From assembly GCA_001770015.1 (NCBI GenBank), contig MEQB01000038.1, positions 1 to 61,430 on the forward strand: 61,430 nt of DNA. The letters run 5' to 3'. This DNA is from Bdellovibrionales bacterium RIFOXYC1_FULL_37_79. GTDB taxonomy: Bacteria > Bdellovibrionota > Bacteriovoracia > Bacteriovoracales > Bacteriovoracaceae. Numbering within the stretch: position 1 is the first letter of the stretch; every line of letters begins with the position of its first letter. Shown here one piece after another: positions 1 through 61,430 of the stretch. Below the pieces are notes generated by a model that ran no database searches, had not been told where the DNA came from, and saw only the letters and a program-made list of their open reading frames with translations. A program made the translations under genes and the position numbers.

Positions 1-35
1 TTATTTAAGAGAAGATATTCTTAGAGGTTTTGATT

Positions 36-1319
36 ATGAACGCAAAGATTCTTATTGCAGATGATAGTCTGACAATACAAAAAGTAGTTAGCATTATGCT
101 GGCGAATGAACCATATACCCTGACGCAGTGCCCCTCTGAGAGTGATTTGTTCAACAAATATTTAAAAAATGATTATGACCTAATTTTGTTGGATTATAAT
201 TTTTCTTCCAAATTATCGGGGATAGAACTGGTAAAGAAAATTTTAGAGGCTAAACCAGGTTGTATTTTAATGGTAATGCTTGGGACTTTTGATTCAGTCG
301 ATGAAAAAGAATTAAAGGAAACTGGCGTAAGAGATGTCATTGTTAAACCTTTCGAAAGCAGTATTTTTTTAAAAAAATGTAGTTTGCTGCTCAATAGAGA
401 ACCTGTCAATGAAGAATTGGATATTGATTTTAAAGATGAAACCGATTCGATTGGAGATGAATGGAAAGTAAGTGGCCCCAAACCCCGTGAGCTGGATTTG
501 CCAGATTTTGATGTTGAAAATACTCATTCAAATAACTCAACTAATTTGCATGTCGAAGTTGAAAGTTGGGGCATAAGTATTCCTGATATTATTGGAAAAC
601 CAGCCGGAGAAAGCGGTTCATTAGAAATTCCAAATATTATTGAAGAAAAAGAAACCGGATTGTTACCGACTGGTGCTAATTTGGAATATCCTGACAGTGA
701 TAGTTCTGTGGGTAAATATGCATCCTCCAAAATGGTTCGGATTGATTCATTGACAGTTGACTTGGCCGATGATGATGATGAACAAAATGATAGTACTGAA
801 GAAATTGCGCTCGCCAAACTGTCCAGCGATGGTTGGGAAAATGATGTTAATAACAATCAAGAAGATGATGAATATTGGACAGAGAATGAAATAGATAAAC
901 TTGATAAAAAGCCAAACGCCGAGAGTATGTTTAAAGTGGTTGAGGAAGAAGCTCAGGAAGGTCAAATCTTTATTCAGCAAGAAGAGGAAGATGAGGGGAC
1001 AGATGAAATATCTCTGGTTAATCTGGCTGATGAGGTTGAAAATACTGTCAGAGAAGGGGCGTCTTTAAAGAGTGAGAATAGTGAAGTCAATGAAGAATTT
1101 TTTAAAAATAAAATCAAGGAAATTATAGCTGTTCACTATGAGGAAGATATTATTAATAGACTAAAGGAACATATGGGTCCTTTACTTGAAAAGTATGTGC
1201 ATCAATATTGTAAAGAGACTATTGAAAAGGTAACGTGGGAAATTATTCCAGATTTGGCGGAAAATCTTATTAAGAAAGAATTAAAAAAAATTACTGACTC
1301 TATTTCTGAGGATAATTAA
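36..1319 (+). CDS. Response regulator with long acidic linker and C-terminal helical domain
   Basis: A CheY-like receiver domain fills about residues 1-120, with the acidic pair D9/D10, phospho-acceptor D53 in YDLILLD and the conserved lysine K104 in VKPFE. A low-complexity, strongly acidic linker (about 130-340) follows. The last 80 residues are a charged helical domain ending in EKVTWEIIPDLAENLIKKE, a tail I recognise from deltaproteobacterial single-receiver regulators. There is no DNA-binding domain, so output is probably by protein contact. The ATG at 36 is preferred over an upstream in-frame TTG at 30 because AGAGG sits 8 bases before it. The porin gene follows 27 bases downstream on the same strand. 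The partner kinase is unknown. Confidence 0.85.
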   Translation: MNAKILIADDSLTIQKVVSIMLANEPYTLTQCPSESDLFNKYLKNDYDLILLDYNFSSKLSGIELVKKILEAKPGCILMVMLGTFDSVDEKELKETGVRDVIVKPFESSIFLKKCSLLLNREPVNEELDIDFKDETDSIGDEWKVSGPKPRELDLPDFDVENTHSNNSTNLHVEVESWGISIPDIIGKPAGESGSLEIPNIIEEKETGLLPTGANLEYPDSDSSVGKYASSKMVRIDSLTVDLADDDDEQNDSTEEIALAKLSSDGWENDVNNNQEDDEYWTENEIDKLDKKPNAESMFKVVEEEAQEGQIFIQQEEEDEGTDEISLVNLADEVENTVREGASLKSENSEVNEEFFKNKIKEIIAVHYEEDIINRLKEHMGPLLEKYVHQYCKETIEKVTWEIIPDLAENLIKKELKKITDSISEDN

Positions 1320-1346
1320 TTAAATAAATTTAGAGGAAAATAAGTT

Positions 1347-2018
1347 ATGAAAAAATTACTTGGATTATTTCTAGTTGTATTCAGTTCAGTTTGCCTTGCT
1401 GATGTATCACTTTATGCGACCGCCACTACAGATTATGTAAGTCGGGGGGTATCATATTCAAACAACGGACCGGCTGTGCAAGGCGGATCAGAATATACCA
1501 TGCCCATCGGTGCCATGTTGGGGGTTTGGACTACTACGCTGGGTGATAATACCGGAGGACAGGAGCTTGATTTCTATGCTGGATATAAAAAAGAAATTTT
1601 TGAAAGTTTTATAATGGGTGGCAAAATCATTTCATATCGTTATTTAAAAAATACGTCGAACGATTATCTGGAAGGAAATATTAATTTATCTTATAAAATT
1701 TTTAAACTTGATATCTATTATGCTCCAGAAGTTCCGGTAGCCTCAGTGACAGAAACTTATAAAAATTTATATTTTAATCTTTCCGCCAGTATAGAGATTA
1801 TGAAAGATATTTCAATTGGAACGGCTATGGGGTATTCTCATTTTAATAATAAAACACTGGCTGATTCAAATAATCGTCTGGATGGTGTTTTGTCGTTGTT
1901 AAAAACCATTCAAGATACTACTATCAGCCTGAATTTCAGTGATACCAATAGAAAAAATATTGCGGGTGAGAAACAAAAGGATCAATCCGTATATATTGCA
2001 GCCACCGTTAATCTCTAA
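1347..2018 (+). CDS. TorF-family putative outer-membrane porin
   Basis: The 223-residue protein has a clear Sec signal peptide (MKKLLGLFLVVFSSVCLA, cleaved before DVSLYA). It then has the TorF-type start TATTDYVSRGVSYSNN typical of the conserved porin-like family TIGR02001, followed by alternating aromatic/polar beta-strand patterns to the C-terminus. A good Shine-Dalgarno (AGAGGAAAA) precedes the ATG. The product is expected to be a small outer-membrane beta-barrel. Its substrate cannot be read from sequence. It converges on birA with a 4-base 3' overlap. Confidence 0.75.
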   Translation: MKKLLGLFLVVFSSVCLADVSLYATATTDYVSRGVSYSNNGPAVQGGSEYTMPIGAMLGVWTTTLGDNTGGQELDFYAGYKKEIFESFIMGGKIISYRYLKNTSNDYLEGNINLSYKIFKLDIYYAPEVPVASVTETYKNLYFNLSASIEIMKDISIGTAMGYSHFNNKTLADSNNRLDGVLSLLKTIQDTTISLNFSDTNRKNIAGEKQKDQSVYIAATVNL

Positions 2019-2734
2019 TCTTGTCCGGTTGGTAAATGTAAAGAACCTGAGATAAAGGTATTTATTTTTCCATCAAGACTTTGAAGGATTGCTTCACCAT
2101 TGTCTGTTATCCCTTGGAATACGCCAAACCATTCCCGGTTGGCATCTGTAATTGTGACTCGTTTTTTTAAGTGATAACAAAATTTTTCAAATTTTTTTTT
2201 GATATCCAATTCAATAAGATTATAAGATAAAACGTAGTTATAAATATCACTTGGAATTATTTTGCGTTCTTGGCTGGTTAATTTTATATTATCATCAATA
2301 ACTCCGGCCGGGGTTTTATAATTCTTGTCATTAAATAATTCTCCGGAATGGCCCAGATTTAGTCCAACTCCGCAGATAATGGATTCATGACTAATGTATT
2401 GGCATATTATGCCACCGCATTTTAGGCCTTGATGGTTAATAAGGTCATTTGGCCATTTAAGGGTCAGATCAATGCTCCATTTTTCTTTGATATATTGGCA
2501 GAGTATAATTCCCACGGCCAAAGGTATGGTTATCGCATTGATGGAAGGTTTAAGCAGAAAAGAAAAAGCTAGGGCATTGGGGTAGTCATTCCAGTGATGG
2601 CTATTTCTACCAATACCATTTAACTGTCTATCAGTGGAGATAAGAATATGAAAGTTTTTTGAAAATAGATCATTTAAATTTTCTTTTAAATAGAGTTGAG
2701 TGGAATCACATTCTTTTAAGTGCAGATGCAGCAT
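2015..2734 (-). CDS. birA: Biotin--[acetyl-CoA-carboxylase] ligase
   Basis: This is the catalytic core of biotin protein ligase, which activates biotin to biotinyl-AMP and transfers it to the lysine of carboxylase carrier proteins. Motifs seen are CDSTQ near the N-terminus, the GIGRNSHHW biotinyl-AMP loop (GRGRxGRxW equivalent), LKWPNDL and KCGGIICQ. The 239-residue length and absence of an N-terminal helix-turn-helix mean it is a ligase-only (group I) enzyme without repressor function. The ATG at 2734 has GGGA upstream; a TTG at 2746 would add four residues. It is divergent from rph. Confidence 0.9.
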   Translation of the reverse strand: MLHLHLKECDSTQLYLKENLNDLFSKNFHILISTDRQLNGIGRNSHHWNDYPNALAFSFLLKPSINAITIPLAVGIILCQYIKEKWSIDLTLKWPNDLINHQGLKCGGIICQYISHESIICGVGLNLGHSGELFNDKNYKTPAGVIDDNIKLTSQERKIIPSDIYNYVLSYNLIELDIKKKFEKFCYHLKKRVTITDANREWFGVFQGITDNGEAILQSLDGKINTFISGSLHLPTGQD

Positions 2735-2744
2735 AAAAAATCCC

Positions 2745-2784
2745 AAAAAAAAGCTTATCTTAAATTACAATATAGCTTTTTTTT
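2745..2784. promoter_or_regulatory. Inverted repeat between divergent birA and rph
   Basis: Perfect 11-base inverted repeat: AAAAAAAAGCT (2745-2755) and AGCTTTTTTTT (2774-2784) with an 18-base AT-rich loop. It looks like a terminator hairpin in either direction but lies between two divergent start codons, so it more likely marks promoter or leader structure. Function is not determined. Confidence 0.35.
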
Positions 2785-2825
2785 GTTATGAAAGAAATTA
2801 TTAAAATCAAATCAAAGGAAGGGAT

Positions 2826-3530
2826 ATGTTAACCATTAAAAGAGCAAAACCCCGGGACATTCATTTTGAAGGCGATATAAATCCTTATACACATGGTTCC
2901 GTGATTGTTTCATTTGGCAATACCAAGGTTCATATCACTGCGACGGTGGAGGAATCCGTGCCTCTATTTTTGAAAGATAAAAAACAAGGATGGGTTACTG
3001 CGGAGTATAGTATGTTGCCCGGAGCAACCAATACTAGAAGCAAGAGAGAACGAACTGTCATAAGCGGCAGAAGTCAAGAGATACAGCGCTTGATCGGTCG
3101 AAGTTTACGTTCAGTGGTGGATCTTAAGGCTTTAGGTGAGCGTTCTATCACCATAGATTGTGATGTATTAGTTGCTGATGGTGGAACGAGGACAGCCTCA
3201 ATTACCGGCGGATTTGTGGCCTTAAGCCTGGCTATAAAAAAACTTCTAAAAGATGGGATGATTCAAAACAATCCAATTAAAGAAAGTTTGGCTGCTATTA
3301 GTGTTGGAATCAATAAAGAGAATGAAATTATTGCCGATTTGAATTATGCAGAGGATTCAAGTTGTAAAACTGATATGAATATTGTTATGACCAGTAGTGG
3401 AAAATTTGTCGAGATTCAAGGTACCGCTGAGGATGGGGCGTTTAGTAGAGAAGAAAATAATTCTATGCTTGATTGTGCTTGGAATGCTATTCAAATAATT
3501 TTAGAAAAACAAAACCAGGTATTAAAATAA
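2826..3530 (+). CDS. rph: Ribonuclease PH
   Basis: Phosphate-dependent 3'-5' exoribonuclease that trims tRNA 3' ends. The 234-residue length is normal for the family. Characteristic segments are KVHITATVEESVP, GWVTAEYSMLPGAT, the RxxxEIQRLIGRSLR phosphate/RNA-binding block and DCDVLVADGGTRTASITG. The Shine-Dalgarno AAAGGAAGGG is well placed. It is followed directly by rdgB with a one-base TAATG overlap, a common rph-rdgB pairing, so the two are probably co-translated. Confidence 0.95.
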   Translation: MLTIKRAKPRDIHFEGDINPYTHGSVIVSFGNTKVHITATVEESVPLFLKDKKQGWVTAEYSMLPGATNTRSKRERTVISGRSQEIQRLIGRSLRSVVDLKALGERSITIDCDVLVADGGTRTASITGGFVALSLAIKKLLKDGMIQNNPIKESLAAISVGINKENEIIADLNYAEDSSCKTDMNIVMTSSGKFVEIQGTAEDGAFSREENNSMLDCAWNAIQIILEKQNQVLK

Positions 3531-4141
3531 TGGAATTTATACTGGCTTCGGGAAACCAGCATAAGGCACAAGAATTTGACGAGTTATTTGATAGTAAGAT
3601 TATCAAAATTATTCCAGCTCCTAAGTCCATAGATATTATCGAAGATGGGACCAATTATTATGAAAATGCACTCAAAAAGGCCAAAGGTTATTATGATATC
3701 TTTAAAACGCCGGTGATGTCTGATGATTCTGGAGTTGATGTTGAAGCTTTGCCGGGTGAACTTGGAATTTATTCTGCCCGTTTCGGAGGAGAAAAGATAA
3801 GTTTCCCAGAAAGGATTGAGCTTTTACTTGAAAAAATGCGGACCTTTTCAGGGCAAGAACGGCGGGCTTCTTTTACCTGTGTTTTGTGTTTTTACCAAAA
3901 TCCAGATGAAATTTATTATTTTACTGGTAAGATAAGGGGACTTCTAGATACCAGATCTCGAGGCGACCAGGGGTTTGGCTATGATCCTGTTTTTATTCCG
4001 GATGAACTCATGGAAAAAGATTTAACCTACGCCATGGCCCCAGATTGGAAAAAAGATAATTCCCATAGGGCAAAGGCATGCAAAAAGGCACAAGACTTCT
4101 TTTCTCAAACTCATTGCCAAAGTAAAAAAAGTACAATATAA
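3530..4141 (+). CDS. rdgB: RdgB/HAM1-type XTP/dITP diphosphatase
   Basis: House-cleaning pyrophosphatase that hydrolyses ITP, dITP and XTP to prevent their incorporation into nucleic acid. Recognised by the N-terminal LASGNQHKAQEF (ASxNxxKxxE), SDDSGVDVEALPGELGIYSARFGG, the GRGDQGFGYDPVFIP-type block (here RSRGDQGFGYDPVF) and SHRAKA near the C-terminus. The start codon is the ATG overlapping the rph stop (TAATG) rather than an upstream in-frame ATG inside rph. Length 203 residues is typical. Confidence 0.93.
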   Translation: MEFILASGNQHKAQEFDELFDSKIIKIIPAPKSIDIIEDGTNYYENALKKAKGYYDIFKTPVMSDDSGVDVEALPGELGIYSARFGGEKISFPERIELLLEKMRTFSGQERRASFTCVLCFYQNPDEIYYFTGKIRGLLDTRSRGDQGFGYDPVFIPDELMEKDLTYAMAPDWKKDNSHRAKACKKAQDFFSQTHCQSKKSTI

Positions 4142-4172
4142 ACTATCTTACTTCTATCCCAATATTATCTAT

Positions 4173-4249
4173 CGGAGCGTAGCGCAGCTTGGTAGCGCAT
4201 CTGCTTTGGGAGCAGAGGGTCGTTGGTTCAAATCCAATCGCTCCGACCA
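4173..4249 (+). tRNA. tRNA-Pro (anticodon UGG)
   Basis: A 77-base cloverleaf can be folded by eye. The acceptor stem is CGGAGCG / CGCTCCG (4173-4179 with 4239-4245), the anticodon stem TCTGC/GCAGA encloses loop TTTGGGA with anticodon TGG at 4207-4209, the T arm contains GTTCAAAT, and discriminator A plus encoded CCA end the gene. It follows rdgB and is followed by a strong hairpin terminator. Confidence 0.96.
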
Positions 4250-4282
4250 TTTTTATGTAGAATTCTTAAAGTTTCTTAAAAA

Positions 4283-4328
4283 CAAAAGCCTTATTAAGTT
4301 TCTAATTTAATGAGGCTTTTGTTTTTTT
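4283..4328 (+). terminator. Rho-independent terminator after tRNA-Pro
   Basis: CAAAAGCCTTATTAA pairs with TTTAATGAGGCTTTTG across a short loop, followed by a run of seven T. The T tract runs directly into the rhuM pseudogene start, which therefore has no room for a ribosome binding site. Confidence 0.85.
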
Positions 4329-4331
4329 AAC

Positions 4332-4707
4332 ATGTCGAATCTTTTCAGTACTCAGACAAGAGAAAAGGGCATCGAAGTTAGCTATGAAGATGAAAACCTC
4401 TGGCTCACTCAAAAAATGATGGCTGAACTATTTCAAGTGACACCACAAAATATTACGATTCATTTACAGGCTATTTATCAGGAAGGAGAACTTCACGAGG
4501 GGGCAACTTGTAAGGGATCCTTACAAGTTCAAAAAGAAGGGCAAAGTGAGATCAGTCGCCAACTTAAATTCTATAATCTCGATGCCGTTATCTCTGTTGG
4601 ATATAGGGTAAATTCTAAACGAGCTACTGAGTTTCGCCAGTGGGGCAACACGAGTTCTTAAAGAGTTCTCTATTAAAGGGTTTGGGCATGTTCGATGCAA
4701 ATTTTGA
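4332..4707 (+). pseudogene. Truncated, frameshifted rhuM-family gene (5' part)
   Basis: The first 105 residues match the N-terminal half of RhuM/virulence-type proteins: VSYEDENLWLTQKMMAELF, QNITIHLQAIYQEGEL, KFYNLDAVISVGYRVNS and RATEFRQW. An extra G near 4643 shifts the frame and stops at 4661. In the +1 frame the family sequence continues as ATRVLKEFSIKGF, then loses similarity and stops at 4707. The C-terminal half is missing, and no Shine-Dalgarno is seen because the gene abuts a terminator. A second rhuM fragment covering the following family segment lies at 8120-8389. RhuM biochemical function is unknown. Confidence 0.8.
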
Positions 4708-4770
4708 AAAAACGCAACAATTGTGGTGAAAGAAAATTGAAAGAATAGCGAAAGAATGTTATCATAAGAA

Positions 4771-5826
4771 ATGATTCATTTTAATCCTTCTTCATATAAT
4801 CTTGACTCAACAGCTATTAATCTTATATCTGAAATCTCTGTTTTTAATGGGGAATTATGTACGTCGGTTCGAGCGATTAGTGATGACTATCAAATACATA
4901 CTCTGGCCAATATTGATGCTGTTCACTATTCCACAAAAATTGAAGGAAATAAATTAACGCGAGACCAAGTTACCAAGGTCTTAGAAAAAAGTATTCCTCT
5001 CAAATCTTTTAATCATGATATTCAAGAAGTGTTAAACTATTCCAAAGCAAGAAGATTTATTTTTGATAATAAATCTCCCAAAATCGAACTTGATTTTATT
5101 TTAAAAGTACATGATCTTCTTCTCAAAAAGATAGTTAGAGGAAAATTAAAAGGACATTTTAGAGAGGCTCAAAACGTAATTAAAAATACTGGTTCTGGTA
5201 AAATTGTGTATATGCCTCCAGAGGCGGATGATGTTTTGCCCTTAATGAAAGGATTGGTGCACTATATTAACAAATTAAAAATAACAAAAGTGAGTCCGTT
5301 AGTCATTGCTCCACTACTTCATTTTGAGTTTGTAACAATACACCCTTTTATGGATGGAAATGGACGCTTGGCCCGTCTTCTTACCAATATGATTCTTTCA
5401 TCTGGAGGATTTGAGATAGAGAAGTATGCTGCACTTGAAAAACAGCATGAAAAAGATCGTGCTCGATATTACCAATCATTAGGAGTGCTTCAAGGGTACA
5501 ATTATTATGAAATGCCCCAAGGTCAGAATATTTCTTCATGGATTATTTATTGGCTTGAATGTTTGCGTGATACTTATAAGGAGGCATTAATGAGAGTCTT
5601 ACCGCTTTCGCAAAATGTCTTTTCCGAGGAAATTATTCATAATGATCGCCTTACCAAGGCAATATCCTTTTTTAAAAGGTATATAACTATTAAGGCCGCT
5701 GACTATGCGACCATGATGGACCTTGAGAGAACTCAAGCGGTAGCAGACCTGAATGTTTTAATTGAGAAAGACATTATTGAGAAAATTGGGGGAGGAAGGT
5801 CAACGGTCTATAGGATTAAAAAATGA
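4771..5826 (+). CDS. Fic-domain protein with N-terminal inhibitory helix and C-terminal winged helix
   Basis: Fic enzymes usually transfer AMP from ATP to hydroxyl side chains of target proteins. The active-site loop HPFMDGNGRLAR (HPFx[D/E]GNGRxxR) is complete. The N-terminal motif STKIEGN matches the (S/T)xxxE(G/N) inhibitory helix, so activity should be auto-inhibited. The C-terminal about 70 residues (KAADYATMMDLERTQAVADLNVLIEKDIIEKIG) look like a winged helix-turn-helix, the common Fic/DUF4172-like architecture. 351 residues is full length. It stands alone between the rhuM remnant and the first transglycosylase cassette. Its target is unknown; it could be a stand-alone regulator or a toxin-like module. 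Confidence 0.88.
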   Translation: MIHFNPSSYNLDSTAINLISEISVFNGELCTSVRAISDDYQIHTLANIDAVHYSTKIEGNKLTRDQVTKVLEKSIPLKSFNHDIQEVLNYSKARRFIFDNKSPKIELDFILKVHDLLLKKIVRGKLKGHFREAQNVIKNTGSGKIVYMPPEADDVLPLMKGLVHYINKLKITKVSPLVIAPLLHFEFVTIHPFMDGNGRLARLLTNMILSSGGFEIEKYAALEKQHEKDRARYYQSLGVLQGYNYYEMPQGQNISSWIIYWLECLRDTYKEALMRVLPLSQNVFSEEIIHNDRLTKAISFFKRYITIKAADYATMMDLERTQAVADLNVLIEKDIIEKIGGGRSTVYRIKK

Positions 5827-5942
5827 AAAGGATTATGCATAGATGGATTTCATTTTGGGCTTTAAAATATGACATAATTGAGCAACAAACTCTAATGATT
5901 CATGGTTATCATTTAAAGCGTATTAAAAATTAGGATTTAATA

Positions 5943-6947
5943 ATGTCAAGTAAAGAAGAAAAGATAGAAATTAAGCAATTTTTAAAGGTCTTTTTTGAGC
6001 AAGAAGATAATATTACATTTTATTTTCTTAAAAAGAGCAAAATTAATTCTGCGTTTGAATACAAAATACCATTTAAGACAAAGAAAAAATCTAGCACTAG
6101 AAAAATTCAGTCATTGCAAAAGAAGATTCAGCAAGAGATGGAAATTCCATGGCAGTTTGAGCATTGGAGTAAATTCATTGGCAAAATAATTCCAGAATCA
6201 AAAGTTTATAAAATTCCCTTTTTAGACATAGAAGATATTGAAGTTAAAAATCCATGGAGAGTTTGTTCTGTTGGTGAACACTGGGTTCGCAGACACCCGA
6301 AACACCTACACTCGGGGAAAGTAACAGATCACGATGGACATTGCCGTAAAAATTCGTCAAAAAAAGATTTACTAGGTGCTGATGAAATGGATCTTATCGC
6401 AACCAAGAAAATCTTTCTTAATCCGAAAGTTAAAGTCTCTAGCAAAGATTTGGGATTAGGTTTAAGTCTAGAGAGTCAGAATCGATATGACAAGCTTATC
6501 TCTGGATGGACTGCGTATTGGAATGATGTTTTTAGCTTCGATAATCCTTTGCATCCAAATCATGTGAAGGCCCTGATTGCCACAGAATCAACTTTTAACC
6601 CAAAAGCAAAAGCTTCTAATCCTAAACCAATCGGAATGGCAAGGGGATTGATGCAATTAACAGAAAGAACCACAAGATGGGCAAAGGACCATAACGTACG
6701 AGAATACAGAAATCAGTATATTGATCTTGAATATGAAGATTTATGGGAACCCAATCGTAATATTGCGTTTGGAGTCAGACATATTTTCCGAAAAAGGGAA
6801 ACAGCTAAATGGATTTTGAAAAGAGACCCGACATGGTTTGAAGTATTAATGGATTATAAGGGGAAGCTGCGAAGTAAAACATCAGAAACAAAAGATGTTA
6901 GAGAAAAATTGCAAAAAATATTCGAGACTTTGGGAATGGAAGAGTGA
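5943..6947 (+). CDS. Lytic-transglycosylase (SLT-like) protein with Cys/His module, copy 1
   Basis: 334 residues, no signal peptide or membrane segment. Residues 1-100 are a charged alpha/beta region of unknown family. Residues 104-136 form a Cys/His-rich module (NPWRVC, GEHWVRRH, DGHCRKN; C108, H113, H118, H130, H133, C134) that could bind metal. Residues 186-325 resemble a goose-lysozyme/SLT fold: E215 in ALIATES is the expected catalytic acid, followed by GLMQLTERT (235-243) and NRNIAFGV (271-278). It should cleave peptidoglycan glycan strands. The gene overlaps the next one by 4 bases (GTGA), so they are translationally coupled. A paralogue lies at 8476. Assignment of the SLT domain is by motif; the N-terminal regions are not recognised. 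Confidence 0.72.
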   Translation: MSSKEEKIEIKQFLKVFFEQEDNITFYFLKKSKINSAFEYKIPFKTKKKSSTRKIQSLQKKIQQEMEIPWQFEHWSKFIGKIIPESKVYKIPFLDIEDIEVKNPWRVCSVGEHWVRRHPKHLHSGKVTDHDGHCRKNSSKKDLLGADEMDLIATKKIFLNPKVKVSSKDLGLGLSLESQNRYDKLISGWTAYWNDVFSFDNPLHPNHVKALIATESTFNPKAKASNPKPIGMARGLMQLTERTTRWAKDHNVREYRNQYIDLEYEDLWEPNRNIAFGVRHIFRKRETAKWILKRDPTWFEVLMDYKGKLRSKTSETKDVREKLQKIFETLGMEE

Positions 6948-7915
6948 AAATAATTATCAAGATCCTGGCATTATTTTTATTTTTTAACCTGTTTGCGAAG
7001 GAGAACTCAACATGGATTAAGAGTACCTACTTTAGGGGGTATGATCCTATCACAAATAAACTGCATAGCACAAAAGATGTTGAACAACTTGCTGAAAGAT
7101 TAAAAATGAATAACATTAAATATGCTTATATTTTTGCAGGTCCGTATCAAAAAGATGGACATTTACCAGATTATACTTTTTCCAATAAAGCAAAAGAAAA
7201 TATTGCAATTCTTAAAAAGATATATCCAAAAGTAAAGATTTTGCCTTGGATTGGTGGAGTTCAAAATAAGACAGTTTATCTCGAACGAAAGGAATGGGTA
7301 AAAAATGCAATCATTGATACAGTAAAACTTATAAAAACGATGCCTGTTGATGGAATACATTTGGATTTAGAATATGTTATTTATTCTGGAGCTAAATTTA
7401 ATTATAATAAATTGAGTCCTGGGAGCTATAGTCAGTATTGGGCCTTATTTCATAAGGAGCTGAGACTTGCCTTACCTGAGTCATTTATTTCGAGTGTTAT
7501 TGTATCTATTGCTTCAGGTACAAAACCCTGGAAGTATAAGCATACATTAAATGAAATAAAAGAGATTTCTTCTTTTGTAGATCAAATATCATTCATGTTT
7601 TACGAAACAGGTCTAATGGATTTGAAAGATTATGATGATAATTTAAAAGAACAAATTCTAATGATTAAAGAGTTAAAAAGTTTGCCTACAAATCGAAGTC
7701 AATATTTAATTGGGTTAGGGATTTTTAATGAAGAACCAAATCTTAAAGCTTTTCGCGATTTGGGTTTTAAAAATCTTCCTTTGACTTTAAAACTTGTGCA
7801 AAAAACTGAAAACAATACAAAGCAAAAAGAAGTCATTGTGGATGGATTTGCTATTTTTTGTGAGTGGATGACTGCTGAACAAGAATGGAAGCAATTGCGT
7901 AGTTATTTAAAATAA
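6944..7915 (+). CDS. Secreted glycoside-hydrolase-18-like protein
   Basis: GTG start overlapping the upstream TGA; the hydrophobic N-terminus (KIIIKILALFLFFNLFAKE) is a signal peptide. The body looks like a TIM barrel with the family-18 signature DGIHLDLEY (DxxxDxE), where the last Glu is the expected proton donor, and later QISFMFYETG. Family 18 enzymes cleave beta-1,4-GlcNAc linkages in chitin or related glycans. Co-translation with the transglycosylase-like protein suggests joint action on, or protection from, cell-wall glycan, but the substrate is not shown. 323 residues, apparently complete. Confidence 0.7.
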   Translation: MKIIIKILALFLFFNLFAKENSTWIKSTYFRGYDPITNKLHSTKDVEQLAERLKMNNIKYAYIFAGPYQKDGHLPDYTFSNKAKENIAILKKIYPKVKILPWIGGVQNKTVYLERKEWVKNAIIDTVKLIKTMPVDGIHLDLEYVIYSGAKFNYNKLSPGSYSQYWALFHKELRLALPESFISSVIVSIASGTKPWKYKHTLNEIKEISSFVDQISFMFYETGLMDLKDYDDNLKEQILMIKELKSLPTNRSQYLIGLGIFNEEPNLKAFRDLGFKNLPLTLKLVQKTENNTKQKEVIVDGFAIFCEWMTAEQEWKQLRSYLK

Positions 7916-7950
7916 AAAAAGGGAACATACATTCAAGAAAGCTTCAGGTT

Positions 7951-8112
7951 TTTGGAGGAAAAACCACTTTTTTCTCCCAAAATTTGTTCCACTATTTTTT
8001 CCTCCCATTTTTGCTGCTTTTTTCTTAAAACCCTTGATAATGTTGAGTTCTAGAAATGAATCTTGGAGGAAAAATGTTCGAGCCTCCTGCACATAGAGGT
8101 CGACCATTTTTA
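7951..8112 (+). repeat. Dispersed hairpin-rich repeat, copy A
   Basis: Contains GGAGGAAAAA (7954-7963) facing TTTTTCCTCC (7996-8005), a second TTGGAGGAAAAATG block at 8063, and the segment TCGAGCCTC...GGTCGACCATTTT ending at 8110. AAAATGTTCGA and TCGACCATTTT are near-perfect inverted repeats, giving a terminal stem-loop. Copy B, with the same order of blocks, is at 15489-15639. The TTGGAGG-ATG part could also act as a ribosome binding site for a short frame. Nature unknown. Confidence 0.6.
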
Positions 8113-8119
8113 ATACGAT

Positions 8120-8389
8120 ATGAGACAGATTTCAATGATTCTTATATTTCTGATAGCATCTTTAGTTTTTGCTTCGAGCAATAAAACTGTCTGCAAATTT
8201 CCAAATCTTGAGATCGAACGACTAAATGAGTTTTTAGTAAAAGGATTTGTTCTTGATGACGAGAGATTAAAAGAGGGTCGCTCTATAGGTAAAAGCTATT
8301 TTCAAAAACTCATAGAGCGTATTCGGGATATCAGGACTTCTGAACGTCAGTTTTACCAAAAGATCACTGATATCTATGCCACTAGCTAG
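8120..8389 (+). pseudogene. Signal-peptide-like leader joined to an internal rhuM fragment
   Basis: The first 19 residues (MRQISMILIFLIASLVFAS) look like a Sec signal peptide. From about residue 35 the sequence NEFLVKGFVLDDERLKEGRS, then KSYFQKLIERIRDIRTSERQF and YQKITDIYATS, is the middle of the RhuM family, beginning exactly where the 5' remnant at 4332-4707 loses similarity. The usual C-terminal third is absent. The frame is intact, so a small product could be made, but the architecture is most simply a chimera produced by recombination. Confidence 0.65.
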
Positions 8390-8475
8390 ATAATCTGCTA
8401 ATACTTCTTTTCACTTCAATAATTTCAATAATATACTTTCCAACAAAGCATCATCTTTTTGTAGTGTGAGTTTTG

Positions 8476-9426
8476 ATGGAAAAGTTAAAAAAAGAAAAAA
8501 TTAAATCAATTCTGAGTCAGTTTTTCTTGAAAGTCGATGAGGCAGAGTTTTACTTTGTGAAAAGTCTCAAGCAATTTTCAGACTTGATTCTTGTAAGATC
8601 AAAAAAAATTGATTCAAAAAAATTATCAGAAGTAAATCTACTGCTAAAAAAAGAATTGGCCAATCCTGCAATAGAGCTTTTGAGTTGGATAGATACGGTT
8701 GGTGGAATAATCCCAAAGAAAAATGTTTATAAAATTCCTTTTTTTAGCACAGATGAAATTAAAGAAATAAATCCATGGAGAGTTTGCCCGATAGGTGAGC
8801 ATTGGGTAAGAAGACATGATCGACAAAAAAAGCATCTTGAAGATGTGGATGGGCATTGCCGAAAAAATAAGTCAAAAAAAGATCAATTAAAGGGCGATGA
8901 GATCGATTTGATTTCCAATCATGATCTTTTTAAAAATCCAAAATTAAAAACCACGCCAAATAATCTTGGATTTGAAAAAGTTGGGAAAAATGGAAATCAG
9001 TTTGATAATTTTATTAATGGTTGGGTTGCTTATTGGAATGATGTATTTAAAACCGATCCGCCACTTCATCCCAATTTTGTAAAAGCGTTGATGGCGACAG
9101 AGTCTGGTTTTGATCCCAAATCAATCGCGGCTAATAAAAATAAAAAGATTGGTTTTGCGCGTGGACTGATGCAAGTTACTGAACGAACTCAAAGGCAACT
9201 CGCAGGAGATGAAAAGGAATTAAAAGATCATCTTGTGATTCTAGATGATGAAGAAGTTTGGGATCCCAATAAAAATATTTGCGCTGGTGTGAGATGGCTT
9301 TTTCGAAAAAGAGAAATTCTAAAGTCTCAAATAAATCGAGATCCTACATGGAAAGAAGTTCTAATGGGATATAAGGGAAAAGTGGGAAGTAAAACCAACG
9401 AAACAAAGAAAGTACAAAAAAATTAA
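8476..9426 (+). CDS. Lytic-transglycosylase (SLT-like) protein with Cys/His module, copy 2 (3' frameshift)
   Basis: Paralogue of the 5943-6947 protein over its whole length and likewise without a signal peptide. Shared features are the charged N-terminal region, KIPFF, the NPWRVCPIGEHWVRRH and VDGHCRKN Cys/His module (C104, H109, H114, H127, C128), catalytic Glu E209 in ALMATES, GLMQVTERT and PNKNICAGVRWLFRKRE. The open frame ends KKVQKN, but adding one base to the A7 run at 9416-9422 restores KLNEYFEKLGIN and a stop at about 9459, matching the copy-1 C-terminus. So the last 11 residues are lost by a one-base deletion; the catalytic region is intact. A secreted protein gene follows at once. 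Confidence 0.72.
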   Translation: MEKLKKEKIKSILSQFFLKVDEAEFYFVKSLKQFSDLILVRSKKIDSKKLSEVNLLLKKELANPAIELLSWIDTVGGIIPKKNVYKIPFFSTDEIKEINPWRVCPIGEHWVRRHDRQKKHLEDVDGHCRKNKSKKDQLKGDEIDLISNHDLFKNPKLKTTPNNLGFEKVGKNGNQFDNFINGWVAYWNDVFKTDPPLHPNFVKALMATESGFDPKSIAANKNKKIGFARGLMQVTERTQRQLAGDEKELKDHLVILDDEEVWDPNKNICAGVRWLFRKREILKSQINRDPTWKEVLMGYKGKVGSKTNETKKVQKN

Positions 9427-9459
9427 ATGAGTATTTTGAAAAATTAGGAATAAATTAAA

Positions 9460-10026
9460 ATGAGAAATTTCACAATTGTTTTATTTGTATTTAATTCTTT
9501 TCTTGCTCAAGCGAAGTCTCCTTTGCAGGAAAAATATCCTCATGGATTATTAACAGATGATTATGGTGTTTTGACAGAAGCCGATCTTGTTTATGCGGCT
9601 AAAGGAGTTGAGCGTACTCCGTACAAGATAGAAGACGGAAGTTCAGCTTATCAACGCTGGCAATGTTTCGAAACGAAAAAAATGCTATTTAGATATTCGA
9701 CTTGGCGAGACGATTATACCGATTTTGGCCGTGGAGCCACTTTATGTGATTATTCATTTCAAGTTAATGATGAACAAGGCGTTCGCCATCTTTATGTCGC
9801 AAGACGGGCTAAGGAACTTGTGGACTGTCGTGAACTTTTTAAAGAGTGGAAAAAAGTGAGAAAAGATTCAAAGTATACATGTATTCTTGGTGAACCTGGG
9901 AGCTATGAAAATAAAGAAAAGGGCTGGATTTGGGGGAAGACAAAGACAAAAAGTAAGTGCATGTCTTATTTTGTTGGAGAATGTGATTCTGAAAAAAAGT
10001 TAAAAGAGTATGAAAATGAAAAATAA
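9460..10026 (+). CDS. Secreted protein of unknown family, partner of transglycosylase copy 2
   Basis: 188 residues with an N-terminal signal peptide (MRNFTIVLFVFNSFLAQAK). The mature part has five cysteines (WQCFE, TLCDY, VDCRE, YTCIL, SKCMS, with a sixth in GECDS) and many aromatic and charged residues; no family is recognised. It starts right after the restored stop of the transglycosylase gene, the same slot that holds the GH18-like gene in the first cassette. A periplasmic protein paired with a signal-less wall hydrolase resembles an immunity protein, but that is inference. A decayed copy of its 3' end lies at 10118-10153. Confidence 0.6.
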   Translation: MRNFTIVLFVFNSFLAQAKSPLQEKYPHGLLTDDYGVLTEADLVYAAKGVERTPYKIEDGSSAYQRWQCFETKKMLFRYSTWRDDYTDFGRGATLCDYSFQVNDEQGVRHLYVARRAKELVDCRELFKEWKKVRKDSKYTCILGEPGSYENKEKGWIWGKTKTKSKCMSYFVGECDSEKKLKEYENEK

Positions 10027-10085
10027 AGAGGTTTCAATTATCATTTTAAAGAAGGTTTTCTCAGACAGTGAGCTATAAGAAAATT

Positions 10086-10112
10086 CAGTTATCCGAAAAT
10101 TTTGGATAACTG
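10086..10112. other. 27-base near-perfect palindrome
   Basis: CAGTTATCC (10086-10094) and GGATAACTG (10104-10112) pair perfectly and the centre AAAATTTT is self-complementary, with a single unpaired G. It sits between the secreted-protein gene and a duplicated 3' fragment of that gene. It has no T tract, so it is more like a protein-binding site or a recombination scar than a terminator. Confidence 0.5.
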
Positions 10113-10117
10113 CCAGT

Positions 10118-10153
10118 GATTCTGAGAAAAGGTTAAAAGAGAAAGAAAATTAA
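10118..10153 (+). pseudogene. Decayed 3'-end copy of the 9460-10026 gene
   Basis: Reads D-S-E-K-R-L-K-E-K-E-N-stop, against D-S-E-K-K-L-K-E-Y-E-N-E-K at the end of the secreted-protein gene, with clear nucleotide similarity over about 36 bases. No upstream part of the copy is visible. It implies that a related gene once stood here and was mostly deleted, or that the 3' end was duplicated. Confidence 0.55.
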
Positions 10154-10324
10154 CATAAGAATTAAAACAAAAATAAAAAGTTAATTATCCTATTATAAAG
10201 TGAAGACGGAGAGAGTTGCTCAATTTAGGAAATGAGTTTTTAAAGATAATCGCTTTGTTAAACACTAACGTTTGACAAACAAATTTTTTGATGGTTGTTT
10301 AGAAAAAATTGTAAAGGAAGTATT

Positions 10325-11227
10325 GTGAAATCAATCTTAATTTTGTTTTTTTTACTGCCTGTGTTGACGCATACAATCTCTGGAGAGGTGATGAAATTTA
10401 AACTTGATAAAGCTAAGCAAAATTCGAAAGGTACTATTTTATTAATTCAAGGTACGGCTGCCCAAAATATTGATGGTCAACTTCCTGATGAAAAAATTCA
10501 AAAGATTGTAAAAGAAAAAGATCCAACTCATTACATAATCCAATCCACTTATAAAAATCTTTCTGAAAAGCTTAACGAACTGGGATGGGATACTGTTAGA
10601 TATACAAGGACAGGGGTTTATCAAGATCATGTTGATTATGAAGAATACAAAAAAACAGACTTAAAGAATATCATGGATCAGCTCAGCTCAATTTGGAAAG
10701 AGTTACCAAAAGATAAGCCACGGATTATTTTTGCATGGAGCGGAGGTTCTGTTCATGCTTCTTTACTGCCATTAGAAGAAGCTAGTGCTGTTATTTTATT
10801 GGGGGCTTTTTCAACCAAGAGGGTTGATGTATATCGTTTAAGATTGAAGACTCCAGAAGAAACATTAAAGTTTGAAAATGAATTAAAAGTATTGCTATCT
10901 CAAGAAAAGAACCAACAGAAGAGAAATGAACTCGAAGGACCGAATTATCCGTTTTCAAGATTTTTTGATGAAAATAATTTAAATGAAAATTGGACATATT
11001 ATAGGAAGTACCCAAAGCTTCCGATGTTAATTTTACATGGAGATAGGGATGAAGAAGTTCCTCTTTCTCAGTCTAAGGTATGGAAAGAAAAATTAAAAAA
11101 GAATGATATCACCTTATTAATTAAACCGCAGGCAAATCATGCTTGGGGAATAGCGGGAAATCGGCCAGATATGGAAGATTTAGCAATTGAAATCAATAAA
11201 TGGCTAAGCACGAAAATAAAAATCTGA
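10325..11227 (+). CDS. Secreted alpha/beta hydrolase
   Basis: A serine hydrolase fold: nucleophile elbow FAWSGGSVHA (A-x-S-G-G), acidic residue in LHGDRDEEVP and histidine in QANHAWG, in the order expected for the catalytic triad. The GTG at 10325 is chosen because AAAGGAAG precedes it and the resulting N-terminus (KSILILFFLLPVLTHTISG) is a signal peptide; an upstream in-frame TTG would bury it. About 300 residues. Substrate unknown; relatives include esterases and peptidases of the dienelactone hydrolase/S9 type. It stands alone in the accessory block. Confidence 0.75.
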   Translation: MKSILILFFLLPVLTHTISGEVMKFKLDKAKQNSKGTILLIQGTAAQNIDGQLPDEKIQKIVKEKDPTHYIIQSTYKNLSEKLNELGWDTVRYTRTGVYQDHVDYEEYKKTDLKNIMDQLSSIWKELPKDKPRIIFAWSGGSVHASLLPLEEASAVILLGAFSTKRVDVYRLRLKTPEETLKFENELKVLLSQEKNQQKRNELEGPNYPFSRFFDENNLNENWTYYRKYPKLPMLILHGDRDEEVPLSQSKVWKEKLKKNDITLLIKPQANHAWGIAGNRPDMEDLAIEINKWLSTKIKI

Positions 11228-11347
11228 AAAACAATTATCCAGAAAGAACCAGATTAACGACCTGTCAGTGAATAAAATGATAGAGAATCGATGAAATGCG
11301 CTAATGAATGGCCCTTCATTTCGACGGTCGATTTAAAAAATTCAAAT

Positions 11348-11884
11348 TTAAGATTCGTTTTTAATCCCTATTCTTCGTCGTTTATGAGGTAATGGAGGAG
11401 TTTCGACTTCAAGGATATCAAGTCGCTCGAATACAATCCGAAATACTTTATCCACATCTTTTTTAAATTCAAGAGTTCCTTTTTCCAGTTTTTCCATTTT
11501 ATCAATTAGAGATTCATCTGAGGATAGAAGTTTCCTGATTTTTACGAAAGTTCTCATAATAAGTACATTGACTCTAATGGCCTGCTTACTATTAAGAACC
11601 GATGACAGCATGGCCACTCCTTGTTCAGTGAACATATAGGGGAGATATTTGCGCTTTGCAATTGATCCTCTAAAGGTCACAAATTGTGACCTTAATGATT
11701 CTCGCTCATCTTTGGTAAGCTGAAGCACAAAATCTGATGGGAAACGGTCAGGGTTACGCCTTATAGTTTGGTTGAGAACTTTTGTTTCGACTCCGTACAT
11801 TTGGGCCAAATCGGAGTCCAACATCACTTTTTGATTTCGAACTAAATAAATCAATCTTTCAATGTTTGCAGGTGTGATATCCAT
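11348..11884 (-). CDS. ORF6N-domain DNA-binding protein
   Basis: N-terminal ORF6N domain, a phage/mobile-element associated DNA-binding module: IERLIYLVRNQKVMLDSDLAQMYGVETKVLNQTIRRNPDRFP, SDFVLQLT, then KYLPYMFTEQGVAMLSSVL. A short coiled-coil-like tail ends in a basic PPLPHKRRRIG stretch. Start at the internal ATG (11884), which has AGGAAAA upstream and begins MDITPANIERL as in the family; the upstream extension of 24 residues is unlikely. Such genes usually travel with mobile elements; it is oriented opposite to its neighbours. Confidence 0.85.
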   Translation of the reverse strand: MDITPANIERLIYLVRNQKVMLDSDLAQMYGVETKVLNQTIRRNPDRFPSDFVLQLTKDERESLRSQFVTFRGSIAKRKYLPYMFTEQGVAMLSSVLNSKQAIRVNVLIMRTFVKIRKLLSSDESLIDKMEKLEKGTLEFKKDVDKVFRIVFERLDILEVETPPLPHKRRRIGIKNES

Positions 11885-12069
11885 TAATGTTTTCCTGAAC
11901 GTGATTAAAAAGTAAGAAAATCCACATAACTCAATTTCCGAGCGAGAACAAATCATTTTTGTAAGATGGCGTGAAAGTTTTCAATTCTGAAACGAGTTAA
12001 GACAATACTCACTATTTTTTGTCATTTTTAATAATCCACCAATATTTCTTTCCATTTAAATAATTCGTG

Positions 12070-12110
12070 ACTACTAAGAACTTAGTAGACATCTACTAAT
12101 TAATTAGTAG
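12070..12110. promoter_or_regulatory. Two palindromic BlaI-type operators
   Basis: CTACTAAGAACTTAGTAG (12070-12087; 8-base arms, 2-base centre) and the perfect 20-base palindrome TCTACTAATTAATTAGTAGA (12091-12110) lie side by side just upstream of the repressor gene. Both share the arm CTACTAA/TTAGTAG. BlaI/MecI repressors bind such dyads as dimers, so autorepression of the blaI-blaR pair is expected. Confidence 0.8.
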
Positions 12111-12133
12111 ATACTATCTTCACAGGAGTGTAT

Positions 12134-12523
12134 ATGGCAAAAAAAATTAAAATTGATAAACCACTAACTGAAGTTGAACTTCAACTTATGAATGTCATTT
12201 GGTCACTTGGTTCATGCACCATAAAGGAAGTGCAAAATGAAATAAATAAACATCGTGAATTGGCCTACACATCGGTTGCAACGATCATGAAGATTCTTGA
12301 GACAAAAGGCATTTTAACAAGTATAAAAAATGATAAAGCACATATCTATTCACCTCAAATTACTAAAGAGGTGTATGAGGCCCAAAGCTTGGATCATTTG
12401 GCAGAAAATTTATTTGGTGGTGATCCATCAATGATGGTTATGCGTCTCATAAATGATGCAAACATTTCTAAAAAAGATTTAGAAGTAATAAGGAAAGTTT
12501 TAGATACCAGGATCGATTCATGA
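12134..12523 (+). CDS. BlaI/MecI-family repressor
   Basis: Winged-helix repressor with the family pattern LTEVELQLMNVIWSLGSCTIKEVQNEIN, AYTSVATIMKILETKGIL (recognition helix) and a C-terminal dimerisation region (FGGDPSMMVMRLINDANISKKDLEVIRKVLD). ATG at 12134 with CAGGAG upstream; a GTG six bases earlier is too close to the Shine-Dalgarno. It overlaps the receptor gene by 4 bases (ATGA), so repressor and sensor are co-translated. Release of repression would come from proteolysis triggered by the receptor. Confidence 0.9.
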   Translation: MAKKIKIDKPLTEVELQLMNVIWSLGSCTIKEVQNEINKHRELAYTSVATIMKILETKGILTSIKNDKAHIYSPQITKEVYEAQSLDHLAENLFGGDPSMMVMRLINDANISKKDLEVIRKVLDTRIDS

Positions 12524-14547
12524 TTACTTTCATTCAAATTAATTTTTTAATCGTAATAACTTATGTTTTATTTTTTGGATTTCAAAAGTGTAGTGCTATT
12601 TTAAATTTTAAATCATCCGCAATTTCAAAATTACGGGTGGCCCAAGCTTTGCTAATTCTTTCTTTATTAACTCCTCTTATGATGAAACTCATTCCAAGCG
12701 AGAGACATTCTTATGCCAATTACATTCAAATCGAAGAAGAACGTATAGATACCAATCTTAAAACAATTGAAGCAAAGGCACATTATGTTGTTAACCAAAC
12801 AGCTACGAAAATTAGTGAGATTAATAATGTCACCCATTTCGATTTGGGTAGTATTTTGTTAGTTGCTTGGATTTTTGGCTTTTTTTTGTTTTTATCAAAA
12901 CTTTGTATTAACTATTTTAAATTAAAAAAGGTTTTTCTTGGTTCTGTGTCGCTTAAGAAAAATTCTAAAATTAAAATCAACATAAGTGATAAAATTGTCA
13001 TTCCTTTTTCTGCGAGATTACTTAATTCTTTTTGGGTGGTTCTTCCTGTATCGGTTTTAAATAATAGAACTGATAAGAATTTGGTAATTAAGCATGAATT
13101 TCAACATCACCGACAGGGCGATACAACTTGGGCCTGGTTGATAGAAATTTTAACGTGCTTATTTTATTTAAACCCTGCAATTTATTTTTGGAAAAATATT
13201 ATAATTGAACTTCAAGAATTTTCTTGTGATGAAGCACTTACTGGCCAGAAAGTTGTTTCATCCCGGGATTATGGAAGCTGTCTACTTAGAGTGGCAGAGA
13301 CAGCGCTTTTAAACCGCCGAATGTATGCCGGTACAACATCCATGGCAGTGGTTTTTAAGAACTCAAAATATTTTAAAACATTTTTATTAAGGAGAATTGA
13401 AATGATCATGGAAGAAAAAAAATCAAAACAAAAGTGGATTTCCATTTATACTGGTCTGCTTATTACTGCAATGATGATTACAGTTGCCTACGGAGTTGAA
13501 AAACTATCAATGGCCCAGTCTAAAAAAATTAATGCTGGAAAATTTATTGGTGATACAGAGGTTCAAAAAATTGCTGATGATGTTTTAACTCGTGCGCTAA
13601 AGGATACAAAGTCAGTTGCTGGTTTTATCATTGTTGCTGATCCAACTACTGGAAAAATTCTTGCGGTATCCAATATTGATAAGAAAAATCCCAAAAAAGA
13701 CCACTGGTCCCTCGCTGAATTGATAGAACCGGCATCGTTTGCAAAAACATTGGTTATTGCTCAAGCAATAGAAAATAATTTAACTAACCCAAGTGATACC
13801 TATGCTTGTGAAAATGGTTTTTATAAGTATAACGATTTAACATATCATGATTGGAAAAAGGGTGGCTGGAAAAATTTAACAACAACACAAACCCTGGCAA
13901 ACTCCAGCGATATTTGTAGTATAAAGATTGGTGAAAAAGTTGGTGAAAAAAATCTGGAAATGATGGTTGAAAATTTCGGCTTTGGACAAAATGGAGTGGC
14001 GAAAGATTTTCCAGAGGCGAAAATTGGTGATGTTCCTGAATTAGGAAAACAATTTCTTCCAAGAGTAACTTTGGGTCGTGCGTACAGACTTTCTCCAATT
14101 GAAATTATGCAGGCCTACGGAGCAATCGCTAATGGTGGAAATCTGATGAAACCGATTTATGGAGATGTACAAAAGCCAGAAGTATTGAGAAGGATTCTTT
14201 CAGAAGAAAGCGCGAAAACGATGAGAAATATGCTACAGGAAGTTGTCCTAGCAGGAACTGCAACTAAAGCAATCAGCAAACGTTACTCGACTGCCGGTAA
14301 AACAGCGTCGGCGCGGCTTGATGTTTATAGAAAAACTGATTGGTATGGAGGGGACCATCACGCAAATTTTGCAGGATTCGTAGGATTTGCTCCTGTAACA
14401 AGTCCGAAAATTCAAGTTCTAGTTGGAATAATTAATCCTAATACAGAAAAGAGTGGGGCGCATGGTGGATGGCATGCGGCTCCGGTATTTAGAGAAGTTA
14501 CAGAAAATGTTTTAGCATACCTGAAAGTTGCGCCGGATAAAATTTAA
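12520..14547 (+). CDS. BlaR1/MecR1-like receptor: M56 metalloprotease fused to FtsI-like penicillin-binding domain
   Basis: 675 residues. The N-terminal third has several membrane segments and an M56 zinc protease motif HEFQHHRQGD followed by EFSCDEAL. Another membrane segment (about 305-325) leads to an extracytoplasmic domain that aligns with FtsI-type transpeptidases, not with class D beta-lactamases. SFAK stands in the SxxK position, SSD where SxN is expected, KTA in place of KTG, plus NFAGFVGFAP near the end. Likely role: sensing beta-lactam or wall fragments by acylation of the SFAK serine and cleaving the BlaI-type repressor. No beta-lactamase gene follows; a terminator closes the operon. 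Confidence 0.82.
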   Translation: MITFIQINFLIVITYVLFFGFQKCSAILNFKSSAISKLRVAQALLILSLLTPLMMKLIPSERHSYANYIQIEEERIDTNLKTIEAKAHYVVNQTATKISEINNVTHFDLGSILLVAWIFGFFLFLSKLCINYFKLKKVFLGSVSLKKNSKIKINISDKIVIPFSARLLNSFWVVLPVSVLNNRTDKNLVIKHEFQHHRQGDTTWAWLIEILTCLFYLNPAIYFWKNIIIELQEFSCDEALTGQKVVSSRDYGSCLLRVAETALLNRRMYAGTTSMAVVFKNSKYFKTFLLRRIEMIMEEKKSKQKWISIYTGLLITAMMITVAYGVEKLSMAQSKKINAGKFIGDTEVQKIADDVLTRALKDTKSVAGFIIVADPTTGKILAVSNIDKKNPKKDHWSLAELIEPASFAKTLVIAQAIENNLTNPSDTYACENGFYKYNDLTYHDWKKGGWKNLTTTQTLANSSDICSIKIGEKVGEKNLEMMVENFGFGQNGVAKDFPEAKIGDVPELGKQFLPRVTLGRAYRLSPIEIMQAYGAIANGGNLMKPIYGDVQKPEVLRRILSEESAKTMRNMLQEVVLAGTATKAISKRYSTAGKTASARLDVYRKTDWYGGDHHANFAGFVGFAPVTSPKIQVLVGIINPNTEKSGAHGGWHAAPVFREVTENVLAYLKVAPDKI

Positions 14548-14570
14548 ATGAAGTGAGTTTGTTCTTCAAA

Positions 14571-14594
14571 AAAAGGCTTCATTTGAAGCCTTTT
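14571..14594 (+). terminator. Rho-independent terminator after the BlaR1-like gene
   Basis: AAAAGGCTTCA and TGAAGCCTTTT form a perfect 11-bp stem with a two-base loop, immediately after the receptor stop codon. Confidence 0.8.
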
Positions 14595-14913
14595 AAAAAT
14601 ACTCGGATTTTGTTAATTGTGGCTGACCATTTTAAAAATTTTACTAAGAACCCTTTTCACTCAAATAATTTCAATCATATAATTCTATTAAGTTTAATTT
14701 TTACTTGCATCTGCCTAGGCTCCATACAATCTCTAATATCCTGAAATTGATAGCTTTTTTCATATTTTACCAAGTTTTTTGTAAGAAATACAGCGCAGCG
14801 TTAATTTTTCTGTTTTGTGAAGTAAATTTTGGTACCATGGAGAGGATATTTATGCATGGAATTGGTGCGTGTTTAAGCGATTGGAAGCGTTTAGAAAGGC
14901 GAGTGAGGTTATT
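14595..14913. other. Non-coding stretch, no gene supported
   Basis: About 320 AT-rich bases. Short open frames exist but lack ribosome binding sites and recognisable products. GACCATTTT at 14627 recalls the ends of the dispersed repeats. The segment around 14648-14680 (CTTTTCACT..AATAATTTCAAT.ATATA) resembles 8407-8440, hinting at another small dispersed motif. Confidence 0.5.
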
Positions 14914-15291
14914 GTGAAAAATATATTGAGCATTCTTTTTCTTTGTTTATTTGTGGCGTGTCTTCCTCAAGAGTACAATAATTGCCAAGATCAGTTCAAA
15001 GATAATTCCAAAGAGCTTGAAAGTTGCTTTACTGGAGTAAATTATGCTTACAATCTGGGAATTGAGACTAACAAGTTGACTATAAGTGAAGCCCAATTGA
15101 TTGGGCAATATGAGGCAATACTTCAGGATTGTACGTCTCAAACAATAAGTCTTGCTTGTGAATATGGAGTAAATTGTGTTTTTCAAAAGTACATATGCAC
15201 ATTTATGCCAAGGATAATTGTCACAGGTGGTTCTCGAGATCGATTTTGTGAAGAATTAGATGCGAAGATTATCTCCAAGAGTTATTTTTAA
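14914..15291 (+). CDS. Small lipoprotein of unknown function
   Basis: GTG start with GTGAGG upstream gives NILSILFLCLFVACLPQ, a signal peptide ending in a lipobox-like FVAC, so the mature protein would be lipid-anchored at Cys. The mature part (about 110 residues) has eight further cysteines and no recognised domain. The alternative longer start at 14869 would place the hydrophobic segment internally and is unlikely. Stand-alone gene before dispersed repeat copy B. Confidence 0.6.
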   Translation: MKNILSILFLCLFVACLPQEYNNCQDQFKDNSKELESCFTGVNYAYNLGIETNKLTISEAQLIGQYEAILQDCTSQTISLACEYGVNCVFQKYICTFMPRIIVTGGSRDRFCEELDAKIISKSYF

Positions 15292-15488
15292 AAATATTTT
15301 TTCTTTCCTTAATAAAAGTAAAATGTTCAGCAATTTATTGCTTTACAATAAATTACTTGGCTTCCAACATTTTTGTATAAACAATTGTTGATTTTTGAGG
15401 CTTGATTATGCAGAATTTCAGTCAGAAGGAGAATTGAAGTCACTACTCCCGTGAGTGATTTTGACAAGTTGATAGAGGAAGGCAAGCT

Positions 15489-15639
15489 CTTGGAGGATAA
15501 AACCAAGCCTCCTGCAAGGCCTAAAATTGGAGGAAAAAATAAATTTTCTTTGTAAAACTTCCTCCGTTACTTTTTTCCTCCAAAATCGGTTAACTTGAGG
15601 AAAAATGATCGAGCCTCAGGAATATAGGTCGACCATTTT
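15489..15639 (+). repeat. Dispersed hairpin-rich repeat, copy B
   Basis: Shares its block order with copy A at 7951-8112: TTGGAGGATAAAAC plus AGCCTCCTGCA (15490-15516), a perfect 13-base inverted repeat TTGGAGGAAAAAA (15527-15539) / TTTTTTCCTCCAA (15571-15583), then GAGGAAAAATGATCGAGCCTC and GGTCGACCATTTT to 15639. Terminal arms AAAATGATCGA / TCGACCATTTT pair. It occupies most of the gap between the lipoprotein gene and hpf; nothing else is seen there. Confidence 0.6.
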
Positions 15640-15677
15640 CCCATTTCTCTTTTTTTAGTATTAAATTCTATGGTGGT

Positions 15678-16052
15678 TTACATTTTCATATCCTGTACTT
15701 TAGCGATAATTGATTTTTCTTTTCTTGCTTTACTTTGATTTTTAACTCTTTTTTTGTCACCGTAACGATTGAGTTTCTCAAGTAGGTGTTCAACGACATC
15801 GGCAAGGGCGATATAGAGGCTTGGTGCAGATTTTTGAAGAATTAGAGATTTGTATCGCTTACCATTGATGAAAACTTTGACAGTAAAAAAATCTGGACCT
15901 GCCTGGTGGGGTGAGTTTTCCATGCTTAGTGTTGTGTCGATTCTATGGTTTTGAAGATCTGGAAAGCGCTCTGTAACGCTCGCTAGACGTTCTATAGCCA
16001 AGTCTCTTGCAAAAGTTGACTCATCTAAGTTTTTAAAAATAACACGCATCAT
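15678..16052 (-). CDS. HPF/RaiA-family ribosome hibernation factor (short form)
   Basis: 124 residues with the HPF/YfiA pattern: VIFKNLDESTFARDLAIERL, the FTVKVFINGKRYKSLILQK strand pair, SLYIALADVVEHLLEKLNRYGDKK and a basic tail. Such proteins bind the 30S decoding centre and keep ribosomes inactive in starvation. The start ATG overlaps the stop of the upstream Balon-like gene by 4 bases (ATGA), with AAGGAG inside that gene's end, so the two are translationally coupled. Confidence 0.88.
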   Translation of the reverse strand: MMRVIFKNLDESTFARDLAIERLASVTERFPDLQNHRIDTTLSMENSPHQAGPDFFTVKVFINGKRYKSLILQKSAPSLYIALADVVEHLLEKLNRYGDKKRVKNQSKARKEKSIIAKVQDMKM

Positions 16053-17161
16053 TTTGTACTCCTTTTCAGAGATTCTGAGTTTATATCTATTGACTGTTTT
16101 TTTAACGGTTGGGACTGTAAGGGGTTATCTATAATGGCCATGATCGGATACTTTCTCGGGATCTCATTTTTGGCGGCGAGAGTGACTTTTCCGCCATGAG
16201 CGAGAACGGTTTGCGCTATATCATCCAGAATATCGTCATCTTCGTGGTCAAGATCCTTTTCATGTAATTTTATTTTACCACTTTTACCGTTAAGTTTGCC
16301 AAAAAGCTGAATGTCGTCGGCAATCAAAAGTCTCTTGATTCTTCCTTGAACAGCGGCCTTTGCAATAGTAGAGATTTTTCTTTTTACTTGATTTCCATTG
16401 GTTGGGTGGCGAAACTCCGCTAAAGTCTTTTCAACGTTTTTTTGGGCATTGGCCTTTAATGTCGATCGAATTTGAGAGCAAAGATCTAATAATCGTAGCT
16501 CATTAAAAGAATGCGAAATGAGAGTGACTTTAATGTTTTTATTTCTTAATATTTTGAGAAACGGTTGGGCCAGTTCTTTATTGCCGGCTAAAAAAAGGAT
16601 AGGTATTTTCTTCGTTGAAAAATTCAAAATCGAGTCGTTGAGCAGTTCTAGCGTTTCATTTAGATGTTCCTGGTTTTTTTGATTATAAGGGGATTGCGAA
16701 TAGATTCTTGTATCAATATGTTTGAAGTCATGGAGATTACCCTGATAAAGGTTAGCAGATCCATACTGAAGTCCAAGTAGTAAAAACTCGCTATCAATTT
16801 GAATCCATTTTAAAAGCGGCTTGACGTGGAATGAGTCTGCCACAATACATGAGGTTTCAACTTCAAGGGGAAGACTAAGTGCTCTAAATGCGTTTTTAGT
16901 TCTAAAAATGCCGATACTGTTTTCTTTAAAACTTTTTAGCAGTTTGCTATCTTGCTGAAAGCGTTTAATGGGGGCAAGGAACTTGTGTATCAGACTTTGG
17001 GTCATGACTGGTGCAAGATGTTTTTGAGCCAATTCGATGGCGTTTTGAATTTGTTTTTTTAGATCTGAAACGCAGCCACTATTTTTAATATAGTTAGTCA
17101 AGTGGATACCGCTTTGCGATTCTAGAAGGGGTTCCATCGTTTTTATTTTTAATGATAGCAT
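16049..17161 (-). CDS. Balon-like (bacterial aeRF1-related) ribosome hibernation factor
   Basis: The C-terminal half carries the eRF1-like pattern of bacterial aeRF1 homologues: KAAVQGRIKRLLIADD and DDILDDIAQTVLAHGGKVTLAAKNEIP, preceded by an N-terminal domain with FRTKNAFRALSLPLEVE and CIVADSFHVKPLL. This family includes Balon, which occupies the ribosomal A site in dormant cells; no GGQ hydrolysis motif is seen, as expected for a hibernation rather than a termination factor. Start at 17161, with AGGAGG four bases upstream; ten extra upstream residues are unlikely. Fused operon with hpf; a LysR-type gene lies 109 bases upstream on the same strand. Confidence 0.82.
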   Translation of the reverse strand: MLSLKIKTMEPLLESQSGIHLTNYIKNSGCVSDLKKQIQNAIELAQKHLAPVMTQSLIHKFLAPIKRFQQDSKLLKSFKENSIGIFRTKNAFRALSLPLEVETSCIVADSFHVKPLLKWIQIDSEFLLLGLQYGSANLYQGNLHDFKHIDTRIYSQSPYNQKNQEHLNETLELLNDSILNFSTKKIPILFLAGNKELAQPFLKILRNKNIKVTLISHSFNELRLLDLCSQIRSTLKANAQKNVEKTLAEFRHPTNGNQVKRKISTIAKAAVQGRIKRLLIADDIQLFGKLNGKSGKIKLHEKDLDHEDDDILDDIAQTVLAHGGKVTLAAKNEIPRKYPIMAIIDNPLQSQPLKKQSIDINSESLKRSTK

Positions 17162-17269
17162 AAAACCTCCTGTTTGGTTTTGAGTTAGCATTTATTCCAA
17201 CATCTAAACCTTACGGGAAATTATCCGATTGATAAAATAGATAATAAAAATGTTTAGTATCGCTTTTTG

Positions 17270-18157
17270 CTATATATTAAAATTCTTCATTAGACGTGCT
17301 GCTATCGGATTCTCCATTTTTCGTTTAGCGCTCAAGAGAAGTAATTCTTCGTATACACCTTGCAGTTGACCTATCTCGATCAGTTCTCCGGAAAGAATTT
17401 GTCTTGTGACTGTGTGTTTTGCCGTAGCTATAAGTCCCATTTCGCTAATGGCCATCAGTTTTTTCATTCCAATGTCTTGAGTCTCTGCGATGACATTGAA
17501 CTCGATACCTTGTAATTTGGCCCAGTGATCTAGGTCATAACGTAGTTTGCTGTCATAAGTTGGCAGGATAATAGGCTTGCCAGTTATAGACTTGGGGAAG
17601 CCTTGGCGAAGTGCTTTAAATTTGTGAGTCCCATAAAAACTAACATTTTTCTTGGTAATTTGCCTTGAGGAGAGGCCTTTTGCATCAATTCCCATAGGGA
17701 GAAAATTGGTCAACATCAGATCAATTCGATGTGAGGCAAGTTCGCGTATTAGCTCATCAGATTTGCCTTCAGAAAGAGATATTTGGCAAGGAGACAGTTT
17801 GTAAGCGGCTTTTATCAATTGAAGAATGATTTGTTTAGGCACGCTGTCGAGTGCGGCCACATGAAGCGTAGGACAGCAAGGCTTCATGCGTTCATGTAAA
17901 ACTTCCACCATTTCTGAACCCATTTTAAAAATGTTTTTGGCGTAATCAAGAGCCACCTTGCCCTGTTCTGTTAGGGTGAGTTTTTTGTGATGTCGTTCAA
18001 ACAACTGGATTCCAAGATTGTCTTCAAACTGTTTGAGCTGTGCACTCAAAGTAGGTTGTCCAAGTCTAAGTTTTTCAGCAGCCTTTGAAACAGTCCCCTC
18101 CTCGGCGATGGTTTTAAAATAGAGAAGATGGTGATAATTTATCCAAGCATTTGCCAT
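17270..18157 (-). CDS. LysR-family (NhaR-like) transcriptional regulator
   Basis: N-terminal winged helix WINYHHLLYFKTIAEEGTVSKAAEKLRLGQPTLSAQLKQFE is close to the NhaR pattern (LNYxHLxYFxxVAxEGSIxxA). An effector-binding domain follows, with YGTHKFKALRQGFPKSITGKPIILP and IAETQDIGMKKLMAISEMGL. NhaR senses sodium or pH in enterics. Start at 18157 behind a strong GGAGG. It lies directly upstream of the Balon-HPF pair in the same direction, so read-through or joint regulation is plausible. No Na+/H+ antiporter gene is adjacent, though a decayed antiporter fragment lies at 21.5 kb. Confidence 0.85.
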   Translation of the reverse strand: MANAWINYHHLLYFKTIAEEGTVSKAAEKLRLGQPTLSAQLKQFEDNLGIQLFERHHKKLTLTEQGKVALDYAKNIFKMGSEMVEVLHERMKPCCPTLHVAALDSVPKQIILQLIKAAYKLSPCQISLSEGKSDELIRELASHRIDLMLTNFLPMGIDAKGLSSRQITKKNVSFYGTHKFKALRQGFPKSITGKPIILPTYDSKLRYDLDHWAKLQGIEFNVIAETQDIGMKKLMAISEMGLIATAKHTVTRQILSGELIEIGQLQGVYEELLLLSAKRKMENPIAARLMKNFNI

Positions 18158-18346
18158 GCAAGCCTCCGTGTATTTCAATTTTATGTATCATCAAAAGCAA
18201 TGCTAAACAATATATTAATCTATTTGAACGATAGGTGTTTTTGATTGATATTAAAAATTATCTGTTGTGATTTGTACGTTGGCAGGGTTTTGAAAAAACA
18301 GGATAAAAAGTAAAATATTTCAATCGTTTGCATAACTATTAGGGTG

Positions 18347-18378
18347 TTGACATAATACCTAGTATAGCATAGTATAAT
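18347..18378 (+). promoter_or_regulatory. Candidate sigma-70-type promoter of the PadR operon
   Basis: TTGACA at 18347-18352 and either TAGTAT (18370, 17-base spacer) or TATAAT (18373, 20-base spacer). The ATG of the regulator begins at 18382, so any transcript would be nearly leaderless. TAGTATA occurs twice here, which could form an operator for autorepression. Confidence 0.5.
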
Positions 18379-18381
18379 GTT

Positions 18382-18729
18382 ATGAAAGTCGATATAGAAA
18401 ACTGGAAATCACAAATTAGAAAAGGCTATTTGGATTTGTGTATCCTTCTTATAATTGATTCAAAAAAAAGAATATATGGATTTGAACTTCTTGACGTTTT
18501 AAAAAAGCTTGATCTTCCCGTAAAAGAAGGAACGCTTTACCCTCTTTTGAGTCGGATGTCATCAGATGGCTTGCTAACCACAGAATGGGAAACCGAAAAT
18601 ACCTCAGGGCACCCTAGAAAATTTTATTCATTGACTAAAACAGGAAGAGCAGCTGTTTCGGAAATGCAAAACGAATTTGATAAATTAGTTATTATCTATA
18701 AGGAAATAAAAAAATTGGAGGACAAATGA
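18382..18729 (+). CDS. PadR-family transcriptional regulator
   Basis: Winged-helix protein of 115 residues: QIRKGYLDLCILLII, IYGFELLDVLKKL, VKEGTLYPLLSRMSSDGLLTTEW and GHPRKFYSLTKTGRAAV, all diagnostic of PadR. In many bacteria a small PadR is paired with a HAAS-domain membrane protein, as here: the stop overlaps the next start by 4 bases (ATGA). It probably represses its own operon. Confidence 0.92.
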   Translation: MKVDIENWKSQIRKGYLDLCILLIIDSKKRIYGFELLDVLKKLDLPVKEGTLYPLLSRMSSDGLLTTEWETENTSGHPRKFYSLTKTGRAAVSEMQNEFDKLVIIYKEIKKLEDK

Positions 18730-19634
18730 ATACCCCAGCAAAACTTGAATCTTATTTGGTAAAACTTGATAAGTCCTTGGGGCCTATCGCTATTAGTGAA
18801 AGGGCTGATATTGTGACCGAAATAAGAAGTCATGTCTTAGAAGCACAGAGGCAAGATGAAACACAAACTATTGAATCAATTCTTGCTTCTCTTGGCGAGC
18901 CTGAACAAGTAGCAAATCGTTATCTATTAGAGAGAGGCTTAAAACCACAAAAGGCCCCCAAGCATCCAATTGTAAAGTGGCTAATAATAGGTTTTTTGGG
19001 CACACTTTCAATTTGCGTATTTTTTGTTTTGATAATTATTTGGAAATTTACTCCCATAATCAAGGTTGATGAAGAAAAAGGTCGAGTTATTATTCTAGGA
19101 GGGCTTATAGATGTAAATGAAAAGGCAGGACATGTAAAAGTTGGATCAATTAGCGTAAATGATGATTCTGAAGATGAACAAATTTCTGGGTCAGTGGATA
19201 TTGACATTAAAAAAGCTCCAAAGATTGAAGTGTTGTTTGCAAATGGAAAAATGGGATTTGAAAATTCACACAACAACCAACTAGTTTGGAAATGTCATGG
19301 TGCAAATAGCGAAAACGTTATGGAAAATGAAAAAGGATTAACCAGGTTAAATTTTAAGAAGGTGGCAAACGTAAAATGTGCGGTAGATATTCCCAAGGGG
19401 ATTTATTTGATTGTTGATGGAGGTAATGGGAAAATTGACTTTGAAGAACCTAGCTATCATGTCGATTTAAAGCTTGCGAATGGGAAAATTGGTTTTTCTG
19501 AAGATACTTCTTTAAAATATGTTTATGGGCTTCGTGTCACCAATGGAGTAGTGGATGATTTTAAGTCAAACCCATCAAGTGATGCATATAAAATTGATAT
19601 GAAAATTGTTAATGGAAAAATTGATAAATACTAA
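18726..19634 (+). CDS. HAAS-domain membrane protein with beta-repeat extracytoplasmic region
   Basis: Residues 1-75 are a HAAS/DUF1700-like helical domain (SERADIVTEIRSHVLEAQ, IESILASLGEPEQVANRYL), the usual partner of small PadR regulators. A single membrane helix (about 82-107, WLIIGFLGTLSICVFFVLIII) leads to an outside region. Its repeats of the kind FANGKMGFE, GGNGKIDFE, LANGKIGFS and IVNGKIDKY are a DUF4097-like beta-helix pattern. Likely a signal-coupled membrane protein; function unknown. Followed by a second DUF4097-like gene. Confidence 0.75.
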   Translation: MNTPAKLESYLVKLDKSLGPIAISERADIVTEIRSHVLEAQRQDETQTIESILASLGEPEQVANRYLLERGLKPQKAPKHPIVKWLIIGFLGTLSICVFFVLIIIWKFTPIIKVDEEKGRVIILGGLIDVNEKAGHVKVGSISVNDDSEDEQISGSVDIDIKKAPKIEVLFANGKMGFENSHNNQLVWKCHGANSENVMENEKGLTRLNFKKVANVKCAVDIPKGIYLIVDGGNGKIDFEEPSYHVDLKLANGKIGFSEDTSLKYVYGLRVTNGVVDDFKSNPSSDAYKIDMKIVNGKIDKY

Positions 19635-19652
19635 ATTGAAAAGGAAGTTGGT

Positions 19653-20318
19653 GTGATAAATAAAATTATTATTATAAATATTTTGATAATTTTTTCGTCA
19701 TTTGTTTTTGGTGAGCAGATAACCCAAAAATTTGACGCAGAAAAAATTAAAAAAATTAACATCAACACTAGTAAGGGAAAAGTGGTATTAAGCTCTGTAA
19801 CTGATAAAATATCGTTGGTTATAACGGATAAAATTAAAGTATCCAAAGAATGTCAAATTATTGTCGAATTACAAGATAATGTGTTAAATGCCAAAACACA
19901 ATCCCGAGGTGGTGATTGTGAAGTCAATTTTAATATTGCAGTTCCTGCAAATGTAAAGCTCGATGTTAATATTGGTAGTGGTGATCTTGAAATATCTTAT
20001 GTGCATGGAAATATTCATTTTAAAATTGGTAAAGGGGATGTCGTGATTAATAATCCTGGTCACAAGGTCAATGGTAAGATTGGTAGCGGAACTATTAAGA
20101 TAAATTATAAAATGTTGCCTGAAAAAGGTGTATTAGACATTAGTTCAGGCCGAGGTGAAACATCGGTAACATTACCTGAAGGATCAAAAATTACATCCAA
20201 TTTAAAAGTGGGCCTTGGCAGTATTCAAAACGAAATTGGAGAGTTTGAAAACGCAAGCTTTAAAATTAATATAAAGTCTGGTTGGGGGGATATAAAAATT
20301 ACGAAGATAAAATTATGA
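19653..20318 (+). CDS. Secreted DUF4097-like beta-repeat protein
   Basis: GTG start preceded by AAGGAAG; the N-terminus (IIIINILIIFSSFVFGE) is a signal peptide. The mature region has the DUF4097 repeat rhythm: NIGSGDLEISY, HFKIGKGDVVINN, GKIGSGTIKINY, ISSGRGETSVTLP, KVGLGSIQNEIG, IKSGWGDIKI. Likely a periplasmic or surface beta-solenoid. It belongs to the padR operon, 18 bases after the HAAS gene. No catalytic residues are evident. Confidence 0.75.
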   Translation: MINKIIIINILIIFSSFVFGEQITQKFDAEKIKKININTSKGKVVLSSVTDKISLVITDKIKVSKECQIIVELQDNVLNAKTQSRGGDCEVNFNIAVPANVKLDVNIGSGDLEISYVHGNIHFKIGKGDVVINNPGHKVNGKIGSGTIKINYKMLPEKGVLDISSGRGETSVTLPEGSKITSNLKVGLGSIQNEIGEFENASFKINIKSGWGDIKITKIKL

Positions 20319-20422
20319 CGGTCTTCTTACTTTAGAATCACCTAGACTTTGGGAAAAATTCTTGAGAACATGCATGCGTCTATTCTAATAATAATGTACA
20401 ATTTTTTTTCTAGTGAATTAAT

Positions 20423-21349
20423 ATGACTACTGCAACGACTTCTTCTTGGATATTATTCTTTCTTTTGATTGTGGTTTTGCTGGCGTTTGACTTAGGGGTT
20501 TTAAATCGCAAAAACCATGCACCTTCAATAAGAGAGGCGATGGTTTGGTCAGCGATGTGGATTTCTTTGGCACTCGCTTTTAATGTGGGCGTTTATTTTT
20601 GGTTTGGATCGCAAAAAGCGGTGGAATTTTTAACGGGGTTTATTCTTGAAAAATCACTTTCTGTCGATAATCTTTTTGTCTTTATATTAATTTTTAATGC
20701 TTTTAGGGTGCCCAGATATATCCATCATAAAATTCTGTTTTATGGAATACTTGGAGCAATTATTTTCAGATTTATTTTTATTTTTATTGGAGCGGCATTG
20801 TTAAGTAAGTTTAGCTGGATGATGTTTGTGTTTGGTGCATTCTTGGTTTTTACCGGAATCAAAATTACCCTCAAAAAAGATGAAGAATTCAATCCAGATA
20901 ATAACATTGTATTGAAATTGGCAACGAAATATCTTCCTTTTCGTGGGGAGATGTCTGATATGTTTATTATTAAAAAAGATAAAAAATATTTCTTCACGCC
21001 ATTATTCATTGTTCTTTTGGCAATAGAGACAAGTGATATTATTTTTGCGGTTGACTCCATCCCTGCCATCTTTGCCATTACCCGTGACCCGTTTATTGTT
21101 TTTACTTCTAATATTTTTGCGATTCTTGGTTTACGAAGTATTTATTTTGTTCTTGAAAACTTGATGGATAAATTTATTTATTTAAAATATGGGCTGGGAG
21201 TAATTTTAACCTATATCGGTATCAAAATGTTGATAGTTGAATATATTCATATCCCGGTAACTCTTTCATTGGGGTTTGTTTTTGCGGTATTACTTATTTC
21301 CATACTTGCCTCTCTTTGTAGATCACCAGATACAAAAAGTGCTAAATAA
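20423..21349 (+). CDS. TerC/Alx-family integral membrane protein
   Basis: 308 residues, about eight membrane helices, with the TerC hallmarks ILEKSLSVDNLFVFILIF, LAIETSDIIFAVDSIPAIFAIT and FTSNIFAILGLRSIYFVLE; the acidic residues in these blocks are expected metal-coordinating positions. Members of this family export Mn2+ (Alx, MeeF/Y) or are linked to tellurite resistance. No Mn2+ riboswitch-like leader could be recognised upstream, where about 100 AT-rich bases separate it from the DUF4097 gene. Confidence 0.9.
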   Translation: MTTATTSSWILFFLLIVVLLAFDLGVLNRKNHAPSIREAMVWSAMWISLALAFNVGVYFWFGSQKAVEFLTGFILEKSLSVDNLFVFILIFNAFRVPRYIHHKILFYGILGAIIFRFIFIFIGAALLSKFSWMMFVFGAFLVFTGIKITLKKDEEFNPDNNIVLKLATKYLPFRGEMSDMFIIKKDKKYFFTPLFIVLLAIETSDIIFAVDSIPAIFAITRDPFIVFTSNIFAILGLRSIYFVLENLMDKFIYLKYGLGVILTYIGIKMLIVEYIHIPVTLSLGFVFAVLLISILASLCRSPDTKSAK

Positions 21350-21502
21350 TTAACAGGCTAAAGACTTGTTTTTATATTTGGAACTAAAATTAAAAGACAT
21401 ATTGTCTTGTTTATGAGAAAAGAATTTTTCCATTGATGTGTAAATGTAATAGGGTTATAACTAAAAATAAATCTAGTTTTTAATCTCGATTGAAGAGTTT
21501 AT

Positions 21503-21733
21503 ATGGATTTTCTAATACGTTTGGAAATTTTTTATCTTGTTGGTGCTATTTGTATTTTAGAGGTTTTTTTCAAGAATTACTTTTAAAAACTGGAAATTCC
21601 CTTGAAAAAGCTTTTTATTCAAAGAAAGCAAGATGTTATTGCGCCACGAGGAATCACTGTATTGGAGGCAGGTGATGTTTTACTTATTTTGTCAACGAAT
21701 GTTGAATTTGAGCAAGTAAAAAATAAGATGTAG
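21503..21733 (+). pseudogene. Internally deleted K+(Na+)/H+ antiporter remnant
   Basis: One frame, interrupted by a TAA at 21584, joins a membrane-like N-terminus (IFYLVGAICILEVFFKNYF, then KLEIPLKKLF, reminiscent of the GVPLLLLF start of CvrA/NhaP2-type antiporters) directly to a TrkA-C-like tail (VIAPRGITVLEAGDVLLIL). A functional gene would have several hundred residues between them. The simplest reading is a large in-frame deletion plus a nonsense change. It fills most of the 412-base gap after terC; the rest shows nothing clear. Confidence 0.6.
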
Positions 21734-21761
21734 ATAAGTAAAAACAATTTAAAAGTGAATA

Positions 21762-22010
21762 ATGGAGATGAATATTCAAAAAAATGATTTGGTCCAGCTA
21801 ACAAAAATGCAAATGCCTTTTGGTAAATATAAGGGAACTCTTCTGATTGATTTGCCTGAGGGGTATGTGGTGTGGTTTTATCAAAAAGGTTTTCCAGAAG
21901 GAAGACTTGGCTATTTGCTTGGGCTACTTTATGAAATTAAATTAAACGGGCTTGAATACTTGTTGTTGCCACTTAAAGATTCTTTGTCATCGACCTTAAA
22001 TAAGCACTGA
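21762..22010 (+). CDS. DUF3820 family protein
   Basis: 82 residues with the DUF3820 core MPFGKYKGTLLIDLPEGYVVWFYQKGFPEGRLG. The family is widespread in proteobacteria and has no settled biochemical role. The ATG at 21762 gives a six-residue lead; a second ATG two codons later is possible, and the ribosome binding site is weak. It lies between the antiporter remnant and a small redox protein. Confidence 0.82.
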   Translation: MEMNIQKNDLVQLTKMQMPFGKYKGTLLIDLPEGYVVWFYQKGFPEGRLGYLLGLLYEIKLNGLEYLLLPLKDSLSSTLNKH

Positions 22011-22094
22011 ATCAATTATTATGATGGCAACATCGTTACTATTAATATATGGTCATTTTGAACGATGGTTAGATATTTTAAGAGGAGATTAAAA

Positions 22095-22334
22095 ATGAAA
22101 GTTCAAATTCTAGGAACTGGCTGCGCAAAATGCAAAAAACTTTTTGAAAACGCATCAGCTGCGATTAAACAATCAGGAATAAAGTGTGAAATTGAGAAAA
22201 TTGAAAAAATTGAAGATATAACCGATATGGGCGTAATGATGACTCCTGCTTTGGCCATTGACGGAGAGATAAAAACTGCCGGTAAGGTTATGGATGTTGA
22301 AGGAATAATTCAAATTTTAAAAAGTCAAAACTAA
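22095..22334 (+). CDS. Small thioredoxin-like redox-active disulfide protein
   Basis: 79 residues with an N-terminal active-site motif GTGCAKCKKL (CxxC), the cis-Pro region MMTPALAIDGEIKTAGKV and overall resemblance to the redox-active disulfide protein 2 / thioredoxin_3 family. Start at 22095 because AGGAG is 8 bases upstream; an ATG at 22065 has no binding site. Probably a cytosolic thiol-disulfide or metal-handling protein; its partner is unknown. Confidence 0.88.
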   Translation: MKVQILGTGCAKCKKLFENASAAIKQSGIKCEIEKIEKIEDITDMGVMMTPALAIDGEIKTAGKVMDVEGIIQILKSQN

Positions 22335-22367
22335 ACGAAAGCCTAAGATTTAAAATACCCGGAATTT

Positions 22368-22742
22368 TTAGCAAGTAGTTGAGGTGTTGGCGAATTTTTG
22401 GACCAAATTTAAAAGTTCATCAGGGCGAAAAGGTTTTTTAATAAAACATTTAGCATGGCCATTATTGATAATTTTGTGAACATTCACATCGCTAAAGCCA
22501 GACATAAGAATGGTAGGTGGAAACCCTTTTAAATATTCAACGAGTTGAGCACCATTCATTTTAGGCATTCTGATATCACTGATTACAAGGGATATTTGTC
22601 CCGCATAAGTTTTGACAAGATTAATCGCCTCTTCTCCATTTTCAGCAGTAAGGGCGATATATCCTAAAGATTCGACTAATAAAGTTAATACATCACGTAT
22701 GTCTTGCTCATCATCAACAACAAGTACATATTTTGCACTCAT
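22368..22742 (-). CDS. Stand-alone response regulator
   Basis: Single CheY-like receiver: acidic pair in VLVVDDEQD, phospho-acceptor in LVISDIRMPKMNG, T/S position in LMSGFSD and lysine in FIKKPF. The start is the ATG at 22742 (MSAKYVLVVDDE); the frame is open further upstream only because it runs into the IS. Before the IS insertion it would have followed the CHASE4-like kinase gene almost directly, so it was probably the last gene of that operon and its cognate partner. The IS now separates it from upstream transcription. Confidence 0.88.
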   Translation of the reverse strand: MSAKYVLVVDDEQDIRDVLTLLVESLGYIALTAENGEEAINLVKTYAGQISLVISDIRMPKMNGAQLVEYLKGFPPTILMSGFSDVNVHKIINNGHAKCFIKKPFRPDELLNLVQKFANTSTTC

Positions 22743-22767
22743 AAATAATCCAAAATTTAAGTTTTGT
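22651..22767. repeat. 117-bp target-site duplication, left copy
   Basis: Identical, by base-by-base reading, to 24657-24773. It covers the first 30 codons of the response regulator and the last codons of the kinase gene as they stood before insertion. Confidence 0.92.
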
Positions 22768-24656
22768 CCTGACTTCCGCAATTTGAATTGCGTCATTCAA
22801 TGATTATAGTATGTTGAGTTACCCTTGGGGTCACTACACTTACTTGTTAATCATTTTAATTTTATCATTGATTGTGAGATTAAAGGCGTTGTAAATTTTT
22901 CTCTGAAGTTCTGTTATTTTAGAGGGAAGAACAAATTTTCTTCCAGTTTTTTTATCTTTCACAATACTTACTTCTAATCTACTCAACTCATTTTGTATTT
23001 CTTCAAAACTGAGTTTTATATTTTTTTTGTTCAATTTATAACGAATAAAACTGGTTAAACTATAGGCAATAAAACAAATTAAAATATGTGCCTTAATTCT
23101 TTTGGTGGTCCAGTGATAAATCGGTCGCATTTTTAAATCATGCTTATTCACCCTAAATACAGCTTCAATTTGCCATAATCCTGTATACCTTTTTAAAATT
23201 TCTGAGGAACTTAAATCATTCGACAAGTGATTAGTGATAACACCATGAATGCCATCCCATTGTGCTTCCTGTTCGATTTTTTCCAGGTTTAATGTGGCCT
23301 CCTTAGCACCCTTACTCTCCAGCTTTAAATATTTTTTTGTTCCGGTATTATTGATTAAATCAGCAAGACGAACTTTTCCATTAGTCATTTTTTTCTTTAT
23401 ACGTTCAATCAATCTCTCCCGGTCTTTCTTATCCTTCTCTGCGCGTTTTTTGCTATAAGAAACTACTAACCTTCGTCCATCATGTTCATAATCTTTTACA
23501 AATTTTTCTAACTGACTATTTTCTGCTTTTACCAATGCTATATCTGCAACAATTTGTCCTTTGATTGTCCTGTTGAGTATCTTTAATTTCGCAGCAACAA
23601 TAAACTTAACTTTTTTCTCATCAAGTTTGGATAAGTTGGCATGAGTGAACATTGCTCGATCTGCAACAATAAATGTCTCAGATAAATTATATCGCTTTTC
23701 CAACTGTTCAATCACTGTAATAAGCGTATTTCCCTCGTATGTATTGCCTGGATATAATTCGTAATCAAGTGGTAACCCTTCGGTCGTGCTAATCAGTGCA
23801 AGCATCACCTGGGTTTCTTTAAACTTATTATCCTTGCTAAAACCAAAATTTCTAAGCTCATCAGGTGTAAAGCTTTCAAAATAAAGTGTCGTCACATCAA
23901 AAAAAGCAACGTCAACTTTTTGGTTTAAAAGATCAAGTGTTGATACACGAATCTTATCCTTAATACGATTTTGACAGGTATAGACTTTATCCATCATGCG
24001 ATAAACTTTATCCAAATCAAGCTCAATGTTTTGCTCTTGCTCGATATTTCTAACACTTTTTCTTTTACTAACAGGATCACTAATACGAGAGAGAACAATC
24101 TCCTTTAACAGTTCATTGGAATCTTCTTGCCTGTAACCGGTATCAATTGAAGTTTCCAGATCAAGTTGCTCGTAGGCATGAGAAAAAACATCAACGAGAC
24201 CGGCATTGATCCTTGCCTCTTCTTCAAGGCATTTAACGTTGACCGTATTTTCTTTTACTGGGGTTCTCTTTTTAGATGCATGAACTATTTCTTCCATTCC
24301 GGGAAGGGCAGGGTTTATTTCATTTTTGATTTTAATTATCATTTCTTCAGCGATACGTTTATGCATTTCAATTTTTTCAACATTGTCCTTATGAAAATGT
24401 CCGACACAGCAGACGGTCTTTTGCTTAACTTTATCCCCGATACGTTGATTTTCAACGATACGGATAGAAACATGATTGTCATTTTTTTTCACTATTCGTA
24501 CAAACATGCTTTCAAGAATAATATTAAAAAACGTGCAGTCAAGGCCTTGGGCCACTACATTTGACCTTTTGGAAGAAAATAAGTGGAACTTATTGGAAAA
24601 TATGAAAAAAAATAATCAATTTTCGGAAAAAATTAAATCAAATTGCGGAAGTCAGG
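22768..24656 (-). mobile_element. IS1634-family insertion sequence (1,889 bp)
   Basis: Bounded by terminal inverted repeats CCTGACTTCCGCAATTTGA (22768-22786 and, as the complement, the right end to 24656). It carries one transposase gene and is flanked by a perfect 117-bp direct repeat. Long, variable target duplications are a known trait of the IS1634/IS1549 group. The intact transposase, matching ends and identical flanks indicate a recent insertion. Confidence 0.93.
22840..24507 (-). CDS. IS1634-family transposase
   Basis: DDE transposase of IS4-superfamily type. Candidate catalytic acids are the Asp in VAFFDVTTLYFES, the Asp in FIVADRAMFTHANL and the Glu in GLWQIEAVFRVNKHDLKMRPIYHW (the YREK-like region). 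Start at 24507 (MFVRIVKKND, the usual family N-terminus); sixteen extra residues upstream are unlikely. About 555 residues, full length. It recognises the CCTGACTTCC ends. Confidence 0.93.
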   Translation of the reverse strand: MFVRIVKKNDNHVSIRIVENQRIGDKVKQKTVCCVGHFHKDNVEKIEMHKRIAEEMIIKIKNEINPALPGMEEIVHASKKRTPVKENTVNVKCLEEEARINAGLVDVFSHAYEQLDLETSIDTGYRQEDSNELLKEIVLSRISDPVSKRKSVRNIEQEQNIELDLDKVYRMMDKVYTCQNRIKDKIRVSTLDLLNQKVDVAFFDVTTLYFESFTPDELRNFGFSKDNKFKETQVMLALISTTEGLPLDYELYPGNTYEGNTLITVIEQLEKRYNLSETFIVADRAMFTHANLSKLDEKKVKFIVAAKLKILNRTIKGQIVADIALVKAENSQLEKFVKDYEHDGRRLVVSYSKKRAEKDKKDRERLIERIKKKMTNGKVRLADLINNTGTKKYLKLESKGAKEATLNLEKIEQEAQWDGIHGVITNHLSNDLSSSEILKRYTGLWQIEAVFRVNKHDLKMRPIYHWTTKRIKAHILICFIAYSLTSFIRYKLNKKNIKLSFEEIQNELSRLEVSIVKDKKTGRKFVLPSKITELQRKIYNAFNLTINDKIKMINK

Positions 24657-24773
24657 AGGGCGATATATCCTAAAGATTCGACTAATAAAGTTAATACATC
24701 ACGTATGTCTTGCTCATCATCAACAACAAGTACATATTTTGCACTCATAAATAATCCAAAATTTAAGTTTTGT
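24657..24773. repeat. 117-bp target-site duplication, right copy
   Basis: Second copy of the duplicated target. It contains the real stop of the kinase gene (24763) and a dead copy of the first 30 codons of the response regulator (ATG at 24748, running into the IS end). Confidence 0.92.
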
Positions 24774-26472
24774 GTGGCAAAATTATTTGAAACGTTGTGC
24801 CCTTTCCTAAATCAGTTTTAAAAGTAATTTCACCACCATGATCCTTCACAGCACCATAAGCTAATGATAGGCCTAGCCCAGTGCCTTTGCCAACCGGTTT
24901 TGTGGTAAAAAATGGATCAAAAATATGCTCTTGAATCTCCTCCGAAATTCCTTGGGCGTTGTCTGTAATTTTAATAATAATTGAGTTAATTGTTTTGTCA
25001 TACATTGCATGGATTGAAATTTTTTTATCCATTGTATGTGAGTTTTCGGCTAAAGCGTCGCAGGCATTTGAAACCAAGTTTTGGATAAGTGTTTCTATTC
25101 TTATTGGATCGCATAGAAATGGAGGGATATCTTTTTGGATATCAAGCTCGATTTGGATAGAGAGCTGATCTATTTGCATTTTTAATAAAATAAGAGATTT
25201 GTCAATTATTGATCCAAGATCTGATTTAATTTCTTGAAGACCATTTGATTCTGCCCTGCTAAATTCCCGCATCCGGTCAACCAATATACGCATTCGTTCA
25301 GCTTGATGCAAAATTGCGCCAAGTTGTTTTTTTAATAACTCGGGGGGGAGTTTGTTCTGTTCACTGAAGGTGATAAGGATTTGCGCGTTGGAGAGTATTA
25401 CAGTTAAAGGATTATTAAACTCGTGCGCAATACCAGCGCCAAGGATACCAAGGGAGGCCATTTTTCCGGCATGAAAAAGTTGTTTTTGCAGTTTTTCTTT
25501 TTGAATTTTGGTCTGTTGATAGTTACCCACCAGTCTGGCCAATGATCCGAACTCGTTAGCTGACGAAATATAAGGGTCTAAAATGGATAAATTTTCGGAT
25601 GAAACGGCGTAAGTCAAGGCCTTGATTGGCCTGATCACTCTTAAGTATAAAAAAAATAGTAGCACTGTAATCAGGCTAATAGAAAAAGTCGTGAAGAATA
25701 TTAATGAATAACGGGCAAAATTAGTAGCGGTTTTATTAAGTTGGTTTTCAATTTGGGTACAAAGAACTGCAATGGTTTTATCCTCATGATCATGTAGATC
25801 TTTTGAAATTTGAATCATATTTTGGTTTTCTGATAATGGACATTGATTTTGCTTGGTGGTGATGAAAGTTTTTCCGCCAACAAGATTACCGAGATTATCA
25901 ATGTGTTTTTGATCCCAAATTTTGGCAGAGAAAAAATAACCCAGCGGTTTTTTTGCTTCACGGTTGATATCATCTTCGAGATGAATCCAAGAACCAAAAA
26001 CCTCGGCAATTTCCCCGGAATTTAATAAGATGAAATAATGGGTTAGCCAACTTTTTTGAAATAAATTGTCAACGGTTGGAACATTTTTGACTGACGGAAA
26101 GGATAAAAGGGGAGATAGGTCTCTGTTGACTTGGTAAACTTTTTTACCTTTTTTATTAAACACCCATGTGTAATTCACGTTAAAGGTGTTCAATGATACA
26201 TCAATATTAATTTTGGCCCAGGCTTGATCTTTACTAAGCGTAAAGCGATACATATCTGTCCAGTGCGAGTAGTCTTCAATATATTTCTGAAGTGTTTGGC
26301 TTTGTAAATTCAAAATTTGATTCAAATTGTTGGTAATGCTATGTTTATTTAATTGGTTCAAATGAATAATTTTTTTGGATTCTAAAATATTCGAATACAA
26401 AATAGCCAGTGCCAGAGAAAATGATAATAAAAGAAAAAGTCCAAGAAACTCTGCTAGAAGGGATTTTCTCAT
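24763..26472 (-). CDS. CHASE4-like membrane histidine kinase
   Basis: About 570 residues: N-terminal membrane helix (LGLFLLLSFSLALAILYSN), a periplasmic CHASE4-like domain (HWTDMYRFTLSKDQAW, later KVYQVNRDLSP), a second helix (about 255-280), a HAMP-like linker (RVIRPIKAL), HisKA with phospho-acceptor in GIAHEFNNPLTVI, and HATPase_c with N box, [22 protein letters not shown] and GTGLGLSLAYG. Start at 26472, overlapping the preceding regulator stop (ATGA). The stop codon lies inside the right target duplication, so the IS left the gene intact. Confidence 0.9.
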   Translation of the reverse strand: MRKSLLAEFLGLFLLLSFSLALAILYSNILESKKIIHLNQLNKHSITNNLNQILNLQSQTLQKYIEDYSHWTDMYRFTLSKDQAWAKINIDVSLNTFNVNYTWVFNKKGKKVYQVNRDLSPLLSFPSVKNVPTVDNLFQKSWLTHYFILLNSGEIAEVFGSWIHLEDDINREAKKPLGYFFSAKIWDQKHIDNLGNLVGGKTFITTKQNQCPLSENQNMIQISKDLHDHEDKTIAVLCTQIENQLNKTATNFARYSLIFFTTFSISLITVLLFFLYLRVIRPIKALTYAVSSENLSILDPYISSANEFGSLARLVGNYQQTKIQKEKLQKQLFHAGKMASLGILGAGIAHEFNNPLTVILSNAQILITFSEQNKLPPELLKKQLGAILHQAERMRILVDRMREFSRAESNGLQEIKSDLGSIIDKSLILLKMQIDQLSIQIELDIQKDIPPFLCDPIRIETLIQNLVSNACDALAENSHTMDKKISIHAMYDKTINSIIIKITDNAQGISEEIQEHIFDPFFTTKPVGKGTGLGLSLAYGAVKDHGGEITFKTDLGKGTTFQIILPHKT

Positions 26473-26921
26473 TCTTCCTCTTGTTTTCTTTTTTGGGCAA
26501 GATTGAGGGAAATACTTTTGGCCCAATAGTTCAACCGCCCAAGACAAAGATCCAAAGCACCTTTCAATTTATTTTTATCGATGGGTTTGGCGATAAATGC
26601 AATTGCACCGTCGTTGTAAGCATTAATGACGGTGGTAATCATACTGTCGGCAGTGATAACGATACATTGCGTGCCCTTGCCCATATTCATGGCCTTTCTC
26701 ATTAGCTCGTCGCCTGGCATATCGGGCATAAAAATATCAGTTATGAGAATATGGAAACTGGTTTGTTCCAAATATGTTAACGCATCCTTTGGGTTGGTGG
26801 CACATATAACATTAAAAACTTCTTTGCCATATATTTTATGAATCATATCGGAAGCCATTGAAACAATTTCTTCTTGATCATCGACTAAAAGCAAATTATA
26901 AGGCTTGGAGATTATTTTCAT
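26469..26921 (-). CDS. Receiver-domain response regulator
   Basis: Receiver of about 125 residues with DDQEE acidic pair, phospho-acceptor in ILITDIFMPDMPGDELM, T in VITADS and lysine in FIAKPIDK, then a short helical extension (LNYWAKSISLNLAQKRKQEEE). No output domain. Translationally coupled to the CHASE4-like kinase (4-base overlap) and 3 bases after the chemoreceptor gene, so chemoreceptor, regulator and kinase form one unit. Confidence 0.88.
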   Translation of the reverse strand: MKIISKPYNLLLVDDQEEIVSMASDMIHKIYGKEVFNVICATNPKDALTYLEQTSFHILITDIFMPDMPGDELMRKAMNMGKGTQCIVITADSMITTVINAYNDGAIAFIAKPIDKNKLKGALDLCLGRLNYWAKSISLNLAQKRKQEEE

Positions 26922-26924
26922 ACA

Positions 26925-29045
26925 CTATACCATTTTCTCAAAGTCATCATCATTTAAACTGTCTTTTTTCGCTACAATCCCATTTAACAACTGTGGATCA
27001 ACATAACTGCTGTTGAGAGTATCTTTAGTCTCATGTTCGATATTGGTATCTTTTACCAAACGGGTATTGCCTAAAACAATGTAATTAAGTGTATTAATGA
27101 TGGCATTAAGTTCATTTTTGGCTTTTTGCAATTGAGTTGAATTATTTTGTGCTCTAACGGCCACTTCACTGTTTCCTTTGGCGGCATCATCAAGCTGTTT
27201 GAGTGCGGATTCAGTTTGTTGGACACCTTTGTTTTGTTCGTTGGTAGCTTCAACAATTCGTTGAATTTGTTCGTTGATAAGAGAGATGTTATCAGCAATT
27301 TGTCTGAAAATTGCTTGTGCTTTATTCGTCACATCTTGTCCTCGTTTTACTGTTTCTTCTGTAGATTTAACTGCTTCATTAACTTTCTTTTGACTATTTT
27401 CCAAAAGGGTGTAGATTTCTCGGGAAGCATTACCACTCATATTGGCAAGCTTACCCACTTCTTCAGCGACCACCGCAAAACCTTTGCCATGCTGTCCGGC
27501 CCTTGCTGCTTCAATGGAAGCATTAAAAGAAAGCAATTGAGTTTTAAAAACAATGTCATTAATGATGGTAGTTTTTTTGGAAATGTCTTTGATAACATCA
27601 ACCATCCCTCGCATATTTTCATTTTCCTTATTAATGTCGGTCATGGAATCAACCATGTTGCGCATAATTTTGTCACCCTCATTGGTCATGTTTTTTACCG
27701 TATCAGAGATGTCTTTGGACTTATGTGAAAATTCAGCAGTTTGATTGATCATGCTGGCCATTTCCTGCATTGCCGCCACACTTTCTTGAGTGGCTGCTGC
27801 TTGTTGATTGGAGGATGATGATAATTTATTACTGGCATCATTTAATTCTTCGGAAGCCACACTAAGTTCTTTTGAGGATTTGTTTAATGTTTTGGAAACA
27901 TGTAGAATTGGATCAATAATAGATTTTCCAAAGAAGTATGCAATAATCATGACCACTATCAGCACAATGGCTGCATTAACGATGATCTGTCTTAAAATGG
28001 TATAAACTGGATCCATTATCTCGCTGGTTCTTTTTTCTACAATCAGAGCCCAGGTTTGTCCCATGATAATCAAAGGAGTGTAGGCACTGATGACGGGGAG
28101 TTCATTGATATCTTTAATCTCATGAATGGAGGTTTTGCCACTTATTGCCTGGGTCTGACTGGCGGTAGTGATTGAGATATTGTTTTGGAATGATTTGAAA
28201 ACGTTGTAGCGATCTTGATTGACAAACATATCGGATCGAAGTTTGTCATCGCTTCCCACCAAAAAAATTTGACCACTTTCCCCCATGCCTGATCTCTCCA
28301 ATAAAATAGAGTTTAAGTAATTGACATTGATTTGGGTAATAATCACACCTATAAAGTCGCCCGCTTTGATTCCTTCACTAAGATGATCAAATTCGGAGAT
28401 ATGTTTGGTACAGATAAAGCTAGCTACCGCATCAGTTGATTGGTAATATTGAAAATCAGCAAAAAAAGTGGCAGAATGATCAGCTGAGTCTTTGGCATCC
28501 TTAAAGCACTTGGCAAGCGCAGTTGGGGCCAAGGTTCCAGAAATCAGGTTTTTTCCAAGAAATTGGTGTTGGGGATCGTTTTTTACGTTAAAGATGATTT
28601 GTCCACCAGTTGTCACCAGCATCATGTTGTCAAAATTGTAGCCGTCAATAATATTTTTGGTGCGGGGCCCGTATTCAACATCGGCACTGTTATAAGATTT
28701 TGTCATGATATCCAAATCTTGACCAACCGAAAAGCCGTCACTAAAAAATGATCCTTCAAGTGAAATAAACATGCTCTCGATAAGCCGGTTTTTTGATAAA
28801 CCGGCGGTAAACTTCATAGAATTTTGAAAATACAGTTCTACTCTTTTTTTACTTATCTCTCTAAGTGAGACGAGTTGATCTTTTGCCATGGTGACCAGCG
28901 AGGATGAGGATTTAAGTTGAAAATAAATTAAAATAGGTATGATTGTGATTAAAGAGGTTATTATAATAAAAATTTGAATTTTTGTTTTTAATCCCATGTT
29001 TATATTCAAAAATGATTTCAGTTTACCTGAAGAGATATTGCTCAT
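26925..29045 (-). CDS. Methyl-accepting chemotaxis protein with large periplasmic sensor
   Basis: 706 residues: membrane helix near 24-44, periplasmic dCache-like region (about 50-340, with [37 protein letters not shown] and ISAYTPL), second helix (about 348-370) and a cytoplasmic coiled coil with the signalling tip [20 protein letters not shown], then [14 protein letters not shown]. No C-terminal CheR-tethering pentapeptide. No che genes are nearby; its companions are kinases and receivers, so it may feed a non-flagellar pathway or the genomic Che core. Confidence 0.9.
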
Positions 29046-29165
29046 TTATTTCCTCCACCATATTTATAATAAGTAAAATGATACTAGCAATCTGGTTATC
29101 TGCAAGGGGAAGTTTTTAGCTACAAAATAAAGCAAAATAGTCTGATATGTTTTGTCGCAAATATT

Positions 29166-30986
29166 TCAGGAAATTTTTTTAAGATTTTTTTCTATAAGTG
29201 CGGCAAGTTCATTTTTTCGATAGGGCTTTAGTAAAATATCGTCAATGATATTATCGTTTATATATTTTTGAAAACTGTTCGAGATTATGCCAGTTGAGAG
29301 AATAATTGGGATGCGGGGGTTGTGTTTTTTGATTTGAATGGCCAGATCAATTCCATTCATAGTTGGCATGGTAAAATCTGTGATAATTAAATTAATCTTG
29401 GAATTGGGGTTATCCAGTTCGGTTAATGCTTCACCCGGTCCTGTTTTAAAAATAACATGGTAGCCGAGTCGGCTAAGTGTTTTAGTGGTAAGTCTTCCCA
29501 ACTCTCCTTCGTCGTCAATTAGCAGGATAGTGGGGGTGGTTGTTTTATCAGATTCAAAAAGGTTTAAGTTTTGATTAAGTGGAGCAGATGCCATTGGTAT
29601 CAGAATGGTGAATTTTGTTCCATGATTGACCACTGAGTAAAGATCAATACTCCCTTGAAGTTTGGTTACAATCCCGTGAATTACGGAAAGACCAAGCCCA
29701 GTACCTTCTTCACTGTTTTTAGTGGTAAAGAAAGGATCAAAAATTTTTTTTCTAATTTCAAGAGGTATGCCGTGTCCGGTATCGGCAACATCCAGCGATA
29801 CATATTCTGTTTGATTGTTTTGGGTGATTTTCTTAAGTTCGATTAATAGGTTACCGGTTCGTTCTTTCATTGCATGAATACTGTTGGTTGTTAAATTTAA
29901 AAGTACTTGAATGATTTGCGATTTATCAGCATTTATATACAGGTTTTTTTCTATTTTCGATTCAATATGAATTGTTGGTGGACACGACGAACGAATAAGT
30001 GAAAGTGTTTCAAGAATAGATTCACTTACGTTAATTGTTTCAATGTTGGGTTTATCCTGTTTGCAAAAATAGAGAATTTGTTTAATCAGTTCGGAAGCAC
30101 GATTGGAAGCAATAATTGCGTTTTCCAGGTTTTCAAAGGTTGGTGATTGGGGGTCACAGGTGGATTGACCAAGTTCAATATAACTCATTATCGATCTCAT
30201 GATGTTATTAAAATCATGGGTAATCCCGCTCATCATGGTACCCAACGATTCTAGTTTTTGCATTCTAAACATTTCTTCTTGGCCTTCTTTTAGGCTGTAG
30301 ATGTCTTGTTTAATACGAAGTCTAAGCCCGTTTAGGGAGTCGCAGAGTTCATCGACCTCATCACGAGTGAGGATTTTTTTTCGATGCAAGTTCAGAGGCG
30401 GTTTATCCTCGTTGAGGTTTAAATCGTTCGCATAATTGGCAATTTGGGAAAGATGTCTGGTTACATGATTTTTTATAAAGAGAAAAATACTCAGGGAAAT
30501 TGCAAAGATTTTAATCACGTTGGCAAAAAGAATAATAAAAAACTTTTGAAATAATTCCTTGTATATTTTTTCATAACTGATTCGAATGGTTAATTCACCC
30601 AGTTTCAGTTTTGTCGGATGGTAGTCCTTGGGAAAAAAAAGATTGAATTTTTTTTCCACGTCCCATGGAGCTTGGGACGATCCAGCACTTATAAAAAAAT
30701 GGGTGGTATTGGGTGTTTCGTAGACACTGGCGTAAACTAGATGATCAAGCTTCATAATCCCGTTTAATTCAATAAGCAGTTTTTCGTTGTTTAGATTGAA
30801 CAAACTGTCAGAGACGGTCGGAACATAGCTTTTTTCAATATGGTCAATATTTTTTAAAAGTAATTGTTCACTGAAGGTGTACTCGCCATATAGTTGGATA
30901 AAGGTGGTAATGATAGTAAAAAAAAAGCTTATACCTATAATGAATAGTAAAACTTTATTAACAAGGGGTGAAAAATTTTTCTTCAT
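29166..30986 (-). CDS. Hybrid histidine kinase with C-terminal receiver
   Basis: 606 residues: two membrane helices (about 12-32 and 147-169) around a periplasmic sensor of about 115 residues of unknown type; HisKA with [20 protein letters not shown]; HATPase_c with [32 protein letters not shown] and [11 protein letters not shown]; then a receiver with LIDDEGELG, phospho-acceptor in [13 protein letters not shown] and LLKPYRK. The receiver probably modulates the kinase or relays to a separate Hpt. 20 bases downstream of the CNMP-kinase gene in the same direction. Confidence 0.9.
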
Positions 30987-31006
30987 TTTGAATCAGTGCC
31001 TATCAT

Positions 31007-32191
31007 TCATATTTTGGTGAGCGGAAGATGAAATGTAAATGCTGTTCCTTGGCCAACTTTTGAAACCACGTTTATATCGCCGTTCATTTCAAAAAGGATT
31101 TTTTTAATTATACCAAGTCCAAGTCCTGTCCCATTAGCTGAATCCTTGGTAGTAAAAAAAGATTCAAAAATCTTGTTTAGATTTTCTTCAGGTATGCCGC
31201 AACCGTTATCGGCGACTGAAATATAGATGTGGTTATCCTCTTTTTTTGTTTTGATCGTGATCTTTTTATTTGGAATATTGTTAAGAGCATATTTTGAATT
31301 GGAGAGTAAATTCATGATTATTTGCTGGATGTTACCCGGATTTCCCATTACAAAATCCCGTTCGTTTTCCACGAAATCACAGATTATTTTAATGCCTTCC
31401 TTGTTGTATAAATAAGATACGAGATCAATAGAACTTCTAATGACTTCATGAATATCAAGCATGAGTACATCGTTATGATTAGTGCGGACATAGGTTCTTA
31501 TGTGACCTAATATTTTGGTTATTGTTTCGGCGGCAGTTTTTATGTTTTCCAAGGCTTTTAAGCAATCGGGTTTTATTCCATCTTTGAGACTAAAATCGTC
31601 AGAGAATATCATGCCGATATAACCGTTGATAATAGTGAGAGGATTGTTAATTTCGTGAGCGATACTGGAGGTTAATAATCCAATGGAGGCTAATTTTTCG
31701 CTCTGAAGAAGTTTCTTGTGAGCTTCTTCTAATTCCAAATAATTTTCTTTCAATTTAAGAAACTGTTTTACCACGGTTTCATTATGTTTAACTAATCGGT
31801 CATAATATGTAGCAAGCAGTTCTTGTAAGAGAATGTTATTGGAGGCAGCAATTTTTTGTAAAATAGACAGGGGAAGAGCATATATAATAACGTCAGAAAG
31901 TGATCTGGCGCAAGCCGAACGGAATTTTTCTTTTTTAAACAAACTCATTTCACCAAAATAATTTTTTTCTTCAATGACGGCCAGAGGTACTTCGTTTTTA
32001 AAAATTTCGACACTACCTTTAAAAATAAAAAAAATAAAATCGGGCAAATCACCTTCCTTGAAAACAAGTGAATTTTTGCTGTAAGAAATGCTATTCATAT
32101 TTTGAGCAATTAATTCGGTCGTGGAATGATCAATATGCTTGAAAAAGGGGAATGTTTTTAGGTTTTGTAAAATGGCGTAGGCATCATGCAT
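31007..32191 (-). CDS. Cyclic-nucleotide-binding-domain histidine kinase
   Basis: 394 residues, soluble. Residues 10-125 form a CNMP-binding beta barrel (SKNSLVFKEGDLPDFIFFIFKG, NYFGEMSLFK) like Crp-type sensors, but the phosphate-binding cassette lacks an obvious Arg-Ser pair, so the ligand is uncertain. A helical linker leads to HisKA (SSIAHEINNPLTIING) and HATPase_c (NLLSNSKYAL, DNGCGIPEENLNKIFESFFTTK, GTGLGLGI). First gene of the six-gene minus-strand signalling series. Confidence 0.9.
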   Translation of the reverse strand: MHDAYAILQNLKTFPFFKHIDHSTTELIAQNMNSISYSKNSLVFKEGDLPDFIFFIFKGSVEIFKNEVPLAVIEEKNYFGEMSLFKKEKFRSACARSLSDVIIYALPLSILQKIAASNNILLQELLATYYDRLVKHNETVVKQFLKLKENYLELEEAHKKLLQSEKLASIGLLTSSIAHEINNPLTIINGYIGMIFSDDFSLKDGIKPDCLKALENIKTAAETITKILGHIRTYVRTNHNDVLMLDIHEVIRSSIDLVSYLYNKEGIKIICDFVENERDFVMGNPGNIQQIIMNLLSNSKYALNNIPNKKITIKTKKEDNHIYISVADNGCGIPEENLNKIFESFFTTKDSANGTGLGLGIIKKILFEMNGDINVVSKVGQGTAFTFHLPLTKI

Positions 32192-32500
32192 TTTTTACTC
32201 CGGATTTTGAGATTATAACACTACAATTTACAAATCGGGTGAGTGAAAATACTGCAGGATCTTGCATCAATTGGCGAATTTGAAATGCGACTTGATAGCG
32301 CTATGCGTTTACTGGCATAAGTAAAATTGATATGTTAACAAGTAACATATTGTAATAACTTGAATTGCTTTGCGTAAAAGTCAGGAGTTTTTGTCAATTT
32401 ATCATGTACTATTTATGCATATTGTGAGAAATTTTTAAGGTTATTTGTATATTTTGTCATCATCAGAAGATGATGTTAACACACACGCCAAGGATTTTTC
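32192..32500. promoter_or_regulatory. Divergent intergenic region with two inverted repeats
   Basis: The 309 bases between the divergent kinase operon and smc hold no gene. Two perfect inverted repeats stand out: ATATGTTA (32330-32337) / TAACATAT (32343-32350) with a 5-base spacer, a candidate operator, and CATCATC (32458-32464) / GATGATG (32469-32475) with loop AGAA in the smc leader. Promoters for both directions must lie here. Confidence 0.45.
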
Positions 32501-35500
32501 GTGAGACTTACCAGACTTATTGTTCAAGGTTTCAAATCGTTTAAAGACAGAACCGTGATTCATTTCGATCAAGGCATTACCGGGATTGTAGGGCCTAATG
32601 GATGTGGCAAATCCAATATTGTGGATGCCTTATTTTGGGTCATGGGAGAGATGAGTGCAAAACATTTGCGTGGTGATACCATGAAAGATGTTATTTTTGC
32701 CGGTTCCAGTAAATATACTCCTGCCAGTTGGGCAGAAGTTACGCTGGTTTTAGAAAACAACGAGAGCAAACATATTCATATTGGAAATAAAATTTCCAAT
32801 CCTTCTGAAATTCAACTTTCCAGAAAACTTTATAGAAATAGTGAGACTGAATACCGGATTAATGGTGTTCCCTGCAGGCTAAAGGACATTCAAGAAATTT
32901 TTATGGATACCGGTGCTGGAGCGAAATCTTATTCGATTATTGCACAGGGGGAAATTGAAAGATTGGTTCAGGCAAAACCTCAAGAAAGAAGGGCGATGAT
33001 AGAGGAAGTTGCCGGGATTACTAAATTTAAACTACGAAGAAGAGAAAGTCTTAAAAAAATTGAGCAGACCAAAATCAACCTCGCACGGTTATCTGATTTA
33101 CAACAAGAACTTGAAAAAAATTTAAATTCGCTTGGTGAACAAGCGGAAAAAGCAGAGAAAGCATGTAAATTGAAGGATATCATCAAAGAAAATGAGCTGA
33201 TGGTGGAGTCAAATAGGATACATAAAATTTTAAAAGAACGACGAGACTTTGCGAATGAATTGGTAAAAAATAAGACCATTTTAGAAACTAGTAAACTACG
33301 CAGGGACAATCTGGAAATCAGTTTGGAAGATGAAAGGGTATTGAAAGAAGAGCTTCAATTAAAACTGGATGAATTTCAAAAAATATTTAACGAACTGGCC
33401 AAAGAATTGGCTGCGGCAGAGGCTAAAGTCGAGTTTTTGGCCAAATCAAAGGATGATAAGTCTAATCAGGTTCATCGTTTTATTGCTGAGAATAAATCCA
33501 TCCAAATTGAGCTGGAAGAGATAAAAACCAGGTGCCAAGAACTTGTCGAGGAAAAAAACAAGCTTTCTGGTCAGATGCTGGAGGATAATGATTTAAGTGA
33601 ACTTGAAGAAAAGGTTTCTTTTTTAAAACTTCAGATGGAAGACAAGCAAGACGAGGTAAACAAAAGTAATCAGATCTATGATCAATTATCAAAGTCAGTT
33701 CATGATTTGGATCAGGAACTGTTTAAGAATACTTCCCGCCAAGGTGAACTGGCATTTCATCTTCAGGATATTAATGCTGAGATTGAGGCATTGGAAAAGC
33801 AGTACTCGGGGTTGTCTTTTGAACTGGTGAAAGAGAGAGAAAAAGTGGACGCCGCCAATGGGCTAGTTGAAAAATTTACGAAAGAGCATGGTGCGTTTAA
33901 AGAGAAAATTGAATCTCTGCAAAAAAATGAATTGGTTATAAGACAACAAAAAGAAAGCCTGCTTAAGGAATCTTTAACTGTGGATTCTAAATTAAAATCC
34001 CTAAAGGAAATAAATGAAGCATTGGAGGGCGTGAAAGAAGGAACCTCCAAATTTTTAAAAGAACAAAAAAGTGGGTTGTATGATTTGTTGGGAAATGCCC
34101 TTCAGTGCGAGGAGAAATATTCAAAACCGGTTCAATGTTTACTAAGTGACTATCTTGAGACGATTATTTCTCAATCGAATAATATTGATGAACTGGCTGA
34201 TTGGCACCAAGAGCACAGTCATATGGCCTATGATCTAGCTTTGTTAAAAGGTGATAATGGTAATAATCTTGGAGAAACTAAAGAAAGGTTAAAATTACAA
34301 CTTTCTCAAATGCCTGGGTTTGTTGATTCAGAAGATGCAGTAGTCTCTTTGGATATGATAGTTAGTTTTACGACCAATTATCGTGATGAATTTAAAGAAA
34401 TTTTTAAAGGTTATTATGTTGTTAAGAATCTAAGTATTGAGGCGGCTCAATGTCTTTCAGGTGATATAAAATTTAAAGCATTAGTTTCAGCAGATGGTTC
34501 TGTATTAATTAAAAATCAAGATGCACTAAGAATACTATCAGTCAAAAACCCTGACGAATTGGGGCTTGGAATTATTATAAGAAATAATAAGATTAGCGAA
34601 TTGGAACATGCTTTTGTCGACGTACAGACCAAGTTGTGTGCCTCCGAATTAGATTATGAAATGGTCTCAAAAGAGCTGCATGATACGAAGGAATTTTTTG
34701 AAACCATCAGGGATAAGTTATCAGATGCAAAATCGGACTATTCTGCTGAAAAATCACGCTTGGAATCGAAAACATCTGGTTTTGAAATGGGTTCTGCCAG
34801 ATTGCAAATATTAAATAATCGCAAAAATGAAATTTCCAAGCAGCGCTTTGAATTAATTGAACAAGAGGAAACTTTATCCAATAAGCTCATTAATAAAAGG
34901 GATGAGATGCTTGCGAATGAAGAATCGTTAGTTTTAGCGAAAGAGGGTTTGGTTAATGTTTCGTTGAGCTATCGTGAAAGCAAGGATGAGCTGGTGAAGA
35001 GACAGGTGGAGATCAATTCTCTTGAAGCTCGGCTGCAGACAGCGATTTCAAGAGTGTCTGATTTTGAAAAACAGATAGAAAAAGGTGAAAATAAGTTTTC
35101 TAGCAACTCTGTTTTAATTACCTCTCTCGGCGACGAAATTTTAAAACTTGCACAAGATTATGAACAAAGCAGTATTGATAATAAAAATAAATCAGAGGAA
35201 TTAAAGAAAAGAGATGAGGAAATGTCTGCTCACCGAGAAGATCTGGTTAAACTGCTTAAAGGCATGCAGGATCGGGAAAATGAAGTTCGCCAGATTGGAA
35301 GAGAAATCGGCTTGGCAGAAAAAAAGTATGTTGAATTAGAAGTTAAATTGGAGAGATTTATCGGAGAAGAAGAGCAGATCACTAGAAATGTTTTTGAAAA
35401 ATATCAAGTTGATCTAAGAAATATTGTGGGTAAATATTTGGAGTATTCTGTCGATGAATACTTTGGATTAACCGATTTATCCAGCATGTACGTCGTTGAA

Positions 35501-36211
35501 ACCGAAAATGGAATCAAGGAAGTTGAAAAAATTCATTATGATTTAAATCTGATTTCAATTAAAGAATTGGACAGAGCCGAAGTGTTGTTGAAAAAGTCGA
35601 AGAGTGAGTTTAATCAACTGGGTGATATTAATTGGCAGGCCATAGAAGATTATAGAAAGCAAAAATTGCGTTGCGCTTTTTTAAGAGAGCAAGAAGTTGA
35701 ATTAAAGCAATCGCTGGATGATTTGGAAAAGGCTATTATACACATTGATCATAAGTCCAGAGAGCGTTTTAAAGCGGCTTTTGAAGAAGTTAGTGAACGG
35801 TTTAAAAAGGTGTTTCCTATTATTTTTGGAGGCGGCAGTGCGTTTCTTAATATTGTAGGTGACTTGGATGATCCTGAATGTGGTGTTGATATAGTTGCCC
35901 AACCACCTGGCAAGAAAATGCAAAATATTAATCTAATGAGTGGTGGTGAAAAAGCGCTTACTGCGGTAAGTTTGATTTTTTCAATTTTTCTGGTGAAGCC
36001 ATCTCCTTTTTGTTTGTTGGATGAAGTGGATGCTCCTTTGGATGATGCCAACGTTGGACGATTTAATGAATTATTGCGGGAAATGAGTAACGAATCCCAG
36101 TTCATTCTTATTACACATAATAAAAAAACGATGGAAATGAATGATACTCTTTATGGAATTACCATGGAAGAACCCGGAATATCCAAGGCGGTCTCAGTGC
36201 AGCTTCAATAG
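32501..36211 (+). CDS. smc: Chromosome segregation SMC ATPase
   Basis: 1,236 residues. Head halves: Walker A [20 protein letters not shown] at about 32, the [18 protein letters not shown] Q-loop region, and at the C-terminus signature LMSGGEKAL and Walker B [19 protein letters not shown]. Two long coiled coils flank a hinge around 510-670 ([16 protein letters not shown]). SMC dimers organise and segregate the nucleoid with ScpAB, which is not in the window. GTG start with AAGGA upstream. First gene of smc-lolA-rimO. Confidence 0.97.
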   Translation: [1236 protein letters not shown]

Positions 36212-36229
36212 TCGAAGGGAGGGGGAGAT

Positions 36230-36871
36230 TTGATTAAGTGTTGTCTCTTTATTATTTTGCTTGGTTTTCATTTGAAATTGTGGGCCGAAGCCTTGGAAAA
36301 ACAATATTCATTTGTTCCACGAACTTTTTCATCCAAAGTGGAGCAAGTAACCCTTAGCGCTCTTTCCGGAAAAGAAAAAAAAACCTATGGTACGATGGAT
36401 TATATGTATCCAGGAAAATTTCGTTATGAGCAGGAAAAACCAGAGAATAGTAAAATTATTTTTGTTTCAAATCAGAGTCAATCATGGTTTTACACTGCGC
36501 CTTTTTTGGAAGGTGAACCAGGAGACTTAATTATCAATCCGATGAAAGATAAATTTTCACTTTCCGAATTGTTTGATCTTTTACAAAATGGTCTAAGTTC
36601 GAACAAGATGTATAAAGTTCAAAAACAGGCAGAGGCGGAGCATTTGACGTTTAGTAAAAAAGTTGCAAAAAATCTTGGTATTAATAAGGCGATTTTGACT
36701 TTTAACAAGAGTAATTTGTCTGGTTTTGATAATATAAAATCCGTAAAAATTATTAAAGATGATGGAAGTGCGGTTTTATTTAATTTGTTGGAGATAAAAC
36801 CCAATCTACAATTTGGAAAGGATCATTTTTTATTTACCCCTCCACCCAATACTAAAATAAATAAACACTAA
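36230..36871 (+). CDS. lolA: LolA-family outer-membrane lipoprotein carrier
   Basis: 213 residues with a signal peptide ([20 protein letters not shown]) and the LolA fold pattern: [54 protein letters not shown], and [21 protein letters not shown]. It ferries lipoproteins through the periplasm to the outer membrane, fitting the many lipoproteins in this window. TTG start with GGAGGGGGAGA upstream, 18 bases after smc. LolB/LolCDE are not in the window. Confidence 0.85.
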   Translation: [213 protein letters not shown]

Positions 36872-36892
36872 ATTGGATTTTTAGGAGTAAAC

Positions 36893-38227
36893 ATGGGCAT
36901 GAAGGTTTATTTTATATCGCTTGGTTGCCCTAAAAATCTGGTTGATTCGGAAGTTATGTTGGGTATTTTAACTGAACATCATTATGAAATTATTAATTCG
37001 CCTGACTTAGCCGATGTTATTGTGATCAATACTTGTAGTTTTATTCATGATGCAAAACAAGAATCCATTGATGCCATTTTGGAAATGATAGATTACAAAA
37101 AACCAGGTATTGGAAATTGTAAAAAACTGGTAGTGACCGGTTGTCTGCCTCAGCGTTATATCAAGGAATTGGCTCTTGAGTTACCCGAGGTCGACCTTTT
37201 TGTGGGAACCAGCGAATATGGGTTGATCGTGGATTTTCTCAAGCAAGAAAGTAAGATTCATGTGAATGATGATCCTTCCTTTGAATATTTAGAAAAAACT
37301 TGGAGATTTTTAACTACGCCTTCGCACATGGCGTGGTTGAAAGTGGGGGAGGGATGTGATCGGCATTGCACTTTTTGTATTATCCCAAAACTTAGGGGGA
37401 GATATAAATCCAGAAAAGTTCCCCAAGTGTTAAATGAGGCCAAATGGATGGTAGATCAAAATGTTAAGGAGATTATTTTGGTGGCCCAGGATTTATCGGT
37501 TTATGGAAGTGATTTGGATGAAAAAAATACTCTTTTTCACCTGCTGCGAGGACTGGAGAAAATGGAGCAGGTTATCTGGATTCGTTTGATGTATTTTTAT
37601 CCAGATGAATTAAAAGATGATTTGATCAGAAAACTAAAAAGCTCTTCTAAAATTTGTAAATATTTAGATATTCCTGTTCAGCATTTTTCAAATAATATTT
37701 TAAAAAGAATGAATAGAAATATCACCGGGGAAATTATCCTAGAAAAAATTAATAGGATAAAAACTTTGATACCGGAGATAACGCTTAGAACATCAATTAT
37801 CGTGGGATTTCCCGGAGAGACTCCGGAGGATTTTCAAATGCTACTGGAGGGAATAAAAAAAGCTAAATTTCATCATCTGGGGGTTTTTCCTTACTCGGAT
37901 GAAGATGGTACAGCTGCCTTTAAAATGAGTGATAAAATAGCCGAATCGGTTATTCAAAAAAGATTGAAAAAAGTTTATGAGGTTCAAAAAAAAATTACCA
38001 CTGAGTTAAACCATACCTATATTGGTAAAACCGTTAAAGTGGTAATTGAAGGAGTTCATAGCGAAACGGATTTGCTTTTGGTTGGAAGGCATGAAGGTCA
38101 AGCTCCAGAAATAGACGGTAAGGTTATTATTAATGATTTAAATGGTAAAAAAGTCAATATCGGAGATTTTGTTGATGTTAAAATCTCCGATGTCCTTGAA
38201 TATGATCTAATTGGTACAGTTGTTTAG
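36893..38227 (+). CDS. rimO: Ribosomal protein S12 methylthiotransferase RimO
   Basis: 444 residues, three domains: N-terminal UPF0004 with SLGCPKNLVDSEVM, CSFI and the third Fe-S Cys in VTGCLPQRY; radical-SAM core with CDRHCTFCIIPKLRG (CxxxCxxC); C-terminal TRAM domain with VGRHEGQAPEIDG. It adds a methylthio group to Asp of ribosomal protein S12. SLGCPKN and FCIIPKLRGRYKSR favour RimO over MiaB. ATG at 36893 behind AGGAG. Its stop overlaps the convergent lipoprotein gene by 4 bases. Confidence 0.94.
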   Translation: MGMKVYFISLGCPKNLVDSEVMLGILTEHHYEIINSPDLADVIVINTCSFIHDAKQESIDAILEMIDYKKPGIGNCKKLVVTGCLPQRYIKELALELPEVDLFVGTSEYGLIVDFLKQESKIHVNDDPSFEYLEKTWRFLTTPSHMAWLKVGEGCDRHCTFCIIPKLRGRYKSRKVPQVLNEAKWMVDQNVKEIILVAQDLSVYGSDLDEKNTLFHLLRGLEKMEQVIWIRLMYFYPDELKDDLIRKLKSSSKICKYLDIPVQHFSNNILKRMNRNITGEIILEKINRIKTLIPEITLRTSIIVGFPGETPEDFQMLLEGIKKAKFHHLGVFPYSDEDGTAAFKMSDKIAESVIQKRLKKVYEVQKKITTELNHTYIGKTVKVVIEGVHSETDLLLVGRHEGQAPEIDGKVIINDLNGKKVNIGDFVDVKISDVLEYDLIGTVV

Positions 38228-41200
38228 TTACCACTTTGCGGGAAGGCGAAATATTCACTTGCCGTAGTGGGTGGTTGGGCACCAATTACCGCTTTAGTGG
38301 ATATTGAAAAATCCTGAAAGCATGAGTTGTACTCATTAACATTGCTCGCCCCTGGCATCGTCCATATCTTTTCAGGGTAGGTGTCCCAGGTGTGAAAGTC
38401 ATCATAGGGTTGATAATCGACGGGATCATCCTGATGACTTAATTGCAAATGATCATAGTGATTAAAATTATTTGAATCAAGCGCAGGAATGGGTAGCGAT
38501 GCCCCTGGAAAGAGTTGGTCTATTTCCTGATTATAAAGGGTATTGCTCGGGTCAGTTATATTAGTAATAGGGTTAAAGGCCCTGTCCCACTCTCTGACCA
38601 TGACAAAAATTTCTGCCTTGGGATCCATGGCGGCATTTGCGCATGTAAAGTGATAGAAGGGTTGACTACCTTTAAAGGGGTCAATCATGGTTGTATAATC
38701 GCTGGGGTGATAGTTGTTGGCATATTTTATCCAACTGTCAAAATAGTACTGAAATTGATTAGGGGTTGCATAGTTGGCGAGGCCATTTGCGCAACTGTTT
38801 TTTGCAACATAATTGGCGTATAATTTGCTGGTTTTTATCGAGATGGGGGTATCGCCCAGTGTGTTTTCATGAATTAAGTCGCCATATTTCCATTCTTTGG
38901 TAAAAGCCTGGTCTTGATTATTAACACTTACAATAACTGTTCCATATAAACTTTCTGGATTGAGGGTTTCAGTTTTTCGCAGAGGTCCCGTGATACAATT
39001 GGCCTGACTGCCTCCTGCGAGTTTGTTGGTTGAAGTAACGGTTAAGTTGCAGGTGACGTTGTCTGCGGCGTCGGTTACTTCCGAATAGGTATGATCTTCC
39101 ACATTGTATGAGCCATCATCGCAATTAGGGCCGACTGGAGAATAATCACCTTCACCTTTTATAGAAGCTTCGGAACTGGCTACCCAACGTCCTGTGGATG
39201 TATTGGTATAGACAGCCAGGCTTCCGCCTGCTATAGCAGTAATGAATGTTCCATCAGGTTGCTGCAGACCGGTGGTTTGGTTTCCCAAGGTCATACAACC
39301 ATTGGTAAGACGAACAAAGGTATGCTGTTTTACAATACCTCCTCCAGGAAGTACTTCTTGGGTGGTACCCGGATACGATTTAATATATTTCCATTCATAA
39401 AATGAATATGGACGATAGTGTAAATATTCGCAATTTCCTGGACTCATATATGCACCCAGGGTAAATCCGTTTACAAAAAGTTCTTCCTCTTGTACTTCCA
39501 AAAAGCAAGCAATTCTTCGGGTGGTGGTAATTTCTGGATCCTCGGGTGAACGACCAAATTTTATCTGGTCGTTGGTGAGGCGGCATTCCTGATGATGATT
39601 GCCTCTTCCAAGTCTATGCATGATATAACTTCTTGGATAATAGCTGTCGATTTTGGGAGCAAAAATAGTCATGTGGCCATGAACAGTCATACTGAAAGTC
39701 AAACTCTCAACGATATCGCTATTTCCGCTATGAGCTGTAAGGGTGTAGGTGTTTCGTATTGCATTGATAGTTGGTGTGCCTGAAATGACGCCGGTTTCAC
39801 CGTTTAATTCCAGTCCTTCAGGAAGGTCTGGGGTGATGGAAAAAGTGACATTTTCCCCTTCAAATAATTTAACCGTCGTAGAAAAATATTCGTCCGTATA
39901 TAAATCAAAATGACTGGTGGTCATAACCATTCCAACCAAACCCTTTGCACCAGGGACTGGTCCGGTAGATGCATTATAGATGTTGAGATTATCTACACTT
40001 TCTCCGGTTCCGGAATAATCAGATCCGAAGGCGTCGTTACTGACCCGTACGTCTAATTCTCTGGCGGAGGTATTTTTGTAAGAGACAAAGCCGGTACCTT
40101 TGCATGAATTGATTAAGTCACAGTTAGCAACCGGTCCGGCAGGGTTATTGGATACATCCATACCTGCACTGAAGTTTTCAATGCCAATCCATGCGTAATA
40201 ATCAGGAGTCCATATGCCACCCTTGGCCCGACAGGTTTTGGAGTCAGCATATCCCAGGTCACAAGTGGTATTGATAGAATTAGCAATACAACTGGTTCTG
40301 GTGGTATAGGTTCCCCCACCATGACGGCAGTATCCTGCCTTGAGTCCTAGGGTTACGGTATCTGATTTAACAAAGCTGATAGTGCCAAGAGCAGTACTGG
40401 CCGAAGTGGCATCCCAATTATCATAAATTGGTAACCCCTTCGCGAAGTTCCCATAAGTGGTGAGCACATACATCTTACTAGAGCTGCCAGCTGGAGGGTT
40501 GCTATGATAGTAGATAACAATACCCTTTCCTTCCACGCTTTTGGTAAAGACGGCGGGAGATCCGATAGCACCAATCCAATTTACAGCGTAGATAGTTTTA
40601 GGAGTACTGGCAGATTCAATGTCATAATGAAACAAATCCTTATAAGCTGCTACAGGAATATTGAGGGAAAGCACGGCAGAGACTGGTAAAGGATCGTAAT
40701 TAACCAGGGTTTCAGTATTTTCATATTTTCTGGCGTTATCCAATATATCATTTTTTAGAAATTTGCCATTTTTCACTTGAACCAGCATTTTGGTGCTTGA
40801 AATAATTTCCTTAACGACTCCCCACGGATAAAATTCGTGAGATCGGGGGGCTTCGCCGGTGGCAGTGGTGGGCATGTTTATCGAGGCAGATACATATGAT
40901 CCGACACTAAATTCGTCGGTGGAACCAACCACCAAAATAACATTGCTGGCTATTCCCAAACCTCTTGGTTCAGTGGTCACCGAAATTCGTAGCACTTTTG
41001 TAATTGAACTTCCGTTGGATTCTCTTACGGCTAAAGTATATTGTCCTTTAGAGACGCTGGTAGGGGTCCCTGATATGATACCGGTGGAATAATTGAGGGT
41101 TAATCCGGTTGGTAATTTGGGACTTACTGTGAAGCTTAAACCGGTAAAACCCAGCGGACTTAAAGTGGGACTCATCGGGGTAATGGTGGTGTCTTTGGTA

Positions 41201-41790
41201 AAAATGTGGATTACCTCGGTAATTTTAACCTTTTCAAAATAAAAGTTGTAGTTGATATCAATTGAGTCATTGTCATTAAATGATCCTTGGAGGACTTTTA
41301 AGTAGACATATTTGGCAGTCGAATTGATACCAGTGACGATACCTCTGGCAAAATTTCCTTTTGCGTCTTTTGCAGAGGTTACATAAATTCCTTCGCCGTT
41401 AAATAAAGTTGTAGAAATAGCGTTCGCGTTTTTAGGGATATTTCTATTTAAAGCGATTCCGTCAATTGAACCAGGATTAAAAACTCCGTCGGCTTGAAAA
41501 AGGTTGGTAAATGCGCTGGACGAATTGTCCGTATCCTGACCGGATGCTGTCTCGGTCAAATTCAATTTTATGAGGATAATGTCTTGGGCATAATTAAGTG
41601 CGCTGATGGAAGCTGGATCGCCGTTCTCGTCAACTGGAGGGGTTGGGGTAGGATCAGCACCTCCTGTACCGCTAGAACCAGTTGCAGTTTTGGATTTATT
41701 TTTGTCCCATTTGGTAGAGCTATCAGGTAAGCAGGCGGTGAAGCATAGTACTGCAATAAGAATGATTATTTTTTCTAAAAGTGTTTTCAT
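38224..41790 (-). CDS. Giant secreted lipoprotein with two putative-Ig (He_PIG) domains
   Basis: 1,188 residues. The signal peptide ends in a lipobox (CFTACLPD), followed by a low-complexity GSSGTGGADPTPTPPVDENG spacer typical of surface-exposed lipoproteins. Two He_PIG-type domains are marked by LPTGLTLNYSTGIISGTPT (about 225-270) and LPEGLELNGETGVISGTPT (about 665-710). Regions between and after have many cysteines, glycine and aromatic residues but no recognised enzymatic motif. Likely an outer-surface adhesin or structural protein. Stand-alone gene, convergent with rimO. Confidence 0.8.
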   Translation of the reverse strand: MKTLLEKIIILIAVLCFTACLPDSSTKWDKNKSKTATGSSGTGGADPTPTPPVDENGDPASISALNYAQDIILIKLNLTETASGQDTDNSSSAFTNLFQADGVFNPGSIDGIALNRNIPKNANAISTTLFNGEGIYVTSAKDAKGNFARGIVTGINSTAKYVYLKVLQGSFNDNDSIDINYNFYFEKVKITEVIHIFTKDTTITPMSPTLSPLGFTGLSFTVSPKLPTGLTLNYSTGIISGTPTSVSKGQYTLAVRESNGSSITKVLRISVTTEPRGLGIASNVILVVGSTDEFSVGSYVSASINMPTTATGEAPRSHEFYPWGVVKEIISSTKMLVQVKNGKFLKNDILDNARKYENTETLVNYDPLPVSAVLSLNIPVAAYKDLFHYDIESASTPKTIYAVNWIGAIGSPAVFTKSVEGKGIVIYYHSNPPAGSSSKMYVLTTYGNFAKGLPIYDNWDATSASTALGTISFVKSDTVTLGLKAGYCRHGGGTYTTRTSCIANSINTTCDLGYADSKTCRAKGGIWTPDYYAWIGIENFSAGMDVSNNPAGPVANCDLINSCKGTGFVSYKNTSARELDVRVSNDAFGSDYSGTGESVDNLNIYNASTGPVPGAKGLVGMVMTTSHFDLYTDEYFSTTVKLFEGENVTFSITPDLPEGLELNGETGVISGTPTINAIRNTYTLTAHSGNSDIVESLTFSMTVHGHMTIFAPKIDSYYPRSYIMHRLGRGNHHQECRLTNDQIKFGRSPEDPEITTTRRIACFLEVQEEELFVNGFTLGAYMSPGNCEYLHYRPYSFYEWKYIKSYPGTTQEVLPGGGIVKQHTFVRLTNGCMTLGNQTTGLQQPDGTFITAIAGGSLAVYTNTSTGRWVASSEASIKGEGDYSPVGPNCDDGSYNVEDHTYSEVTDAADNVTCNLTVTSTNKLAGGSQANCITGPLRKTETLNPESLYGTVIVSVNNQDQAFTKEWKYGDLIHENTLGDTPISIKTSKLYANYVAKNSCANGLANYATPNQFQYYFDSWIKYANNYHPSDYTTMIDPFKGSQPFYHFTCANAAMDPKAEIFVMVREWDRAFNPITNITDPSNTLYNQEIDQLFPGASLPIPALDSNNFNHYDHLQLSHQDDPVDYQPYDDFHTWDTYPEKIWTMPGASNVNEYNSCFQDFSISTKAVIGAQPPTTASEYFAFPQSGN

Positions 41791-41941
41791 AATCCCAAGT
41801 CCCCTCTTAATAGTCCTCTATTGTATGTATCGGAAAACAGACCTTAAATATTAGTATTATACTTTGATTATTTGGATATCCGATCAATTGAATCAATTAC
41901 TCAATGTTGGGCAGTAGCTATTATCAGTTAGTTAGATTATG

Positions 41942-41955
41942 ATTATGATCATAAT
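41942..41955. promoter_or_regulatory. 14-bp perfect palindrome upstream of a secreted-protein gene
   Basis: ATTATGATCATAAT is self-complementary and lies 31 bases before the preferred TTG start. Such a site could be an operator. It also argues that the open frame upstream of that TTG is not coding. Confidence 0.4.
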
Positions 41956-41986
41956 TCTCAAAAAATATAGATCAGGGAGAGCCCTT

Positions 41987-42784
41987 TTGAAGATGTTTTT
42001 TTGCCTACTTATTTTGTCAATGACCACAAATGTTGCCAATGCATCATTTAATTTTCAAAGTGTGATGCGCAAAATGGCGACTGATATTTTGGGTGAAGAA
42101 TTGGTTGAAAATTTTCTCGGGGTAGATCCCAAAGAAATGTTGATCATGCCTTCTTTGCCAAAATTATTGGAAGATCCCAAAAGTCTTGATTTTGGAAATA
42201 TTGATGATCAACCAAAAACACGGATCACTGAAGAGGAAAGGAAAAATTTGGATAACCATTTTTTGTATGAGTTATTCAAAGAAATTCGAAAGAGTGATCC
42301 GTCAGAGGATGAATATCAGCAATGGATGAATATACTAGCGCAAGGGGCAACCAGGGAAGGGGTTTTTCGGGCGCTTATTTATGATAAGATTTATGAGAAT
42401 TTGGAATTTTCTTCCAGTAAGAGAGTTTCTTCAGACGCAAAAGAATTTACCGTTTTATTTTATAAAAAGTTTATTGGTATCAAGATTAGCCAAACTAAAA
42501 TGGATCATATGAATGTCTTTGCCCTTAAAAAAATTGTTTGTGAGAAAACACTGCAGATGGTGGATACCCTTTATCAAAAAAATAAAGATGACGCTTATAA
42601 GTGGTATGCTATATTTTCCTCCGATCTGGCGATTAATTATAGGAAAATATGGGGTAATGATATTCGAAAACAAAGATCTCCTAGTAAGCATTATAGGTGG
42701 GCTTCCTTGGCGGGGGAGCAATTTATAAAATCGGAAATTATTATTAAGCTGAACAAACTCTATAATCATTTGGATCAAAACTAG
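41987..42784 (+). CDS. Secreted protein of unknown family
   Basis: From the TTG at 41987 (GGGAGAG 6 bases upstream) the product starts with a clean signal peptide (KMFFCLLILSMTTNVANA) and has 265 residues. The mature part is helical and charged; SEDEYQQWMNILAQGATREG followed by VFRALIYDKIYENLE recurs in predatory-bacterium secreted proteins in my memory but without known function. An upstream ATG at 41939 in the same frame would give a poor leader. Convergent with the EpmA-like gene with a 4-base overlap. Confidence 0.6.
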   Translation: MKMFFCLLILSMTTNVANASFNFQSVMRKMATDILGEELVENFLGVDPKEMLIMPSLPKLLEDPKSLDFGNIDDQPKTRITEEERKNLDNHFLYELFKEIRKSDPSEDEYQQWMNILAQGATREGVFRALIYDKIYENLEFSSSKRVSSDAKEFTVLFYKKFIGIKISQTKMDHMNVFALKKIVCEKTLQMVDTLYQKNKDDAYKWYAIFSSDLAINYRKIWGNDIRKQRSPSKHYRWASLAGEQFIKSEIIIKLNKLYNHLDQN

Positions 42785-43773
42785 GTCCAGAAGGGATTGG
42801 TCTCAAGGGTTAAAGCTTTTAAAAATCTTTCAATGCCAAGGGCAATTCCTGCTGATGGAGGAAGTCCCCTCTCCAAGGATTCATATAAAATGGTTGGTTC
42901 GGGTAATGTGTAGTGATAGAGATTTTGTTTTTCTTGTTGCTGTATTTTAAAACGTTTTTTTTGAACATTAAGATTGGTGAGTTCGTTAAAACAATTACTA
43001 ACTTCCACTCCGCTTAAATAAATTTCAAATCGTTCACAAACCCTTGGATCGCTTTTCTTTAAGGTGGAGAGAGCGCAGAGGTGGTGTGGGTATTCATAAA
43101 GCAAAATATAAGGGTATTTTTCCAAATGAGGTTCAATTTTATTTAAAAAAAGAAGAAAAAAACAATCATCCCAGCTAAGTGATGTAATGGCAGGCAGTGG
43201 AACATCAGGGTAATCCATTTTTATTTTTTCGTAAAGATCCTTCTGATCCAAAAAATGTAGAATATCCAGTTTTAAATATTCCAAAAAAATTTCTTGAATG
43301 GTCATACGCTTGAATTTTGCCTGTTGCAGTTTTTGATTGACGGGAATGGATTGTGTTTGTAGATAATCCAAACAATATTTTATCAGTTCTTCGCAATCAT
43401 TCATAATATGATCATAGCGGGCGTTTTTTCGATACCATTCGAGCATAATAAACTGGTTTCGATGAATGGGGGTGTTTGGTTCATCACGAAAGCAATAAAC
43501 CAACGTAAAAATATTTTCAAAACCGTGGGAAAGTAACTCCTTCATATGAAATTCGGGAGAGGTGTGCAGGTAGAGATTAGTGTCGGCTGGTTGACAAACG
43601 CTGCTTAATTTGAAGGGATGGATATGAGTTTCCATTCCAGGATTAGTAACTGCTGGCGGGGTCATGACTTCAAGAAAATTTTGGTTATTAAAAAAAAATC
43701 TTATGGCCTTGAGGAGCATAAATAGGTTATTAAGTTTATGATAGGTTGGTTGAAAAGTAGCAGTTTTTGGCAT
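42781..43773 (-). CDS. epmA: EF-P beta-lysylation protein EpmA-like (class II lysyl-tRNA synthetase paralogue)
   Basis: 330 residues, class II aminoacyl-tRNA synthetase core without the anticodon-binding domain. Motifs are FLEVMTPPAVTNPGMETHIHPF (motif 1 region), YLHTSPEFHMKELL, FRDEPNTPIHRNQFIMLEWYR (motif 2) and GIALGIERFLKAL (motif 3). EpmA ligates (R)-beta-lysine to elongation factor P. Neither efp nor epmB is in the window. ATG at 43773. Could also be annotated as GenX/PoxA. Confidence 0.88.
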   Translation of the reverse strand: MPKTATFQPTYHKLNNLFMLLKAIRFFFNNQNFLEVMTPPAVTNPGMETHIHPFKLSSVCQPADTNLYLHTSPEFHMKELLSHGFENIFTLVYCFRDEPNTPIHRNQFIMLEWYRKNARYDHIMNDCEELIKYCLDYLQTQSIPVNQKLQQAKFKRMTIQEIFLEYLKLDILHFLDQKDLYEKIKMDYPDVPLPAITSLSWDDCFFLLFLNKIEPHLEKYPYILLYEYPHHLCALSTLKKSDPRVCERFEIYLSGVEVSNCFNELTNLNVQKKRFKIQQQEKQNLYHYTLPEPTILYESLERGLPPSAGIALGIERFLKALTLETNPFWT

Positions 43774-43832
43774 GGATTATATCTAGTATATAGTCTTCTT
43801 AAAGGCAAGTTTTGTGAGAGCATGAGGTTTTT

Positions 43833-44981
43833 ATGGCGAATATTTATAAGATAGTTGGGGATTTTACAATGACTTGTGATGTGGTGGCGATGGTTATTTT
43901 AGCCATTTTGCTGCTCCTATTAATTCTTCAAATTATTAGTGTTAGTAATTTGCTCATCAAATTAAAAAGGAGTGATTTAGGCCAGCCAGACCGGTTGGTT
44001 GACCAGTCTATTATTGCAGGCCAAGAAATAAAACCAGTCGAAACACTTGCTTTTAAGGATAGATTGATTAAGGGATTGGAAAGATCTAGAAACGAAGTAT
44101 GGGATAAACTGAGTAGTATTATTCTTGGCAGGAGTCTGGATGAGGGAGTTTGGTCTGAGTTAGAAGAGTTACTTTATGGAGCCGATATTGGGACGGATCT
44201 GGTCAACGACCTTTTAGAGAAACTGAAACAAACTGCTGTTTCGAAAAATTATTCTCATCATGAGTTTAAAAATTTTCTCTATGCGTTTCTTTATGAACAA
44301 ATGAAACCTATTCAAGATTTGGTGGATAATTCACTTTATGTGTTTGATAAAAATGTCTCGGAAAGAAAAACTAAAACGATTATGGTTGTGGGAGTAAACG
44401 GTGCTGGAAAAACTACGACTATTGGCAAACTGGCTACCAGATTGACGAGACAGGGGGCCCATGTGGTGGTTGGCGCCTGTGACACCTTTCGGGCCGCAGC
44501 CGTGGATCAATTACAAATTTGGTGTGATAAAGCTGGGGCAAAAATGATCAGGGCCAAGGAAGGAACAAATCCAAGTGGTGTTGCCTACGAAGCACTCGAT
44601 CAGGCCATGAAAGAGCGGGCTGATTACTGTATTTTGGATACCGCCGGGAGGTTACATACTAAAGGAAATTTAATGGATGAACTCGCCAAAAATAAGCGTG
44701 TATTAAGTAAACTGGATCCAAATGCTCCTCAGCAAACATGGTTAGTTTTGGATGCGATTACCGGACAAAATGCGATTAAGCAGGCCGAGGAATTTCACAA
44801 AATTCTTGGTATTTCAGGTCTTATTTTTACTAAATGCGATGGGTCGTCGAAGGCCGGGGCGGCAGTTTCTATTACCAAAAAATTAAAAGTGCCAATCATT
44901 TATATTGGGGTTGGTGAAACCGTCGATGATCTGGATATTTTTAATGTGGATGAATATTTAAAAGCTCTTTTAGGCCTTTAG
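43833..44981 (+). CDS. ftsY: Signal recognition particle receptor FtsY
   Basis: 382 residues: an N-terminal membrane helix (VVAMVILAILLLLLILQII), a charged linker, the N domain (EELLYGADIGTDLVNDLLEKLK) and the SRP GTPase G domain with GVNGAGKTTTIGKLA, CDTFRAAAVDQL, DTAGRLHTKGNLMDEL, TKCDGSSKAGAAV and GVGETVDDL. It docks SRP-ribosome complexes at the membrane. Short A domain compared with E. coli but with its own membrane anchor. Followed 55 bases later by zapA. Confidence 0.96.
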   Translation: MANIYKIVGDFTMTCDVVAMVILAILLLLLILQIISVSNLLIKLKRSDLGQPDRLVDQSIIAGQEIKPVETLAFKDRLIKGLERSRNEVWDKLSSIILGRSLDEGVWSELEELLYGADIGTDLVNDLLEKLKQTAVSKNYSHHEFKNFLYAFLYEQMKPIQDLVDNSLYVFDKNVSERKTKTIMVVGVNGAGKTTTIGKLATRLTRQGAHVVVGACDTFRAAAVDQLQIWCDKAGAKMIRAKEGTNPSGVAYEALDQAMKERADYCILDTAGRLHTKGNLMDELAKNKRVLSKLDPNAPQQTWLVLDAITGQNAIKQAEEFHKILGISGLIFTKCDGSSKAGAAVSITKKLKVPIIYIGVGETVDDLDIFNVDEYLKALLGL

Positions 44982-45036
44982 GCTGGCTGCGGCATTGTTG
45001 ACTTATAAACACAATTTTAATAGTCTAAGAGGTGAA

Positions 45037-45336
45037 ATGACAAAAGCAAATAATGAGGCATTAGAATTTGAGATATTGGGTTACAAGGTTAACTTTCGAT
45101 CCGATACAGTTAATAGTTTGATATCTCCGACCGAAATTGTTGGTTATGTTCAAGGTGAGGTTGCGGAGATGAGAAAAAATGCAAAGCATTTAAGCACTGG
45201 TGAGGTCGCCCTCCTATTGGCGCTTAAGATGGCACAAGAAAAACTATTAATTGAAAGAGAATACCGGGAAAACATAATTAAATTGCATCAAGAAGTAAAT
45301 GATGCAAAAAAAGTCATTGATAGCCTCTCAATATAA
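45037..45336 (+). CDS. zapA: ZapA-like cell division protein
   Basis: 99 residues: short beta-hairpin ILGYKVNFRSDT (ZapA pattern) followed by a long amphipathic helix with EVALLLALKMAQEKLLIEREYRE. ZapA tetramers bundle FtsZ protofilaments. ATG at 45037 with AGAGGTGA just upstream; an upstream start at 44995 lacks a binding site. It sits between ftsY and rny; in related genomes zapA commonly precedes rny, which supports the call. Confidence 0.8.
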   Translation: MTKANNEALEFEILGYKVNFRSDTVNSLISPTEIVGYVQGEVAEMRKNAKHLSTGEVALLLALKMAQEKLLIEREYRENIIKLHQEVNDAKKVIDSLSI

Positions 45337-45402
45337 TTCGAGATCTTTTTCGTTGTTTGTTTTTCGTTTCGCTTTACTACTTGAAAATCGAAAGGAGATG
45401 GA

Positions 45403-46962
45403 ATGAATACATTAGTTGTTCTGGTGGGAGTAATTTGCATATTATTGGGAGTCGGGATTGGGGTACTGATTAGGCATATTTTTGTTTTAAAAGACTTAAA
45501 ACAAAGGGAGGGAAAAGCTGACGAGATTATTACCAAGGCGAAAAATGATGCTAACGATATTAAATATAATGCGAGGAAAGAAGCCAAAGATATAATCAGA
45601 GAGGAAAAACAGCAGGCTGAATTGGAAATTAAGAATATGAAGCAGGAAATTTCCAATCAAGAAAAGGTATTGGCCAAAAAAGAGGCAACCTTGGACGCTA
45701 AAATTGAATTGCAAGAAAAAGAATTGGAAAAAGTTAAGACCAAGGATGCTGAAATTGAAAAAAGAAAGGATTTGATTGATGAAGAGATTCATAAATATAA
45801 AAGAAAGCAAATTGAAATATCCGAAAAACTAAGCCAAGTAAGCGGGATGAGTAAAGAGGATGCCAAAAATGAATTGATGAAAAATATGGTGGAAGAAGCC
45901 AAGGTGGGATTTGCCAAAGAATTGAAGCGCCTGGAAGAAGAAGCCAATGATCAGGCTGAGAAAAAATCTAAGAAAATTATCAGTACTGCCATTGAAAGAT
46001 ATGCCGGAGAATATGTAGCTGAAAAGACCATTGGGTCGGTTGATCTTCCTTCTGATGATGTAAAAGGAAGATTGATTGGTAGAGAGGGAAGAAATATTAG
46101 AGCGTTTGAACAGATTTGTGGTGTTGATTTGATTATTGATGATACTCCCGAAATAGTGGTAGTTTCTTCTTTTAATGTGGTTAGAAAAGAAATTGCCATT
46201 AAGACGATTAAAAAATTGATTGCTGATGGTCGAATTCATCCTGCTAAAATTGAAGAACTTCATGAAAAAGCCAAGTCAGAAATGGACAAAGAACTCAGGG
46301 AACTGGGTGAAAAAGCTCAAATGGAAGTAGGGATTCATGGAATTCATCCGGAAGTGTTAAAGCTTATTGGTGCCTTGAATTTTAGAACATCTTATACTCA
46401 AAACCAGTATCAACATGCACTTGAAACTTCTTTTATTTGTGGCGCTATGGCTTCTGAACTCGGGCTCAACGTCAAACAGGCCAGGAGGGCCGGACTTTTA
46501 CATGATGTTGGTAAGGTGCTGGATGCTTCCGCTGAGGGATCTCATGCAGTTGTGGGTGCTGATTTCTTAAAGCGTTTCGGGGAATCTCCAGATATCATTC
46601 ATGCTGTCCGATCTCACCACGATGATGAAAAGCCAGAATCAGTGCTGGCTCACTTGGTGGCTGCAGCGGATGCTCTATCAGGAGCAAGACCGGGAGCTAG
46701 AAAGGCCATGATGGAATCGTATGTTTCCAGAATGACGGACATCGAACAAATTGTTAATAGCTTTGAGGGCGTTTCCAAAAGCTATGCAATTTCAGGTGGA
46801 AGAGAGGTTCGTGTTTTTGTGGAAAATGATCGGGTGAATGATGAACAAACCGTGATGCTTTCCCACGAAATAGCTAAAAAAATTGAAAGTGAAATGAGCT
46901 ATCCTGGCACGATCAAAATTACCGTACTGAGAGAAACTAAAGCAGTGGGAGTGGCTCGCTAA
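45403..46962 (+). CDS. rny: Ribonuclease Y
   Basis: 519 residues: N-terminal membrane helix (LVVLVGVICILLGVGIGVLI), long coiled coil (about 45-200), KH domain (SDDVKGRLIGREGRNIRAFEQICGVDLIIDDTPE) and HD domain (HALETSFICGAMASEL, LLHDVGKVLD, AVRSHHDDEKP). RNase Y is the membrane-bound endonuclease that starts mRNA decay where RNase E is absent. ATG behind AAAGGAGATGG. Confidence 0.96.
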   Translation: MNTLVVLVGVICILLGVGIGVLIRHIFVLKDLKQREGKADEIITKAKNDANDIKYNARKEAKDIIREEKQQAELEIKNMKQEISNQEKVLAKKEATLDAKIELQEKELEKVKTKDAEIEKRKDLIDEEIHKYKRKQIEISEKLSQVSGMSKEDAKNELMKNMVEEAKVGFAKELKRLEEEANDQAEKKSKKIISTAIERYAGEYVAEKTIGSVDLPSDDVKGRLIGREGRNIRAFEQICGVDLIIDDTPEIVVVSSFNVVRKEIAIKTIKKLIADGRIHPAKIEELHEKAKSEMDKELRELGEKAQMEVGIHGIHPEVLKLIGALNFRTSYTQNQYQHALETSFICGAMASELGLNVKQARRAGLLHDVGKVLDASAEGSHAVVGADFLKRFGESPDIIHAVRSHHDDEKPESVLAHLVAAADALSGARPGARKAMMESYVSRMTDIEQIVNSFEGVSKSYAISGGREVRVFVENDRVNDEQTVMLSHEIAKKIESEMSYPGTIKITVLRETKAVGVAR

Positions 46963-46977
46963 CCGGACTGGCGACAT

Positions 46978-47412
46978 ATGTTAAAAAATCTCAAAATTGA
47001 TAGAAATTATTTTTATCAACTCATTTCTTTTTTTGTTATTTTTTTATTTCTATCGGTTATAGATGTGACCTTGCTCAATAAATTATTTTTTTCCATTGCT
47101 TATTTTTGGCATACCTTGCTTTCTCATCCCAATATCATGGTCAAAGTGGAAAGTAAGCGATATCGCTATTCATTTATTAAGCACATTTATATCTTGGATT
47201 GTTATTTACAAAAAACATGCAATAAAAACGAAAATAAATATTTAGCAAAAGTTTTGCGAGCATTGCAGGTGTTTGGTTTTGTGGTAATACTTTATTTTAT
47301 TGGTGATATGGGGAATCCTTTGTATTCAATTGTCGGGTCAGTTATTTTTGAAGGACTGGCAATCGGATTAAGGAAAATTCCATTTACCTGGCCACCTGAT
47401 CTATCAGAGTAA
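46978..47412 (+). CDS. Small membrane protein of unknown family
   Basis: 144 residues with three predicted membrane helices (about 14-42, 103-122, 122-140) and a basic, tyrosine-rich middle (KRYRYSFIKHIYILD). Translation starts 15 bases after rny, in the same direction, so it probably shares its transcript. It overlaps the convergent dus gene by 29 bases. No family recognised. Confidence 0.55.
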   Translation: MLKNLKIDRNYFYQLISFFVIFLFLSVIDVTLLNKLFFSIAYFWHTLLSHPNIMVKVESKRYRYSFIKHIYILDCYLQKTCNKNENKYLAKVLRALQVFGFVVILYFIGDMGNPLYSIVGSVIFEGLAIGLRKIPFTWPPDLSE

Positions 47413-48337
47413 GAATTTCGCTGATATTTTGGCAATGTAAAATCTGATTTTTAATTTCGTGGTAGTTGTAAAGAAGATAGTGAGCAAGCTGCTTAATGGA
47501 AGAGATGAATTTTTTTGAATCGAGATTATTTTGCTTAAGTTCGTTGATTAGATAATTAAAAAAAATTTTAATTTCATTTTGTTGATTTAGAATCAGGTTA
47601 TTTTTATACTCATTAATAAGCCAAGGCTTTTTAATAGCGCCCCGGCCGATCATTACCCCATGGCAATTTGTATCAGCAAACATTTTATTAATATCAGGGA
47701 TAGTTTCAATATCTCCATTACCAATTACGGGTACTTTTACACAATCACTGGCCAGTTTAATGTATTGCCAATCGGACTTGCCGGCATACATTTGATCTTT
47801 TGTTCTAGGATGAATAGTAATGAGATCGATCCCCTCACCTTCAAGGATGTTTAAAATACTAGTGAATTGGTGGGTTGAGTGGTAGCCAATTCGAATTTTA
47901 GCACTTAAAAATCCGTGGTAGAATTGACGGATTTCCTTGGCGATAGTTTTGATTTTTTCAGGATGGTCGAGTAAATAAGCTCCTCCGTGATGGCGGTTAA
48001 CATGTTTAGAAGGACAGCCAAAATTTAAATCAATCCATGGTATGTTTAATTCCTCAAATAATTTGGAAGCTTCTTGGTTATAGGTTCTTTCAGTTGCCAG
48101 TATTTGAAAGATTGTTTTATTTAAGTAAAGTTTATTATTCCAACATGTTCCTCCGATATGATCAATGACAAAAGAAGCTTTAACCAGGGATCCGGTTGGT
48201 AGTCTTAAGAAGTCAGTGGAGACATAATCCCAAGAGGGATAATTCTTGAGGATTATGTTTCTGTATAAGTGATTGGTAATACCTTCCATCGGCGCATAAA
48301 TAATGGTTTTGGAAGGGAGGTGTACTTTAGTATGCAT
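47384..48337 (-). CDS. tRNA-dihydrouridine synthase
   Basis: 317 residues, FMN TIM barrel: YAPMEGITNHLYR, LNFGCPSKHVNRHHGGAYLL with the catalytic Cys, AKIRIGYHST, ITIHPRTKDQMYAGKSDWQYI and VIGNGDIETIPD plus GVMIGRGAIKKPWL. It reduces uridines in tRNA D-loops and related positions. The APMEGIT start resembles the DusC subgroup; the exact position modified cannot be told. ATG at 48337. Confidence 0.92.
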   Translation of the reverse strand: MHTKVHLPSKTIIYAPMEGITNHLYRNIILKNYPSWDYVSTDFLRLPTGSLVKASFVIDHIGGTCWNNKLYLNKTIFQILATERTYNQEASKLFEELNIPWIDLNFGCPSKHVNRHHGGAYLLDHPEKIKTIAKEIRQFYHGFLSAKIRIGYHSTHQFTSILNILEGEGIDLITIHPRTKDQMYAGKSDWQYIKLASDCVKVPVIGNGDIETIPDINKMFADTNCHGVMIGRGAIKKPWLINEYKNNLILNQQNEIKIFFNYLINELKQNNLDSKKFISSIKQLAHYLLYNYHEIKNQILHCQNISEILTLIDQVAR

Positions 48338-48548
48338 TGTTAATAATTATATTAGTTAAGTGGCATCTGGCAACTTTCTATGTAAAATTAATGAGATGGA
48401 TTTATTTTGTCTCATTATTATAGTAATCTGGTATTGAAAGATTTAAGGTGTTTTTTAGATTAACCGATAAAAGACTAAATTTTTAATAATCTAAAATTAG
48501 GATGAAAGTCAAAGTGCCCTGCCTTAATAATATTATCAGAAGGAATGT

Positions 48549-49880
48549 TTGTTCGTGGTAGAACTGTACGAGTATTTTATAGTATTTTTTTGTATCGTCT
48601 GTTCAGCTTTTTTTTCGGCAACGGAAGCAGTTTTAATGTCTATTGCCCCTGATCGGGTCAAACAATTGATTGAAGACGGCGGAATAAAGGCCCGGGCCAT
48701 GACATTTATGGCCGAAAAACCAAACGAAATATTGACGACAATCTTGGTGGGTAATAATCTGGTCAATATAGGCGCAGCTTCTTTGATCACTAGTATTACA
48801 GCTCGTTTTTTTCAAAATGATGTTGTTAGTATTAGTACCGGTTTAACAACTTTTATAATTTTGATTTTTGGTGAAATTATTCCGAAGACCTTTGCCCGAA
48901 CCCATGCAGAGAAATTGTCCATTTTTGTCATCAGGATTTTACAATTTTTTTATTATTTGCTCTTTGTCTTAATTGAACCGATGACATGGATTATTGAGAA
49001 AGCGTTGGGCAAGAATGCCCAGCTTAATGGTAGAATTGTCACCAAGGATGATATTGAGTTTATGATTAATAAGGCAGAAAAAGAAAAAACGATGGATTCA
49101 AAACAGTTGGATCTTATTAATTCGGTTCTTGAATTTCCAACTATAAAAGTTAAAGATGTGATGATTCCACGGAATAAAGTTAAATTTTTACAAGCGGATG
49201 CTTCATTTGATGATCTGGTAAAAACCGCTGAATTGGATGTGCATAGCAGGTATCCAGTTTGCAAGGGAGAGCTGGAAAACGTGATAGGTTTTTTACATAT
49301 CAAGGACCTGGCTTTTGTGGAACCTGAAATGCGAAAAATTTTTAATGTTGAAAATTATGTCAAGAGCCCTTTTTTTGTCTATGAACATATGAGGATACAG
49401 GCAGTTTTTGATCATATGAATAGAAAAAAAATTCATCTGGCGCTGGTTAAAGATGAAACCGGGATGATTGTGGGGATTATCACTTTAGAGGATATTATTG
49501 AGGAAATTTTTGGAGAAATTCAAGATGAACATGATCCTATTGAGCACGGGGTGGTGGAACAATATAAGAGAGAAGATTTGCTTGAGGGCGTAGTGGTTGA
49601 AGGTAGTATTTCCCTTAGGGATTTGTATAATGAATATGATATAAAAATTCCTCTAAACGATAATTACTCGACCTTGAATGGATTTTTACTTGATATGCTT
49701 GGCAATAATTTTCCTGAAGCAGGACAGATTATTGTTTGGCGCAGTTTTTCCTTTGAGTTGAAAACCGTAATTGACTATGAAATCAAGGAAATAAAAATCA
49801 AAGATGTTGATGGAGAAAAGCATATTTTTTCTAAAATAGATGCCGAGGGAGCAGAAGATGATGAATCGGATGGAAAATAA
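48549..49880 (+). CDS. CNNM/CorC-HlyC-type membrane protein with CBS pair
   Basis: 443 residues: DUF21 membrane domain with FSATEAVLMSI, ILTTILVGNNLVNIG and IFGEIIPKTFARTHAE; a CBS pair (VKDVMIPRNKVKF, HSRYPVCKGELENVIGFLHIKDL, then HLALVKDETGMIVGIITLEDIIEEIFGEIQDEHD); and a C-terminal CorC_HlyC domain (DLLEGVVVEGSISLRDLYNEY). Members move Mg2+/Na+. TTG start at 48549 with AAGGA 4 bases upstream; a GTG at 48555 is an alternative. Monocistronic. Confidence 0.9.
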   Translation: MFVVELYEYFIVFFCIVCSAFFSATEAVLMSIAPDRVKQLIEDGGIKARAMTFMAEKPNEILTTILVGNNLVNIGAASLITSITARFFQNDVVSISTGLTTFIILIFGEIIPKTFARTHAEKLSIFVIRILQFFYYLLFVLIEPMTWIIEKALGKNAQLNGRIVTKDDIEFMINKAEKEKTMDSKQLDLINSVLEFPTIKVKDVMIPRNKVKFLQADASFDDLVKTAELDVHSRYPVCKGELENVIGFLHIKDLAFVEPEMRKIFNVENYVKSPFFVYEHMRIQAVFDHMNRKKIHLALVKDETGMIVGIITLEDIIEEIFGEIQDEHDPIEHGVVEQYKREDLLEGVVVEGSISLRDLYNEYDIKIPLNDNYSTLNGFLLDMLGNNFPEAGQIIVWRSFSFELKTVIDYEIKEIKIKDVDGEKHIFSKIDAEGAEDDESDGK

Positions 49881-49993
49881 GGTTGATCAGAAAAGTCGGT
49901 TTTATAAATATAAATAATCATAATAATCCCCAAGTTATCGGTAAATGATTCCTGCTCATAATCAGATTTTTTAAAGCGTATAATGATACTAGG

Positions 49994-51100
49994 ATGATAA
50001 AGCTCTTTTTTTTAATATCTATTATTGGTCTTTTAATTATTTCCTTGAAAGGGTTTGCGATTATAGAATTTCAAGATGCAGTTTATCCTGAGCTTGGAAT
50101 ATCTGGTCGGGCCACAGCGATGGGAAATGCTTACCAATGCAAAGTGGATGATGCGTCCTCTACTTTTTACAATCCTGCCGGTTTGGGCACAGCCAGAAAA
50201 ACCCACTTGCATCTTTCCAATTTACATATGGAAGTCAATAAGGATTGGATGAGAATCGCTACAGGTGGAAAGCTGGTGGATGCGGCGGGTGATTTTTTTG
50301 ATGGATTTAGTTCTGATGGGATGAGGAAACTGTTACTCAAAAATAAAGGTAAAATAAGTCATCTCAGGCTTCAGGCCATGCCTAATTATACAACCAGGTA
50401 TTTTAGTGTGGGATATCTTTTTTCCCAGCAAATGAGAGCAACGATTGGGACAGCCGAAGATGCATTATATGAATATTCGCTTAGAAGAGATCATGGGCCT
50501 TATGCAGCTTTGAATTTATCTCTCTTGGGAGGGATATTTAAAATAGGGGCTTCGGGAATTTTACTTTCACGCAATGAATATTTAACGGAAGTTGATTCAA
50601 ATACAGTGTTTGAAGCCGATAGTAACAATTATAATAAAGGACTCGGAATTATAGCCACAGCGGGTTCCCGGTTGACTCTTCCTGTTGAATTTTTACCAAC
50701 ATTCTCGGCAGTGGTTCATAATGTAGGTGAGCAAAAATTTTCAGGCAGGGCCGCAGGGCCACCCGATACAATTAAAAGGTCAATCGATTTGGGTTTTTCA
50801 ATAACTCCTCAGATTGGACAAACTACCCGTATTCATTTGGAAGGAAACTATAAGGATTTCACCCAGGAGTATTCTGGTGTAAGTGTCACCAGAAGATTGG
50901 TGGCTGGTATTGAGCTGGATTTTGCCAGGGCCTTTTTTATGCGTCTTGGATATGGGGACGGTTTTGGATCTGCAGGTCTTGGTATTAAGACTCAACATTT
51001 GGAGTTTGATTTAACAACTTACGCAGTGGATACCACCAGTAGTGAGTTTAGAGGGAAAGAAGATCGACGTTTTTCGATGAGTTTATCTTACGGGTTTTAG
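49994..51100 (+). CDS. Outer-membrane beta-barrel protein (OMPP1/PorV-like)
   Basis: 368 residues: signal peptide (LFFLISIIGLLIISLKGFA), then ELGISGRATAMGNAY and DDASSTFYNPAGLG, the start of OMPP1/UPF0164/PorV-type barrels. Alternating strands follow and the protein ends in a C-terminal aromatic (SMSLSYGF) suited to BAM insertion. Role uncertain: small hydrophobic transport or secretion accessory. GTG/ATG ambiguity is minor; ATG at 49994 is used with AGG upstream. Confidence 0.75.
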   Translation: MIKLFFLISIIGLLIISLKGFAIIEFQDAVYPELGISGRATAMGNAYQCKVDDASSTFYNPAGLGTARKTHLHLSNLHMEVNKDWMRIATGGKLVDAAGDFFDGFSSDGMRKLLLKNKGKISHLRLQAMPNYTTRYFSVGYLFSQQMRATIGTAEDALYEYSLRRDHGPYAALNLSLLGGIFKIGASGILLSRNEYLTEVDSNTVFEADSNNYNKGLGIIATAGSRLTLPVEFLPTFSAVVHNVGEQKFSGRAAGPPDTIKRSIDLGFSITPQIGQTTRIHLEGNYKDFTQEYSGVSVTRRLVAGIELDFARAFFMRLGYGDGFGSAGLGIKTQHLEFDLTTYAVDTTSSEFRGKEDRRFSMSLSYGF

Positions 51101-51233
51101 GAAGGTAAATGAGTAATAGATAAGCTGGTGCCCACTTTTTAGGTAGGATAAGCTAAAACGACATGGCAGGTAATTATTCGATTTTATTTGAGAGTTTTGG
51201 GGTTATGATTAATTAACATTTAATTTTCAATAT

Positions 51234-51256
51234 TATGATATTCTAAATTTAGGTAT
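51234..51256 (+). promoter_or_regulatory. Shared promoter-proximal block, paralogue 1
   Basis: Contains TATTCTAAATTTAG (51239-51252) with the palindrome CTAAATTTAG and a TATGAT -10-like hexamer just before. The same block, with only two differing positions over 23 bases, precedes paralogue 2. Confidence 0.5.
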
Positions 51257-51277
51257 TTTATAAACAGGAGAATGATA

Positions 51278-52135
51278 ATGAAAACGATTATATTTGCCCT
51301 TTTGTTTGTGCTGGCATCCAGATTCAGTCTGGCAGATTCCTGCGTTGCCCATAAAGCGGTTCCCAGCATTGATACCCTTTTGGCCCAAAAGGGGGCATCA
51401 TTTTGTCCGGGTGGATGCCAAAATAGTTATAAAATCCCAGCTGGCTCAACCCAGAGTATCTGGTATATGGGGAAATGTAGAAAAATTACTAATTTAAGTC
51501 TTGCTCAACCGGTATTTATACCTGCGAAAAATGAAGGCTTTTTTTCTTCTCAAGGTGTCGCCAAAGGAGATCCTAATCTCAAATGTGTTGGTGATTTCTA
51601 CCACACCAAAAATCAAGATGCAGGGAAAGAATGTCAGAGAGGTGTTGCTATAAAAGTTGAAGAGTGTGATAACCCTTACGTCGTTGAAGAGATTGTGGAA
51701 GTATGTTATCCAGGATGTAAATATACTTATGAGGAGGATCAAGAAGTGGATACCAGTGTTGATCCCCCTGTTGTTATAAAAGAGGGATTTAAGGAAACAA
51801 GATATTTTGGAGGGACTGGCACATGTACCTATGAAAAGAGAATCATACTGATGTGGGATGGTATAGGTCGCCATAATCCAAATGACAGTGCTGAAGTAAT
51901 CACCAGCGCCCCTTACGTGATGAATGAAAATTATGATAAAGTTTCATGTACAAAGGATGCTCCAGCTTGTTCTGGTAGTGCTGGGCACTGGATATGTTAT
52001 ACATGTAAGCCAGGGGAAGGGCTGGTCGGTTGTGATAATAAATCAGGCGATTGGAACGATGTTGGTCAACCCCCGGGTGAGCCCGCTCCCAAGGGCCACC
52101 CTACCAAAAGTGGAGGAACCACTGTTAGTCATTAA
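51278..52135 (+). CDS. Secreted Cys-rich protein, tandem paralogue 1
   Basis: 285 residues: signal peptide (TIIFALLFVLASRFSLADS) and 15 cysteines in the mature part at positions matched in the neighbour gene. Shared blocks are FCPGGCQ (FCPGKCQ in copy 2), SIWYMGKCRK, PVFIPAKNEGFF, VCYPGCKYTY, KETRYFGG, MWDGI, HDPNDS/HNPNDS and the tail HPTKSGGTTVSH. No family recognised; likely disulfide-rich and extracytoplasmic. The ATG at 51278 is chosen because its spacing to AGGAG matches copy 2. Own terminator follows. Confidence 0.7.
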   Translation: MKTIIFALLFVLASRFSLADSCVAHKAVPSIDTLLAQKGASFCPGGCQNSYKIPAGSTQSIWYMGKCRKITNLSLAQPVFIPAKNEGFFSSQGVAKGDPNLKCVGDFYHTKNQDAGKECQRGVAIKVEECDNPYVVEEIVEVCYPGCKYTYEEDQEVDTSVDPPVVIKEGFKETRYFGGTGTCTYEKRIILMWDGIGRHNPNDSAEVITSAPYVMNENYDKVSCTKDAPACSGSAGHWICYTCKPGEGLVGCDNKSGDWNDVGQPPGEPAPKGHPTKSGGTTVSH

Positions 52136-52142
52136 TTATTCT

Positions 52143-52174
52143 AAAAAAGGGAGCTTTGAAAGCTCCCTTTTTTT
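52143..52174 (+). terminator. Terminator after Cys-rich paralogue 1
   Basis: GGGAGCTTT and AAAGCTCCC form a perfect stem with a single-base loop, followed by a T7 tract and preceded by A6. Confidence 0.85.
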
Positions 52175-52305
52175 ATGAGTGAAGATCCGGTCATTAAATT
52201 TTGCCTATTTTTTATGGAGACTGACCTGGGAAGCATTATCAGTAATGAATTGAATTTGCTGTCTGGAATTTGAATTATAATAAATTATTATTGAATTTTA
52301 AACTT

Positions 52306-52328
52306 TATGGTATTCTAAATTTAGATAT
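52306..52328 (+). promoter_or_regulatory. Shared promoter-proximal block, paralogue 2
   Basis: TATGGTATTC followed by TAAATTTAGATAT, the counterpart of 51234-51256, again about 25 bases before the start codon. Conservation in otherwise diverged leaders argues for a regulatory role. Confidence 0.5.
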
Positions 52329-52351
52329 ATAAATAAACAGGGGAAAAAATA

Positions 52352-53215
52352 ATGAAACTGATGATAATGGTTTTTCTGCTTATGACAGTGAGTAGGATTT
52401 GGGGAGAAGCAGATATTTGTAAAAGTCCAAACAAAGTTCCGGACATAGATGCAGCCTTGGTCCAATTTGGGGCAGAGTTTTGCCCTGGCAAATGCCAGGA
52501 TATATATAAAATTCCTGCCGGAAATACCCAGAGCATTTGGTATAAGGGGAAATGTAAAAAGGTTATTAATTTAAGTAATAGCCAGCCAGTTTTTGTTCCG
52601 GCCAAAAATGAGGGATTTTTTTCAGCAAAGGGTGTTATCAAAGGACATAGCACTTTAAAATGTGTTGGTGATTTTTATAATACAAAAAAAACAGAGGCTT
52701 CCAAAGAATGTAAAAGAGGTGTTGCTATAAGAGTTGAAAATTGTGCTAATCCTTATGTAGCAGAAGAGGTTGAAAAAATTTGTTACCCAGGTTGCAAATA
52801 TACTTATGTACAGGACCAAGAAGTCGATATTAGCGTTAATCCTCCGAAGGTTATAAAAGAGGGGATCAAAGAAACAAGATATTTTGGAGGAGATGGTTCC
52901 CCTTGTACCTATTATAAAAAAATAAAATTGATGTGGGATGGCATCAGTCAACATGATCCTAATGATAGCAAAGAAGTTATTACAAGTGTGGCATACGTTT
53001 TAAATGAAAATTACGATAGAATTTCTTGCGTAAGATCAGTTCCAAATTGCAAGGGGGCAGCAGGCAAATGGATATGCTATAACTGTAATCCCGAGGAAAC
53101 CTATGCAGGATGTGATAATAAAACAACAGGATCTTGGAATAATGTGGAGTCGCCTGATGAGCCAGTTGATCTAGGACATCCAACCAAAGGCGGAGCAACC
53201 ACAGTCAGCCATTAA
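52352..53215 (+). CDS. Secreted Cys-rich protein, tandem paralogue 2
   Basis: 287 residues; signal peptide (LMIMVFLLMTVSRIWGEA), same 15-cysteine framework and block order as paralogue 1, ending HPTKGGATTVSH. Roughly two thirds of residues agree by eye. Separate promoter block and terminator show that each copy is its own transcription unit, so the pair arose by duplication of a whole unit. ATG at 52352 with CAGGGG 8 bases upstream. Function unknown. Confidence 0.7.
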   Translation: MKLMIMVFLLMTVSRIWGEADICKSPNKVPDIDAALVQFGAEFCPGKCQDIYKIPAGNTQSIWYKGKCKKVINLSNSQPVFVPAKNEGFFSAKGVIKGHSTLKCVGDFYNTKKTEASKECKRGVAIRVENCANPYVAEEVEKICYPGCKYTYVQDQEVDISVNPPKVIKEGIKETRYFGGDGSPCTYYKKIKLMWDGISQHDPNDSKEVITSVAYVLNENYDRISCVRSVPNCKGAAGKWICYNCNPEETYAGCDNKTTGSWNNVESPDEPVDLGHPTKGGATTVSH

Positions 53216-53216
53216 T

Positions 53217-53250
53217 AAAAAACAGGAGCATTTAAGGCTCCTGTTTTTTT
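53217..53250. terminator. Terminator after Cys-rich paralogue 2
   Basis: CAGGAGC and GCTCCTG pair across a 6-7 base loop, with A tract before and T7 after. The A/T flanks would let it work for the convergent korBC gene too. Confidence 0.8.
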
Positions 53251-53272
53251 GGTTCCATATTTAGAAGGAAAT

Positions 53273-54703
53273 TTACATGCAATTTTCTTTTACATACTCT
53301 TGGGCTTTTTTAATTACTTCAATATTTTTATCCAGGAGAGCCTTCTTTTTAAAATTAGTTTTAATTAAAGCAATTAGATTATCAACTTCCATGATCCCAC
53401 TATAGGTAAGATAGGCACTGATGGCTGCCATATTTTGCCCTGCTTGGATGTCCAAGTTTTTGGCAATATCGGTTACGGGGACATAGATGGTGGTTACATC
53501 TTTTCGTTTTGCTTTTCTTTCAATAATGGAAGAATTTACTATCACAAGAGAGCCGGGAACCAGGGTTGGTTCAAAAATGTCGTATGAAGGAGTATTCATA
53601 GCTATTAAGACATTTGGTTTTTCAACCACAGGAGTTCCAATTTTTTTATTGGATAAAACGACATGACAATTAGCAGTTCCTCCTCTCATTTCAGGGCCGT
53701 AGGATGGAAGCCAGGTAGCATTCAGATTGTGGGCCATGGCAAGATATCCAAGCGTGGTGCCGGCCATCAAAACACCTTGTCCACCAAAACCGGCGATTCT
53801 TAGTTTTTGTTCTTTAAAATTTTTTGACCAAGAAATCGACGGTTTGAAATCCAAAACTTCGTTATTCATTCCAAGAACGGTAAAGATTTCGTTATCGGAA
53901 ATCACATCCTTGATTCTTGGTTTGGGTTCAGTTTCGTCAATGATATCTTTAAAATTTTGCACTGGAAAATATTCAACTAGTTCGGTATTAATTCGTTTAA
54001 TAGCATCAACTGGTTTCATTTTCCAGCCGATCGGGCAAGCGGAAAGGATTTCTACAAAAGAAAAGCCTTTCTTGTCTTTTTGGGCCTTGAGAGCACGATT
54101 GATGGCTTTTTTAGCCTTCATAATATTTTTAGAATCACTAACTGCAACCCTTTCAACGAAGACGGGTGCTTTCATGGTGGCGATAATTTCAGCCATTTTG
54201 ATAGCATATCCTTGGTCGTTATGATTTCGTCCTGCCGGAGTGGTGGCGGTAATTTGGCCTTCCATGGTGGTTGGTGCCATCTGGCCACCTGTCATTCCGT
54301 AAATAGTATTATTAACAAAAATAACCGTCATATTTTCGCCACGGTTGGCGGCATGAATAATTTCAGCAGTGCCGATGGCTCCAAGATCACCATCCCCTTG
54401 GTAACTGATGATCATGGAATCCTGATTACTTCTGCGAAGACCTGTGCCAACCGCAGGGGCACGACCATGAGCTGCTTGAATATTTCCTGTATCAAAATAG
54501 TAATAGGCAAAAACAGTGCAACCAACTGGTGAGATAAAGATTGTATTGTCAGCAATATCTAAAGTTTCCAGTGCCTCAGCGATGAGCTTGTGAACCCTTC
54601 CATGTCCGCAACCGGGACAGTAGTGTGTATTTTTTTTATCAGTACCCGGACGCCTTTCAAACGTATCATAAAATCCTGATGGTTTTTTTATTATGTTAGA
54701 CAT
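53273..54703 (-). CDS. Fused beta-gamma subunit of a 2-oxoacid:ferredoxin oxidoreductase
   Basis: About 476 residues. Residues 1-270 are the TPP-binding beta subunit: HYCPGCGHGRVHKLIAEAL, SPVGCTVFAYYYFDTGNIQAAHGRAPAVGTGLRR, the TPP/Mg motif QGDGDLGAIGTAEIIHAANR and NNTIYGMTGGQMAPTT. Residues 300-476 are the gamma subunit: LRIAGFGGQGVLMAGTTLGYLA and WLPSYGPEMRGGTANCHVVLS. The fusion makes it a KorBC-type polypeptide working with the adjacent alpha and ferredoxin subunits in CoA-dependent oxidation of a 2-oxoacid, probably 2-oxoglutarate or branched-chain. Start at 54703 behind GGAG. Confidence 0.88.
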   Translation of the reverse strand: MSNIIKKPSGFYDTFERRPGTDKKNTHYCPGCGHGRVHKLIAEALETLDIADNTIFISPVGCTVFAYYYFDTGNIQAAHGRAPAVGTGLRRSNQDSMIISYQGDGDLGAIGTAEIIHAANRGENMTVIFVNNTIYGMTGGQMAPTTMEGQITATTPAGRNHNDQGYAIKMAEIIATMKAPVFVERVAVSDSKNIMKAKKAINRALKAQKDKKGFSFVEILSACPIGWKMKPVDAIKRINTELVEYFPVQNFKDIIDETEPKPRIKDVISDNEIFTVLGMNNEVLDFKPSISWSKNFKEQKLRIAGFGGQGVLMAGTTLGYLAMAHNLNATWLPSYGPEMRGGTANCHVVLSNKKIGTPVVEKPNVLIAMNTPSYDIFEPTLVPGSLVIVNSSIIERKAKRKDVTTIYVPVTDIAKNLDIQAGQNMAAISAYLTYSGIMEVDNLIALIKTNFKKKALLDKNIEVIKKAQEYVKENCM

Positions 54704-54718
54704 ATTTATCTCCAATAT

Positions 54719-55777
54719 TTAAGCTAGATGTTTTCTATAATTTTCTTCCACTTTTTCAATGACTTCATCAAGTGTTGGAACAGCTCCACCCATTCTTCCA
54801 TAGAACTCGACTGGAAGCCGGTCTTTGATGCTCAGTCTTACATCATTGATCATCTGGCCATTGGAGAGTTCAAGCACCATAAAAACTTTTGCTTTATGGG
54901 CAAGTTCATTAAGTCTTTTTGCCGGGAATGGAAAAAGAGTAATCGGTCGCAATAATCCAATTTTATATCCCTTGCTTCGCAGCTCTTCAGCTGCTGATTG
55001 AGCGATTCTACTTGTAATACCATATGCTACTAAAAGCATGTCAGCGTCATCCGTGAAAAATTCCTCGTACATGACTTCGGTGGCTTCAATGACTTTGTAT
55101 TTTTCTTGTAATCGGACATTGAGGGCTTCCATGGTCACGGTATCCATCATAATGGACGTTACCAGATTATGTTTGCTAGCCTTGTCACCGTAAAGGGCCC
55201 AATCTTTTCTTTTTGATCGCTTTATTTCTCTTGGAAATTCAACTGGCTCCATAACTTGTCCTGAGTATGCGTCAGTCAGCAAATAAACTGGGGTTAAGTA
55301 TTTATCAGCGAGTTCAAAGGCGTGAATAGTCAGATCACACATTTCTTGGGGACAACTGGGAGCAAGAACTGGGACTTTATAGTTTCCATGTCCGCCGCCT
55401 TTGGTGATTTGATTATAGTCACCTTGTTCAGGCCAAATATTACCAAGACCTGGTCCTGCTCGTTGCACGTTAACCACTACACAAGGAAGTTCAGCAGATG
55501 CCATATAAGATACACCTTCCTGTTTTAGACTGATTCCAGGACTCGAAGAGGCGGTCATGACTCTTTGTCCGGCGGCGGCAGCACCGTAAACCATGTTGAT
55601 GGCATCAACTTCACTACATGCTTGCACAAAACTGGCACCAATTTTAGGAAAGATTTGCGCACAGGCATGAATGACTTCACTGGATGGTGTGATGGGGTAT
55701 CCAAAATACTGGGTACAGCCGGCAAGTACCGCCGCTTTTGAAATGGCCTCATTACCTTTAATAAATTCTCTAGGCAT
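54719..55777 (-). CDS. 2-oxoacid:ferredoxin oxidoreductase alpha subunit
   Basis: 352 residues: GNEAISKAAVLAGCTQYFGYPITPSSEV, VYGAAAAGQRVMTASSSPGISLKQEGVSYMASAELPCVVVNVQRAGPGLGNIWPEQGDYNQ and LLVAYGITSRIAQSAAEEL, all typical of the VorB/KorA alpha chain. Forms the active enzyme with the fused beta-gamma protein 15 bases downstream and uses the upstream ferredoxin. Start ATG at 55777 with TAGGAGC upstream. Substrate (2-oxoglutarate vs 2-oxoisovalerate) cannot be decided from sequence reading. Confidence 0.9.
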   Translation of the reverse strand: MPREFIKGNEAISKAAVLAGCTQYFGYPITPSSEVIHACAQIFPKIGASFVQACSEVDAINMVYGAAAAGQRVMTASSSPGISLKQEGVSYMASAELPCVVVNVQRAGPGLGNIWPEQGDYNQITKGGGHGNYKVPVLAPSCPQEMCDLTIHAFELADKYLTPVYLLTDAYSGQVMEPVEFPREIKRSKRKDWALYGDKASKHNLVTSIMMDTVTMEALNVRLQEKYKVIEATEVMYEEFFTDDADMLLVAYGITSRIAQSAAEELRSKGYKIGLLRPITLFPFPAKRLNELAHKAKVFMVLELSNGQMINDVRLSIKDRLPVEFYGRMGGAVPTLDEVIEKVEENYRKHLA

Positions 55778-55794
55778 ATATAGCTCCTACTTAA

Positions 55795-56022
55795 TTATTT
55801 TTCTTTTTTGTAAACAGTTATGGCACCGGGTTCAGGGCAAGCGTAAAAACAAATTCCGCATCCAATACAGCCTTGGCCGATGTATTCGGCGTATGTATAA
55901 CCAAGTTGATTAATTTTTTTACCTAATTGAATAACCTTTTTTGGACACTCAAGTATGCAAAGTTCACATCCTTTGCATTGCTCAGGATTGATTTCAATCT
56001 TAGGTAGATTGTTATCCGTCAT
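55795..56022 (-). CDS. Two-[4Fe-4S] ferredoxin subunit of the oxidoreductase
   Basis: 75 residues with two complete cluster motifs: CKGCELCILECP and CIGCGICFYACP. As first gene of the operon, 17 bases before the alpha subunit, it corresponds to the delta (KorD/VorD) subunit that carries electrons from the TPP site to soluble ferredoxin. Confidence 0.93.
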   Translation of the reverse strand: MTDNNLPKIEINPEQCKGCELCILECPKKVIQLGKKINQLGYTYAEYIGQGCIGCGICFYACPEPGAITVYKKEK

Positions 56023-56130
56023 TTGGGACCCCCTAATAAAAGAACTATTTTGCGTGATGACAACATATTAAATGAGCGTGTTTTTGGCAAGGAAAGCTTG
56101 GAAAGTTTTAGGTAAAAAAACCTTACTTTT

Positions 56131-57090
56131 TCAAGAAATAAAATGAATAAGTATAAGGAGTGCAATAAGGGCACCTTTAATTAATTGGTGAGGTACAGCA
56201 AAAAATATAACAAAGCAAGCAAGGATATAAAGATCTGATTGCACAGGTGGTATATAGTTGCAATGAGTTGAAAGCCATTCAATAAATTGAAAATAAACGC
56301 TAAGGGACCATTCTCCAACAGTTACAGGAAGATATCGGCAAAATAAATAATAAAAAAAGAGAATAGGGAAAAGAAGTGAAAAAATGCTGGTTGCGAAAAT
56401 ACCAAGTAGGACTCCTAAAATATTCACAGACCCTCGGGCAATAAAACTGATCAAAAACTGCCCACCTAGTAGGGCAATAATAAAGTGATTTTGGGGAGCC
56501 TGATGAACACTGATGATAGCACCCAGAAAAAGGAAACTGTAAATGAAACTGAGAGGTGATTTTATAAGAGCTCCAAATATCAAATCCAGGGAAAATGCAC
56601 CTATAAAAGACCACCATAATGATGAGTTAAAGTTAGCCAGCTTGGTTAAGGAAGAAATTGCACGAAGCATGGCCACACGTTTCACGGAGTAAAAACCGGA
56701 TAAAAGCAGAGGTAGCAAAGATGTTAGAGTTAAAATAAAATGATAGCTTTTTTTATTTCTTTTTTTAATAAGGCCAAGCACAGGTAATAGAACAAGATAG
56801 ATGGCTGCAAGATGAATCCCGGAAGGTGTAAAAAGATGCATGATATAAAGGCTGTTATGAACTTCCTTGATATGTTTTGATAAACTTGTGCGATCCCCAG
56901 TCGTGTAAGAAAGAAGTAACTGGCCCATCTGTGATGAATGAAAATTCCTACGAATGTGAACTTTTTGTGCAAACAAAAAACTGTGATCATTGATGTTAAT
57001 TTTTTTTAAATTATCTTTACGAGTCCCACTTGAAAAGATAGATAGTAACAAAAATGAGATCGAATAAATGATCAGGATTCTATAATTCAT
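56131..57090 (-). CDS. ComEC/Rec2-like competence membrane domain, stand-alone
   Basis: 319 residues, almost all hydrophobic, with about eight membrane helices and the ComEC core pattern HLFTPSGIHLAAIYLVLLPVLGLI, LLPLLLSGFYSVKRVAMLRA and FSLDLIFGALIKSPLSFIYSFLFLGAIIS. In complete ComEC proteins this channel for DNA uptake is joined to an OB-like domain and a C-terminal metallo-beta-lactamase domain, both absent here. Single gene, divergent from nadC. It may be a membrane-only ComEC variant whose nuclease part is elsewhere, or it may have another role. Confidence 0.72.
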   Translation of the reverse strand: MNYRILIIYSISFLLLSIFSSGTRKDNLKKININDHSFLFAQKVHIRRNFHSSQMGQLLLSYTTGDRTSLSKHIKEVHNSLYIMHLFTPSGIHLAAIYLVLLPVLGLIKKRNKKSYHFILTLTSLLPLLLSGFYSVKRVAMLRAISSLTKLANFNSSLWWSFIGAFSLDLIFGALIKSPLSFIYSFLFLGAIISVHQAPQNHFIIALLGGQFLISFIARGSVNILGVLLGIFATSIFSLLFPILFFYYLFCRYLPVTVGEWSLSVYFQFIEWLSTHCNYIPPVQSDLYILACFVIFFAVPHQLIKGALIALLILIHFIS

Positions 57091-57189
57091 ATCGTTCTAG
57101 TGAAAAATAGAAACGATAATGTTAATTTTAAGTAGTGATAATTCTAGGTGGTTAGGGCAAAAGTTTAAAAATTTTGACGGAGATTGAGA

Positions 57190-58047
57190 ATGAATTTAAA
57201 TAAAATTATATCGGTATCTTTTAAAAGCGATCTGGAAAGGTTTTTTAAAGAAGATGATCTTGAAAGAAATTTTTATTATATCAATTCGTTACCAGATGAA
57301 ATTGTCGAATGTAAAATCATATTTAAATCAGAAACAACGGTGGCGGGGATGCCTTTTTTCTTGGAATGTTTCAAATATTTGGGGGGAATTATTGATGAAG
57401 AGGAAACTCTTTTGGAGTTAGAGGGAAAAAGAATATTTAAAACCCCTTTTGCTGCAAATTTTACTATTCCTTTCTCGCTGGCATTGACAGGAGAAAGAGT
57501 GGCGCTAAATCTTTTGCAAAATCTTTCTGGAATTGCCCATTTAACCAGTAAATTTGTGGAAAAGGCCCAAAAATATCAAATTAGTATTTTAGATACCAGA
57601 AAAACGGTTCCCGGACTTCGCTCTCTTCAAAAATATGCCGTTAGAATTGGCGGTGGATGCAATCATCGGATGGGACAAAGTGATTTATGGATGATTAAAG
57701 ATAATCACAAACAATTTTTTGGGGGCATAAAAAATTCGCTTGAGTATTTTTCATCAATGCACAGTTTTTATCAACCGATTGTGTTGGAAATTCACTCTTT
57801 GAATGAGCTGAAGGAAGCTATAGACTTAAAGGTAAAACATGTGATGCTTGATAACTTTTCCCCAGATCTTTTAGTCGAGGCCATTAAAATTAAAGCTGTT
57901 GATATGACCTACGAGATTTCGGGTGGCATTACTCTTGATAATATTGACAATTATTTGATGAGGGGAGTGGATGCCATTAGCGTAGGCAGTCTTACCACCA
58001 AAACACTTAATGCGGATATTTCCCTTAAATATCAGAGGATCAGCTAA
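57190..58047 (+). CDS. nadC: Nicotinate-nucleotide diphosphorylase (carboxylating)
   Basis: Quinolinate phosphoribosyltransferase, making NaMN from quinolinate and PRPP. 285 residues with ALTGERVALNLLQNLSGIAHLTSKFVEKA, ILDTRKTVPGLRSLQKYAVRIGGGCNHRMGQSD (substrate-binding Arg and Lys), HVMLDNFSP and YEISGGITLDNI. ATG at 57190 with CGGAG upstream; a TTG two codons earlier is unlikely. Overlaps nadB by one base (TAATG). Confidence 0.95.
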   Translation: MNLNKIISVSFKSDLERFFKEDDLERNFYYINSLPDEIVECKIIFKSETTVAGMPFFLECFKYLGGIIDEEETLLELEGKRIFKTPFAANFTIPFSLALTGERVALNLLQNLSGIAHLTSKFVEKAQKYQISILDTRKTVPGLRSLQKYAVRIGGGCNHRMGQSDLWMIKDNHKQFFGGIKNSLEYFSSMHSFYQPIVLEIHSLNELKEAIDLKVKHVMLDNFSPDLLVEAIKIKAVDMTYEISGGITLDNIDNYLMRGVDAISVGSLTTKTLNADISLKYQRIS

Positions 58048-59618
58048 TGAGTTTGCATCAGCATGATATTATTATCATTGGGAGTGGAATTGCTGGATTG
58101 ACGGCAGCATTAAAGTTGGTAGAGGCTAATTTATCCGTTGCGGTGTATTCCCGAGAAGAAGATCTGGCGGTGACCAATACCATGTTTGCTCAAGGTGGTA
58201 TTATTTATCCGACGGAGGATGATAAGGAGCTGTGTGAAGATATTGTAAGAGCTTCCAGTTATACTAGTAATGTTGAAGCGGCAAATGTGTTATCTAACTA
58301 CGGTGGTAACATTTTTGATGAGGTTTTAATTGCCAAAGCAAAGGCAGATTTTGATAAATTACCGGATGGAACTCTGGCAAAAACTTTGGAAGCAGCTCAT
58401 AGCAAAGAAAGAATTGTGCATACTAAAGATTATACCGGTAAAGAGATTGAACAATCGTTACTAGCTTATCTTTTGGACAAAAATCGGTTTCCTAATCTTC
58501 ATTTCTATAGGGGACATACCGCCATTGATTTATTAACTCCCTCCCATAGAGGGGTCCTACTACGACAAAGATATGAAGAGGAACGCGTGGTTGGCGCCTA
58601 TTTTTTAAATCAAAAAACTGGATCAGTCATAAAAAGCATGGCTCCGGTAACTATACTTGCTACGGGTGGATATAGCTCAATCTACTTACATCACTCAAAT
58701 ACTGAACACACTAGGGGGGATGGACAGGCCATGGCCAAACGGGCCGGGGTCAATTTGATTAATATGGAGTTTGTTCAATTTCATCCGACAACTTTTTTTG
58801 ATGGATCGCTGGGAAGAAGGTTTTTGATAAGTGAGGCAGTCAGAGGGGAAGGTGGAATTTTAAAAAATTTTTATGGTGAACGTTTTATGCATATATATCA
58901 TCAGGATGGTGAATTGGCACCAAGAGATGTAGTGGCCAGAGCCATCTTGCAAGAAACTATCAATACAAAAACGGATTATGTTTATCTGGACATAAGTTTT
59001 AAGGATAAGGACTGGCTCATAAAAAGATTTCCAACCATTTATAACAGTTGTCTAGAAAAAGGTGTAGATATCTCCCAAGCGCCAATTCCAGTGGTACCGG
59101 CGGCTCATTACACTTGCGGTGGGATTAAAACTAACTTATACGGAAAAACTTCTTTAAATGGTTTGTTTGCTGTTGGCGAAGTGGCGTGCACTGGTCTCCA
59201 TGGGGCGAATCGCCTCGCATCGACTTCATTGTTGGAGGGATTGACAATGGGTTATTTGGCTGCGGAAAAAATATCTGCCAGCTTCAAAGATTATTCATAC
59301 TACAATCCTGATGAAATAAAAAATTGGGAAATTCTGGGAACCAGTATTGCGGATAAATCACTTATCCAGCAGGATTGGATGACGCTGAAGCAAACCACTT
59401 GGAACTACTTAGGGCTTACCCGTTCCATTAATCGAATTAAAAGAGGTCAGGCTATTTTACATGAACTCAATAATGAGATTCATACCTTTTATAAACATAA
59501 TAAACTAACGGATGAGTTGATAGGACTTAGAAACGCAGTGGAGACCGGTCTCGCTGTACTGCTTGCCTCCAAGCAAAACAAGCAATCCATTGGGTGTTTT
59601 TATTGCGAGGATTATTAG
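58047..59618 (+). CDS. nadB: L-aspartate oxidase
   Basis: 523 residues. FAD-binding IIIGSGIAGLTAALKL, TMFAQGGIIYP, TGGYSSIYLHHSNTEHTRGDGQAMAKRAGVNLINMEFVQFHPTTF, RDVVARAI, PAAHYTCGGIKTNLYGKTSLNGLFAVGEVACTGLHGANRLASTSLLEG. It oxidises L-aspartate to iminoaspartate, which NadA (not in the window) condenses to quinolinate for NadC. Coupled to nadC through the TAATG overlap. Confidence 0.95.
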   Translation: MSLHQHDIIIIGSGIAGLTAALKLVEANLSVAVYSREEDLAVTNTMFAQGGIIYPTEDDKELCEDIVRASSYTSNVEAANVLSNYGGNIFDEVLIAKAKADFDKLPDGTLAKTLEAAHSKERIVHTKDYTGKEIEQSLLAYLLDKNRFPNLHFYRGHTAIDLLTPSHRGVLLRQRYEEERVVGAYFLNQKTGSVIKSMAPVTILATGGYSSIYLHHSNTEHTRGDGQAMAKRAGVNLINMEFVQFHPTTFFDGSLGRRFLISEAVRGEGGILKNFYGERFMHIYHQDGELAPRDVVARAILQETINTKTDYVYLDISFKDKDWLIKRFPTIYNSCLEKGVDISQAPIPVVPAAHYTCGGIKTNLYGKTSLNGLFAVGEVACTGLHGANRLASTSLLEGLTMGYLAAEKISASFKDYSYYNPDEIKNWEILGTSIADKSLIQQDWMTLKQTTWNYLGLTRSINRIKRGQAILHELNNEIHTFYKHNKLTDELIGLRNAVETGLAVLLASKQNKQSIGCFYCEDY

Positions 59619-59629
59619 GGATAATCAAT

Positions 59630-59673
59630 TTTAAATAAAGCATGCGATTAATTAAATCAAGATGAGGAAACAT
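59630..59673 (+). pseudogene. Fragment of a GNAT acetyltransferase gene (duplicate of 61104-61147)
   Basis: 44 bases matching 61104-61147 at 39 positions. The 12-mer GGGATAATCAAT lies directly before it here and also upstream of the GNAT start at 61060, while the intervening 5' coding bases are missing. In frame it reads NKACD-stop-LNQDEETFFF against NKAFDYLNQHEETSQF. It is a deleted, decayed copy. Confidence 0.6.
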
Positions 59674-59793
59674 TTTTCTTCATACGAGCGATTCGTAGCT
59701 TTTCTGAAACAAATCATTGATTTAAGTAAAAAATATAAAACTATTTTTATTATCCATGGAGCTGGACATTTTGTTCAGCAAGGACTTGTGTAA
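59662..59793 (+). pseudogene. Possible C-terminal remnant of an alpha/beta hydrolase
   Basis: A 43-residue frame ends KTIFIIHGAGHFVQQGLV; HGAGHFVQ resembles the catalytic-histidine segment of haloalkane dehalogenase-type hydrolases. Its beginning overlaps the GNAT fragment in another frame and it has no upstream domain. The rest of the roughly 300-base gap to 59925 shows nothing. Confidence 0.3.
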
Positions 59794-59924
59794 TAGGAAT
59801 TATTTAGAAAATAACAAGGGGGTTTATTAAAATTGTTTGAACGTTGAACTAATTGATTAGCCGTATTATGATATAATTAATGTAATTTTCAATCTTTATG
59901 CCAGGTTTTAATTCGGGGGCGAGC

Positions 59925-61022
59925 GTGAGTATCTTAAGGATCATTCAAATCTTATTTTTTATTTTTTTTGTTTTCCCACTTTTAGCAGAAGATGGATGTG
60001 GACATCCCGATATGCGACTTGATCAAGGGCCTGGTGCTGACTATTTTAAGTATATCCCAGTAATGAATCAAGCTGGTACAGCTTATTGCGCTTCTTCTGT
60101 TCTTTCACAGCAATTTGATTATTATCGCTTCAAAAATGGAGATGTGAATTTTCAGCACCAGACATCGCCGCTATATATGGCAATGGATAGTAAAGATAAC
60201 CCAGTAGATACTTTTTTGGGTTGGATTGATGAAAATATTTTTAAGGAAGTGAATCAAAAAGGTACAGCAGAGACAGTAAGTGGAGAAGCCGATCTTTGTG
60301 GTCCATTTAGAAAATTTAAAAAACAGGGATCTTGTAATAGAAAGTTTATTGAAGATGATATTGCAAAGAAGTTTACAATATTTGCAGTAACTAAGTCTCA
60401 AGAACGTGTGGAAACATATTTGGCGTTTATGGACATGTTCTTTGAAGGGCATGCTCCTAACAAAGCCCTGGATCTTATTGGATTGGAGCTAAAAACTGCT
60501 GCTGGTGCAGTGGATGACTTGCAGTGTAGACTTAAAGATTTTATGGTACCACAGGTCTTCACACCGGACTTTACTCAGTTGGAAGAGGCACTTTCAAAAA
60601 TGACCAAGACGCAATTTAACAAGGAAATTTTAAAGAAACGTTGCCAAGACCCTATAGCTGTACCTAAAAATCTTCATTGCCGATCCACCTCAATCGGTAT
60701 GATAAAAGGATTATCTACATGGACTATTCATAGACTTTTAAACAAAGAGGTACCTGTGGGACTTGGAATTTGTGAGAGTGTTCTTTATGAGGGTCATAAA
60801 TTCAATAAATCTACACGGACTTGTCGCCCGAAGCATGCATTGCTGGTAATAGGAAGACGTTCAATTAATGGAAGATGTGAACTTCTTTTAAGAAATTCTG
60901 CTGGGAGAAATTGTGATAAAATTTCTAAAGATTGGGAATGTGACAATCAAACCGGTCAGATCTGGATAGATCAAAAGAAACTTCTAGAACACACTGATGC
61001 CATGAGTAGTTTGAGCTTATAG
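59925..61022 (+). CDS. Secreted papain-like (C1-type) cysteine peptidase
   Basis: Signal peptide (ILRIIQILFFIFFVFPLLAED) after the GTG at 59925; an ATG at 59898 adds nine residues. Counting from that ATG, the papain catalytic set is present in order: Gln58 and Cys64 in NQAGTAYCASSV (Q-x5-C), His313 in PKHALLVIGRR and Asn333 in LLRNSAGRNC. An insert of about 200 residues rich in helices and cysteines separates the halves, longer than in plant papain. The protein is likely exported. TATTATGATAT upstream matches the promoter region of the Cys-rich paralogue at 51.2 kb. Bracketed by GNAT fragments. Confidence 0.75.
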   Translation: MSILRIIQILFFIFFVFPLLAEDGCGHPDMRLDQGPGADYFKYIPVMNQAGTAYCASSVLSQQFDYYRFKNGDVNFQHQTSPLYMAMDSKDNPVDTFLGWIDENIFKEVNQKGTAETVSGEADLCGPFRKFKKQGSCNRKFIEDDIAKKFTIFAVTKSQERVETYLAFMDMFFEGHAPNKALDLIGLELKTAAGAVDDLQCRLKDFMVPQVFTPDFTQLEEALSKMTKTQFNKEILKKRCQDPIAVPKNLHCRSTSIGMIKGLSTWTIHRLLNKEVPVGLGICESVLYEGHKFNKSTRTCRPKHALLVIGRRSINGRCELLLRNSAGRNCDKISKDWECDNQTGQIWIDQKKLLEHTDAMSSLSL

Positions 61023-61068
61023 ATTATGTTAATTAATTCCAAACACAGACTTAATACTGGGATAATCA

Positions 61069-61275
61069 ATGAGTGTAAAAATCGAGAGAGTAACCAAGGC
61101 AACTTTAAATAAAGCCTTTGATTATTTAAATCAACATGAGGAAACATCTCAGTTCTTAATTGGAAACTTAAAATCATTTGGCCCTGATGTGATTGATCAT
61201 CAATACAGCGGAAATTTTAAGATGCTTGTTTCAAATAATAGGATTGTCGGTTTTTTTGCTTTAATTTTTTCATGA
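61069..61275 (+). pseudogene. Truncated GNAT acetyltransferase N-terminus
   Basis: 68 residues matching the start of a GNAT-family protein: AFDYLNQHEETSQFLIGNLK, HQYSGNFKMLVSNNRIVGFFAL, after which the family continues for some 200 residues with the acetyl-CoA site. Here it stops (IFS-stop) and the neighbour's convergent 3' end begins 2 bases later, so the rest has been deleted. Product unlikely to be functional. Confidence 0.6.
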
Positions 61276-61277
61276 AA

Positions 61278-61430
61278 CTAAATCTTAACAATAATTGCGC
61301 AATAAATGGGACCAGTTTTTTCGTTTATTATTTTTTGAATTTTCCAACCTGTGCCTTTCAAAACCATTTCCATTTCTTTTGGTGTGACCATAAGATAATC
61401 AAACCAAGGACCAATTATATTTCCATAACG
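61278..61430 (-). CDS. Partial class I SAM-dependent methyltransferase, C-terminal end
   Basis: The minus strand is open from the window edge to a TAG at 61278-61280. It reads GNIIGPWFDYLMVTPKEMEMVLKGTGWKI and ends YCAIIVKI, typical of the last helix and strands of a Rossmann-fold methyltransferase. The catalytic part lies outside the window, so substrate is unknown. Confidence 0.6.
   Translation of the reverse strand, partial: RYGNIIGPWFDYLMVTPKEMEMVLKGTGWKIQKIINEKTGPIYCAIIVKI

Follow-up and report, generated by a model that had tools for sequence, protein, structure and literature searches.

Predicted wall lysins and exported partners, candidate inhibitors, seem to move as pairs and to ride on toxin-antitoxin operons in Bdellovibrionota

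Introduction

The wall effectors of type VI secretion systems (T6SS), such as Tse1 and Tse3, are signal-less enzymes, whereas their immunity proteins, Tsi1 and Tsi3, are exported and encoded by adjacent genes. A comparable arrangement is described in an excerpt of PMC10933484 for the X-Tfe XAC2609 of Xanthomonas citri, a signal-less lysozyme that uses a type IV secretion system (T4SS) and an XVIPCD signal and that harms its own cell when its cognate periplasmic inhibitor, XAC2610, is absent, independently of a working T4SS. In a predatory lineage, the exported ankyrin protein Bd3460 guards against the wall enzymes Bd3459 and Bd0816, which carry signal peptides and are tied to prey entry (PMC4686830, excerpt). 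A short C-terminal domain, the broken hairpin, has been proposed as a trafficking module of signal-less toxins, including lysozymes, whose immunity proteins tend to be missing (PMC12419801, excerpt). Regarding toxin-antitoxin (TA) modules, our search of the literature found none described with a wall lysin and an exported inhibitor; the nearest precedent is an excerpt of PMC7157771, which treats TA pairs in Tn3 transposons and cites lytic transglycosylases as Xanthomonas transposon passengers.

Here, we analyzed two tandem gene pairs in a 61,430-nucleotide stretch of DNA (the window) from Bdellovibrionales bacterium RIFOXYC1_FULL_37_79. The pairs show the layout of the T6SS wall effectors, known here from genes alone, but the sheath gene VipB is absent from all 129 genomes of the order, that of the window included. 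As in XAC2609/XAC2610, a signal-less wall hydrolase is accompanied by an exported protein, which is needed there against the cell's own enzyme; in contrast, the genome of the window lacks VirB4, the partners belong to several unrelated families and TA operons often lie upstream. As for Bd3460, the parallel lies in an exported protein that would shield members of a predatory lineage from wall enzymes, and the differences are those in signal peptides, inhibitor type and prey entry given above. Compared by description with the broken hairpin, the HxR segment of the window enzymes precedes the SLT domain and an exported partner is present. Genes of the SLT family lie behind, or are fused with, operons of the HEPN/MNT, Phd/Doc, HigBA, BrnTA and AbiE types.

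Results

Both enzymes of the window match the SLT profile PF01464, with E-values of 2.8e-10 for SLT1 and 3.4e-11 for SLT2 and with 40.2 and 43.2 bits against a curated cut-off of 21.3, as do 73 of the 74 family members with both ends closed (E <= 0.1). They share 49% identity, and E215 and E209, which we take to be the catalytic glutamates, both lie in a conserved TES context. In the alignment of the 74 members, E209 and the surrounding conserved residues S210, G230, Q233 and Y299 are nearly invariant. A hydropathy heuristic (not SignalP) found no hydrophobic N-terminus in SLT1 or SLT2 but one in each partner, in line with the first-pass annotation, which had described two paralogous SLT-like enzymes without signal, each with the gene of a signal-bearing protein immediately behind it. 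Judged from their sequences, SLT1 and SLT2 are thus predicted lytic transglycosylases with an intact SLT domain and without visible export signal. Structure predictions of SLT2 with two further rows (mean pLDDT 40) and of partner 1 alone (mean pLDDT 48) were too poor for a fold search.

Table 1. Features of the window discussed in the text
Feature	Position	Strand	Details
tRNA-Pro(TGG)	4173-4249	+	ARAGORN; beginning of variable stretch
Fic protein gene	4771-5826	+	PF02661 9.3e-20; Fic_N match below cut-off
Block 1, SLT1 and GH18-like partner	5898-7930	+	blastn
SLT1 (P0001)	5943-6947	+	334 aa; ORF and PF01464 match; predicted degenerate MNT ~1-100, HxR motif segment ~101-152, SLT with E215, Pfam match 204-283
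Partner 1 (P0002)	6944-7915	+	GH18-like, predicted exported; 323 aa; GTG start; 4-nt overlap with SLT1
Block 2, SLT2 and Cys-rich partner	8391-10039	+	blastn
SLT2 (P0003)	8476-9426	+	316 aa counted from ATG; in-frame TTG at 8473; predicted degenerate MNT 1-96, motif segment 97-146, SLT with E209, Pfam match 197-312
Partner 2 (P0004)	9460-10026	+	Cys-rich, predicted exported, in the largest partner family; 188 aa
Partial copy of partner 2 3' end	10116-10153	+	38 nt; repeat search

Partner 1 matches the GH18 profile PF00704 (E 4.7e-10, 40.1 bits against a cut-off of 29.6). For partner 2, searches of Pfam, PHROGs and NCBIfam gave no hit at E <= 1. Pfam gave no ankyrin-repeat match for either. Relatives of partner 2 occur at 18 places in 13 of the 129 genomes of the order, every one of them SLT-bearing, and 16 of these places are beside an SLT gene or SLT fragment. 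The leftover 3' part of a further copy that had been noted earlier proved real but tiny, a stretch of 38 nt that is 87% identical to positions 9983-10020 at the 3' end of the partner 2 gene.

The pairing extends across the family. A script-based survey found an exported neighbour for 114 of 118 family genes (ORFs of at least 150 aa with a closed 3' end), 78 of which come from the window and 78 loci (L036-L113) and 40 from 40 loci of other families (L192-L231), these latter hand-picked from a score-ranked list rather than drawn at random, with several sequences near copies. The partner genes are co-directional in 110 cases, 90 of them overlapping and 37 of these by exactly 4 nt, and convergent in four; an overlap of 16 nt likewise recurs. 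With a single heuristic applied to both sets, an exported downstream gene follows 49 of 70 family genes versus 19 of 340 background genes of the same loci, and one with a coupled start as well (-60 to +15 nt) follows 46 of 70 versus 5 of 340. A criterion stricter than that of the survey gave 58 of 79 family genes with a partner. The gene downstream of the L231 enzyme, not exported by a narrower heuristic, counts as exported under the wider rule behind the figure of 114. Four genes were scored as partnerless: in L042 (10326-10994) a short duplicate, in L208 a short SLT of 170 aa, in L066 an N-terminal-only copy and in L093 a gene whose neighbour looks exported by eye and falls below the threshold. 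Homologues regularly lacking the secreted partner, which the first-pass annotation had named as the observation that would speak against its proposal, are therefore not what the family presents.

The partners themselves fall into two large families, one Cys-rich (including partner 2) and one of FG-GAP type, alongside minor families, the GH18 type among them. The variability of the second gene, suspected from the window, is confirmed by unrelated partners that adjoin close enzymes: FG-GAP and GH18 types beside enzymes of 79% identity, Cys-rich and FG-GAP types beside enzymes of 76% identity. Proteins of different origin thus appear to serve a common function, for which inhibition of the SLT enzyme is the simplest candidate. 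Seventy-one of 73 partner candidates were scanned (two were dropped), with 40 rows in the Cys-rich alignment and 24 of 38 partners for the FG-GAP type. PliI (PF16743), a family of periplasmic lysozyme inhibitors, shows a weak likeness to 3 of the 24 FG-GAP-type partners, with a best E-value of 0.0095 that does not reach the curated cut-off, and has no Pfam match in P0002 or P0004. Against the PDB, the FG-GAP-type profile retrieved mostly integrin repeats, with the PliI chain 3od9 at E 0.17; 3od9 was absent from the matches of two sub-profiles, and XAC2610 from all PDB profile searches of this type. The Cys-rich partners matched Rab-21 alone, at E 0.08 or worse.

As upstream genes, the window holds a TA-type gene encoding a Fic protein, at a gap of 116 nt before SLT1, and a RhuM remnant. 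Of the 103 SLT genes preceded by at least 500 nt of sequence, 73 follow a co-directional gene at a distance of no more than 150 nt, which in 49 cases overlaps or lies within 15 nt. Assigned by Pfam or otherwise by eye, 57 of these 73 genes are TA-type or commonly TA-linked, a count that includes DUF4143, STAS-like/ATPase, AlbA-like, BRO-like, RhuM and DUF2283 and drops to about 40 without them. The link is not obligatory, as 30 of the 103 follow no co-directional gene within that distance, and for 16 of the 73 the preceding gene is of a different kind. In a Pfam scan of 60 of 67 upstream genes (most of the seven dropped were very short or lay at the end of a contig), NTase_sub_bind (HEPN) was matched by 11, CopG antitoxin by seven and DUF4143 by five; another Pfam search of upstream genes gave matches to AbiEii, HicB, Fic and ParE. 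In-frame fusions to SLT involve Polbeta (MNT) in 12 and DUF4325 in three of 74 members, and two HepT-SLT fusions and one Fic/Doc-SLT fusion were found as well.

The window enzymes carry the trace of such a fusion. As a group of 14, the window-type N-termini align with an MNT profile at an hhalign probability of 94.1 (E 1.3e-7), with MNT-intact rows and the intermediate N-terminus of L047 2836-3891 left out; singly, the two N-termini of the window give 4.7e-5 and 4.6e-4 in hmmsearch. The GS...DxD active-site motif of MNT is absent from both and, by a strict pattern, present in 8 of 29 long-form N-termini. By profile likeness, the N-terminus of the window enzymes is therefore a degenerate MNT nucleotidyltransferase domain and not, as would have counted against the earlier proposal, a housekeeping wall-remodelling family. 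Because the MNT part is degenerate and no HEPN gene adjoins the SLT genes of the window, the fusion appears here as a relic.

The family is present in 116 of the 368 genomes of the phylum and 38 of the 129 of the order. Homology with a genome of the same genus (G127) runs up to position 4254, and a different SLT pair follows further on (blastn). Block 1 is 88.6% identical over 2035 nt to DNA of G160, a genome that belongs to a different family of the phylum, where it comes after a tRNA with no TA gene in between; this block is closer to the other-family genome than the flank is to the same-genus genome (83.4%). Block 2 is 85.6% identical over 1664 nt to contig JAQTTZ010000013.1 of Bacteriovorax sp. 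STB_52 (G013), the nearest named relative being a Bacteriovorax assembly; there, the counterpart of SLT2 is broken and the partner intact, so that the partner can outlive the enzyme. Both window pairs thus match other genomes as two-gene blocks with sharp borders, and the lysin-partner pairs seem to move between genomes as units. A tRNA lies within 2.5 kb of 40 of 112 SLT genes. Among the 400 commonest 12-mers, none recurred in seven or more border stretches on either side of the pairs (114 upstream, 110 downstream), and we therefore claim no transfer mechanism.

Discussion

We propose, with a probability of about two in three, that each pair consists of a wall lysin and its exported inhibitor and moves between genomes as one unit, and our best reading is that this horizontally moving pair rides on TA operons. 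The first-pass annotation had noticed neither the TA-operon link nor the hints of joint transfer. The lysin would be synthesized in the cytoplasm, which offers it no substrate, and would reach the peptidoglycan either by leaking into the periplasm of the producing cell or by being released or delivered into neighbouring cells. In the periplasm, it would cut glycan strands unless blocked by the Sec-exported partner, so that the pair would punish its own loss and/or kill cells without the partner. The TA coupling might set the lysin dose, anchor the pair against loss or raise the dose upon TA derepression.

Delivery of the enzymes as antibacterial effectors through a specialized apparatus that works by cell contact (T6SS, T4SS or contractile particle), with the partners as immunity proteins, would explain a layout equal to that of T6SS and X-T4SS wall effectors, and it would be favoured by the distribution of VirB4 (PF03135), found in 23 of the 129 genomes and commoner among the SLT-bearing ones (12 of 38 versus 11 of 91 others). 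We nevertheless find it unlikely: apart from the missing VipB, the sheath PF04984 was matched in 5 of 129 genomes at E <= 0.001 (one over the cut-off), none SLT-bearing, 26 of the 38 SLT-bearing genomes have no VirB4 and the window's own genome has no match to VirB4, the sheath or a GpD/VgrG-type protein (Phage_GPD). Searches for VipB, the sheath, GpD and VirB4 accordingly found no exit route for the enzyme from the cytoplasm, although draft genomes can miss genes and a machine of another kind may exist. The idea of effector-immunity-like modules is supported as to the layout, given the 114 exported partners, but not as to the type VI route. An origin as prey-wall enzymes with a self-protection factor, like Bd3460 against Bd0816/Bd3459, would suit the kinship with Bacteriovorax and has that precedent (PMC4686830, excerpt), but the known prey endopeptidases described there have signal peptides, which the window enzymes lack, partner 2 has no ankyrin match, and exchangeable partners and TA linkage are unexpected for core predation genes. 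This alternative appears rather improbable, and the core role in predation considered earlier is weakened by the accessory distribution of the family.

The partner might instead be a helper, in a pair of cooperating wall enzymes or a wall-recycling pair. Three GH18-like partners were found, each adjoining an SLT gene, with a motif region reading DGIHLDLE or DGVHLDFE; the DxE end, with the catalytic Glu, is kept in all three, and a second enzyme fits this as well as an inhibitor does. The GH18 catalytic motif is presumably DxxDxDxE, however, and the Asp before DxE is replaced by His in all three, which makes activity doubtful. Beyond GH18, the best enzyme match among the 71 partners was E 0.0086 (RGL11_C, one member), close enzymes stand beside unrelated partners, and the SLT enzyme lacks an export signal, so that we consider cooperation quite improbable. 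That the enzymes are domesticated prophage endolysins accumulating in tRNA-linked islands, with the neighbours and TA genes as hitchhikers, would agree with the PHROG endolysin/transglycosylase models matched by the window enzymes and with the frequent proximity of tRNAs. Yet no relative of SLT2 was found in the phage collection, the plasmid collection or the IMG/VR scan, and the in-frame TA fusions and recurring overlaps of 4 and 16 nt are too regular for hitchhiking; this origin is very improbable.

The reading of lysin and exported inhibitor may tentatively be carried further, to a lysis-armed TA system, a version that we regard as possible but doubtful. The operon would sense stress or infection and control the dose, the coupled or fused lysin would turn TA activation into cell lysis or kin-discriminating release of a wall toxin, and the exported inhibitor would decide the survivors, with TA types and inhibitors interchangeable around a constant lysin. 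What distinguishes the family is an effector-immunity-like lysin pair that, in the absence of the customary injection machines, is distributed across a phylum noted for its predators. Its two genes appear to be passed on together, its enzyme is combined with partners of several unrelated families, and it attaches to TA operons of many kinds, in some cases through in-frame fusion. Should inhibition be confirmed, the family would offer a natural collection of lysin-inhibitor combinations, including a candidate inhibitor of GH18 fold, and would let one ask directly whether TA operons carry and regulate toxins acting outside the cytoplasm. In PADLOC, P0001-P0004 have no anti-phage defence match; among four relatives scanned, PDC candidate models were matched by those fused to MNT or Doc, and the MNT fusion additionally matches a type I specificity model.

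Two transglycosylase–partner pairs behind a tRNA-Pro gene

The stretch that holds both gene pairs is opened by a tRNA-Pro gene and lies on contig C38 of the 4.36-Mb source draft genome, where the GC content of the 61,430-base window is 32–42% in 2-kb steps. The two signal-less lytic transglycosylases, SLT1 and SLT2, share 49% identity, retain the catalytic Glu (E215 and E209, respectively) and match the SLT domain well over the cut-off. By a hydropathy heuristic, a hydrophobic N-terminus is absent from both enzymes and present on both partners, the GH18-like protein paired with SLT1 and the Cys-rich protein P0004 paired with SLT2. The Fic–SLT1–GH18 stretch is bracketed by two RhuM remnants and looks as if it had been inserted into, or substituted for part of, a RhuM gene. 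By eye, a broken RhuM-like gene was also seen in the fetched locus L035, directly behind the counterpart of partner 2. An imperfect, interspersed palindrome, AAAAATG.TCGA ... TCGACCATTTTT, sits left of block 2 (SLT2 and P0004) in the window genome and in the L035 genome, and recurs at 15.6 kb of the window.

Features of the window and of related loci
Feature	Location	Strand	Remark
tRNA-Pro	4173-4249	+
RhuM remnant 1	4332-4661		PF13310
Fic gene	4771-5826	+	upstream of SLT1
SLT1	5943-6947	+	SLT domain
GH18-like partner gene	6944-7915	+
Palindrome	8070-8111; 15601-15640; L035, just left of 3915
RhuM remnant 2	8120-8389		PF13310
SLT2	8476-9426	+	SLT domain
Cys-rich exported protein gene (P0004)	9460-10026	+
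Hydrolase-like protein	10325-11227		PF00326 1.1e-6
BlaI-like gene and 675-aa ORF	12128-14547		by eye
Tandem Cys-rich paralogues	51272-52135; 52352-53215		by eye
N-terminal-only member L066	G000:C11:110320-110751		degenerate MNT and part of the motif segment, without SLT
RNNNPGNIR-type gene, L102	4142-5232	-	by eye
RNNNPGNIR-type gene, L088	4635-5785	-	by eye

An exported partner accompanies the SLT domain

Open reading frames were called in the fetched loci and each was checked for a downstream exported-protein gene by one fixed heuristic. Such a gene follows 49 of 70 family genes, compared with 19 of 340 background genes taken from those loci, and 46/70 versus 5/340 when start codons are restricted to -60 to +15 nt. 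When the rule is widened somewhat, an exported partner accompanies 114 of 118 family genes, 110 downstream and co-directional and four convergent; 90 of the 110 co-directional partners overlap the SLT gene, by exactly 4 nt in 37 cases and 16 nt in 12. The rule is also visible from the side of the partner: relatives of P0004 occur at 18 places in 13 of the 129 genomes of the order, every one an SLT-bearing genome, and 16 of these places adjoin an SLT gene or fragment, while the remaining two look like orphan partners. In G013 (probably Bacteriovorax sp. STB_52, JAQTTZ010000013.1, a metagenome assembly and the closest named relative found), the SLT2 counterpart is broken and its partner intact.

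SLT2 has four relatives in its own genome: SLT1, the N-terminal-only copy L066, and two shorter SLT proteins on contigs C28 and C63, whose genes each overlap one encoding a protein that is lipoprotein-like or carries a signal peptide. L066 has no exported partner, an exception that agrees with the rule that the partner accompanies the SLT domain, since L066 lacks both.

Unrelated partners beside closely similar enzymes

The 114 partners fall into four clusters of 70, 38, 3, and 3 members (E < 1e-4). The largest, which includes P0004, has conserved Cys positions (Cys in 57, 51, and 50 of 65 rows), and a profile search with it gave no convincing relative of known structure. The second is marked by an FG-GAP-like DLNxDGxxE segment. 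PliI is a periplasmic inhibitor of i-type lysozyme, and a weak PliI match was obtained for three of 24 scanned FG-GAP-type members (best 0.0095); chain 3od9, which we take to be PliI, appeared at E 0.17 amid better integrin matches, listed together with 4pj2. The latter is PliI-Ah, and PliI, XAC2610, and Tsi1 have a common fold topology and a loop blocking the active site, as stated in PMC10933484. The GH18 type has three members, one each in the window, in G070, and in G160, which belongs to a different family of the phylum; each lies beside an SLT gene, convergently in G070. The GH18 catalytic motif has a further Asp before DxE. In all three members the catalytic Glu is conserved, as is the Asp two residues ahead of it, and His replaces the preceding Asp.

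Partners differ between closely similar enzymes: FG-GAP and GH18 in L051/L052 (79% identity), Cys-rich and FG-GAP in L044/L045 (76%), GH18 and Cys-rich in L192/L193 (68%). Because unrelated proteins replace each other beside much the same enzyme, the partners most simply share one job, and, given an exported protein beside a wall enzyme, this job is probably inhibition, in line with the effector–immunity-like modules suggested by the first-pass annotation. Pairing a wall hydrolase that lacks a signal with an exported inhibitor is an already known principle; what appears to be new is the spread across the phylum, the variety of partners, the signs of pair transfer and the docking to toxin-antitoxin (TA) genes. 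No description of this SLT family or of its TA-operon docking was found in the open-licence papers searched.

Spread and sequence of the enzyme family

Family members are present in 38 of 129 genomes of the order, with at most seven matches per genome, and, across the phylum, in 116 of 368 genomes, spanning 75 of 181 genera (E ≤ 1e-20). No relative of SLT2 (query P0003) was found among 72,556 plasmid and 50,697 phage records (E ≤ 0.001), and none was confirmed by a pattern scan of IMG/VR. In the alignment of 74 members, E209, S210, G230, Q233, and Y299 are nearly invariant, and 73 members match PF01464 (E ≤ 0.1). Members include a long form of ~320–350 aa as well as shorter ones. In nearly all of them the SLT domain is preceded by a motif segment of ~50 residues with the pattern CPxGxHWVxxHxR...VDxHCRKNP, with variants such as MAPPG replacing CPxG; it is missing or shortened in a few members.

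Docking to toxin-antitoxin operons

Upstream sequence of 500 nt or more was available for 103 family genes. In 73 of them a co-directional gene lies within 150 nt upstream, and in 49 of these 73 cases it overlaps or lies within 15 nt. By Pfam and by eye, 57 of the 73 upstream genes are of TA type or commonly TA-linked and 16 are not. When 60 upstream genes from the order-level set were scanned, the Pfam matches listed (25 of 51 families) include NTase_sub_bind (HEPN, 11), CopG antitoxin (7), HTH_3 (7), AAA_14 (6), DUF4143 (5), BrnA (5), and HATPase_c (3), together with non-TA types, e.g. Recombinase (3) and Ham1 (1); single scans also gave Fic/Doc, AbiEii, HicB, ParE, and DUF2283. As a small control, none of 56 window ORFs (at least 100 aa, beyond 12 kb) resembles any of the 73 upstream proteins.

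The link extends to in-frame fusions with the SLT domain: MNT in 12 of 74 members (Polbeta) and in L220, DUF4325 in three of 74, HepT in L227 and L229, and Fic/Doc in L225, whose SLT part is recognised by the family profile but not by Pfam at E ≤ 0.01. The fused gene stands behind the other half of the module in HEPN/MNT, MNT/HepT, and ATPase/DUF4325 cases. SLT1 and SLT2 have N-termini that fall within a 14-member group, which hhalign matches to the MNT profile (probability 94.1, E 1.3e-7), versus a probability of 0.1 for the DUF4325 control; the MNT active-site motif is absent from both.

Signs of pair transfer

Window positions 3001-14000 were compared with the fetched loci by blastn. Block 1 (5898-7930), which comprises SLT1, the GH18 gene and little else, is 88.6% identical to G160 over 2035 nt, and block 2 (8391-10039) is 85.6% identical to G013 over 1664 nt; in both, similarity ends abruptly at the borders. 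The window flank is 83.4% identical to the same-genus genome G127. Block 1 is thus nearer to distant G160 than the flank is to near G127, the pattern expected after transfer. In G160, block 1 starts ~100 nt behind a tRNA-Pro gene. Homology with G127 runs to 4254, just beyond tRNA-Pro, and G127 carries a different SLT pair ~1.2 kb past that point, on the opposite strand. Outside the window, 40 of 112 partnered SLT genes have a tRNA within 2.5 kb, as a raw count. No shared border motif was found at the edges of SLT pairs.

Delivery route

VipB of the type VI system was found in none of the 129 genomes of the order. A phage-type sheath was found in five, one over the cut-off and none SLT-bearing. 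VirB4 was found in 23 (12 of 38 SLT-bearing and 11 of 91 others) and not in the source genome; it is commoner where the family occurs. Given these distributions, no searched machine accounts for the family. The signal-less lysozyme X-Tfe XAC2609 reaches its own periplasm without a working T4SS, according to PMC10933484. A broken-hairpin domain, a conceivable counterpart of the motif segment, is proposed as a trafficking module in PMC12419801.

In a second family, spread across the phylum, this HxR motif segment is found together with a Sec-like signal and an HExxH motif, and a lipoprotein-like gene follows directly (L146, L149-L151, L154-L156, L264, L265, L267, L269, L270, L274, L275, L277-L280; L275 is the copy of the source genome). 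Since the motif segment also occurs in this Sec-exported family, a role solely as an export signal is unlikely.

By eye, L102 and L088 encode signal-less proteins with an RNNNPGNIR-type motif, presumably lysozyme-like; their genes overlap an exported-looking gene, downstream in L102 and upstream in L088, and a Fic-like gene lies upstream in L102. In the window, an exported-looking alpha/beta-hydrolase-like protein is encoded right behind the second pair, and the gene of a BlaI-like repressor overlaps an ORF of 675 aa that resembles a fusion of a BlaR1-type M56 peptidase with a penicillin-binding transpeptidase. Farther downstream, tandem paralogues encode exported-looking, Cys-rich proteins of 287 aa.

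Follow-up and report, generated by a model that had tools for sequence, protein, structure and literature searches.

Between a histidine kinase gene and a response-regulator gene of Bdellovibrionales bacterium RIFOXYC1_FULL_37_79, an insertion sequence lies in the window (the whole stretch of 61,430 nucleotides that was analysed), flanked by two direct repeats of 117 bp. It is asked here whether so long a repeat is the target duplication of the element, and how it might have been produced. The length of a target duplication is usually regarded as a constant that the transposase complex dictates through its geometry. Members of the IS1634 family are described as making repeats of 5-6 bp with two exceptions, IS1549 and IS1634 (De Palmenaer 2008, PMC2266710), whose long variable repeats are given there as 8-514 bp, with reference to Vilei 1999 and Plikaytis 1998; no mechanism had been proposed for them as of De Palmenaer 2008 (PMC2266710).

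The element and its target site

The element is 1,889 bp long (22768-24656) and is bounded by perfect inverted repeats, the left one, CCTGACTTCCGCAATTTGA, on the plus strand at 22768-22786 and the right one on the minus strand at 24638-24656. The two ends agree at 19 of 19 positions, or over 20 when the outer T/A is included, so the ends and coordinates given in the preliminary description hold. A single transposase frame of 571 aa, opening with GTG, occupies 22840-24555 on the minus strand; judged by conservation, the true start is probably the ATG at 24507 (MFVR...). The frame matches the NCBIfam model for IS1634 (NF033559) with 359.3 bits against a cut-off of 100, and DDE_Tnp_1 in Pfam, in agreement with the family originally assigned. 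The members of the family have 1,500-2,000 bp and one transposase frame, a DDE triad, an incomplete YREK motif mostly lacking the R, and ends of the form C-----YT (PMC2266710). The window element shares all of these: its length and frame fall in this range, its end reads CCTGACTT, the catalytic D220, D299 and E464 are invariant or nearly invariant in a 30-row alignment, and the motif is Y457-L460-E464-K471, with L in place of R. By the same L460, and by its 117-bp repeat, it departs from the strict IS4 family, which has a complete YREK and repeats of about 10 bp.

The predicted structure of the transposase (pLDDT 83) has its closest solved counterpart in the Tn5 transposase (PDB 1muh, Foldseek E 3e-10). 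The folds are alike, but the identity is only 13%, and the IS50 subgroup that includes Tn5 makes duplications of 8-9 bp (PMC2266710). When solved relatives were sought by sequence none was found, the sole weak match being a designed metalloprotein. Judged by its sequence and predicted fold, the window transposase is a DDE enzyme.

The repeat of 117 bp sets the element apart from the usual 5-6 bp members of its family, among them ISPfe2 and ISGka5, which belong to the same size class but have 6-bp repeats (PMC3281130, PMC8024623). Since the two founding elements also depart from 5-6 bp, repeat length separates subclades and does not decide membership. IS1634 of Mycoplasma mycoides and IS1549 of Mycobacterium smegmatis resemble the window element in family and in their long variable repeats, and differ in host phylum. 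The window element is a new member of a kind already known.

Copy 1 of the repeat (22651-22767) and copy 2 (24657-24773), both read on the plus strand, are identical at 117 of 117 positions, as had been described, and their length excludes a chance origin. The order on the minus strand is histidine kinase, element, response regulator. The kinase gene (24763-26547, minus strand; CHASE4, HisKA and HATPase_c domains) is intact and takes its stop codon (24763-24765) from copy 2, which also holds a fragment of 92 nt (24657-24748) from the 5' end of the regulator gene. The regulator gene (22368-22742, minus strand; Pfam Response_reg) is likewise intact and takes its start from copy 1. Because the repeat covers both the stop of the one and the start of the other, both genes remain whole. 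If the flanks are joined with one copy of the repeat, the kinase ends in ...IILPHKT*, a gap of 14 nt follows, and the regulator begins MSAKYVLVVDDEQD... (MSAKYVLVVDDEQ... in the joined reading), forming a tight kinase-regulator pair. The 117 bp thus appear to have existed once only before the element arrived, and the repeat behaves as a genuine insertion duplication, which upholds the earlier reading. The element now separates the regulator from the kinase, and a promoter scan there gave chance-level matches only. A recent insertion, as proposed, also fits the absence of any mismatch in the repeats or the ends, and the intact frame.

Elsewhere in the window, two tandem paralogous genes (51272-52135 and 52352-53215) encode Cys-rich proteins of 287 aa that are probably secreted; a 300-nt stretch is 72% alike between them, and their upstream stretches are alike too.

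Duplication lengths among relatives

It had been suggested that further copies and their flanking duplications be examined. No second copy was present in the element's own 4.36-Mb draft genome; copies in relatives gave 36 long flanking duplications besides that of the window. A weak 78-aa match to the IS1634 model in the own genome (G000:C26:150299-150466) is perhaps a remnant. The nearest transposases found are about 46-48% identical to that of the window and belong to a Bacteriovoracaceae MAG (JADHTQ010000035), where the element is cut by the contig end, and to an Oligoflexia MAG (JADFZW010000066), where the gene carries stop codons and no repeat is seen. The remark that the setting is non-mycoplasma and non-actinobacterial is borne out by these relatives.

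The survey drew relatives from MAGs, complete plasmids and whole genomes, in which element ends and adjoining repeats were called. The 37 long duplications with good ends, the window included, range from 23 to 680 bp with a median of 108, and three more were recovered by pairing flanks from different copies. Beside the 117 bp of the window we found 41 bp in a Proteobacteria MAG, 43, 50, 53, 108, 125, 255 and 400 bp in Mycoplasmopsis gallopavonis, 680 bp on an Aliarcobacter plasmid, 33 and 406 bp on Persicobacter plasmids, 608 bp in Mycobacterium riyadhense, 56 bp in Actinomyces oris, and 23, 27, 32, 61, 102, 127, 158 and 224 bp on Rhodococcus plasmids. Genomes chosen within the order and the phylum (Bacteroidota) to which a Flavobacteriaceae MAG belongs contributed 15 duplications of 32 to 629 bp, the longest of which (L196) reaches its contig end, so that its length is a minimum. 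Single mismatches occur in the duplications of 400, 608, 680, 150, 127 (L198) and 93 bp. Repeats at L007, L161 and L167/L177, which lie at a contig end or have poor ends, were left out of the counts. Relatives on the opposite side of the tree have repeats of 4-6 bp, among them those of Sulfitobacter and Alicyclobacillus with 6 bp and that of Geobacillus with 5.

As a control, the left flank of one element was compared with the right flank of another: 3 of 7,830 pairs matched over at least 20 bp, and all three join copies on one replicon. The lengths gave R 0.29 for a helical period of 10.5 bp, with p about 0.05 when the number of periods tried is left uncorrected, and no periodicity is claimed; the base composition of the duplicated stretch did not differ from that of the flanks. 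On the Aliarcobacter plasmid (NZ_CP099557.1, 35979-42313) the 680-bp duplication spans most of a crp/fnr gene, and the insertion has thus left a second, partial copy of it.

A single clade with long variable duplications

In a tree of 78 transposases, in which neither the root nor the direction of change is fixed, a 100/99 branch divides the rows into 61 and 17. All 33 rows labelled long, of which L007 is doubtful, are among the 61; the 17 include nine short ones and no long one. The window transposase stands on the long side. Fisher tests gave 3e-5 by rows and 8e-8 for the scored rows, values which overstate the evidence because the rows are related. The short-repeat members that were measured lie nearly all across this branch. 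On the long side there are two exceptions, a 5-bp copy in Rhodococcus jostii and an element on a Microbacterium plasmid (NZ_CP089591.1), present in two copies (L103 and L138), both flanked by the 5-bp TCCGA; in the latter F replaces W461, and a reversal to the short stagger is possible.

Residue 368 tracks the split, being S or T on the long side (S368 in the window) and N or D on the short side; E227 does so too, and W461 less cleanly. The element ends within the long clade read CCTG(A/T) or CCCGA, with CCTGA in the window. A clamp-type motif near residue 130, considered as a further marker, was rejected as not distinctive.

On these data the long variable duplication marks one deep and widespread clade of the IS1634 family, and not two oddities. 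Members of the clade occur in five phyla or more (Bdellovibrionota, Bacteroidota, Campylobacterota, Mycoplasmatota and Actinomycetota). Those of M. gallopavonis and M. riyadhense stand in for IS1634 and IS1549, the prototypes, which are putative members. The preliminary statement that long duplications are peculiar to relatives of IS1634 and IS1549 needs refining: they were seen in one clade only and are not typical of a family in which 5-6 bp is usual (PMC2266710), and a setting in Bdellovibrionota is not unusual for this clade. The literature searched, with most subscription papers and ISfinder outside its scope, held no clade-level account of the long duplications; within what was searchable, the clade rule is new.

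Separate joining of the ends and its alternatives

It appears probable that the window carries a recently inserted member of the long-duplication clade whose ends were joined at separately chosen places, the interval then being filled in. The base just outside the joint is T at 44 of 52 ends of non-actinobacterial elements, against a background of 0.31 (p about 1e-15); actinobacterial members have A there more often than T. Since as much as 680 bp may separate the two joints, each end seems to recognise a site of its own nearby, and the preference of each for its own T suggests that the two ends join the target strands separately. In the mechanism that we propose, the transposase would join one element end to each of the two target strands, at places chosen separately, with no fixed stagger of 5-6 bp; a host polymerase would then fill in from both target 3' ends by strand displacement, copying everything between the two joints. 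We infer the separate joining from the end preferences and the duplication lengths. Whether it can be extended to the whole clade is a more tentative matter: its transposases may have dropped the fixed DDE stagger in favour of independent end joining, with a duplication of tens to hundreds of bp at each event, a generalisation to which we give somewhat less than even credence.

The alternative that survives best, although we regard it as unlikely, is that the ends join two sister duplexes behind a replication fork at an offset, the transposase being held by the sliding clamp; a positive offset would give a duplication and a negative one a deletion. Such a model would accommodate the single copies in the clade that have good ends and no duplication (L214, L210, L211, L212, L207, L190 and L098), which count against the reading preferred here. 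In L214, a near relative of the window element, the repeat is absent within about 9 kb. Only part of a gene stands beside some of the repeat-less copies (L048, L098 and L210, and L047 outside the clade), which suggests that sequence may have been lost in some. The single copies without a duplication might also be due to recombination, to deletion or to a partner copy that escaped notice.

Two sets of repeat-less copies have other explanations. In the closed genome G456 two of the four copies lack a repeat; they lie in opposite orientation about 43 kb apart (L208 and L209, contig C1, about 2.013-2.058 Mb), and their flanks are swapped; with the boundary corrected by 2 bases, the repeats measure 156 and 281 bp instead of 154 and 279. 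Such a pattern is characteristic of an inversion, here of roughly 43 kb, through recombination between two copies, and once the inversion is undone all four carry long repeats, of 131, 156, 281 and 325 bp. Two copies in direct orientation on a plasmid of Corynebacterium faecale (L104 and L139; NZ_CP047205.1, about 82-88 kb) share a 513-bp repeat that is present only on the sides facing outwards, and SMR transporter and TetR genes lie between them; the pair is a candidate composite transposon with a 513-bp duplication. Three Mycoplasmopsis gallopavonis copies (L143, L146 and L147) have good ends and rearranged flanks, with repeats that are offset from the ends or a right flank that is another, truncated copy.

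Clamp binding is also in keeping with the sister-duplex model, as a C-terminal Q-x-x-hydrophobic-aromatic motif mediates beta-clamp binding in an Acidiphilium transposase of the family (PMC4549789) and the window protein has Q551-R-K-I-Y in the right place for such a motif. Since clamp motifs are reported family-wide, clamp binding alone would not explain the clade; it is compatible with a fork-coupled version of the process and is not clade-specific.

A far less probable explanation is that the element entered a pre-existing tandem duplication with a short duplication or none, or recombined with one. It draws on the lack of an empty allele of the window site among the genomes searched, 59 genomes of relatives containing only distant homologues of the kinase. 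The repeat, nevertheless, stops exactly at the element ends, and 36 other insertions among the relatives are arranged alike with differing lengths and sequences. An empty site can moreover be read for one of them: when the flanks of the Rhodococcus RDE2 element (L099, 102 bp) are joined with one copy, they match plasmid NZ_CP142145.1 in one piece, with 800 of 802 bases in agreement, and the repeat is present twice in the filled site and once in the empty one. For a 127-bp duplication (L137) three related plasmids match over the joint as a single piece with 82-84% identity. Joined-flank searches for L136, L140 and L056 found no empty site, and that for L098 gave nothing decisive.

Least credible of all is that the 117-bp repeat is an assembly artefact, a k-mer overlap kept in the contig: the 99-bp repeat of one MAG locus (L007, G083:C142) stops just where its contig does and may be a k=99 overlap of this kind instead of a target duplication, but neither gene flanking the window element would be whole without the repeat, about 20 of the long duplications sit in complete plasmids or closed replicons, and 117 is not known as a usual assembly k value.

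A clade with duplications of 23-680 bp offers a natural set for testing how the transposon ends are coupled, and its relatives across the branch, with repeats of 4-6 bp and a few diagnostic residues different, provide the contrast group. Annotation tools that seek repeats of a few bases will miss such insertions, assemblies break at repeats that exceed the read length, and inversions can be recognised from swapped duplications. A long duplication can leave the two genes at a joint intact, or copy a gene. If independent end joining is true, then the duplication from a single event would be large enough to leave the genes at the joint unharmed or to duplicate most of one.
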